A DNA stretch of 34,473 bases from contig JACIYH010000022.1 of NCBI GenBank assembly GCA_014360055.1, forward strand, positions 1-34,473. The letters run 5' to 3'. Shown here piece after piece: positions 1 through 34,473 of the stretch. The DNA is from Bacillota bacterium (GTDB lineage: Bacteria > Bacillota > Sulfobacillia > JACIYH01). Below the pieces are notes generated by a model. The model searched no databases. It was given only the letters and a program-made list of their open reading frames with translations, and was not told the DNA's origin. How positions within the stretch are numbered: position 1 is the first letter of the stretch; every line of letters starts with the position of its first letter. A program made the position numbers and the translations under genes.

Positions 1-993
<993 letters not shown>

Positions 994-1107
994 CGCGGCG
1001 CCCCGGGGAATGTGGCGGGCAGCACGGCGCGGTCGGTGCGGCGCGGCAGGGGTGGGCGGGCAGCGTGGCGCGCGCGTGGGAGGGCGGGGAGCGTCGGGGG
1101 TGCGGTG

Positions 1108-1977
1108 ATGCTGTTTCGCCGGGCGGGTCCCGGGGACCGTGAGCGTGCAGAGCCTTTGCTTCAGAAGTTCGAGGACGACTACATACCGCTCGTTTGGGAC
1201 GAATGGGCGGCGCTCGAGCCGGGGGGCATTTACCTGGCCGAGGTGGACGGTGCCGTCGCGGGCATCGTGTGCATCCAGTTCGTGCGTCCTGAGGAGGCCT
1301 ACCTGGCCGGGATGCGCATCGACCCCGACCTGCAGGGGCGCGGCCTGGGCACGGAGTTCGCCCGCTTCCAGGTGGAGGAGTGCCGCAGGCTTGGCGCGCG
1401 GGTGGCACGCCTCCTCACCGCCCACGACAACGTGCGGGTGCACCGCATGATGGCCACCCTGGGTTTTGGCCGCGTGGGCGGCTGGCTGATCGGCCGGGCA
1501 CCGCTGGACTGGCAGGCCATGGGGCACTCCGGCGGGCCACCGGCCCGGGAGAGTGGGGGTGCCGCGGCGCTGGCCTACCTGGCCGGGCGGTCGCAGGGGG
1601 CCGGGCTGCCGGGTGTGGTCTCCGTTCCGGGCGACCCCTGGCTCTTGAGGAGCCTGCGCTGGGAGGAGGAGAAGCCGGAGAACTGCCTGGCCGTGGCCGG
1701 AGGCCGCGGTGGGGTGGTGACGGGGGCCGCGCTGGTGGAGGTGGGGCCGGACTGGGAGGGGAGGCCTACCCTCACCGTGCGGTGGGCTCTGGCGGACCCG
1801 GGCGCCGAGGAGGCGCTGCTCTGGCTACTGCACGGGCAGGCGCTGCGCCGGCAGGTTACCGGAGTAGTTTACAGTCTGCCCGCCGAGATGCAGTGGGTGG
1901 AGGACTGGGCCAAGGGGCTGCCGGGCGGCGAGGGAGGGTGGAGCGAACGCTTCGCCGCCTACGAGATCTGGCTGTAA
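1108..1977 (+). CDS. GNAT-family N-acetyltransferase with an extra C-terminal domain
   Basis: A probable acetyl-CoA-dependent N-acetyltransferase of unknown substrate, 289 residues from ATG 1108. Residues 1-130 form a GNAT fold: a beta-hairpin region (YLAEVDGAVAGIV), then motif A with RIDPDLQGRGLG, where Q/R-x-x-G-x-G binds the pyrophosphate of acetyl-CoA, and a C-terminal HRMMATLGFGRVG strand typical of the family. Residues 131-289 are not assignable; they may be a second, degenerate acetyltransferase-like half, since GNAT tandems are common, but no motif A is seen there. The frame stays open upstream to 1012, but that extension is Arg/Gly-rich and low in complexity, so ATG 1108 (or GTG 1105) is preferred. 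The ribosome binding site is weak. It lies between guaB and the membrane cassette with no evident link to either. Confidence 0.85.
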   Translation: MLFRRAGPGDRERAEPLLQKFEDDYIPLVWDEWAALEPGGIYLAEVDGAVAGIVCIQFVRPEEAYLAGMRIDPDLQGRGLGTEFARFQVEECRRLGARVARLLTAHDNVRVHRMMATLGFGRVGGWLIGRAPLDWQAMGHSGGPPARESGGAAALAYLAGRSQGAGLPGVVSVPGDPWLLRSLRWEEEKPENCLAVAGGRGGVVTGAALVEVGPDWEGRPTLTVRWALADPGAEEALLWLLHGQALRRQVTGVVYSLPAEMQWVEDWAKGLPGGEGGWSERFAAYEIWL

Positions 1978-2001
1978 CTGGTTAACAGAACCTCCTGGGC
2001 A

Positions 2002-2076
2002 GGAATTTTCCATACGGTGTTGAATAACAAGGTAGTGGGTTCAGGCAGGCCGGCACCTTCCTACGCAGGTGCCGGC
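2002..2076 (+). promoter_or_regulatory. AT-rich patch and 10-bp perfect inverted repeat in the leader of the membrane cassette
   Basis: The gap before the four membrane genes starts with an unusually AT-rich stretch for this genome (about 2002-2031), a plausible promoter zone, although no convincing -35/-10 pair is readable. It is followed by GCCGGCACCT (2049-2058) and its exact complement AGGTGCCGGC (2067-2076), separated by 8 nt. No T-run follows, so an intrinsic terminator for the upstream gene is less likely than an operator or a 5' UTR hairpin. AGGTGCCGG recurs at 5135-5143, just after the cassette. Confidence 0.5.
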
Positions 2077-2136
2077 GAGGCGTCGGCTCAGGTGAATAGT
2101 GGGCCAGGTGAGCAAAGGTAAGGAGGTGAAGAGTTC

Positions 2137-2946
2137 GTGTACCATCTGGCGGCGGAACCATACCTCGGCATCTGGCTGAAGGGGTCGTTCGTGGCATTCA
2201 TCGTCTTCGTCATCTACGCCGTGTTGGTGTACTTCTTCATCCAGCGGGCGCGGGCGGGGCTCCCCATCCCCACCATCCGCAAGATCGCGGGACTGGAGGC
2301 GCTGGACGAGGCCATCGGTCGTGCCACCGAGATGGGGCGGCCGGTGAACTACGTGCCGGGGATCGGAGCTTCCTACAACATGCAGACCATCGCCTCGTAC
2401 GCCATGCTCGGCCACGTGTCCAAGCGCACGGCGCAGTACGATACCCGCTTCATCTTCACGTGCGCTGACCCCATCGTGCTGCCCATCGCCGAGGAAGTGA
2501 TCCGGCAGTCCTACCTGGAGGCGGGGCGCCCCGATGCGTACAACCCCGACGACGTCAGGTTCCTCTCGGACTGGCAGTTCGGGTATTGCTCGGGCGTGCT
2601 CGGGATCTACCACCGCGAACGGCCGGCGGCCAACATCCTCTTCGGTGCCTTCTGGGCGGAGTCGCTCATCTTCGCCGAGGAAGGTAACCGCATCGGGTCC
2701 ATCCAGATCGGCGCCACCGCCAACATGGCCCAGATCCCCTTCTTCGTGGCCGCCTGCGATTACGCCCTCATCGGTGAGGAAATGTACGCGGCCTCGGCCT
2801 ATCTCTCCAAGGAACCGGTGCTCTACGGTACCGTGGTTTCCGAGGACTGGATGCGCATCCTCTTTTTCGCGGTGATCGTGGTGGGCACCATCTTCCAGAT
2901 CGTGCAGGGCAAGGCCAACGTAATTACCAGTATCTTCAGCAAGTAG
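2137..2946 (+). CDS. Membrane protein resembling the DUF6754 family (cassette subunit A)
   Basis: A 269-residue membrane protein of unknown function. It starts at GTG 2137, fixed by an AAGGAGGTGA ribosome binding site at 2120-2129. One hydrophobic helix lies at about residues 16-35 and another near 237-257. They bracket a well-conserved-looking soluble or re-entrant core with IAGLEALDEAIGRATEMG, PVNYVPGIGA, FTCADPIVLPIAEEVIRQSY and GSIQIGATANMAQIPFF. From memory this pattern matches proteins labelled DUF6754, a family without a known role; a profile search would be needed to confirm it. It is the first of four adjacent membrane-protein genes, each with a near-perfect Shine-Dalgarno and short gaps, so a stoichiometric complex is likely. 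The Gly-rich GIGASYN and GATANMAQ segments could be ligand-binding loops; that is inference. Confidence 0.85.
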   Translation: MYHLAAEPYLGIWLKGSFVAFIVFVIYAVLVYFFIQRARAGLPIPTIRKIAGLEALDEAIGRATEMGRPVNYVPGIGASYNMQTIASYAMLGHVSKRTAQYDTRFIFTCADPIVLPIAEEVIRQSYLEAGRPDAYNPDDVRFLSDWQFGYCSGVLGIYHRERPAANILFGAFWAESLIFAEEGNRIGSIQIGATANMAQIPFFVAACDYALIGEEMYAASAYLSKEPVLYGTVVSEDWMRILFFAVIVVGTIFQIVQGKANVITSIFSK

Positions 2947-2973
2947 GGGTGGACCGAGAAGGGAGGTGTGGGA

Positions 2974-3597
2974 ATGCGCAAAGAGTTACCGACCATCATC
3001 TGCATCCTGATGGCGGTCGTGGTCGTCGTCTCTATGTATTTTTACGTGCCGAACGAAAAATGGAAGCTCATGGACATGTTCGATAACTGGTATAACCTGC
3101 TCTACTACCTGGCCATGGGCCTGGGCCTCATCAACCTGACCCGCATCCACGTCATGGCGGTGGTGAAGCGGCGCCCCAACTGGGTGTACAGCATCTGGCT
3201 GGTGCTCTTCATGTGGGCGTACTTCATCCTGGCCATGATCCAGACCGTGGACGGCCCGCAGGCGGACTGGGTGTTCCAGAACTTCCTCACCCCCATTGAC
3301 TCCACCGTGTTCGCCCTGCTGGCCTTCTACATCACCTCCGCCTCCTTCCGGGCCTTCCGGGCCAGGACTCTGGAAGCCACTCTGATGCTGCTCACCGCCT
3401 TCATCGTCCTGCTGGGCACGTCCCCGCTGGGCGACCTTATCATCCCGGGCTGGACCACCGCCAAGGACTGGATCCTCAGCGTCCCCAACACGGGCGGGCA
3501 GCGCGGTATTCAGATCGGTATCTACCTGGGGGGCCTGGCGGCGGCCCTGCGCGTCATGCTGGGCCTGGAGCGGGCTTACCTGGGTGGCGCACGGTAA
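2974..3597 (+). CDS. Polytopic membrane protein, unknown function (cassette subunit B)
   Basis: A 207-residue integral membrane protein that I do not recognise. ATG 2974 is chosen because GGGAGGTG at 2961-2968 sits at proper spacing; a GTG at 2968 overlaps that site. Six hydrophobic segments are visible at about residues 7-25, 41-58, 70-90, 110-126, 136-153 and 178-196. Positively charged loops such as VKRRPNW (about 64-70) and FRAFRARTLE (about 125-134) suggest their orientation towards the cytoplasm. There is no signal peptide, heme-binding His pair or transporter signature that I can name. It lies 27 nt downstream of the DUF6754-like gene and 30 nt before subunit C, so co-transcription is very likely. 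It could be a scaffold or channel subunit of the cassette; no activity can be inferred. Confidence 0.85.
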   Translation: MRKELPTIICILMAVVVVVSMYFYVPNEKWKLMDMFDNWYNLLYYLAMGLGLINLTRIHVMAVVKRRPNWVYSIWLVLFMWAYFILAMIQTVDGPQADWVFQNFLTPIDSTVFALLAFYITSASFRAFRARTLEATLMLLTAFIVLLGTSPLGDLIIPGWTTAKDWILSVPNTGGQRGIQIGIYLGGLAAALRVMLGLERAYLGGAR

Positions 3598-3627
3598 GGG
3601 CTCTGCCGGGAAAGGAGGTGCGACAAG

Positions 3628-4446
3628 GTGAGAGCATTGGTGGACCTGGACCGGCGGTGGATTTTCCTGGTCGTGTTCATCCTCCTCGCCATCGTGGTCA
3701 TCTGGCCCCTGAACCTGCCCGTGCGCGTGACCCCCATGACGCAGGGCATATACAACTACATCGAGAACCTCCCCGCGGGGTCGGTACTGTGGTTGGGACT
3801 TGACTACGGGCCCAGCGTGGCCGGGGAACTCAATCCCCAGTTGACGGCCGTGGTGGAACACGCTTTCCGAAAGAACCTGCGCATCATCACCTACACCATG
3901 TGGCAGACCCAGGGTACCATCGGGCGAAACATCATTGATAAACTGCTGAAAGAGTACAAGAAGGAGTACGGCACTGACTGGGTGGACCTGGGCTTCAAGC
4001 CCGGCGGCATCACCAACCTGCGGCTCATGACCTCCAGCCTCAAGGAGGCGGCCGCGGGGGTGGACTACCAGGGCAAGTCCCTCGACGAGTTCCCCCTGAC
4101 CAGGGAAGTGAAGGCGCTCGACAAGCCCTACGTGGCCTTCATCATCGACTTCCCGGCCGGTACGCCTGGAGCCGCTGAGTACCTGGCCATCGTCACCGAG
4201 GTCAAGGGCGTGCCCATGGGCGTGGGCCAGATCCAGATGTCGGTGGCCGACTCCATGCAGTTCGTGCACTCGGGGCAGTACAAGGGTATGATCCCCGGCC
4301 TGCGCGGGGCGGCCGAGTACGAGAAGCTCATCGGCAAGCCCGGGACTGCGGTGCGGGCCATGGACGGGCAGACGCTGGCCGCTGGCTTCGTGGGCCTGCT
4401 GATCGTCCTGGGCAACGTCATCTACTTCAGCACCCGGGGCCGTTAG
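3628..4446 (+). CDS. Membrane-anchored protein with a large soluble domain (cassette subunit C)
   Basis: A 272-residue protein of unknown function starting at GTG 3628, seven bases after AAAGGAGGTG (3611-3620). A single N-terminal helix (about 11-29) and a C-terminal helix (about 251-268) frame a soluble region of some 220 residues. That region alternates hydrophobic strands and helices (SVLWLGLDYGPS, LRIITYTMW, KPYVAFIIDFPAGTPGA, GVPMGVGQIQMS), which suggests a Rossmann-like or other alpha/beta fold, with no recognisable catalytic motif. The few positive charges around the first helix do not settle which side of the membrane the domain faces; an extracytoplasmic position is my guess. It is the third of the four co-directed cassette genes. 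A regulatory or substrate-binding role within the complex is possible but not shown. Confidence 0.85.
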   Translation: MRALVDLDRRWIFLVVFILLAIVVIWPLNLPVRVTPMTQGIYNYIENLPAGSVLWLGLDYGPSVAGELNPQLTAVVEHAFRKNLRIITYTMWQTQGTIGRNIIDKLLKEYKKEYGTDWVDLGFKPGGITNLRLMTSSLKEAAAGVDYQGKSLDEFPLTREVKALDKPYVAFIIDFPAGTPGAAEYLAIVTEVKGVPMGVGQIQMSVADSMQFVHSGQYKGMIPGLRGAAEYEKLIGKPGTAVRAMDGQTLAAGFVGLLIVLGNVIYFSTRGR

Positions 4447-4476
4447 GCGAGGGCGGACAGGTAAGGAGGTGAATTC

Positions 4477-5079
4477 ATGTCCACCGACGTGGGTGTCTGG
4501 TTGCAGGTGATATGCACCATCGGCGTCCTGACTTACCTGTATAAGGAAAACTGGTTCTGGCGTATTTTCGAGTACGCCATCGTGGCCGGTTACACCGGGT
4601 ACAGCCTCGCCTACGGCTATCACAACTACATCAAGCCCTTCATCGGCGAGAAGATGATCAAGGAGGGGCAGTGGTCCTTCCTGATCCCGCTCATCCTGGG
4701 CATCCTGCTGTACGCCCGGTTCGTCTCGGGGTGGGGCTGGCTGGGCCGGTACGCCATGGCCTACATGATCGGTTATGGTGCCGGCTACACGCTGGGCTTT
4801 GATATCAAGCCCCTGCTGGGGCAGATCAGAGCCAGCTTCATCAGCCTGACCAGCATCAACAACATCATACTGTGGCTCTTCATCGTCACGTCGCTGGCCT
4901 ACTTCTTCTTCACCGTGAGCAAGGAGGCGCCCGCCATGAAGGGCCTGAGCACGGTGGGGAAATGGGCGGTCATGATCGCACTGGGGGCTTCCTTCGGCAA
5001 CACCATCCTCTACCGCTACAACCTTCTCTATCCACGCATGAAACTGCTCTTCAACACCTGGCTGGGGCTGGGAGGCTGA
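4477..5079 (+). CDS. Polytopic membrane protein with internal repeats (cassette subunit D)
   Basis: A 200-residue integral membrane protein without a recognised family. ATG 4477 follows TAAGGAGGTGA (4462-4472). Six hydrophobic segments occur at about 6-22, 29-48, 66-82, 88-106, 126-146 and 160-178. They fall into three helical hairpins that look related. The second helix of each has a Tyr/Trp-Ala start and a Gly-rich face: [13 protein letters not shown] (32-44), [16 protein letters not shown] (91-106) and [16 protein letters not shown] (162-177). The first two repeats also share IKPFIG/IKPLLG just after the hairpin. Such a threefold two-helix repeat suggests evolution by duplication and a pore- or bundle-like structure, which is inference. 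It is the last gene of the cassette; a strong terminator begins 14 nt after its stop. Confidence 0.85.
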
Positions 5080-5092
5080 GGGGAGCGCACAG

Positions 5093-5130
5093 GCGGGGCC
5101 GTCCGGACGCGGGCGGCCCCGCTTTGTCTC
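5093..5130 (+). terminator. Intrinsic terminator after the membrane cassette
   Basis: A perfect 9-bp stem GCGGGGCCG (5093-5101) / CGGCCCCGC (5114-5122) with a 12-nt loop is followed directly by TTTGTCT. It lies 14 nt after subunit D and before the ABC genes, so the four membrane genes probably end transcription here and the ABC set has a separate promoter. Confidence 0.85.
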
Positions 5131-5134
5131 TGGT

Positions 5135-5160
5135 AGGTGCCGGGCACCGACCCGGTGCCT
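5135..5160 (+). repeat. GGTGCC element able to form two exclusive hairpins
   Basis: GGTGC (5136-5140) can pair with GCACC (5144-5148), and the same GCACC can instead pair with GGTGC (5154-5158). The element shares AGGTGCCGG with the inverted repeat in front of the membrane cassette (2067-2075). It sits between the terminator and the first ABC gene. It may be a dispersed intergenic repeat or a shared operator; the sequence alone cannot decide. Confidence 0.35.
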
Positions 5161-5288
5161 GGCTCACCGCCGCTACTCCCGTACACGCGTCGGGTCGTGC
5201 TCCAGGATGGTGCCCCGAGGGCGGGGCGCGCCGGGTGCGGGGGTGCGGCGGGAGTGGTGGGCGGTCGGGGCAGGGGGGGCGAAAAGCG

Positions 5289-5966
5289 GTGGGACTGCTG
5301 CTGCGGGCGGTGAACCTGCGGCGGGTGTTCGTGCAGGGTCGGCGGGTGGTGCACGCTCTGGCCGGGGTGAGCCTGGCGGTGGCACCCGGCGAATTCCTGG
5401 TCATCACGGGGCCATCCGGCTGCGGTAAGACCACCCTGCTCAACGTGCTGGCGGGCATGGACCGTCCCTCGGCGGGCGAGGTGGTGCTGGGGGACGTGGC
5501 CTACAGCACCTTGAGTGAGGACGATCTGTCCGCCCTGCGCAGGGAACGCATCGGGTACGTGTTCCAGTTCTACAACCTGCTGCCACACCTGACCGCCCTT
5601 GAGAACGTGGCCCTGCCCCTCCGCTTCCGGGGGTGGGGCCGGGAGGCGGCGGTGCGTCGGGCACGCGAGGTGCTGGAGGAGATGGGATTGGGGCACCGCT
5701 GGCGGCACCGGCCCCGGGAGCTATCCGGGGGAGAGCAGCAGCGGGTGGCCATCGCGCGCGCCGTGGCCGGCAACCCGGATCTGGTGCTGGCTGACGAACC
5801 CACGGGTAACCTGGATTCCCGCAGCGCCGCCCGGGTGGCGGACCTGTTCACCGAGATCAACCGCCAGGGGCGTACCCTGGTGGTGGTAAGCCACGACCCC
5901 GCCCTGGTGGAGCGGGCGGTGCGGGTGCTGCCCATGCGGGACGGCTCGATTGCTGCCGGCACCTGA
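5289..5966 (+). CDS. ABC transporter ATP-binding protein, LolD/MacB type (first of two)
   Basis: A cytoplasmic ATPase subunit of 225 residues that should power an FtsX-type permease. Walker A is GPSGCGKTT (41-49), the Q-loop glutamine follows YVF (93), the signature is LSGGEQQ (145-151), Walker B DLVLADE runs 164-170, and the H-loop is His 202. The ADEPTGNLD wording and the size place it in the LolD/MacB/FtsE group, whose partners are mechanotransmitting permeases rather than solute channels. GTG 5289 is chosen because it gives the normal N-terminus and has a G-rich ribosome binding site (5273-5279); the frame is open further upstream but that part is low in complexity. No permease is directly adjacent: the next gene is a barrel-sandwich-like protein, then a second ATPase and two permeases, so this ATPase probably serves one of those. 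Confidence 0.95.
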
Positions 5967-5980
5967 GGGGGTCGGTGGCC

Positions 5981-7090
5981 GTGTTGCGCTTGGAGAGGGT
6001 GTGGGGTTGGGGCGGGCAGGCTGCCTGCCGTCCGGGCGACCAGGTAGAGCCGGAAACGGTGGTGGGATACGGACCGACCCCGCCGCCGCAGACAGTGCTG
6101 CTGGAAGCGGACCGGGGGCAGACGGTGGCTACCCTGCTGCACCGGAAGGGGGACCGGGTGTCCCGGGGGGAGCCCCTGGCCTTCTACTCCTTCATGTTCG
6201 GTTTGGGCTACCGGGAGTTCGTTTCCCCGGTAGACGGTGAGGTGGTCGGTCTCGAGCCCGGCCGCATCCTGGTGCAGCCGTTTCCGGCCCCGGTGCGGGC
6301 CCTGGTGAGCGGTCGGGTGGAAGAGGTGCGGGAGGACCGGGCTATCATCTCTACAGAAGGCCTGCTCCTGCCCGGGAGGCTGGCGTGGGGGCCGGCACGG
6401 GGCGGGGAACTGGTGCCTCTCCCCAATGGCGAACTGCTCCCGGACCAGGTGGGCGATGCCCATACCGGCCGGGTGGTGGCGGGGGGCTGGGCCGGCCGGG
6501 AGGCGCTGGAGAGCGCCTTTGCCGTGGGAGTGGCAGCCCTCGTCCTGGGCGGTGTGGCCCAGGCGGCCGTGGAGTGGCTGACTGGCATGCGCGCCTCCCT
6601 GTCGCCGGACGAATACCTGGCCCGCGTATACGCCGGTCCGCGCGGTACCGCGGGAGAACCGCTGTGGAAGGCAGAAGACGGTCTGCCCCTTACCCTGGTG
6701 GTGATGAATGGGTTCGGCGCCCTTCCCCTGGTCGCCGACTGTCACGCCGCCCTGGCGGGGGCAGCAGGTGGATGGTGCTACGTGAGCGGGGAGGAGGTCT
6801 CCCCACCCCAGGTGGTCGTGGCGGCGAAGGTCACGACCGCCGGCGGGGTGGTGACGCAGGGCGGCCCGGCCGTGCCCGGTGGCCCGCGTGCACCCGGTAG
6901 CGTGGTGGCGGGGGCCCGGGTACGCCTCACCGGTATGCGCCGGGCGGGGGAAGAGGGTACCGTGGTGGAGGTGCTGCCCGAGCCGATACTGTTGCCCACG
7001 GAGGTGGCCGTGCCCGCGGCCCGGGTGAAGCTGGCCGACGGCAGCCTGGCGGTGGTGCCCCTGTCCAACCTGGAGCCCCTTCCCGGCTGA
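5981..7090 (+). CDS. Barrel-sandwich (lipoyl-like) protein A, unknown function
   Basis: A soluble protein of about 369 residues with no signal peptide or membrane helix, not assignable to a named family by eye. GTG 5981 lies about 9 nt after GAGGGGGT; GTG 5975 is an in-frame alternative but almost touches that site. The N-terminal half has the short turn-rich strands of barrel-sandwich hybrid domains: GDQVEPETVVG, KGDRVSRGEPLAF, then SPVDGEVVGLEPG, like lipoyl or RND-adaptor folds but without a lipoylated DKA-type lysine. A middle domain has GRVVAGGWAG and VGVAALVLGGV, then LTLVVMNGFGALP. The C-terminus (ARVRLTGMRRAGEEGTVVEV) resembles a small KOW-like barrel. By eye it aligns over most of its length with the protein at 12728-13879. 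It is sandwiched between two ABC ATPase genes. Confidence 0.85.
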   Translation: MLRLERVWGWGGQAACRPGDQVEPETVVGYGPTPPPQTVLLEADRGQTVATLLHRKGDRVSRGEPLAFYSFMFGLGYREFVSPVDGEVVGLEPGRILVQPFPAPVRALVSGRVEEVREDRAIISTEGLLLPGRLAWGPARGGELVPLPNGELLPDQVGDAHTGRVVAGGWAGREALESAFAVGVAALVLGGVAQAAVEWLTGMRASLSPDEYLARVYAGPRGTAGEPLWKAEDGLPLTLVVMNGFGALPLVADCHAALAGAAGGWCYVSGEEVSPPQVVVAAKVTTAGGVVTQGGPAVPGGPRAPGSVVAGARVRLTGMRRAGEEGTVVEVLPEPILLPTEVAVPAARVKLADGSLAVVPLSNLEPLPG

Positions 7091-7112
7091 ACCGCAGTAG
7101 GTGGGCTTGGCG

Positions 7113-7820
7113 ATGGGAGGGAAGCCGGTGCTGGAAGCCAGGGGGCTCTCGCGCCGGTACGTGCTGGGAGAGGAGATCTGGGCGGTCAGGGAGGTGGACC
7201 TGGCTCTGGCTGCCGGGGAACTGGTGGTGGTGGCCGGCCCCTCCGGCTGCGGGAAGACCACGCTGCTCTCGCTGCTGGGTGCCATGGAGCGCCCCACTGC
7301 GGGGGAGGTGTACCTGCAGGGCCGGGCCTACTCCCGGCTGGGGCCGTGGGGTCAGGCTCTACTCCGGCGGCGTCACATAGGTTTTGTGTTCCAGCGATTT
7401 CATCTCATCGATCACCTGAAGGCCTGGGAAAACGTGGCCCTCCCCCTGCGCATGGCGGGGGTGCGGGGCGGCGCCGCCCGCCGGCGGGCGCTGGAACTGC
7501 TGGAAAGTGTGGGGCTGGGCAGGCGGGCCCTACACCTGCCGGGGGAGTTATCCGGGGGCGAGCAGCAGCGCGTGGCGGTGGCGCGGGCCCTGGCCAACAG
7601 GCCCCTGGTGGTGCTGGCCGATGAACCCACGGGCAACCTGGATGCCGCCTCCGGACGGGCGGTCGCAGCCCTCTTCGACAGCCTGCGCCGGGAGGGCACG
7701 GCCTTCCTGGTGGTGACCCACCACCGCGACACCTTCCTTCCCTACGCCACCAGGGTTCTGGAGATGCGGGACGGCCGGGTCTACGGCCCCACCTACCCGG
7801 GGCCGGAGGTGATAGAGTGA
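7113..7820 (+). CDS. ABC transporter ATP-binding protein, LolD/MacB type (second of two)
   Basis: A 235-residue ATPase with Walker [10 protein letters not shown] (42-50), signature LSGGEQQ (146-152), Walker B ending in ADE (169-171) and an H-loop at VTHH (about 203-204). It belongs to the same LolD/MacB-like group as the product of 5289-5966, and the two share the same motifs and layout. ATG 7113 is preferred because AGGTGGG (7099-7105) is correctly spaced; GTG 7101 would leave that site inside the gene. Its stop codon overlaps the GTG start of the following permease (GTGA at 7817-7820), a sign of translational coupling, so its direct partner is most likely the permease at 7817-9172. Confidence 0.95.
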
Positions 7821-9172
7821 TCGGCCTCGCCCTGGGTAACGTCCGGCGCTGGTGGTGGCGGTACCTCCTCACCGCCCTGCTGCTGGGCGCGGGTATGGCC
7901 GTGCTGGTGCTGGGCCTGGCCTACGTCGCCGCGCACGGACGGTTGCTGGGCCGGGAGTGTCCCCGCCTGCATCTCCCCTGCCACCTGGTGCTGCGCGTGC
8001 CGCCGGCGGTACGGGTGATGGTTGACCCCGGTCAGCCCGAGAACAACATCCCCCCCACCTACCGGTACGAGAGCGTGTTCACGGGCGATCTGGCCCGGGC
8101 CCTGGGCCGCGCGGGCGTGGCCTGGATGGAGGAGGCGGCCGCTGTCCCGCTGGTGGCCGGTCCGCTGGGCCAGGGCGAGGTGTGGTACGTGGTACCGCAG
8201 GGGCGGCTGGTCTCAGCCCTCTCCTGGCAGCAGGGCGGGCCCCCGGCGGAGCCGGGCGAGGTGGGCCTGCCGGCAGAATGGGCGCGACGGGCGGGGGTGC
8301 TGCCGGGCGACCGGGTGCAGCTTTTGCTCCTTGACCCCGCCACCGGTTTCCTGCGGGAGGAAACCCTGCGGGTGACAGGCATATACGGTGACCTGGCCGC
8401 CCCCGATGTCCCTCTGCTCCCCCTGCCGGACCGGGAGGGACGGGACTTTGCCCGGGAACTGCAGGAAAGGGGCGAGGTGGCCTGGCCCTACGCCAACGTC
8501 CTGCTGGTGAGTTTCCAGGGGGGCGCCAGTGAAGGGCTGTTCTGGCGTATCCTGGAGAACTCCGAATACCCGGTGTACGATGCGCTTACGGTAGATACAC
8601 CGCGGGAGAGGGCGGCTTCCCTCACCCGGGAGATGTACGGGCCGGTGCAGTTGCTGTTTCCGCTGCTGTTCGTCTTCGCCGGGCTGGGCGTACTGGCCAG
8701 CACCCTGCTCGCGGTGCTGGACCGGCGCCGCGAACTGGCCATCCTGAAGGCGGTGGGCATTCCCGGCCACCAGATCGGGCGCGTGCTCACCCTGGAGGCG
8801 GTGGCCGCCGGCCTCGCGGCCTGCCTGCTGGGCTGGGCGGGTGCCGTCCTCCTCCGTCACCGGCTGGCAGGTCCCGGAGGCAGGCTACTTGTCCTTCCGC
8901 CCGGCATGGTGCTGGGCGGGGCGATGGCGGTCCTGGCCACAGCCGCCCTGGCGGTGGCAGGGCCGGCTGCCCTGGCCCGGGCCGCCACGGTGACCGAACT
9001 GCTGCAGGGTCGCACCATGCGCCTGTGGCACCAGCGGGTGGGATCCCGTGAGGACGCGCGGGCCACGGGTGCAACGCGGGCACGCGGCCGGGGCGAACCC
9101 GGTATCGCTCCCGGCGGCGTTGGGGCAGTGGGCCGGACAGGCACGCGCGCCGCGAGAGGGAAGGGTGGATAG
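7817..9172 (+). CDS. FtsX-like ABC permease 1
   Basis: A 451-residue permease of the FtsX/MacB/LolC-E superfamily. One N-terminal membrane helix (about 17-38) is followed by a large domain expected outside the cytoplasm (about 40-270), then three helices in the C-terminal FtsX core, starting near VQLLFPLLFVFAGLGVL. The conserved cytoplasmic coupling segment reads RRRELAILKAVGIPGHQIG. Proteins of this type usually use ATP hydrolysis inside to move or open something outside, such as lipoproteins, peptides or cell-wall hydrolases. The start overlaps the ATPase stop by 4 nt. The last 50 residues or so after the final helix are rich in Arg, Gly and Ala (e.g. TGATRARGRGEPG), an unusual basic tail for the family. 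The substrate is not predictable. Confidence 0.9.
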   Translation: MIGLALGNVRRWWWRYLLTALLLGAGMAVLVLGLAYVAAHGRLLGRECPRLHLPCHLVLRVPPAVRVMVDPGQPENNIPPTYRYESVFTGDLARALGRAGVAWMEEAAAVPLVAGPLGQGEVWYVVPQGRLVSALSWQQGGPPAEPGEVGLPAEWARRAGVLPGDRVQLLLLDPATGFLREETLRVTGIYGDLAAPDVPLLPLPDREGRDFARELQERGEVAWPYANVLLVSFQGGASEGLFWRILENSEYPVYDALTVDTPRERAASLTREMYGPVQLLFPLLFVFAGLGVLASTLLAVLDRRRELAILKAVGIPGHQIGRVLTLEAVAAGLAACLLGWAGAVLLRHRLAGPGGRLLVLPPGMVLGGAMAVLATAALAVAGPAALARAATVTELLQGRTMRLWHQRVGSREDARATGATRARGRGEPGIAPGGVGAVGRTGTRAARGKGG

Positions 9173-10765
9173 ATGTTCCTGGGGCTTGGTTTCGTGAACG
9201 CCAGGCGCAACCTCTCCCGCAGCGCCGTGGCCCTAATCGGGGTGGCGCTGGCGGCGGCGGTGTTCACCGCTTCCCTCTCGCTGGGCGCGGGTTACCCCGC
9301 CGGTGCCGGCCTGGAGTACCGGTTCGTGCTGGGAGGGGACCTGCTGATCTTCCCCGCCCGCTACTGGTTTTGGGACCGCCGTGAGCGGGTCACCCTGCAG
9401 AAGGCCGGCGCCGACCTGGCCTTTCCACTGGCCTATTTCCATCCCGCCGCCTTCACCCGCGGCTTCCTGGCGCCGCCCGGGATGCCCGGCCTGATCGACC
9501 CCGGCGATCTCGACGTCCTCGTGGCAGGCGGTAAGCTGGCGGGGGGTGAACCGGCCCGTCCCGGGCAGGATCTGCTGGGGCGAGGCCTGCGGGGGCGGGA
9601 TCTGCCGTGGCGGGGCCTCACGGAGCAGGACCTGCAGGGGGTGATGCCCTACTGGGTGCTGCCGGCGCGGGTGTTCCGGCAGGTGGTGGACGAGCAGGGA
9701 CGGCCGGCCCTGGCCGGCGGCCCCATAGTCCTGCGCGGCAGGGAGGTGGAGAAGGACCTGGCCTGGTGGCCCTGCGAAGAGATGCTGGACGAGGGTCGCT
9801 ACTTCCGGCCGGAGGACGAGGGCCGCCCGGTGGCACTGGTGTTCGCCGGCGCCGGGTACGTGGGGCACACCGTTACGGTACGGGTCCCGGCCCTGCGCAG
9901 GGAGGGGGGCGAACTGAGAGTGGACGACCGGGGGGGCCGCGACTTCGTCCTGGAGGTGGTGGGGGTCCTCAGGACACCCCGGCGGTTGGTGACGGTCAGC
10001 GGTGAGGGCCAGGGCCCGGTGACACGGCCGGTGTCCTGGCGGCCGGGGGAGATCTGGATTCCTGCCCGTACCCTGGCGGAGATCTACCGTCAGGTGGCGG
10101 GCGCGGAGTTGGACTGGGCGCCGGCGGCGGCGGTGCGCCTGCGGTCGGTAGCCTACCTTGAGGAGGTGGCGCGGGCCCTGGGCCGGCAGGATCCCCGATG
10201 GGTGGCGGTGAGCGTTCCCCGCCTGCTGCAGGAGGGCACGGGCGGTGACCTGGTGTTGCCGGAGGACTGGCGGCGCGGGCTGGTGGGGCTGGCCCACGCC
10301 GGAGCAGAGGGGTTGAGGGCGGTCGCCAGGGGGACGGTTGTCCCGGGCCCACCAGCACAGCCGGTGGTCCCCGTCGACCCCGGGCGCATGGGGGTCTACC
10401 TTATGTTCGGGGTGGCGGGGATGCTGGTGGCGATCAATATGCTGGTACTGGTGACGGGCAGGCAGGAGGAGATGGGTGTGCTGCGAGCCCTGGGGGCCCA
10501 TGGCCACGAGGTGGTGGCCATGGTGCTGGGGGAGTGCCTGGCAGTGAGCCTGCTGGGCGGGGGCGTGGGTTTCGGCTTCATCCACCTGCTGGGGGCCTGG
10601 AACCTGGTGTCGAACCGCATGCCGTGGCTGGAGGTGGCCACCCGCACCCTGGATAACCTGGGCCGCGTCCTCGTGCTCTGCGGGCTCATGGCGGTGGCGT
10701 TCGGGCTCATCCCGGCCTGGCGGGCCCTGCGCCGCAGCCCCGTCGACCTGCTCAAAGGGCTCTGA
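9173..10765 (+). CDS. FtsX-like ABC permease 2
   Basis: A 530-residue permease of the same superfamily as the preceding gene; its ATG follows the TAG of that gene with no gap, behind an AGGGTGGA site. It has a membrane helix at about 14-34, a very large extracytoplasmic domain (about 40-400), and three C-terminal helices starting at VYLMFGVAGMLVAINMLVL. The coupling segment is RQEEMGVLRALGAHGHEV and the end is RALRRSPVDLLKGL, typical of FtsX proteins. Residues 131-156 hold a 10-residue repeat (GQDLLGRGLR, GRDLPWRGLT, EQDLQG). Two permeases with two ATPases suggest a heteromeric transporter similar in composition to LolC-LolE with LolD, or two related transporters. Following the gene, 116 nt of G-rich sequence separate it from the ASKHA ATPase gene. 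Confidence 0.9.
   Translation: MFLGLGFVNARRNLSRSAVALIGVALAAAVFTASLSLGAGYPAGAGLEYRFVLGGDLLIFPARYWFWDRRERVTLQKAGADLAFPLAYFHPAAFTRGFLAPPGMPGLIDPGDLDVLVAGGKLAGGEPARPGQDLLGRGLRGRDLPWRGLTEQDLQGVMPYWVLPARVFRQVVDEQGRPALAGGPIVLRGREVEKDLAWWPCEEMLDEGRYFRPEDEGRPVALVFAGAGYVGHTVTVRVPALRREGGELRVDDRGGRDFVLEVVGVLRTPRRLVTVSGEGQGPVTRPVSWRPGEIWIPARTLAEIYRQVAGAELDWAPAAAVRLRSVAYLEEVARALGRQDPRWVAVSVPRLLQEGTGGDLVLPEDWRRGLVGLAHAGAEGLRAVARGTVVPGPPAQPVVPVDPGRMGVYLMFGVAGMLVAINMLVLVTGRQEEMGVLRALGAHGHEVVAMVLGECLAVSLLGGGVGFGFIHLLGAWNLVSNRMPWLEVATRTLDNLGRVLVLCGLMAVAFGLIPAWRALRRSPVDLLKGL
9563..9640 (+). repeat. 30-bp in-gene tandem repeat in permease 2
   Basis: Two full 30-bp units and one partial unit encode GQDLLGRGLR, GRDLPWRGLT and EQDLQG. 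The conserved core is x-(Q/R)-D-L with a following R-G-L. The period is exactly ten codons, in the predicted extracytoplasmic domain. Confidence 0.7.
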
Positions 10766-10881
10766 GCGTACCACCCGGCCGGGCCGCGGCAGGTTCTTGC
10801 CACGCGGCACCGTGCGACGGCCGTGCCCTGCGCGACCGCGTCAGGGCGGCGGGGGCGAGGCGGTGAGTTGGGGGTGAGGAC

Positions 10882-12702
10882 TTGAAGGGAGCAGTTCTCG
10901 GCCTTGACGTGGGGAGCACCACCACCAAGGCTACCCTGTTCCTCGGGGAGGGGGGCCGGTGGCGGGTGGCGGGCCAGGCCACCGCACCCACCACGGTGGA
11001 GGCACCCGTCGAGGACGTGATGGTGGGGACCAGGGAGGCGCTGCACCGGCTCGAGCAGTCGGCGGGCGTCGCGCTGCTGGACGAGCGGGGTGAACTCGTC
11101 CGGCCCCGCACGGGTGACCGGGGAGTCGATGCCACGGCGGTCACCTCCAGCGCGGGGGGTGGCCTGCAGATGCTGGTGGCGGGGGTGATGCGGGAGATCA
11201 CGGCGGAGAGCGCCGAGCGCGCTGCCCTGGGAGCGGGCGCCATCGTGGTGGATGTGCTGGCCATCGACGATGGGCGCACACCCGTGGAGAAGGTGCACGT
11301 CATCCGCAACCTGCGGCCGGACATGGTGCTCCTGTCGGGAGGGACGGACGGGGGAGGCGTATCCCACGTGGTGGCCCTGGCCGAGGTCCTGCGGGCCGCC
11401 CGGCCGCGGCCGCGCTTCGGGGAGGGGTTCCGCCTGCCCGTGGTGTACGCGGGAAACGTGCGGGCCCGCCCCCATGTCGAGGAGCAGCTGGCCGAGGATT
11501 TCGTGGTTTCCTTCGTGCCCAACCTTCGTCCGGTCCTGGAACGGGAGGAGCCCGGGCCCGCGCGCCAGGAGATCCTGCGCCTGTTCCTGGAGCATGTGAT
11601 GGCACACGCCCCCGGGTATCCTCGGTTGCTGGAATGGGCGGGGGGTACCATCCTGCCCACGCCGGTGGCGGTGGGAGCGGCCGTGCGTCACCTGGCGGGG
11701 AAGTGGCGGGGCAACGTGCTGGCGGTGGACATCGGAGGTGCTACCACCGACGTGTTTTCGGTGGCGGGGGGCGTATTCAACCGCACGGTCTCCGCCAACC
11801 TGGGGCTCTCCTACAGCAGTCCCAACGTGTTCGCCCGGGCCAGCTTCGCAAATCTGGTCCGGTGGTTGCCCTTCCCGGTTTCCGAGGACGAACTGCGCAA
11901 CTGGATCGCCAACAAGATGGTGCGGCCCACCGTTCTCCCGGAAACCGTCGAGGAACTCATGGTGGAACACGCGCTGGCGCGGGAGGCGCTGCGCCTCTCC
12001 TTCCGCGAGCACCTGCGGCTGGCCAGGGAACTCAAGGGTATCCAGCTGCAGCGCACCATTGCGGACATTTTTTCTCCCAAGGTTTCCGGCGCCCCCCTGG
12101 TGGAAATGCGCACGGTGGACGCCATCATAGGCTCGGGCGGGGTGATATCTCACGCGCCGCGGTCCGGGCAGCCCCTCCTCATGATGCTGGACGGCCTGGA
12201 GCCGGAGGGCGTGACGGAATTGTACTGGGACCGGGGCTTCCTGCTCCCCCACCTGGGTTGCCTGGTGGAGTCGGACCCCGAACTGGGCGGCAGGTTGCTG
12301 GAGGAGAACCTGGTCCACCTGGCCACGGTCATCGCCCCGGTGGCGCCTCGGGCCCGTCCCGGCACCCAGATTTGCGAAATGGTGATACGCCGGGGGGGCA
12401 CGGTGAGCAGGGAAATCGTGCGGCAGGGGGACTTCCGCCTTTTCGCCTGGTACCGGGGCGAGGTGGTGGACGTGGAATTGCGCCCCGCCCGCAGCGCGGA
12501 CGTCGGTGCGGGGCCGGGGAAACTGGTGCGCACCCGGCTGGAGGGCGGGGAGCATGGCGTCATCCTGGATGCCCGCGGGCGGCCGCTGGTTCCTCCCGAG
12601 GACGAAGGCCTGCGGCGTGACTGGCTGCTGGGCACCATGGAGTTTCTGGATGCTTACCCGGCCGCCGCCCTGTCGACATGGCGTGGCGACCGCGCGGGGT
12701 AA
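10882..12702 (+). CDS. MutL/GlmL-like ASKHA ATPase
   Basis: A 606-residue ATPase of the actin/Hsp70/sugar-kinase (ASKHA) superfamily, closest in motif pattern to MutL/GlmL, the protein that accompanies adenosylcobalamin-dependent glutamate mutase. Phosphate-1 is GLDVGSTTTK (7-16), phosphate-2 is VDIGGATTDV (282-291), and the adenosine motif is IIGSGG (415-420). The start is TTG 10882, since an in-frame TGA at 10864-10866 excludes anything further upstream, and GGGGTGA lies just before it. MutL proteins are usually near 460 residues; the extra length lies in a C-terminal domain after about residue 450 that includes strands like REIVRQGDFRLFAWYRGEVVDVEL. No mutase subunit or corrinoid gene is present in the window. 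Its neighbours are ABC/FtsX genes and a barrel-sandwich-like protein, so the name glmL is not warranted. Confidence 0.85.
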   Translation: MKGAVLGLDVGSTTTKATLFLGEGGRWRVAGQATAPTTVEAPVEDVMVGTREALHRLEQSAGVALLDERGELVRPRTGDRGVDATAVTSSAGGGLQMLVAGVMREITAESAERAALGAGAIVVDVLAIDDGRTPVEKVHVIRNLRPDMVLLSGGTDGGGVSHVVALAEVLRAARPRPRFGEGFRLPVVYAGNVRARPHVEEQLAEDFVVSFVPNLRPVLEREEPGPARQEILRLFLEHVMAHAPGYPRLLEWAGGTILPTPVAVGAAVRHLAGKWRGNVLAVDIGGATTDVFSVAGGVFNRTVSANLGLSYSSPNVFARASFANLVRWLPFPVSEDELRNWIANKMVRPTVLPETVEELMVEHALAREALRLSFREHLRLARELKGIQLQRTIADIFSPKVSGAPLVEMRTVDAIIGSGGVISHAPRSGQPLLMMLDGLEPEGVTELYWDRGFLLPHLGCLVESDPELGGRLLEENLVHLATVIAPVAPRARPGTQICEMVIRRGGTVSREIVRQGDFRLFAWYRGEVVDVELRPARSADVGAGPGKLVRTRLEGGEHGVILDARGRPLVPPEDEGLRRDWLLGTMEFLDAYPAAALSTWRGDRAG

Positions 12703-12727
12703 AAGCCCCCGCCCAAAAGGGCCGTGC

Positions 12728-13879
12728 ATGGAAGGGCCCGTGCCCTCGCAGGTATTCCCTGAGCTTGAAGGGACGGTGAGCGCGGTGCAGGTGACACTGA
12801 TCCGGCGCGAACGGCGGCTTCCCTTCCCGGGGGAAGTGCTGGTGGAACCCGGGCAGGTGGTGGAGCCCCACACCGTGGTGGCCCGCACCACCCTGGTGCC
12901 GGGGATGCCCCACGTGGTGGAGGTGGCCCGGGAACTGGGTGTCGAGCCCGGCGAGGTACCCCGGTACGTGCTCAAGGCGCCCGGGGACCGCGTTACCACC
13001 GGGGAAATCCTGGCGCGGGCCGACAGGGGCCTGGCCGGGGTGCGGGAGTGCCGCAGCCCCTGCGACGGGGTGGTGGAGATGATCCTCGCGGGCCACGGGC
13101 AGGTGCTCGTGCGCGAGGACGCCCGCAAGGCGGCCCCCGTGGTCTGGGTGGACGTGGCCCGGCGGCTGGACGTACCACCCCACCGCATCCGCGCCTTCCT
13201 CCGGGTGCGGGAGGGTGACGAGGTGCGGGCGGGCGAGGTGATCGCCCAGGGCATGGAAGGGATGATGGCCGACCGCGTGTACGCCCCCGCCACCGGGGTG
13301 GTAGAACAGGTGGACACCCGTACGGGTGGAGTGGCCATCCGCCGTCCCCACCGCCCGGCCGAGGTAGACGCCTACCTGGCGGGGCGGGTGGTGGAAGTGT
13401 TCCCCCAGTGGGGAGCAGCCATCGCGGCACGGGGCTATGAGGTGGCGGCCCTTTTCGGCATCGGTGGCGAGGCCTACGGGCCACTGCGGGTGGCGGTGGG
13501 GGGACCCGAGGACGTGCTGGGTGCCCCTGCCATCGGCGGTGATGACAACGGGAAAGTCCTGCTGGCGGGAAGCCTGGTGACGGGCGACGCCCTGCGCCGT
13601 GCCCGGGAGGTGGGGGTGCGGGGCATCATCAGCGGGGGTGCCCACCAGGGCGACCTGGTGTCTTTCACCGGCAGGGAAATAGTGGTGGGTATCACCGGGC
13701 AGGAAGCGGACGTCACCGTGGTGCTCACCGCCGGGTTCGGGCGCCGGGCCATGGACGCCGGCCTTTTCGCGGAACTGGCCTCCCACGAGGGGCGGGTGGT
13801 TTCCCTCAACGGCACCACCCAGGTGCGGGCGGGGGCCGTGCGTCCCGAGGTGCTCATCCCCCTGGAACCTGCCCCCTGA
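12728..13879 (+). CDS. Barrel-sandwich (lipoyl-like) protein B, paralog of protein A
   Basis: A soluble protein of about 383 residues from ATG 12728; the start is uncertain, since GTG codons at 12776, 12785 and 12791 are also in frame and GAAGGGA precedes the first of them. It shows repeated barrel-sandwich turns: EPGQVVEPHTVV, APGDRVTTGEILA, SPCDGVVEMI, REGDEVRAGEVIAQG and APATGVVEQVD. The C-terminal domain has GKVLLAGSLVTGDALRRA, VGVRGIISGGA and VTVVLTAGFGRR, which line up in the same order with protein A (GRVVAGGWAGREALESA, VGVAALVLGGV, LTLVVMNGFGALP). Protein A carries an extra KOW-like C-terminal barrel that B lacks. No lipoyl or biotin attachment lysine is seen. It lies 25 nt after the ASKHA ATPase gene, so the two probably form one operon and may interact. 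Confidence 0.85.
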   Translation: MEGPVPSQVFPELEGTVSAVQVTLIRRERRLPFPGEVLVEPGQVVEPHTVVARTTLVPGMPHVVEVARELGVEPGEVPRYVLKAPGDRVTTGEILARADRGLAGVRECRSPCDGVVEMILAGHGQVLVREDARKAAPVVWVDVARRLDVPPHRIRAFLRVREGDEVRAGEVIAQGMEGMMADRVYAPATGVVEQVDTRTGGVAIRRPHRPAEVDAYLAGRVVEVFPQWGAAIAARGYEVAALFGIGGEAYGPLRVAVGGPEDVLGAPAIGGDDNGKVLLAGSLVTGDALRRAREVGVRGIISGGAHQGDLVSFTGREIVVGITGQEADVTVVLTAGFGRRAMDAGLFAELASHEGRVVSLNGTTQVRAGAVRPEVLIPLEPAP

Positions 13880-13901
13880 CCCACCCGCACTGGTCGGCGC
13901 C

Positions 13902-14333
13902 ATGGGAGTGGATGAGGTGAACAGGGCGCAGCGATTGGGCGTGGTGGGGATCTGCGCTTTCGCCGTAGCGGAGATCCTGTGCGATCTGGCCCAATTCCTC
14001 TGGTCGGGGATGCCCGTGTTCGTGCGCCTGCTCGCCCTGGTGCTGGTTACCAAAGTGGTTGGTGACTTCACCTACTGGCGCCTCGAGCCCCGGCGTCGTA
14101 CCTGGCTCTACTGGGACGACTACCTGGCCCATCACCTTTTCCCCCACTTCCTTTGGGGGGTGCCACTGGCGGTGGCCCAGGCCCTGGCGGCCATCTGGTT
14201 CGTGACCGTCTTCTGGGTGCACCTGGTGGCGGTGAGCGCGCTGCCCGCCACCATCCTGTACGTCATAACCCGCCACCTGGACGAGGTGACGCAGGACCGC
14301 GGTTACCGTCCCCTTCGCCGCCTCGAGAGTTAG
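13902..14333 (+). CDS. Small membrane protein, unknown function
   Basis: A 143-residue protein with about four hydrophobic segments (near 12-30, 38-54, 84-104 and 105-123), separated by a charged loop rich in Arg, Trp and His: RLEPRRRTWLYWDDYLAHHLFPH. I do not recognise the family. The ATG at 13902 has little in front of it; GTG 13917, 8 nt after GGGAG, would give a protein five residues shorter. It starts 22 nt after protein B and may be the last gene of that operon, because the next 174 nt contain the riboswitch candidate that starts the formate dehydrogenase operon. The loop with the WDDYLAHHLFPH cluster could bind a metal; this is speculative. Confidence 0.75.
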   Translation: MGVDEVNRAQRLGVVGICAFAVAEILCDLAQFLWSGMPVFVRLLALVLVTKVVGDFTYWRLEPRRRTWLYWDDYLAHHLFPHFLWGVPLAVAQALAAIWFVTVFWVHLVAVSALPATILYVITRHLDEVTQDRGYRPLRRLES

Positions 14334-14357
14334 CTGCGATCCAGGCTGCGTGGCGTC

Positions 14358-14460
14358 GACATGATCCTCCGGAAGACGGGTTGCTTCCTGCGGAGGCGGC
14401 ATCTGCCGGGTTGAGGCAGGAGGCCGTGGCCTGGGAAGCGAATTAGGCTGAGGCGGCCCG
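14358..14460 (+). promoter_or_regulatory. Molybdenum-cofactor (Moco) riboswitch candidate
   Basis: The leader of the formate dehydrogenase operon carries segments that match my memory of the Moco RNA motif: CCTCCGGAAGACGGGTTG (14367-14384) and, later, GGCCGTGGCCTGGGAAGCGA (14422-14441). Between them a hairpin is formed by TCCTGC (14386-14391) and GCAGGA (14416-14421), with an inner CGGC/GCCG stem (14397-14400 and 14405-14408). The location is right: the next genes encode a molybdenum- or tungsten-dependent enzyme. A second hairpin, GGGGC/GCCCC (14472-14484), lies just before the GGAGGAA ribosome binding site (14496-14502) and could be the expression platform. Whether it senses Moco or the tungsten analogue cannot be told by eye. 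Confidence 0.72.
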
Positions 14461-14507
14461 GATGCCTGCCAGGGGCGCAGCCCCGGCCTGGAAACGGAGG
14501 AAGAGTC

Positions 14508-16349
14508 ATGCCTGCTCTGGAGGAATTCTCGCGGCGAAGGCACGAGCTCATGACCCGGAGGGCGAGTGCGCCCGGCCTGGAGATCTACGTGGGCATGGGC
14601 ACCTGCGGCCTGGCGGCGGGGGCCCAGGCCGTGTGGGACGCAGTGGAGAACGAGTTGCGCGAGCGGGGCATCTCCGCCCGCCTGGTCCGTACGGGGTGTA
14701 TCGGCATGTGCGAGTCCGAGCCCCTGCTGGACGTGGTGCGGCCGGGGGAGCCCCGCATTACTTACGGAGGGGTTTCGGCGGAGGCGGTCCCCGAAATCGT
14801 AGAAAAGCACGTGCTCGGGGGGCACCCGGTCGAGGAGCACCTGATCGGGCAGATAACCGACCCCGCCCGTCCCTACCAGGAACTCCCCTTTTATTCTAAG
14901 CAGCGCCGGCTGGTGCTGGCACGCACGGGGTTCATCGACCCCCGCAGCATCGAGGACTACCTGTCCGTGGGCGGTTACGGGGCCCTCCTCAAGGTGCTCA
15001 CTTCCATGAGCCCTGAGCAGGTCATCGCCGAGGTGACGCGCTCGGGGCTGCGCGGCCGGGGCGGGGCCGGGTTCCCCACCGGACGGAAGTGGGAGGCCAC
15101 CCGTGCCGCCAACGGCCGCAAGAAGTACGTGGTCTGCAACGGCGACGAGGGCGACCCCGGCGCCTTCATGGACCGCAGCGTGCTGGAGGGAGATCCCCAC
15201 GCGGTCCTGGAGGGGATGATGATCGCCGCCTACGCCATCGGGGCGGACGAGGGTTACCTGTACATCCGGGCCGAGTACCCCATGGCCGTGCGGCACGTGC
15301 GCATGGCCATCGAACAGGCGCGGGAGTCGGGCCTGCTGGGCAAGGACATCCTGGGCACCGGTTTTTCCCTGGACCTTCACATCAAAGAGGGTGCCGGTGC
15401 CTTCGTGTGCGGTGAGGAGACGGCGCTCCTGGCTTCCATCCAGGGAGAGCGGGGCATGCCCCGTCCCCGGCCGCCCTTCCCGGCCCAGTCGGGCCTGTGG
15501 GGCTGCCCCACCAACATCAACAACGTGGAGACCTACGCCAACGTCCCCGCCATCATCACCAACGGGGCCGACTGGTTCGCGGCCGTGGGCACCGAGCGCA
15601 GCAAGGGGTCGAAGGTGTTCTCCCTGGCCGGCAAGGTGGCACGCACCGGGCTGGTGGAGGTGCCCATGGGCCTCACCCTGCGGGAACTCATTTTCGACGT
15701 AGGGGGCGGCATCAAGGAGGGTAAACGTTTCAAGGCCGTGCAGATCGGTGGGCCCTCGGGAGGATGCCTGCCCGAGTCCCTGCTCGATACCCCCATCGAC
15801 TACGACCAACTGACGGCCACCGGCGCCATCATGGGATCGGGCGGCGTGGTGGTGCTGGACGAAGACAGTTGCATGGTGGACATCGCCCGCTTCTTCCTCA
15901 ACTTCACCCAGAGCGAGTCCTGCGGCAAGTGCACCCCATGCCGCGAGGGCACCAAGCGCATGCTGGAGATCCTGACCCGCATCTCGGAGGGCAAGGGCGA
16001 GCCCGAGGACCTCGACCGGCTGGAGCGCCTGGCGCGGGTGGTCAAGGACACCTCTCTGTGCGGGCTGGGGCAGACCGCCCCCAACCCCGTGCTCACCACC
16101 CTGCGCTACTTCCGGGACGAGTACCTGGCGCACGTGGTGGACAAACGCTGCCCGGCCCGGGTGTGCGCCGGGCTGCGGGAGTACCGCATCGATCCCCAAC
16201 TCTGCCGCGGCTGCCTGCTCTGCAAGCGTTCCTGCCCGTCGGGCGCCATCTCGGGCGAGCGGCGGCAGCCCCACGTCATCGACCAGACCCTCTGTATCCG
16301 GTGCGGTGCCTGCGAGGCCACCTGCCCGTTCGGCGCCATCAGCCACTGA
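14508..16349 (+). CDS. NADH-binding NuoF/HydB-like subunit of formate dehydrogenase
   Basis: The diaphorase subunit, 613 residues, that passes electrons between the formate dehydrogenase chain and NAD(P). Residues 1-120 are a thioredoxin-like domain with Cys 33, 64 and 68, one cysteine short of the usual [2Fe-2S] set because the first position is glycine (YVGMGTC). The FMN/NADH core follows: GLRGRGGAGFPTGRKW, CNGDEGDPGAFMDR, and GAGAFVCGEETALL. A [4Fe-4S] site is formed by C472-x2-C475-x2-C478 and C518. The C-terminus (about 555-613) is a two-cluster ferredoxin with CRGCLLCKRSC and CIRCGACEATC. This architecture is shared with HydB of bifurcating hydrogenases and with clostridial NAD-dependent formate dehydrogenases. 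ATG 14508 follows GGAGGAA. Next is the catalytic subunit, 18 nt on. Confidence 0.95.
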   Translation: MPALEEFSRRRHELMTRRASAPGLEIYVGMGTCGLAAGAQAVWDAVENELRERGISARLVRTGCIGMCESEPLLDVVRPGEPRITYGGVSAEAVPEIVEKHVLGGHPVEEHLIGQITDPARPYQELPFYSKQRRLVLARTGFIDPRSIEDYLSVGGYGALLKVLTSMSPEQVIAEVTRSGLRGRGGAGFPTGRKWEATRAANGRKKYVVCNGDEGDPGAFMDRSVLEGDPHAVLEGMMIAAYAIGADEGYLYIRAEYPMAVRHVRMAIEQARESGLLGKDILGTGFSLDLHIKEGAGAFVCGEETALLASIQGERGMPRPRPPFPAQSGLWGCPTNINNVETYANVPAIITNGADWFAAVGTERSKGSKVFSLAGKVARTGLVEVPMGLTLRELIFDVGGGIKEGKRFKAVQIGGPSGGCLPESLLDTPIDYDQLTATGAIMGSGGVVVLDEDSCMVDIARFFLNFTQSESCGKCTPCREGTKRMLEILTRISEGKGEPEDLDRLERLARVVKDTSLCGLGQTAPNPVLTTLRYFRDEYLAHVVDKRCPARVCAGLREYRIDPQLCRGCLLCKRSCPSGAISGERRQPHVIDQTLCIRCGACEATCPFGAISH

Positions 16350-16367
16350 GAGGAAGGTGAACAGCCC

Positions 16368-19079
16368 GTGACCATGAATTCGTGCCAGCCCTCCCTCGTG
16401 GCCCTCACCGTTGACGGGCGGGAGGTGAGCGTCCCCGCCGGAACCACGGTGTTCGAGGCAGCCCGGGCCGCGGGTATCGAGATACCCCACCTGTGTCACC
16501 ACCCCTGGCTGAAGCCCACGGGGGCGTGCCGCCTCTGCGTGGTGGAGATCAAGGGTGCCCGCGGGCTGCCCACGGCCTGCACCACCCCGGTGGCGCCGGG
16601 CATGGTGGTGCAAACGGAGTCCGAGCGGGTGGTGGAAGCTCGGCGGGAGATCCTGGACCTCATTCTGGCCAACCACGCCGCCGAATGCCTCACCTGCGAG
16701 AAGGCGGGTGACTGCCGCCTGCAGGATTACGCCTACCGTTACGGGGTGGCGCGGACCTCTTACCACGGGGAACGGCGCCAGTACCCGCCCGATGAGTCGA
16801 ACCCCTTCTTCTACCGCTACCATGACAGGTGCATCATGTGCGGCCGTTGCATCCGCGTGTGCGACGAGGTCATGGCCGTCAACGCCATCGACTATGCCTA
16901 CCGGGGCTTCCGCACCAAAGTGGCCACCGCCTACGAGGTGGGCCTGGAGGAGAGCCCCTGCGTCTTCTGCGGTAACTGCGTGGCCGTTTGCCCCACCGGG
17001 GCCCTGCAGCCCAAGCTCTCGGTGGGCCAGGGGCGCCGCTGGGAGATCCATAAGGTGCGCACCGTGTGCCCCTACTGCGGCGTGGGCTGCTCCCTCGACC
17101 TCGAAGTGCGCGACGGGGAGCGGCCGCGGGTGGTGGGGGTGAGCGGGGGCGACGGCCCCACCAACGAGGGCCTGCTGTGCGTCAAGGGCCGCTTCGGCTG
17201 GGACTTCCTGCACAGCCCCGACCGGCTCACCCGGCCCCTCATCCGGGAGGGCGACGGGTTTCGCGAAGCGTCCTGGGATGAGGCCCTGGACCTGGTGGCC
17301 CGCCGGTTGGGCGAGATCCGGGAGAAGCACGGTCCCCACAGCCTGGCCGGGCTGTGTTCGGCCAAGTGCACCAACGAGGAGAACTACCTGTTCCAGAAGC
17401 TGGTGCGGGCGGTGTGGGGGACCAACAACGTGGATCACTGCGCCCGCCTGTGCCACGCCTCCTCCGTGGTGGGACTGGGGATGGCCTACGGTAGCGGCGC
17501 CATGACCAACTCTCTGGCCGACCTCGAGCAGGCCACCCTGTACTTCGTGATCGGTTCCAACACCACCGAGGGCCATCCCGTGCTCTCCCTGCGGGTCAAG
17601 CGGGGACTGCGGGCGGGGGCGAAGCTGATCGTGGCCGATCCCCGCCGCACCGAGCTGGCCGAGCGGGCCGACATCTTCCTGCAGCACCTGCCCGGTACCG
17701 ACGTGGCCCTGCTGGGGGCCATGATCCACGTCATCCTGGAGGAAGGGCTCGAAAACCGGGAGTTCGTGGCCGCCCGCACCGAGGGCATCGACGAACTGCG
17801 CGCCTCGGTGGCGGCGCTCACGCCCGAGTACGCCGAGCGGGTCACCGGCGTCCCTGCCGACCTCATCCAGCAGGCGGCCCGGGAGTACGCGCGGGCGGAG
17901 CGGGCGGCCATCCTCTACGCCATGGGCATCACCCAGCACACCACCGGTACCGACAACGTGCTGGCCATCGCGGCCCTGGCAGCGGTGTGCGGACAGGTGG
18001 GCCGGGAGGGCACGGGCGTCAACCCCTTGCGCGGCCAGAACAACGTGCAGGGGGCCTGCGACATGGGTGGCCTGCCCAACGTGCTGCCCGGGTACCAGTC
18101 CTACCGCGACGGGGGCCTGCGCCGCAAGTTCGAGGAAGCCTGGGGGCCGCCGCTTCCCACCGGGGACGGGCTCACCGTGGTGGAGATGATGGAGGCGGCC
18201 GCGCAGGGCCGTATCCGGGGTATGTACATCATGGGGGAGAACCCCATGCTTTCCGACCCCGACCTGGGCCACGTAGAAGAGGCCCTGCGCTCCCTGGACT
18301 TCCTGGTGGTCCAGGACATCTTCCTCACCGAGACGGCGCGCCTGGCCCACGTGGTGCTGCCCGCCGCCGCCTTCGCCGAGAAGGAAGGGACCTTCACCAA
18401 CACCGAGCGGCGCGTGCAACTCCTGCGCCGGGCGGTGCCACCCCCCGGCGAGGCCCTGGCCGACTGGGAGATCATCTGCCGCCTGGCGGAACGCATGGGA
18501 TACCCCATGTCCTACGCGGGCCCGGCCGAGATCATGGATGAGGTTACCCGGCTGGTACCCAGCTACGGCGGTATGGGCTACGCCTACCTGGGTGAGGGTG
18601 GCAAGCAGTGGCCCTGCCCGCAGCCCGGACATCCCGGCACGCCCATCCTGCACCGGGAGAAGTTCGCGCGCGGACGGGCGCGGCTCTTCCCCCTGGAGTT
18701 CCGCCCGCCGGCGGAGGTGCCGGACACCGAATACCCGCTCTACCTGACCACAGGGCGCATCCTGTTCCATTACCACACCGGCTCCATGACCAGGCGGGCG
18801 CGGGGGCTGCAGGCCATCCGGCCGGACCCCTACGTGGAGATCCATCCCGACACCGCTGCCGGCCTGGGCATCACCGACGGCCAGATGGTGGAGGTGGCCT
18901 CGCGGCGGGGCTCCATCCGCCTGCGTGCCCTGGTCACCGACCGTACCGCACCAGCGGTGGTCTTCATCCCCTTCCACTACGCCGAGGCGGCGGCCAACGT
19001 CCTCACCAACCCCGCCCTGGACCCCCAGGCCCGCATCCCCGAACTCAAGGTGTGCGCCGTGCGGGTGCGTCCCGCCTGA
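16368..19079 (+). CDS. fdhA: Formate dehydrogenase catalytic subunit, Cys type, with NuoG-like N-terminus
   Basis: The molybdopterin subunit, 903 residues, that interconverts formate and CO2. From the N-terminus it has a [2Fe-2S] domain (Cys 43, 54, 57, 71), a His-Cys3 [4Fe-4S] site (H103, C107, C110, C116), two ferredoxin clusters (C155-C165 and C198-C208), and the oxidoreductase domain with its own [4Fe-4S] site (C234, C237, C241, C271). The metal ligand is Cys 362 in ARLCHASS, where selenoenzymes have selenocysteine, and His 363 follows. The bis-MGD binding domain fills the C-terminus. GTG 16368 follows AAGGTGA at good spacing. With the NuoF-like and NuoE-like genes on each side, the product is a cytoplasmic NAD-linked enzyme. 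FdhD and the Moco genes in the same window supply maturation. Mo versus W use is not visible. Confidence 0.96.
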   Translation: MTMNSCQPSLVALTVDGREVSVPAGTTVFEAARAAGIEIPHLCHHPWLKPTGACRLCVVEIKGARGLPTACTTPVAPGMVVQTESERVVEARREILDLILANHAAECLTCEKAGDCRLQDYAYRYGVARTSYHGERRQYPPDESNPFFYRYHDRCIMCGRCIRVCDEVMAVNAIDYAYRGFRTKVATAYEVGLEESPCVFCGNCVAVCPTGALQPKLSVGQGRRWEIHKVRTVCPYCGVGCSLDLEVRDGERPRVVGVSGGDGPTNEGLLCVKGRFGWDFLHSPDRLTRPLIREGDGFREASWDEALDLVARRLGEIREKHGPHSLAGLCSAKCTNEENYLFQKLVRAVWGTNNVDHCARLCHASSVVGLGMAYGSGAMTNSLADLEQATLYFVIGSNTTEGHPVLSLRVKRGLRAGAKLIVADPRRTELAERADIFLQHLPGTDVALLGAMIHVILEEGLENREFVAARTEGIDELRASVAALTPEYAERVTGVPADLIQQAAREYARAERAAILYAMGITQHTTGTDNVLAIAALAAVCGQVGREGTGVNPLRGQNNVQGACDMGGLPNVLPGYQSYRDGGLRRKFEEAWGPPLPTGDGLTVVEMMEAAAQGRIRGMYIMGENPMLSDPDLGHVEEALRSLDFLVVQDIFLTETARLAHVVLPAAAFAEKEGTFTNTERRVQLLRRAVPPPGEALADWEIICRLAERMGYPMSYAGPAEIMDEVTRLVPSYGGMGYAYLGEGGKQWPCPQPGHPGTPILHREKFARGRARLFPLEFRPPAEVPDTEYPLYLTTGRILFHYHTGSMTRRARGLQAIRPDPYVEIHPDTAAGLGITDGQMVEVASRRGSIRLRALVTDRTAPAVVFIPFHYAEAAANVLTNPALDPQARIPELKVCAVRVRPA

Positions 19080-19097
19080 TTTCAGGAGGTGTTCGCC

Positions 19098-19583
19098 GTG
19101 AGCGCCGTGGCCCTGAAGGAGCAGGAACTCAAGCAGAGGCTGGAACCCATCCTGGTCCGGCACGGGAGGGCCCCCTCCGGTCTCATCCCCATCATGCAGG
19201 ACATCCAGGCGGAGTTCGGGTACCTGCCACGGGAGGCGGTGGAAGAGGCCGCCCGGTGGCTGAAGATACCGTTGAGCAAGGCCTACGGCGTGATCACGTT
19301 CTACGCCCAGTTCCACCTCAAGCCCCGGGGTAAGTACGTGCTGCGGGTTTGTCTGGGGACCGCCTGCCACGTGCGGGGTGGCGAGAAGGTGCTGGAGGCG
19401 GTGAGCCAAGAACTGGGCATCGCCCCCGGCGACACCACCCCGGACCTCAGGTTCACCCTGGAGCGGGTGGCCTGCCTGGGATGCTGCGGGCTGGCCCCCA
19501 CCATGATGGTCAACGACCAGACCTTCGCCCGCCTCAATCCCCAGAAGGTGAAGGAGGTCCTGGCCCAGTTTGCCGAAAGCTGA
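19098..19583 (+). CDS. NuoE/HydC-like [2Fe-2S] subunit of formate dehydrogenase
   Basis: A 161-residue thioredoxin-like ferredoxin that works with the NuoF-like subunit in electron transfer to or from NAD. The four ligand cysteines are visible in C-x4-C (CLGTAC) and C-x3-C (CLGCC), in the expected order. The N-terminal helical domain, with LIPIMQDIQAEFGYLP and KAYGVITFYAQF, is typical. GTG 19098 is selected because AGGAGGTG (19084-19091) precedes it by 6 nt; an earlier GTG at 19089 overlaps that site. It begins 18 nt after fdhA. In many relatives this gene is first in the operon, whereas here it is last (F-A-E order). Confidence 0.95.
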   Translation: MSAVALKEQELKQRLEPILVRHGRAPSGLIPIMQDIQAEFGYLPREAVEEAARWLKIPLSKAYGVITFYAQFHLKPRGKYVLRVCLGTACHVRGGEKVLEAVSQELGIAPGDTTPDLRFTLERVACLGCCGLAPTMMVNDQTFARLNPQKVKEVLAQFAES

Positions 19584-19690
19584 CCCGCCCCACCCACCCG
19601 CAGGTGTGCCCGGAGCGGGGTGGTGGGCCGGGGTGCGGGGCGACGGCCCGGGGTGCGCGGCGGAACGTCTCCTCTAAGGAGCGATGAGCA

Positions 19691-20587
19691 GTGGAGCCCG
19701 TCACGGCGGTGGCCATCCGCCGCATACGAGCCCAGTCCGAGGAGGAAACGGGTGACGTGGTGGCGCGCGAGTACCCCGTCACCCTGGTCTGCCGGGGCGA
19801 AGGCGCAGCCGGGCCGGCGTGGGATGTGACCACGCTCATGTGCACGCCGGAACACCTGGACGAACTGGCCCTCGGTTTTCTCTACACCGGGGGCCTCGTC
19901 TCCTCCCGGGAAGAGGTGCGGGCGCTCGAGGTGGAGGCGGGGCCGGACGCCGGTCGGGTCCTCATCACCCTGGCTCCCGCAGCGGTTTCCAGGCTGGAGG
20001 ACTGGCGGGCGGCTCGCCGGGAGAACTGGCAGACGGCGCGGGCCGTGGGGACCGGTTGCGGCTATGCCGCGCTGACGGGTGAGGAGGAATTGCCCCGGGT
20101 GAGCGGTAACCTGCGGGTAACTGTGGCGGAGATAATGAGTGGCTTGAGCGAACTGGTGCGGGCTCCCGTGCACCGGGAGACGGGGGCGACCCACGCGGCC
20201 GCCCTGGCCTGCGGAGGGGGAGGGATTCTCTGCCTTAGGGAAGACGTGGGCAGGCACAACGCTGTGGACAAGGTCGTGGGGTGGTGGCTCGCCCGGGGGG
20301 GGCCGGCGGAGGTGCCGACCGGCCGCGTAAGTAACCGGGTGGCGCACGGCGGTGCGCATCTCGGCCCCGGAGAGGGCCTGGTGGTGCTCACCACCGGGCG
20401 GCTGTCCTCGGACATCGTCCTCAAGGTGAGCCGCCTGGGCGCCCAGGTACTGGTGTCCCGGGCGGCGCCCACCTCCCTTGGTATCCGCCTGGCCTACCTG
20501 ACCGGCCTCACCCTGGTGGGGTTCGCCCGACCGGGGCGCCTCAACGTCTACACCTTTCCCGAGAGAGTGGTCTCGACGCCGGATTGA
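19691..20587 (+). CDS. fdhD: Formate dehydrogenase accessory sulfurtransferase FdhD
   Basis: FdhD carries sulfur from a cysteine desulfurase to the molybdenum cofactor of formate dehydrogenase, which is needed for activity. The 298-residue protein has the family signature REDVGRHNAVDKVVG and the later LTTGRLSSDIVLKVSR segment. The loop that holds CxxC in E. coli reads VGTGCGYA here, with only one cysteine; the first cysteine is the essential one in the E. coli enzyme, and single-Cys versions occur elsewhere, so the protein is probably active. A short insert (RVSNRVAHGGAHLGPGEG) lies before the TTGRLSS segment. GTG 19691 follows TAAGGAG (19675-19681). It is 107 nt downstream of the NuoE-like gene and probably part of the same regulon. 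Confidence 0.94.
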   Translation: MEPVTAVAIRRIRAQSEEETGDVVAREYPVTLVCRGEGAAGPAWDVTTLMCTPEHLDELALGFLYTGGLVSSREEVRALEVEAGPDAGRVLITLAPAAVSRLEDWRAARRENWQTARAVGTGCGYAALTGEEELPRVSGNLRVTVAEIMSGLSELVRAPVHRETGATHAAALACGGGGILCLREDVGRHNAVDKVVGWWLARGGPAEVPTGRVSNRVAHGGAHLGPGEGLVVLTTGRLSSDIVLKVSRLGAQVLVSRAAPTSLGIRLAYLTGLTLVGFARPGRLNVYTFPERVVSTPD

Positions 20588-20610
20588 ACTCTTGATGGGA
20601 GGGATGAGAG

Positions 20611-21795
20611 GTGCAGGAGACGGTAATCGTGAGCGCTTGCCGGACCCCCTTTGGCAGTTTTGGGGGCGGCCTCAAGGACATCCCGGCTGCCGACCTGGGG
20701 GCGTTGACCATCCGGGAGGCCCTGAGCAGGGCTGGCCTGGCGCCCGAGCAGGTGCAGTACGTGCTCATGGGTATGGTGGTGCAGGCGGGGGCGGGACAGA
20801 GCCCGGCCCGGCTGGCCGCCCTCAAGGCCGGGATTCCGCCTCAGGTGCCGAGCGACACCATCAACAAAGTGTGTGCGTCTTCGCTCCGCTGCGTGAACGT
20901 AGCCGACGCCCTCATCCGGGCGGGCGACGTGGAGGTGGCCGTGGCGGGGGGCATGGAGAACATGAGCCGGGGCCCCTACCTGGTCCCGGGGGCCCGCTGG
21001 GGCTACCGCCTGTGGAACCAGACCCTGGTGGACGCCACCGTCAACGACGGCCTCTGGTGCGCCATCCACAACGTGCACATGGGGGTGCATGCCGACCGGG
21101 TGGCCCGCGAGTACGGCCTCAGTCGCGAGGAGCAGGACGCCTGGGCGTACCGCAGCCACGTGCGCGCCCTGGATGCTATCAGGGCAGGGCGCCTGAAGGA
21201 CGAGATCGTGCCGGTCGAGGTCCCCCAGCGCAAAGGCCCGCCGGTAGTGTTGGACACCGATGAATCGCCCCGACCGGATACCTCTCCCGAGAAACTGGCC
21301 GCGCTCAAACCGGTGTTTCTGCCAGACGGTACCATCACCGCCGGCAACGCTCCCGGTATCAATGACGGTGCTGCCGCCCTGGTGCTTACCTCCCGGCGCA
21401 AGGCACAGGAGTTGGGGCTGAAGCCCCTGGCCACTGTCATCTCGCAGGGATGGGTGTCCCGTCCCCCGGAGGAATTCCCCCTCACCCCCTATCCGGCTGC
21501 CCAGGCCGCCTTGCAGAAGGTGGGACTCTCCTTTGCCGACGTGGACCTGATCGAGGTCAATGAGGCCTTTGCAGCCGTCGCCCTGGTCAACATGAAGCTG
21601 GGCGACTGGCCCCAGGAGAAGGTGAACGTCAACGGCGGGGCGGTGGCCCTCGGGCATCCCATCGGCGCCTCCGGAGCGCGCATCCTCCTCACCCTGGCGT
21701 ACGAGTTGCGCCGTCGGGGAGGCGGCCTGGGAGTGGCCTGCCTGTGTGCGGGCGGCGGGCAGGGCGAAGCCACGGTCATCCGCGTAGAACCCTGA
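20611..21795 (+). CDS. Acetyl-CoA acetyltransferase (thiolase)
   Basis: A thiolase of 394 residues that condenses two acetyl-CoA to acetoacetyl-CoA or performs the reverse cleavage. The nucleophile is Cys 88 in NKVCASS, the active-site histidine is His 349 in GGAVALGHPIGASGAR, and the second cysteine is Cys 379 in CLCAGGGQG. NEAFA, which positions the substrate, is also present. GTG 20611 follows GGGAGG. It is the first gene of a short-chain acyl-CoA set with 3-hydroxybutyryl-CoA dehydrogenase, acyl-CoA dehydrogenase and Etf. That order suits either butyrate formation or oxidation of butyryl-CoA; the sequence does not tell the direction. The gap to fdhD is 23 nt, so read-through from the formate dehydrogenase genes is possible. 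Confidence 0.95.
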   Translation: MQETVIVSACRTPFGSFGGGLKDIPAADLGALTIREALSRAGLAPEQVQYVLMGMVVQAGAGQSPARLAALKAGIPPQVPSDTINKVCASSLRCVNVADALIRAGDVEVAVAGGMENMSRGPYLVPGARWGYRLWNQTLVDATVNDGLWCAIHNVHMGVHADRVAREYGLSREEQDAWAYRSHVRALDAIRAGRLKDEIVPVEVPQRKGPPVVLDTDESPRPDTSPEKLAALKPVFLPDGTITAGNAPGINDGAAALVLTSRRKAQELGLKPLATVISQGWVSRPPEEFPLTPYPAAQAALQKVGLSFADVDLIEVNEAFAAVALVNMKLGDWPQEKVNVNGGAVALGHPIGASGARILLTLAYELRRRGGGLGVACLCAGGGQGEATVIRVEP

Positions 21796-21870
21796 CCGCC
21801 GCGCCTTACCCCGTGCGGCTGACGTCCTTCGAGAGTCGGCAGGCTGAGTGCAGGAGGGAGGGCTATCGCC

Positions 21871-22719
21871 ATGGAAGTGCGCAGGGTTTTCGTGGCAGGG
21901 GCGGGCCAGATGGGCTCCGGCATCGCCCAGGTGGCGGCCCAGGCGGGCCTGCAGGTGACCATGCAGGATATCGCGCCCGAGTTCCTGGACAGGGGGATGG
22001 CCACCATCCGCCGCAACCTGGCCCGTGGCGTGGAGAAGGGGCGCATCACGGCAGAAGAGCAGCAGGCCATCCTGGAGCGCCTCAAGGCCACCCTGAACCT
22101 GGAGGCGGCCGCGGAGGCGGACGTGGTGATCGAGGCCATCGTGGAGAACTTGCAGGCCAAGAAGGACCTGTTTTCGGAACTGGACCGGATCTGCCCGGCG
22201 GCCACCATCCTGGCATCCAATACCTCGTCCCTGCCCATCACCGAACTGGCCGCCAGCACGAAGCGTCCCGACCGCTTCATCGGCATGCATTTCATGAACC
22301 CGGTGCCCGTGATGCAACTGGTGGAGGTGGTGCGGGGTCACCTCACCTCCGACGAGACCCACGCCGTGATCCGCGACCTGGCCGTGCGCATGGGGAAGAC
22401 GCCGGTGACCGTGCAGGACTACCCCGGGTTCGTGGCCAACCGTGTGCTCTTCCCCATGATCAACGAGGCCATTTACTGCCTGATGGAGGGCGTGGCCTCC
22501 GCCGAAGACATCGACACGGTGATGAGGCTGGGCATGAACCACCCCATGGGGCCACTGGCCCTGGCCGACCTCATTGGCCTGGACACCTGTCTGGCCATCC
22601 TGGAGACCCTGCACCGGGGCCTGGGTGACCCCAAGTACCGGCCCTGCCCCCTGCTGCGGCGCATGGTGAGTGCCGGCCTGCTGGGTCGCAAGACGGGCCG
22701 CGGCTTCTACACCTACTGA
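21871..22719 (+). CDS. 3-hydroxybutyryl-CoA dehydrogenase
   Basis: An NAD(P)-dependent dehydrogenase, 282 residues, that interconverts acetoacetyl-CoA and 3-hydroxybutyryl-CoA. The N-terminal Rossmann domain starts with [10 protein letters not shown] (10-19). The catalytic His-Glu pair is expected in [16 protein letters not shown], and the SNTSSLPIT and DYPGFVANR segments are standard. The C-terminal helical domain ends in [11 protein letters not shown]. The length is normal for bacterial Hbd. ATG 21871 follows GGAGGGAGGG. No crotonase gene sits between this and the acyl-CoA dehydrogenase, although that enzyme would be needed to join the two steps, so it must be elsewhere or the genes serve other substrates. 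Confidence 0.95.
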
Positions 22720-22729
22720 GGGCGCCGTC

Positions 22730-22755
22730 CCGGCAGCGCCGCGCCCCGCTGCCGG
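22730..22755 (+). terminator. Hairpin after the 3-hydroxybutyryl-CoA dehydrogenase gene
   Basis: A perfect 9-bp stem CCGGCAGCG (22730-22738) / CGCTGCCGG (22747-22755) with an 8-nt loop begins 11 nt after the stop codon. Only CGTTGTG follows, so the U-tract is poor. It may be a weak or Rho-aided terminator, or only a 3'-end stabiliser. Confidence 0.5.
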
Positions 22756-22958
22756 CGTTGTGCCCCCCCTACCGGTCCCCAGGCTGCGGCCCGCCTGGCG
22801 GGCAGACTGTGGAACTACTTAACGCTTCGCCGGGCCCTCTTGAGCCGCGCCAATGTCCTACGACCTTGCCGGAAAGGAGGAGGGGCGGCGCTCCCTGTCA
22901 CCTCCGTGCATGGTCATCGGGCTTAAGCCACTGCAGTGCGTGGCGCCGCCGGGCATCC

Positions 22959-23513
22959 ATGAAGATACTGTTCCTGGTCTACGACACCTTCTGCGAGTTC
23001 GAGATGGCTTTGCTGGCCTTCGTTGCCAGGAAGGAGAAGAATGAGATCGTGACGGCCTCGCCGGACGAGACCCCGCGGGTGAAGGGCATGGGCGGGTTGA
23101 CCGTGGTGGCCGACGTGCCTCTCGGGTCGGTGCGTGCGGCCGAGTACGACGCCCTCATCATCCCCGGGGGAGACCCCGACGTACTCCTTGACCGGGACGA
23201 AGTAAGCGCACTCATCCGGGAGTTCAATAACTGTGGGAAGCTCGTGGGGGCGATCTGCGCTGCCCCGGTTCACCTGGCACGGGCCGGTGTCCTTGCCGGC
23301 AAGCGTTACACCACCAGCTTGAGGGAGAACCGGCGGGGGCTGTTCGACTGGTCCCGGAATACCGGCGAGCCGGTGGTGGTGGACGGGAACATCGTCACCG
23401 GCAAGGGCGAAGCCTTCGTCCACTTCGCGTTCACGGTTCTCGAGCAGCTGGGTGCCTATCAGGACATGGCTCACGCTCCGCTGTGGCGGAAGGAGTTCGG
23501 CTGCGGCGTGTGA
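22959..23513 (+). CDS. DJ-1/PfpI family protein
   Basis: A 184-residue protein of the DJ-1/PfpI superfamily, whose members include glyoxalase III, deglycase-like proteins and proteases; the specific reaction here is unknown. The nucleophilic elbow is GAICAAP with Cys 100, and the partner acid is probably in EFEMA near residues 13-15. The LIIPGGDPD segment is typical of the fold. ATG 22959 has no good Shine-Dalgarno. The frame is open back to 22758, but that part does not look like protein. A strong AAAGGAGGAGGGG run lies at about 22872-22884 with no matching in-frame start, so a longer leader or a different start cannot be excluded. It interrupts the fatty-acid gene set, perhaps for aldehyde or redox stress; that is speculation. 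Confidence 0.88.
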   Translation: MKILFLVYDTFCEFEMALLAFVARKEKNEIVTASPDETPRVKGMGGLTVVADVPLGSVRAAEYDALIIPGGDPDVLLDRDEVSALIREFNNCGKLVGAICAAPVHLARAGVLAGKRYTTSLRENRRGLFDWSRNTGEPVVVDGNIVTGKGEAFVHFAFTVLEQLGAYQDMAHAPLWRKEFGCGV

Positions 23514-23568
23514 GGTTGCTGCGCAGTTGGAGGGGACCAAGTAGAGAGCGAGTGGAAACTGTGGGGGG

Positions 23569-24708
23569 ATGGAGATGGATTTTGGGCTGAGCCAGGAACT
23601 GGAGATGCTGCGTCAGTCGGCGCGGGAGTTCGCTGCCACCCGGGTGGCGCCTCTGGTGGAACGCATGGAGGAAGACGGGAAGTTCCCCCTTGAGTTGATC
23701 CCCGCCCTGGGGGAGGAGGGGTACCTGGGGCTCACCGTGCCCCAGAACTACGATGGGCTGGGGATGGGGTACCTGGCACGGGCGCTGGTGCTGGAAGAGA
23801 TCGCTCGCGTTTCCTGCGCCCTGGCCATGGCCCTGCAGGTGTTCCACCTGGGCATCGAGCCGGTGCTGGCCTACGGTAGCGAGGAACAGAAGGCCGCCCT
23901 GCTGCCCCCCCTCGCCAGGGGGGAGAGGCTGGCCACGGCGGCGGTCACCGAATCCGGCGGAGGCTCCGACCCCACCGCCACCCAGACGCGCGCCCGCCGG
24001 GAAGGGGACGAGTGGGTGCTGGACGGCCGCAAGGTCTTCATCACCAACTCGCATGTGGCCGACCTGTTCACCGTGCTGGCCCGCACCGGGGACGATCCGC
24101 CGCGGTTCACGGCCTTCCTGGTGGAGAAGGATTTCCCCGGTTTCCGGCCGGGCCGCGAGGAGCACAAGGTGGGCATGAAAGGCTGCAACACGGGCGAGGT
24201 TATACTGGATGGCTGCCGGGTGCCCGCCGACCACGTGCTGGGGAAGGAGGGCGACGGGCTGAAGGTCACCCTCAGCGCCATCAGCGAGGTGGGCCGTTCC
24301 GGTATGGCCGCCTGTGCCCTGGGGGTGCTGGGTGCGGCCCTGGAGGCAGCGACGGAATACTCCAGGAAGCGGGTCCTGTACGGGCAGCCCATCGCACGTC
24401 TTGAGGGCATCCAGTGGAAGCTGGCCCAGATGTCCTGCGACCTGGAGGCGGCGCGCCTGCTCACCTACCGGGCCTGCTGGCTGAAGGACCAGGGGAAGCG
24501 CTGCGACGTGGAGATGGCGCAGGCCAAGCTTTTCGCCACCGAGGCCGCCATCCGGGGGGCAAAGGAAGCGGTGGACGTGTTCGGTGGCTACGGCTGCATG
24601 ATGGAGTACCCCGTCCAGAGGTATTACCGCGACGCCATCCTGTTGGGCCCCTCCGCCGGCACGTCCGACATCATGCGTGTAGTCATCGCCCGTGCCCTCA
24701 CCAGGTAG
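23569..24708 (+). CDS. Acyl-CoA dehydrogenase lacking the usual catalytic glutamate
   Basis: A flavoprotein of 379 residues (377 from the alternative ATG 23575, which gives the common MDFGLS start) that would oxidise an acyl-CoA and hand electrons to Etf. The three domains of the family are present, with TESGGGSDPTA in the middle sheet, YSRKRVLYGQPI in the C-terminal helical bundle and EYPVQRYYRDA near the end. The short-chain and medium-chain enzymes have their base in YEGT; here the same position reads SAGT, with Ala 363 (24655-24657). Isovaleryl-CoA dehydrogenase also has AGT there but uses a glutamate in an earlier helix; by eye that position is Gly in this protein (SEVGRSG). The base and substrate are therefore uncertain. 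Etf genes follow at once. Confidence 0.92.
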   Translation: MEMDFGLSQELEMLRQSAREFAATRVAPLVERMEEDGKFPLELIPALGEEGYLGLTVPQNYDGLGMGYLARALVLEEIARVSCALAMALQVFHLGIEPVLAYGSEEQKAALLPPLARGERLATAAVTESGGGSDPTATQTRARREGDEWVLDGRKVFITNSHVADLFTVLARTGDDPPRFTAFLVEKDFPGFRPGREEHKVGMKGCNTGEVILDGCRVPADHVLGKEGDGLKVTLSAISEVGRSGMAACALGVLGAALEAATEYSRKRVLYGQPIARLEGIQWKLAQMSCDLEAARLLTYRACWLKDQGKRCDVEMAQAKLFATEAAIRGAKEAVDVFGGYGCMMEYPVQRYYRDAILLGPSAGTSDIMRVVIARALTR

Positions 24709-24782
24709 GGGGGTGCCCCGGCGGGCGGGCGTTGCTGCGCGGTGGATCACGCCGGGGAGGTTCGCGGCGTGGGTGTGGTTGT

Positions 24783-25601
24783 ATGACTGTGGTGGTGTGT
24801 GTGAAGCCGGTGCCGGAGCCCCAGGCATGGCGGGCCGAGCCCGTAGATCCCTCGCGGGGCACACCCCGGCGGGAGGGCATCCCGCTGGTCCTGAGCCCGG
24901 GAGACCGACGGGCTATCGAGCTGGCCCTCGGGCTGTCCGCTGATGTGGTGTGCCTGGCCATGGGCCCGCCCGAGGCCGAGGCGGCCCTGAGGCAGGGTCT
25001 AGCAGTTGGGGGTACCCGGGCGGTCCTGGTGAGCGACCGGCGCTTCGCCGGTGCCGACACCCTGCTCACCGCCCGGGTACTGGCCCTGGCGGTGGAGCGT
25101 CTGGGTGCCAGTGTGGTGCTGTGCGGCGGTGAGAGTCCCGACTCGGGTACGGGGAGCGTGCCCGTGCAGTTGGGCACCCTGCTGGGCTGGCCCGTGTTTA
25201 CGGCCGTGTACGGGATTGGGCCGGTTCAGGGAGAGGGCGGGCGCGCCGGGAGCGGATATGTACTGGAGTGCCACACGGAAAGCGGACCGCTGCGCATAGT
25301 AGTGGAACCCCCATTGGTGGCTGCCCTGCATGCGTCGGCCGTGCCTCTACGGTCCCTGTCGCCGGCGGGGATCGTGAAGGCCCGCGGCCGGCCTCTGGAG
25401 GTGTGGGATGCTGCCACCCTGGGATGGGAGGGCCCGGCCCAACCTTATACGTCCATGCTCGGGTGGGAACGGACCCCGGTGGTCTCGCGGGCGGAAATGC
25501 TCCCGGGCGACCCGGAGGAGGCGGCCCGCCTGCTGGCCGGATTTCTCAGACACGCGGTCCCGCCCGCCCGCAGGGACGGCGGAGAAGCCCGCGGCGCCTG
25601 A
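24783..25601 (+). CDS. etfB: Electron transfer flavoprotein beta subunit
   Basis: The beta subunit of an electron-transferring flavoprotein, 272 residues, which binds AMP or a second FAD and pairs with EtfA to take electrons from acyl-CoA dehydrogenase. The N-terminus VVVCVKPVPEPQ is typical, as is the nucleotide-binding segment with CGGESPDSGTGSVP and GTLLGWP. The ending, about 25 residues after LAGFLRH, is rich in Arg, Gly and Ala. ATG 24783 is the first plausible start; no clear ribosome binding site is seen, and the G-rich GGGGAGG lies about 25 nt before it. Whether it belongs to the bifurcating type cannot be decided by eye. The gap to the acyl-CoA dehydrogenase gene is 74 nt. Confidence 0.93.
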   Translation: MTVVVCVKPVPEPQAWRAEPVDPSRGTPRREGIPLVLSPGDRRAIELALGLSADVVCLAMGPPEAEAALRQGLAVGGTRAVLVSDRRFAGADTLLTARVLALAVERLGASVVLCGGESPDSGTGSVPVQLGTLLGWPVFTAVYGIGPVQGEGGRAGSGYVLECHTESGPLRIVVEPPLVAALHASAVPLRSLSPAGIVKARGRPLEVWDAATLGWEGPAQPYTSMLGWERTPVVSRAEMLPGDPEEAARLLAGFLRHAVPPARRDGGEARGA

Positions 25602-25646
25602 CGCCGGCCGAAGAGCCCGCAGGGTGATGGAAGTTGGTGTGACCTG

Positions 25647-26773
25647 GTGAGGATCCTCGTGGTTGCTTTCTGGGACAGGACGGTGGCGCCGGAGAGTGTC
25701 TGGCAGCCCCTGGCGGCACTGGCGGATACCCCTGCCGTACCATGCCGGGGGGCGGGGGACGAGGCAGGGCCGCGGTGGGAGTTGCTGCTGCTGGTACCAC
25801 AGGACGAGGCCGAGGTGGCCACGCGCACGTCCTGGGGCATGGCCGAGGCGGTCGTCATCCTGCCCCTTGAGCTCCTGCTCTACCTCCAACCTGCCCTGCT
25901 GGGTCGACTGGTGGCCCCTCTCATCACTTCCCGCCGGCCTGACCTGGTGCTCTTTGCTGCCGACCGCCGGGGCGGGAACCTGGCGGCAGCAGTGGCGGCT
26001 GAGTTCGGGTGCGGCCTGTGCGCGCACGTTGAGCGCATAGAGGCGGAGCCCAGCGCTCGCCCCGGCCCTGGCCCTGGCCTCCGCCCCGTCTACCTGGTGC
26101 CCTCGTATGGCGGTCTTGCCCGCATGACGTCTTCCGGTGCCTGGCAGATGGCCACTGTGGGCACGAGGCTGCCGCCAGTCCGGGTCCCGTCGGGCGGCAG
26201 TTGGCGGTCCTGCCTCCCGGCGGCACTCCGACAGGCGGCACGGTGACGGTTCCGCAGCGCGGCGGCACCCCGGCTGGCGGCACGGTTCCGCGGCCCGGCG
26301 GCGGTCTGACCGGCACGGTGACCGTGCTGGCGCCCGTGGAAGGCGTTGCCGGCGTTCGTACGTGGGAGCGCCTGGGGCCTGCGCAGCCGGACGCCCTCGA
26401 CCAGGGCCAGGTCTATCCCCTGGTGGTGGGGGCGGGCTGGGGCGTGGGCGACCGCGACGGCTTTGAGCTGGTCAAGACTCTTGCCCGCGCGCTGGGGGCT
26501 CCCCTGGTGGTAACCAGGCCGGTTGTGGATGAAGGGTGGGCTCCCGCTGAGATGCTGGTGGGCCAGAGCGGGAAACGTATCCGTTGCGAGGTTTACCTGG
26601 CGGTGGGCATATCCGGCGACCCCCAGCACATGGTGGGGGTGGAGGCCGACACCGTCGTGGCGATTAACACTGACCCCCGCGCCCCCATTTACGGCCGCGC
26701 CCGTCTGGGAGTCGCCTGCGACTTCCGCCGGCTGATACCCGCCCTGCTGAGGTGTCTGGAGACACTGCGGTAG
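25647..26773 (+). pseudogene. etfA: Electron transfer flavoprotein alpha subunit, split by a frameshift
   Basis: EtfA holds the FAD that carries electrons in the Etf dimer. The gene is readable only in two frames. From GTG 25647 the N-terminal domain runs to GAWQMATV, which corresponds to the QMATVRPG region of normal EtfA, and the frame then stops at 26246. The FAD domain continues in another frame to 26773: GAGWGVGD, TRPVVDEGWAP, VGQSGK, YLAVGISGDPQHM, VVAINTD and APIYGRA are all normal and intact. One missing base between about 26160 and 26246 would explain the break. The second half starts with a Gly-Thr-Pro-rich tandem repeat not found in standard EtfA. A sequencing or assembly error in this GC-rich repeat, a real mutation, or programmed frameshifting are all possible. 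The intact FAD domain argues against an old pseudogene. Confidence 0.88.
26219..26300 (+). repeat. GGCGGCAC-type tandem repeat inside etfA
   Basis: Imperfect units with the pattern GGCGGCAC-Y-CCG followed by GGCGGCACGGT occur twice (from 26219 and from 26261), with a decayed third copy after them. The second unit lacks six bases found in the first. In the frame of the FAD domain they code PGGTPTGGTVTVPQ, RGGTPAGGTVPRP and GGGLTGTVTV. The repeat lies next to the etfA frameshift. Confidence 0.75.
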
Positions 26774-26792
26774 CCTGTTCCGCTCCCCTCAA

Positions 26793-26821
26793 CTTGAGTA
26801 TAATCAATGTAGATACGCAAG
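26793..26821 (+). promoter_or_regulatory. mazEF promoter -10 box overlapped by an inverted repeat (operator candidate)
   Basis: TATAAT at 26799-26804 is a perfect -10 box in an otherwise GC-rich region. A good -35 is not obvious; TGTTCC at 26776-26781 is 17 nt away and weak. CTTGAGTAT (26793-26801) and ATACGCAAG (26813-26821) form an inverted repeat with one mismatched pair and an 11-nt spacer. The left arm overlaps the -10 box, as expected for autorepression by a MazE antitoxin or MazEF complex. Confidence 0.7.
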
Positions 26822-26848
26822 CTTTCGTTCCCAGGAGGTGGGTTGAAG

Positions 26849-27088
26849 GTGATCTTGAGAGTTCAAAAGTGGGGAAACAGCCTTGCATTGCGAATTCCCA
26901 AGTCGTTTGCCGAGGAAACGCGTCTGAAGTTCGGCTCGCCCGTAAAGATGGTGGTTAGTGACGGTAAGATCGTAATAGCCCCGATATCGCCGGAGTATCG
27001 GTTAGAGGAGCTCGTGGCACAGATTAACGAATCCAACCTTCATGGCGAAGTAGTGGTCTGGGGCCGTGTGGGACGGGAGTCGTGGTGA
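26849..27088 (+). CDS. mazE: MazE-type antitoxin (AbrB/SpoVT fold)
   Basis: The antitoxin of a type II toxin-antitoxin pair, 79 residues from GTG 26849. The N-terminal swapped-hairpin DNA-binding domain reads VQKWGNSLALRIPKSFAEE and continues with VKMVVSDGKIVIAP. The C-terminal tail (about 50-79) should wrap and neutralise MazF. GTG 26849 is preferred because AGGAGGTG (26833-26840) is 8 nt away; TTG 26843 is also in frame but too close. The gene is less GC-rich than its surroundings, which suits horizontal acquisition. It should repress its own promoter through the inverted repeat at 26793-26821. Confidence 0.93.
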   Translation: MILRVQKWGNSLALRIPKSFAEETRLKFGSPVKMVVSDGKIVIAPISPEYRLEELVAQINESNLHGEVVVWGRVGRESW

Positions 27089-27426
27089 TGGCCAGCCGGT
27101 ATGTTCCCGACAGGGGAGATGTGGTCTGGCTCACGTTTCATCCCCAGGCGGGCCATGAGCAGTCTGGACGGCGGCCTGCGGTCACCATATCACCGCGCGC
27201 GTACAACGGAAAGACAAATCTTGGGATTTTCTGTCCGGTTACTTCTCAGGTCAAGGGCTATCCGTATGAAGTACGGGTCCCCGCTGGAGTGGGCGTCAGC
27301 GGTGTCATCCTGTCCGATCAGGTGAAGAGCCTGGATTGGGAGGCAAGGGAAGCCGAGTTCATATGCACGCTACCGGAACAAACGCTTTCTGAGATCCTCG
27401 CCAAGCTCAGGACTCTCATCTCCTGA
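27088..27426 (+). CDS. mazF: MazF-type toxin, endoribonuclease
   Basis: A 112-residue toxin of the MazF/PemK family, which cleaves mRNA at short sequences and stops growth when the antitoxin is lost. The start of the fold, VPDRGDVVWLTFHPQAGHEQSGRRPAVTIS, carries the conserved GDVVW and the G-x4-RP substrate loop, and CPVTSQVKGYP and LSDQVKSLDW follow as in active MazF proteins. ATG 27088 overlaps the mazE stop by one base (TGATG), so the two are translationally coupled; in-frame GTGs at 27082 and 27085 are less likely. Length and key segments suggest an intact toxin. The module sits between the fatty-acid and Moco genes and seems unrelated to either. Confidence 0.95.
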   Translation: MASRYVPDRGDVVWLTFHPQAGHEQSGRRPAVTISPRAYNGKTNLGIFCPVTSQVKGYPYEVRVPAGVGVSGVILSDQVKSLDWEAREAEFICTLPEQTLSEILAKLRTLIS

Positions 27427-27443
27427 TCGCAAACCTCGAGCGG

Positions 27444-27516
27444 AAAAACTGGTGCCCCGGTAAGTTACGCGGAACCCGCGGCTACCCGCGACAGCCTTTC
27501 TCCGATGGGTAACCAG
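27444..27516. other. Structured intergenic segment after mazF
   Basis: The gap before the small Moco-linked gene holds several paired elements. CTGGT (27449-27453) pairs with ACCAG (27512-27516), extended by CCC (27456-27458) and GGG (27507-27509). Inside are two hairpins that exclude each other, GCGG/CCGC (27469-27479) and CGCGG/CCGCG (27477-27490). On the minus strand the outer stem is followed by TTTTT (complement of 27444-27448), as in an intrinsic terminator or the end of an antisense RNA. GGTAACC occurs at 27508-27514 and again at 27536-27542. I cannot match it to a known RNA class. Confidence 0.35.
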
Positions 27517-27656
27517 AAATTGTGGCGGCCTGGCCGGTAACCGCGAAGGTATACTTAGCGCGGAGGTCGAAATACTCTGCTGAGCATAACGGTCGGCCCC
27601 CTGCGCGTGTTGCCGGGTGTGCCTGGCGGCCGGGGCCGGGGTGGAGGCGTCAAACC

Positions 27657-27851
27657 GTGAAGGCTGATGGGGACAGCGGCACGGATCGGCTGGCGGAGGT
27701 CGTGCGACAGGCGGCCAGGGACGGTAGACTGCCTTGCGCGCGCGCCCTGGAACTGGCACGGGAACTCAAGGTGCCCCCGGCGCGGGTGGGGGAGATGGCC
27801 GATCGCCTGGGGATCAAGATAGTCGCCTGTCAGTTGGGATGCTTCCGGTGA
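27657..27851 (+). CDS. Small protein of unknown function heading the Moco gene set
   Basis: A 64-residue protein from GTG 27657, 7 nt after GGAGGCG (27643-27649); the same frame is open upstream but shows no start with a ribosome binding site. The sequence is mostly helical: RLAEVVRQAARDG, then CARALELARELKVPPARVGEMADRLGIKI, which has the spacing of a small helix-turn-helix or winged-helix module, and it ends in VACQLGCFR with two cysteines four residues apart. From memory, similar short proteins ending in CQLGCF sit beside molybdenum-cofactor genes in other anaerobic Firmicutes, but I cannot name a family. It could be a regulator or a metal- or sulfur-binding helper. The gap to moeA is 52 nt. 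Confidence 0.75.
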   Translation: MKADGDSGTDRLAEVVRQAARDGRLPCARALELARELKVPPARVGEMADRLGIKIVACQLGCFR

Positions 27852-27903
27852 TGGTGCGATTCATGCGCGGGCAGCGGCCCGTGCGCAGGTTCGGAGGTGT
27901 AAC

Positions 27904-29175
27904 GTGAGCGAGGCTGCCGGGGGGCCTTTGTTCTTCAAGGTAGTCACGGTTGAGGAAGCCCGCCGCAGCGTGCTGGAGGCGCTGGGGTGGAGCACGGCGT
28001 CCCGGGCGCGGGGCGTGGAGGAACTGGCAATAGAGGAGTGCGCGGGTAGGGTACTGGCCGCTGACCTGGTGGCGCCCGAGGATGTGCCCGGCTTCCCGCG
28101 ATCCACGGTGGACGGATACGCGGTGCGGGCGCAGGACACCTATGGTGCGGGCGAATCGCTGCCCGCGTACCTCGTGCTGGCGGGCGAGTTGCGCATGGGC
28201 GAAGCGCCGGAGAAACCGCTCGGTCAAGGGGAGTGTATGGCCGTGGCCACCGGTGGCGCCCTTCCCGAAGGCGCCGATGCCGTGGTCATGCTGGAGCACA
28301 CCGAGACGCCCGGCGACGGCACGGTGGCCGTGATGCGGCCGGTCTCGCCCGGGGAAAACCTGGTGCGGCCCGGCGAGGACATCAGGGAGGGCCAGGTGGT
28401 CCTGCCCCGGGGCCGGGTCCTCCGCCCACCGGACCTGGGGGTGGCCGCCGCCCTGGGTTACACGCGCTTGCCGGTGTACGCGCGTCCCCGGGTGGCCATC
28501 ATCTCCACGGGAGATGAGTTGGTGCCGCCGGGTGAGAAACCGGGGCCCGGCCAGGTGCGGGACGTGAACGCCTGCGCCCTGGCAGCGGCCGTGCGGGGGG
28601 AAGGCGGTATCCCCCGGTTGCTGGGGATCGTGCCCGACGACCGCGACGCCCTCGACCGTGCCCTGCGGGAAGGGCTGGAGAGCGACTGTGTGATCGTATC
28701 TGGAGGGAGCTCGGTGGGCGCCCGGGACCTGGTGGCGGGTGCCCTCGCGGAACTGGGCGAGCCCGGGGTCCTGGTGCACGGCGTGGCGGTCAGGCCGGGC
28801 AAGCCCGTCATCATCGCCGTCGCCCGCGGCAAGCCCGTCTACGGGCTGCCCGGCCATCCGGTTTCCGCCCTGGTCACCTTCTACCTGCTGGTGCGCCCGG
28901 TCATCCGCTACCTGGCGGGTGCCGATCCCTTCCCGGTGGAGCCGACCGTGCGGGCGCGCCTGGGGCGTAACCTGGCCTCCCGGGCGGGCGTGGAGGAGTA
29001 CGTGCGCGTTTCCCTGACCCGGGAGGGCGCGCAACTTGTGGCTCATCCCGTCCTGGGGAAGTCGGGGCTCATCTCCACCCTGGCGCGGGCCTGGGGCCTG
29101 GTGCGTATCCCGGCCGAGGCCACCGGCCTGGCCGAAGGCGAAGAAGTGGAAGTCGTGGCCATCCCGCCCCTCTGA
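27904..29175 (+). CDS. moeA: Molybdopterin molybdenumtransferase MoeA
   Basis: MoeA inserts molybdate into adenylylated molybdopterin, the step that makes the active cofactor. The 423-residue protein has the usual four domains, with FPRSTVDGYAVR near residues 65-75, ATGGALPEGADAVV and the DIREGQ-type loop in domain II, ISTGDELV, SGGSSVGARD and GLPGHPVSA in the MogA-like domain III, and a C-terminal beta-barrel. GTG 27904 follows GGAGGTG (27893-27899). It is followed after 30 nt by a second, longer MoeA homolog. Having two MoeA proteins is common in organisms that use both Mo and W or several Mo enzymes; which one serves the formate dehydrogenase cannot be told. Confidence 0.96.
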   Translation: MSEAAGGPLFFKVVTVEEARRSVLEALGWSTASRARGVEELAIEECAGRVLAADLVAPEDVPGFPRSTVDGYAVRAQDTYGAGESLPAYLVLAGELRMGEAPEKPLGQGECMAVATGGALPEGADAVVMLEHTETPGDGTVAVMRPVSPGENLVRPGEDIREGQVVLPRGRVLRPPDLGVAAALGYTRLPVYARPRVAIISTGDELVPPGEKPGPGQVRDVNACALAAAVRGEGGIPRLLGIVPDDRDALDRALREGLESDCVIVSGGSSVGARDLVAGALAELGEPGVLVHGVAVRPGKPVIIAVARGKPVYGLPGHPVSALVTFYLLVRPVIRYLAGADPFPVEPTVRARLGRNLASRAGVEEYVRVSLTREGAQLVAHPVLGKSGLISTLARAWGLVRIPAEATGLAEGEEVEVVAIPPL

Positions 29176-29205
29176 AGGTGCGGGCGGCAGGCGGAGGTCT
29201 GCGAG

Positions 29206-31197
29206 GTGCGCAAGGACGTATATCTGAAAACCGTACCGTGGCGAGAGGCGCAGGGACTTTTCCTCGACACCGTGCTTGGTCCGGGACGGCGGGCCCGGAC
29301 GAAGGCAGAGGTCATAGCGACGGCTGAGGCGGTGGGCCGGGTGACGGCGGCGCCGGCGTTCGCCGTGGTGTCCTGGCCCCACTACCATGCCGCCGCCATG
29401 GATGGCGTGGCGGTGTCCAGCCGTGACACCGCGGGTGCCAGTGAGACGAATCCCGGGCGGCTGGATCGGGACCAGTATGACCCCGTGGATACGGGCGACC
29501 CCCTTCCACCCGGGCGCGACGCCGTCATCATGAGCGAGGAGCTCCACCCCCTGCCTGACGGCCGCCTGGAAGTGATCGCTGCCGTCCCGCCCTGGGACAA
29601 CGTGCGCCCGGTGGGGGAGGACGTGGTGGCGGGCGAGATCGTTGTTCCCGCGGGACACCGCCTGCGCCCTGCCGACGTGGGGGCGCTGCTGGCGGCGGGG
29701 GTGGTAACGGTTGCGGTACGGCGTCGCCCCCGGGTGGGGATTATCCCCACCGGCGATGAACTGGTACCCGTGGGGGAGGCGGTGGCCCCGGGTCAGATCC
29801 CCGAATTCAACTCGGTGATCCTGGCCGGGATGTTGGCCGAGTGGGGGGCGGTGCCCGCGGTGTACCCCCCGGTACCGGACGACCCCGGCGCGGTGCGGGA
29901 CGCCATGGTCCGTGCTGCGGCCGAGTGCGACCTGGTGCTCACCATCGGGGGATCGTCGGCGGGTTCCGGTGATTACACCGCGCGCGCCATGGCCGAGTGT
30001 GGCGAGGTACTGGTGCACGGGGTGAACACGCGCCCGGGCAAACCCGTCGTGCTCGGTTTGATCTATGGTGACAGACGGCCTCAGCACGGTGCTGCTGCGC
30101 GTGAAGACCGCACGGTCGTGGTGCGCGGCACCCGGGCTCCCGTGCCGGCGGTGGGTATCCCCGGGTACCCGGTGTCGGCGGTGCTGGCCACGGAGCTTTT
30201 CGTGCGGCCCCTGGTGCTGACCCTGCAGGGTCTTTCCTCTCCTGCGGCGGAAGTGCTCCGCGGGCGGCTGACACGCCGGCTGGCCTCCGCTGCCGGCGTG
30301 GAGGAATTCGTGCGCGTGCGCGTGGGCCGGGTGGGTGACGAATGGGTGGTGGCGCCCCTCTCCCGGGGGGCCGGGCTCACCACCAGCCTGGTGCGCGCGG
30401 ACGGGTGGCTGGTGGTGCCCGCGGGTGTGGAAGGATTCGCGGAAGGACAGGAAGTGGAGGTGCAACTCCTGCGCAGCCGCGCGGAGATCGAGGGATGCCT
30501 CCTGGTGACAGGGAGCCACGATCCCGCCCTGGACGTGCTGGGGAGCCTGCTGGGCGAGCGGCACCCCGGCCTGGGACTGAGTTCGGCCAACGTGGGCAGC
30601 CTGGCGGGACTGGTGGCGCTGGGAAGCGGGGAGTGCCATGCCGCCGGGTGTCACCTCCTGGATGCCGAGACGGGCGAGTACAATGCTCCCTATGTGCGAA
30701 GGCTGCTCGCCGGGCGCCGGGTGGTGCTGTTCCCGCTGCACTTCCGACAGCAGGGCATCATGGTGGCCCCCGGCAACCCCAAGGGCATCCGGGGGATCGA
30801 GGATCTGGCCCGCCCGGATGTCTCCTTCGTGAACCGGCAACGGGGGTCGGGGACGCGCGTGTTGCTGGACTGGCTGCTGGGGCAGAAGGGGATTTCCCCC
30901 CGGCAGGTGAACGGGTACGCGCGGGAGATGTTCACCCACGCCCAGGTGGCGGTGGCGGTGGAAAGCGGTACGGCCGATGCGGGCCTGGGGGTGCTGAGCG
31001 CGGCGAAGGCGCTGGGGCTGGACTTCATCCCCGTGGCGGAGGAGCAGTACGATCTGGCCTTCCTGCCCGGGACCCTTGAGGACCACCGGGTGCGTGCCCT
31101 GCTGGAGGTGGCGCGCAGCGGGGAGTTCGCCCGCGCCCTGGAGGAGATGGGCGGCTACCGCCCGGCCACCGGCGACGCCCGTGAGGTTGGCCCGTAA
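29206..31197 (+). CDS. MoeA-like protein fused to a periplasmic-binding-protein-like domain
   Basis: A 663-residue fusion. Residues 1 to about 425 are a MoeA homolog: HAAAMDGVAV replaces the usual TVDGYAV, PTGDELVPVG and GGSSAGSGDYT are in the MogA-like domain, and PGYPVSA is near the end, so it may be a specialised or divergent molybdenum- or tungsten-transferase. Residues of about 440-655 resemble a solute-binding fold (LLVTGSHDPALDVLG, FPLHFRQQGIMVAPGNP, FVNRQRGSGTRVLLD, ESGTADAGLGV), the type seen in molybdate/tungstate-related and LysR-like sensors; no signal peptide is present, so it works in the cytoplasm. An insert around residues 285-310 (GDRRPQHGAAAREDRTVVV) is not usual. GTG 29206 follows GGAGGT. 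Such fusions are known in anaerobic bacteria and archaea and may bind the metal oxyanion or a cofactor precursor. Confidence 0.92.
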   Translation: MRKDVYLKTVPWREAQGLFLDTVLGPGRRARTKAEVIATAEAVGRVTAAPAFAVVSWPHYHAAAMDGVAVSSRDTAGASETNPGRLDRDQYDPVDTGDPLPPGRDAVIMSEELHPLPDGRLEVIAAVPPWDNVRPVGEDVVAGEIVVPAGHRLRPADVGALLAAGVVTVAVRRRPRVGIIPTGDELVPVGEAVAPGQIPEFNSVILAGMLAEWGAVPAVYPPVPDDPGAVRDAMVRAAAECDLVLTIGGSSAGSGDYTARAMAECGEVLVHGVNTRPGKPVVLGLIYGDRRPQHGAAAREDRTVVVRGTRAPVPAVGIPGYPVSAVLATELFVRPLVLTLQGLSSPAAEVLRGRLTRRLASAAGVEEFVRVRVGRVGDEWVVAPLSRGAGLTTSLVRADGWLVVPAGVEGFAEGQEVEVQLLRSRAEIEGCLLVTGSHDPALDVLGSLLGERHPGLGLSSANVGSLAGLVALGSGECHAAGCHLLDAETGEYNAPYVRRLLAGRRVVLFPLHFRQQGIMVAPGNPKGIRGIEDLARPDVSFVNRQRGSGTRVLLDWLLGQKGISPRQVNGYAREMFTHAQVAVAVESGTADAGLGVLSAAKALGLDFIPVAEEQYDLAFLPGTLEDHRVRALLEVARSGEFARALEEMGGYRPATGDAREVGP

Positions 31198-31287
31198 CGC
31201 GCCCGCGAGTGTGGCGGGCGTGCCGGTGCCGGTCGGCCGGGGGACGGACAGGCAGGCGGGGGGCCGTCGGGCGGGCTCCCGGGGAGC

Positions 31288-32286
31288 ATGGGGGGCGATG
31301 AGGTGAGGGATGGCTTCGGTCGGGAGGTAAACTACCTGCGGGTGTCGGTGACCGACCGCTGCAACCTGCGCTGCCGCTACTGCATGCCCGAGCAGGGGGT
31401 GCGGCCCATCGCCCACGCCGACGTACTCCGCTACGAGGAGATCGAACGGGTGGTGCGGGTGGCGGCCCGACTGGGCTTCTGGCGGGTGCGGGTGACCGGC
31501 GGTGAGCCCCTGGTGCGCAAGGGGCTGGCCGGCTTCATCGCACGCCTGGCGTCCATCCCTGGCATTGCCGACATCTCCCTCACCACCAACGGCATCCTGC
31601 TGGCGGACGCGGCGGGCGACCTGCGTCGGGCGGGGCTGCGCCGGGTGAACGTGAGCCTGGACACCCTGCGGGAAGACAGGTTTGCCTGGATCACCCGGCG
31701 ACCGGATTTCGGGCGCGCCTGGGCGGGGATCATGGCGGCGCTGCGGGAGGGCCTGGTGCCGGTCAAGGTGAACGTGGTCCTGATGGCGGGGTTCAACGAC
31801 GACGAGGTCGAGGATTTCGCGCGCCTCACCAGGGAATACCCCCTGTGGGTGAGGTTCATCGAACTGATGCCCCTGGGCGACAACGGGTTGCACGGAGAGT
31901 CCGGGTACCTGCCGGTGGCGTCAATCTGGCCTCGCCTCAAGGCGCTCGGGCCGCTCGAGGAGGTGCCTTCCTCCCCCACAGACGGTGGTGGCCCCGCCCG
32001 CTATTTCAGCTACCGGGGTGCGCCGGGGAGACTGGGCCTCATCACCCCCCTCAGCCAGCACTTCTGCGGGGGATGCAACCGCCTGCGCCTCACCTCGGAT
32101 GGCCGCCTGACCCCGTGCCTGGCGGGGGTGGGGGAGGTGGACGTGCGCGGACCCCTGCGCGCGGGCGCCACTGACGACGACCTGGCGCGTCTCATTGCCG
32201 TGGCGGTGCGCGAGAAGCCTCAGGAGCATCACATGGCCCCAGGGCAAGTGGCCTGTGACCGGCAGATGTCCCGCCTGGGCGGCTAG
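31288..32286 (+). CDS. moaA: GTP 3',8-cyclase MoaA
   Basis: A radical SAM enzyme, 332 residues, that turns GTP into the cyclised intermediate at the first step of molybdopterin synthesis. The SAM-binding [4Fe-4S] cluster is C-x3-C-x2-C in DRCNLRCRYCMP. The C-terminal substrate-binding cluster is FCGGCNRLRL followed by a third cysteine in LTPCL. The protein ends in Gly-Gly (SRLGG), the conserved C-terminal pair needed for activity in the family. ATG 31288 follows GGGGAG; GTG 31303 would give the common RDGFGR start and is also possible. It lies 90 nt after the MoeA fusion gene, and moaC follows. Confidence 0.96.
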   Translation: MGGDEVRDGFGREVNYLRVSVTDRCNLRCRYCMPEQGVRPIAHADVLRYEEIERVVRVAARLGFWRVRVTGGEPLVRKGLAGFIARLASIPGIADISLTTNGILLADAAGDLRRAGLRRVNVSLDTLREDRFAWITRRPDFGRAWAGIMAALREGLVPVKVNVVLMAGFNDDEVEDFARLTREYPLWVRFIELMPLGDNGLHGESGYLPVASIWPRLKALGPLEEVPSSPTDGGGPARYFSYRGAPGRLGLITPLSQHFCGGCNRLRLTSDGRLTPCLAGVGEVDVRGPLRAGATDDDLARLIAVAVREKPQEHHMAPGQVACDRQMSRLGG

Positions 32287-32435
32287 GCCCCGCCCGGGGC
32301 GCTATGGACCGCCTGGGTGGCTGGGCCCGGCCCCCGCACAGGGCCTCTCGAGGGGTCCCTGGGCGTGCGGGGCCGCTGTGACCGGTGCCAGGCATGTGGG
32401 GCCGCCTGTGGTAGGTGAAGGGAGGGACTGGCCTT

Positions 32436-32993
32436 ATGGGTGAAGAGGGCGTGCGGCTCAGCCACCTGGACGAGGCGGGGCGCGTACATATGGTGGATGT
32501 ATCGGGGAAGGAGCCGTCGGTTCGGGTGGCGGTGGCGCGGGGCCGGGTGACCATGTCGCGCCGTACCCTGGACCTGATCCGCCAGGCGGCCCTCCCCAAG
32601 GGGGATGTGCTGGCCGTGGCGAGGGTGGCCGGTATCATGGCCGCCAAGGAGGCATCCCGGCTCATCCCCCTGTGCCATCCCCTGCCTCTCGACCATATCC
32701 AGATCGACCTGCATCTACGAGACGGCGGCAGGCCCGAGGGTGGCCCAGACGGCGGGGGACAGGGTGGTGCCGAGGTGCTCATCCAGGCTACGGTGCGCAC
32801 GCGGGCACCTACCGGCGCTGAGATGGAGGCCCTCACGGCCGTGATGGGGGCGGCCCTGGCGGTTTACGATATGTGCAAGGGCGTGGACAGGACTATGGTG
32901 ATCGGTGACGTGCGCCTGATCCGCAAGGAGGGAGGGCGCAGCGGCCGGTGGGAACGGGAAGGTGAAGAGCCGTGGCTCTACAGCGACGAATAA
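32436..32993 (+). CDS. moaC: Cyclic pyranopterin monophosphate synthase MoaC
   Basis: MoaC works with MoaA to give cyclic pyranopterin monophosphate. The 185-residue protein carries LPKGDVLAVARVAGIMAAKE with the catalytic lysine, LIPLCHPLPLDHI, and AVYDMCKGVDRTM, all diagnostic. ATG 32436 is preferred because AAGGGAGGG (32418-32426) precedes it. A Gly/Pro-rich insert (about 100-112, GGRPEGGPDGGGQGG) in a surface loop is not present in typical MoaC, and the protein extends about 20 residues past the usual end. Its last 22 nt overlap mogA, so the two are coupled. MoaD and MoaE are not in the window, and must be encoded elsewhere. Confidence 0.96.
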   Translation: MGEEGVRLSHLDEAGRVHMVDVSGKEPSVRVAVARGRVTMSRRTLDLIRQAALPKGDVLAVARVAGIMAAKEASRLIPLCHPLPLDHIQIDLHLRDGGRPEGGPDGGGQGGAEVLIQATVRTRAPTGAEMEALTAVMGAALAVYDMCKGVDRTMVIGDVRLIRKEGGRSGRWEREGEEPWLYSDE

Positions 32994-33484
32994 GGGTGGG
33001 AATCCTCACCGCCAGCGACAGTGCCTACCGGGGCGAGCGCCAGGACGAGAGCGGGCCCGCGATCGCCAGCGCCCTGGAAAAGGCGGGCATGGAGATCGTC
33101 CACCAGAAGGTGCTCCCCGACGACGAGGGCGCCCTGGCGGTGGAACTGAAATACATGGCCGACGGGCTGGGTCTGGACGTGGTCTTTACCACCGGGGGCA
33201 CGGGCCTGGGGCCGCGGGACCGCACGCCGGAGGCCACCCGCGCCGTCATTGACCGGGAGGTGCCGGGCATCGCGGAGGCCCTGCGCGCGGCCGGGCTGCG
33301 CAAGACCCCCCACGCCATGCTCTCACGGGGTGTGGCCGGGGTGCGGGGTAGCACCCTAATCGTCAACCTGCCCGGCAGCCCCCGGGCCGTGCAGGAGAAC
33401 CTGGAAGTACTGATGCCCGCGCTGGCGCATGCGGTCGAACTCCTCCAGGGCACGGCCGTCGACTGCGCCCGCCTGCGCCGCTGA
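32972..33484 (+). CDS. mogA: Molybdopterin adenylyltransferase MogA/MoaB
   Basis: A 170-residue enzyme that adenylylates molybdopterin before metal insertion by MoeA. TTGGTGLGPRDRTPEAT is the conserved substrate loop, and VNLPGSPRAVQENLE matches the family end. The N-terminal segment VGILTASDSAYRGERQDESG is typical. GTG 32972 lies inside the moaC 3' end, with GGGAAGGTGA placed in front. It is the last gene of the Moco set in the window. The order moeA, moeA-like, moaA, moaC, mogA covers cyclisation, adenylylation and metal insertion but not sulfuration of the pterin. Confidence 0.95.
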   Translation: MALQRRIRVGILTASDSAYRGERQDESGPAIASALEKAGMEIVHQKVLPDDEGALAVELKYMADGLGLDVVFTTGGTGLGPRDRTPEATRAVIDREVPGIAEALRAAGLRKTPHAMLSRGVAGVRGSTLIVNLPGSPRAVQENLEVLMPALAHAVELLQGTAVDCARLRR

Positions 33485-33547
33485 CGCACCGCACAACATC
33501 GCGGAGCGACCCTCTGGGTCCCCGCCCCCGCCCCGTAGCCCGGCGCC

Positions 33548-33569
33548 GGTTGTAACATGGTTGTAGCAT
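33548..33569 (+). repeat. 11-bp tandem direct repeat in the last intergenic region
   Basis: GGTTGTAACAT (33548-33558) is followed at once by GGTTGTAGCAT (33559-33569), differing at one position, and then by a partial AATTGTTAGG. Direct repeats with a period of one DNA turn often bind response regulators or other dimers. It is also the most AT-rich part of the gap, so a promoter is likely nearby; no consensus -35/-10 pair is clear. Confidence 0.5.
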
Positions 33570-33594
33570 AATTGTTAGGCTGCGTTACAGGCAT

Positions 33595-33651
33595 GGGGTC
33601 GCTGCCCCGCTGAATCCTTATGTAAACCTCCGGGCAGGAAGCGGGGTTTAC
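33595..33651 (+). promoter_or_regulatory. Two hairpins in the leader of the last gene
   Basis: GGGG (33595-33598) pairs with CCCC (33605-33608). A longer stem GTAAACCTC (33622-33630) / GGGGTTTAC (33643-33651), with one G-T pair and a 12-nt loop, ends 16 nt before the ATG of the last gene. No U-tract follows. It may be a 5' UTR regulatory structure; parts recall a cyclic-di-GMP riboswitch arm, but the conserved core is not there. Confidence 0.35.
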
Positions 33652-33667
33652 GGCGGGAGCGGGGCAG

Positions 33668-34473
33668 ATGGAGTTTCCCAAGAACGTGGCATTGATCGCA
33701 GCCATGCTGCTGGTGCTGGCAATCGTGGTAGGGGGCATTCTGGCCTACCCGCGGGTGCCCTGGATGGGAGAGATCCCGTCGCGGCTGGAGATTGCCGGCG
33801 AAACGGTGCTGGCCACACTGACCGGTGACCGGATGTACCGCAGTTCACCCGGTGCACGTGCCCTCCTGGGCGGGCGGCCCGGTGCGGCCCGCATGGTGCC
33901 TCAGGTGGCGGGTGCGGGGCCTGTCCCCACAGGTGCGGGCGCGCCGGGTGCGGGGCCTGTCCCCACAGGTGTGGGAACGGGGGCATCGGGGGTTGCGGAC
34001 CCCTCTTTTGACATCGCGGCCCGCCTGGAAGAGGCGGTGGCCCATCAGGCGGACTGGCTGCTGGCCTGCCGCACGGCCAGCGGCACGTTCGCGGTGGCTC
34101 CGGGGGCGGACCTCATCATCCCCTATTTCGCCAACCAGGCGGCCTGGGCGCTCCTGCCGGAGTACCCCCGCGAGGTGAAGGCCCACCTGGAGTGGTATTT
34201 CGCTCACCTCAACCGGTCGGACCGGTGGGGTCTGGCGGGGACGGTGTACGACTACCGCATCGAGGGAGACCGCGAGGTCCCCACGGGGTCCTACGATTCA
34301 GCCGATGCCTATGCGGCCACCTTCCTTACCGCTGTTGCGCGCTACTGGCAGGTTACCGGTGACACCCGCTTCGTGCAGGATCACCGGGCGGATCTCGACC
34401 TGGTAGCCCGGGTCATCGTGGCACTGCAGGACACGGACGGGCTCGCCTGGGCACGGCCCGGGCACTGGGTGAA
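33668..34473 (+). CDS. Membrane-anchored alpha/alpha-toroid (six-hairpin glycosidase-like) protein, 3'-truncated by the window edge
   Basis: The frame is open from ATG 33668 to the last base (268 codons), so the gene runs off the window. ATG follows GGGAG with about 8 nt spacing. Residues 7-27 (VALIAAMLLVLAIVVGGILAY) form a signal anchor or uncleaved signal peptide, placing the rest outside the cytoplasm. Residues of about 75-110 are a Gly/Pro/Ala-rich linker with a 12-residue repeat (GAGPVPTG twice). From about residue 115 the sequence has Trp/Tyr-rich helices, with ADWLLACRTASGTFAV, IPYFANQAAWALL, YDSADAYAATFLTAVARYW and DTRFVQDHR. This is the pattern of six-hairpin glycosidase-like toroids that act on or bind polysaccharides. 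The family name and any catalytic acid cannot be fixed from the partial sequence. Confidence 0.85.
   Translation, partial: MEFPKNVALIAAMLLVLAIVVGGILAYPRVPWMGEIPSRLEIAGETVLATLTGDRMYRSSPGARALLGGRPGAARMVPQVAGAGPVPTGAGAPGAGPVPTGVGTGASGVADPSFDIAARLEEAVAHQADWLLACRTASGTFAVAPGADLIIPYFANQAAWALLPEYPREVKAHLEWYFAHLNRSDRWGLAGTVYDYRIEGDREVPTGSYDSADAYAATFLTAVARYWQVTGDTRFVQDHRADLDLVARVIVALQDTDGLAWARPGHWV
33910..33971 (+). repeat. 26-bp direct repeat coding the linker of the last gene
   Basis: A 26-base sequence beginning GGGTGCGGGGCC occurs at 33910-33935 and again, identically, at 33946-33971, 36 nt apart, which keeps the reading frame (12 codons). Each copy contains CCTGTCCCCACAGG, a small stem with a 4-nt loop. 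The repeat codes GAGPVPTG in the linker between the membrane anchor and the toroid domain. Confidence 0.85.

Follow-up and report, generated by a model that had tools for sequence, protein, structure and literature searches.

Analysis of a 34,473-nucleotide stretch of contig JACIYH010000022.1 (this whole stretch is referred to as the window) revealed four open reading frames on one strand at positions 2137-5079, named genes A, B, C and D. Two genes of a linked module, M and H, and a diverged paralogue of H are also present in the window. The features are given below with the basis of their identification.

2120..2128, + strand: ribosome binding site of gene A, AAGGAGGTG (sequence; pairing energy -15.1 kcal/mol)
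2137..2946, + strand: gene A, 269 amino acids, DUF6754 (PF20539)
2959..2968, + strand: ribosome binding site of gene B, AAGGGAGGTG (sequence; pairing energy -14.4 kcal/mol to ATG 2974)
2974..3597, + strand: gene B, membrane protein with six helices; the longest open reading frame runs from GTG 2968
3612..3620, + strand: ribosome binding site of gene C, AAGGAGGTG (pairing energy)
3628..4446, + strand: gene C, 272 amino acids, two membrane helices around a soluble core
4463..4471, + strand: ribosome binding site of gene D, AAGGAGGTG (pairing energy)
4477..5079, + strand: gene D, 200 amino acids, polytopic membrane protein with at least four clear helices
5091..5130, + strand: intrinsic terminator after gene D (hairpin energy; terminator-scan hit at 5109-5122)
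5975..7090, + strand: H', diverged paralogue of H (alignment; profile hits of 61 and 45 bits)
10882..12702, + strand: gene M, GlmL/MutL-like ASKHA-type ATPase, 606 amino acids (PF13941, E 5.8e-114)
12728..13879, + strand: gene H, barrel-sandwich protein (RnfC_N and Biotin_lipoyl matches; profile score 249.6 bits; alignment)

Gene A matched the Pfam family PF20539 at residues 18-259 with an E-value of 8.8e-98 and 327 bits against a cut-off of 27, and is thus a member of DUF6754. Genes B, C and D matched no Pfam or NCBIfam family above cut-off. Profiles built from relatives matched all four genes, each of which represents a conserved protein family. The four-gene membrane cassette proposed in a preliminary description of this DNA is therefore present, and the six helices proposed for B agree with the six hydrophobic segments found. 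Gene D, also described as having six helices, is indeed polytopic, with the lower number of clear helices listed above, and C proved not to be bitopic, as it carries a helix at each end (residues 9-25 and 240-269) around the soluble domain. The start of gene B is most likely ATG 2974 rather than GTG 2968, because its spacing is better and it matches the family consensus MRR/MRK. Weak Pfam/NCBIfam matches of A to MtnA/IF-2B, of B to NrsF and of D to DUF5366 and YabQ were below cut-off and were rejected.

Searches of PDB sequences with single cassette proteins and with profiles yielded nothing usable, and none of A-D, M, H, H' and s (a small protein introduced below) matched the PADLOC models of anti-phage defence. 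The cassette had been presented as having no function assignable by eye; comparison with Pfam, NCBIfam, PADLOC and PDB sequences, and with Foldseek for models of A and C at E<=0.001, brought up no characterised complex. A literature search, with subscription journals and preprints outside its scope, found no paper naming DUF6754 or PF20539 and nothing relevant on the linked families.

Analysis of the translation signals revealed exactly three occurrences of AAGGAGGTG in the window, each preceding a cassette gene (A, C and D); the site of gene B, AAGGGAGGTG, is a one-base variant. Anti-Shine-Dalgarno pairing of the cassette sites ranged from -14.4 to -15.1 kcal/mol, compared with a mean of -5.6 kcal/mol for random start-like codons, 0.2-0.5% of which equal the cassette sites in strength. 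Among Bacillota relatives, the median for cassette genes was -14.1 to -14.5 kcal/mol against -9.3 kcal/mol for 260 other open reading frames (p below 1e-12), though the other frames may include spurious ones and the loci are relatives of one another. Strong translation signals are thus a conserved property of the cassette, typical also in other Bacillota. The terminator consists of a hairpin at approximately 5091-5123 followed by UUUGUCU, with an energy of -38.9 kcal/mol (z = -5.05), and the terminator scan agrees. Both the uniformly strong ribosome sites and the strong terminator reported earlier were borne out; the stable complex and its balanced expression, which the preliminary description took to be implied, are putative.

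Comparison of the window and its relatives revealed that A is followed by B, C and D, on the same strand and in this order, at 127 of the 131 A genes with enough downstream DNA, as counted by a frame-independent scan, in hosts that range from Bacillota to WOR-3, Eisenbacteria, Zixibacteria and Poribacteria. The divergences of the four subunits correlate pairwise (r 0.71-0.83), a pattern that joint inheritance should produce. In general, conservation is highest in A, and in most genomes C ranks first or second in variability between paralogues. A-B-C-D is one natural unit, and the earlier treatment of the four genes as one set holds across these relatives.

The cassette is patchily distributed and often multiplied. 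Family searches found gene A in 32 of 398 genomes of the phylum, several of which carry at least four copies. Seven tandem A-B-C-D cassettes, all intact, occur in one genome (G311, loci L065/L066, contig 1, about 2.074-2.097 Mb); A is about 83% identical between these copies, with dS about 1.5 and dN/dS of 0.11-0.17, values that mark the copies as old and all under purifying selection. A Fermentithermobacillaceae genome of 1.4 Mb (locus L077) has eleven copies of gene A. When the collection was scanned with the alignment of A, 554 stretches were confirmed. The best 80 of these, with host groups taken from record titles, belong to Bacillota, WOR-3/Stahlbacteria, Eisenbacteria, Zixibacteria, Poribacteria, Fermentibacteria, Cloacimonadota, Coatesbacteria, Edwardsbacteria, Armatimonadetes, Planctomycetota and Latescibacterota.

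A second set of genes, M, H, s and E, was found to be associated with the cassette, recurring next to it in several families and phyla. In the window M and H are located 5.8 kb after the cassette, and M scores 757 bits against the profile of its linked family. Members of the H family have about 370 amino acids, with a barrel-sandwich domain and an end labelled KOW-like by eye; the window gene H has two sandwich stretches and is without the C-terminal KOW-like part. The paralogue H' has ABC ATPase genes on either side, within an FtsX/MacB-type operon. The protein s is small and conserved, with the motif PAI-FLES-KPL-F-GSQ, and E is a small membrane protein with two helices. In the source genome the canonical E-M-H-s-M-H cluster, with its s and E, lies outside the window on a separate contig (C49). 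The source genome thus holds M, H, s and E and belongs among the carriers of the DUF6754 cassette system as defined in this analysis. On contig C49 (L152, 4294-6190) the first M was called as two frames of 239 and 409 amino acids, possibly owing to a frameshift or assembly error. Elsewhere, E-s-M-H clusters (L165, L168, L157, L160 and L163) are flanked by D-cysteine-desulfhydrase-like, gamma-glutamyl-GABA hydrolase-like and DmpA-like genes, as judged by eye from N-termini.

The PF13941 family is found in 188 of the 398 genomes, and because it is this common, linkage was tested on H and s instead. H with a clear score and s were each found in 31 of the 398 genomes. A shares 30 genomes with H (Fisher p 1.3e-41) and 31 with s (Fisher p 2.2e-45); these p-values ignore shared ancestry, and the match holds in 11 families. 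Three genomes depart from the pattern: one has H only (G009), one that is 78% complete has A and s only (G019), and one single-contig genome (G095, locus L047) has a highly diverged A-D with H and s undetected. The G095 cassette is possibly a stand-alone variant, and its occurrence without H or s implies that the engine formed by the linked module is not strictly required. In distant phyla the genes are arranged as E-s-M-H-A-B-C-D, s-A-B-C-D-M-H or E-A-B-C-D-M-H-s-M-H.

Overall, our analysis indicates, with a probability of about 95%, that a widespread and so far undescribed multi-gene system has A-B-C-D as its membrane half and M, H, s and E as its other half. It could be argued that the co-occurrence reflects mere shared genome ancestry and that the cassette works alone, since the positive genomes cluster in families, many cassettes are found alone in the genome, and G095 carries A-D with neither H nor s. 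This explanation is very improbable, as the pattern is seen in 11 families of one phylum with one to three exceptions, and unrelated phyla carry these genes in physical linkage, arranged in several orders. The preliminary description was right to treat the four genes as a unit; the cassette is not self-contained, however, and the linked M/H/s/E module had been missed.

AlphaFold (AF2) models of A and C were built on alignments of relatives from the collection. The model of A (mean pLDDT 92.9) has a helix at residues 18-39, a Rossmann-like core and a helix at 227-257, and that of C (mean pLDDT 95.4) has a Rossmann-like core between its two helices. The order of strands and helices is identical in the two models; profile comparison of A with C gave a probability of 1-3%, and common descent is not claimed despite the equal order. 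Profile comparison likewise gave no support for homology between B and D. Foldseek of both models against the PDB gave no match at E<=0.001, and the top matches (E 0.003-0.01, TM about 0.3), which are generic Rossmann-like folds, were discarded.

A is predicted to be N-out with a cytoplasmic core, because its first helix is followed by positive residues and, in diderms, preceded by a signal peptide (read by eye) and an FN3-like domain (FN3 match just below the Pfam cut-off). C is predicted to be N-in with an extracytoplasmic core, because positive residues are found at both ends of the protein. Invariant or near-invariant residues of A are R62, E65, E175, E181, Q190, D208, E214 and E215. In the last helix of C, histidine and asparagine are conserved in most relatives; the window copy has alanine at the histidine position.

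Two receptor-like domains on opposite membrane sides could belong to a sensory or envelope-organising complex, in which C reads an outside signal and A relays it to a cytoplasmic ASKHA-type ATPase that organises membrane or wall machinery. The presence of such an ATPase, the FN3-like outside domain in diderms and the many paralogues per genome are consistent with this. The reading is nevertheless quite unlikely, since no subunit has a signalling output domain, no regulatory neighbour is fixed and two polytopic subunits exceed a receptor's needs.

Comparison of neighbouring genes revealed a conserved TonB-dependent receptor one to four genes downstream of the cassette at 13 loci (L094-L147) of diderm candidate phyla, accompanied by ExbB/ExbD in several of them. 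Metal-dependent amidohydrolases account for seven of the 133 genes that lie no more than two places from the cassette and for none of the commonest families listed for 107 farther genes, a marginal excess (p 0.02-0.08). Genes for M20, nitrilase-like and peptidase C26 proteins also occur nearby. The neighbours are otherwise diverse, with glycine cleavage genes, lipoate ligase, shikimate genes and sulfatase-like genes. Among the loci L094, L112, L122, L127, L130, L138 and L147, GcvT-GcvH-GcvPA-GcvPB lies directly upstream of E-s-M-H-A-B-C-D, and in others a lipoate ligase gene (LplA) lies directly downstream of D; a tie of the system to glycine/lipoate metabolism is possible. Farther along the window, 14508-32286 holds NuoF-like, NuoG/formate-dehydrogenase-like, FdhD, thiolase, acyl-CoA dehydrogenase, ETF, MoeA (twice) and MoaA genes, apparently a molybdenum-enzyme region unrelated to the cassette.

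The adjoining glycine cleavage and lipoate ligase genes, found in several diderm lineages, would suit the suggestion that the system is a membrane-anchored enzyme complex. Here the core of A would be catalytic, B, C and D would anchor and organise it, and M/H/s would have an activase or chaperone role like the one put forward for GlmL in glutamate mutase. The invariant charged residues in the A core (E65, E175, D208, E214 and E215) resemble an active site, M is akin to GlmL and H has a lipoyl/RnfC-like sandwich fold. This is a doubtful candidate all the same: the C domain is predicted to lie outside with conserved residues of its own, which a purely cytoplasmic enzyme would not need, neither a cofactor motif nor a conserved cysteine set was seen, and the glycine cleavage link is limited to some diderm lineages.

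An ATPase-assisted inner-membrane transporter is put forward here as the best, though unproven, mechanistic guess, with somewhat less than an even chance of being right. It is suggested by the architecture of the subunits, by the conservation of A, generally the highest of the four, and the variability of C, which in most genomes ranks first or second between copies, by the TonB receptors and ExbB/ExbD of the diderm loci and by the amidohydrolase, M20, nitrilase-like and peptidase C26 genes nearby. It is weakened by the lack of a match of any subunit A-D to transporter families in Pfam and NCBIfam and of a close PDB fold for A or C, by the diversity of the neighbours, by the marginal amidohydrolase excess and by the G095 cassette, which lacks H and s. 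If the transporter proposal is right, the gene products would form one inner-membrane complex. B and D would provide the membrane passage, the outward Rossmann-like domain of C would contact the ligand and the conserved domain of A would dock the M/H/s unit on the cytoplasmic side. Passage would be driven or controlled by M, either through its ATP turnover or through an ion gradient that it gates. The substrate might be a small nutrient that contains nitrogen or an amide group, for example an amino-acid or acyl-amide compound. Where one genome has several cassettes and fewer M/H sets, the cassettes might be versions for different substrates that share one engine. The outer-membrane step in diderms would be performed by the TonB receptor with ExbB/ExbD.

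An unlikely but more far-reaching form of this proposal is a new class of ATPase-coupled membrane machine found in many phyla. Two Rossmann-like domains, alike in element order but reversed in topology (A faces the inside, C the outside), would flank a two-subunit membrane core, and a GlmL-like ASKHA-type ATPase, with a barrel-sandwich protein as its adaptor, would drive or gate it, as a primary transporter outside the ABC, P-type, V-type and ECF classes.

With this study DUF6754 becomes part of a system of eight genes whose parts, order, topology and taxonomic reach are defined, and which occurs in many phyla known mainly from metagenomes. The cassette marks a widespread cell-envelope machine without a described function, and its significance was understated in the preliminary description. 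DUF6754 and its three nameless partners become directly testable whatever their function. If the system is a new type of transporter or membrane ATPase, it would fill a gap in nutrient handling by poorly studied anaerobic and candidate-phylum bacteria.

Gene A belongs to DUF6754, a family that itself has no assigned function. The likeness to ABC, ECF and other importers that have two membrane proteins and an outside binding protein is an inferred division of labour among two polytopic subunits, one domain on each side of the membrane and an ATPase; A-D match no ABC ATPase, permease or binding-protein family in Pfam, and the ABC genes at 5289 and 7101 belong to the next operon, past the terminator. 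A stretch of H matches RnfC/NqrA and the biotin/lipoyl barrel-sandwich (RnfC_N 6.8e-07, Biotin_lipoyl 9.1e-06), but full-length H scored 14.8-15.9 bits against 246-345 for RnfC/NqrA subunits and is not RnfC. The rest of H, a conserved domain (ITGHED...EGFG...NGATQIRAG) and the KOW-like end, matched no family, and neither Rnf nor Nqr subunits were seen next to H. The GlmL/MutL family (PF13941, NF040745, TIGR01319) comprises the accessory ATPase of glutamate mutase. M matches this family over about 470 residues, but it scores 207.6 bits against the equivalog cut-off of 475 (NF040745), has an extra C-terminal part in its approximately 600 amino acids and is accompanied by membrane genes, not by glutamate mutase. 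By its sequence M is best described as GlmL-like and not GlmL proper, and the system suggests a second, membrane-linked role for GlmL-like ATPases.
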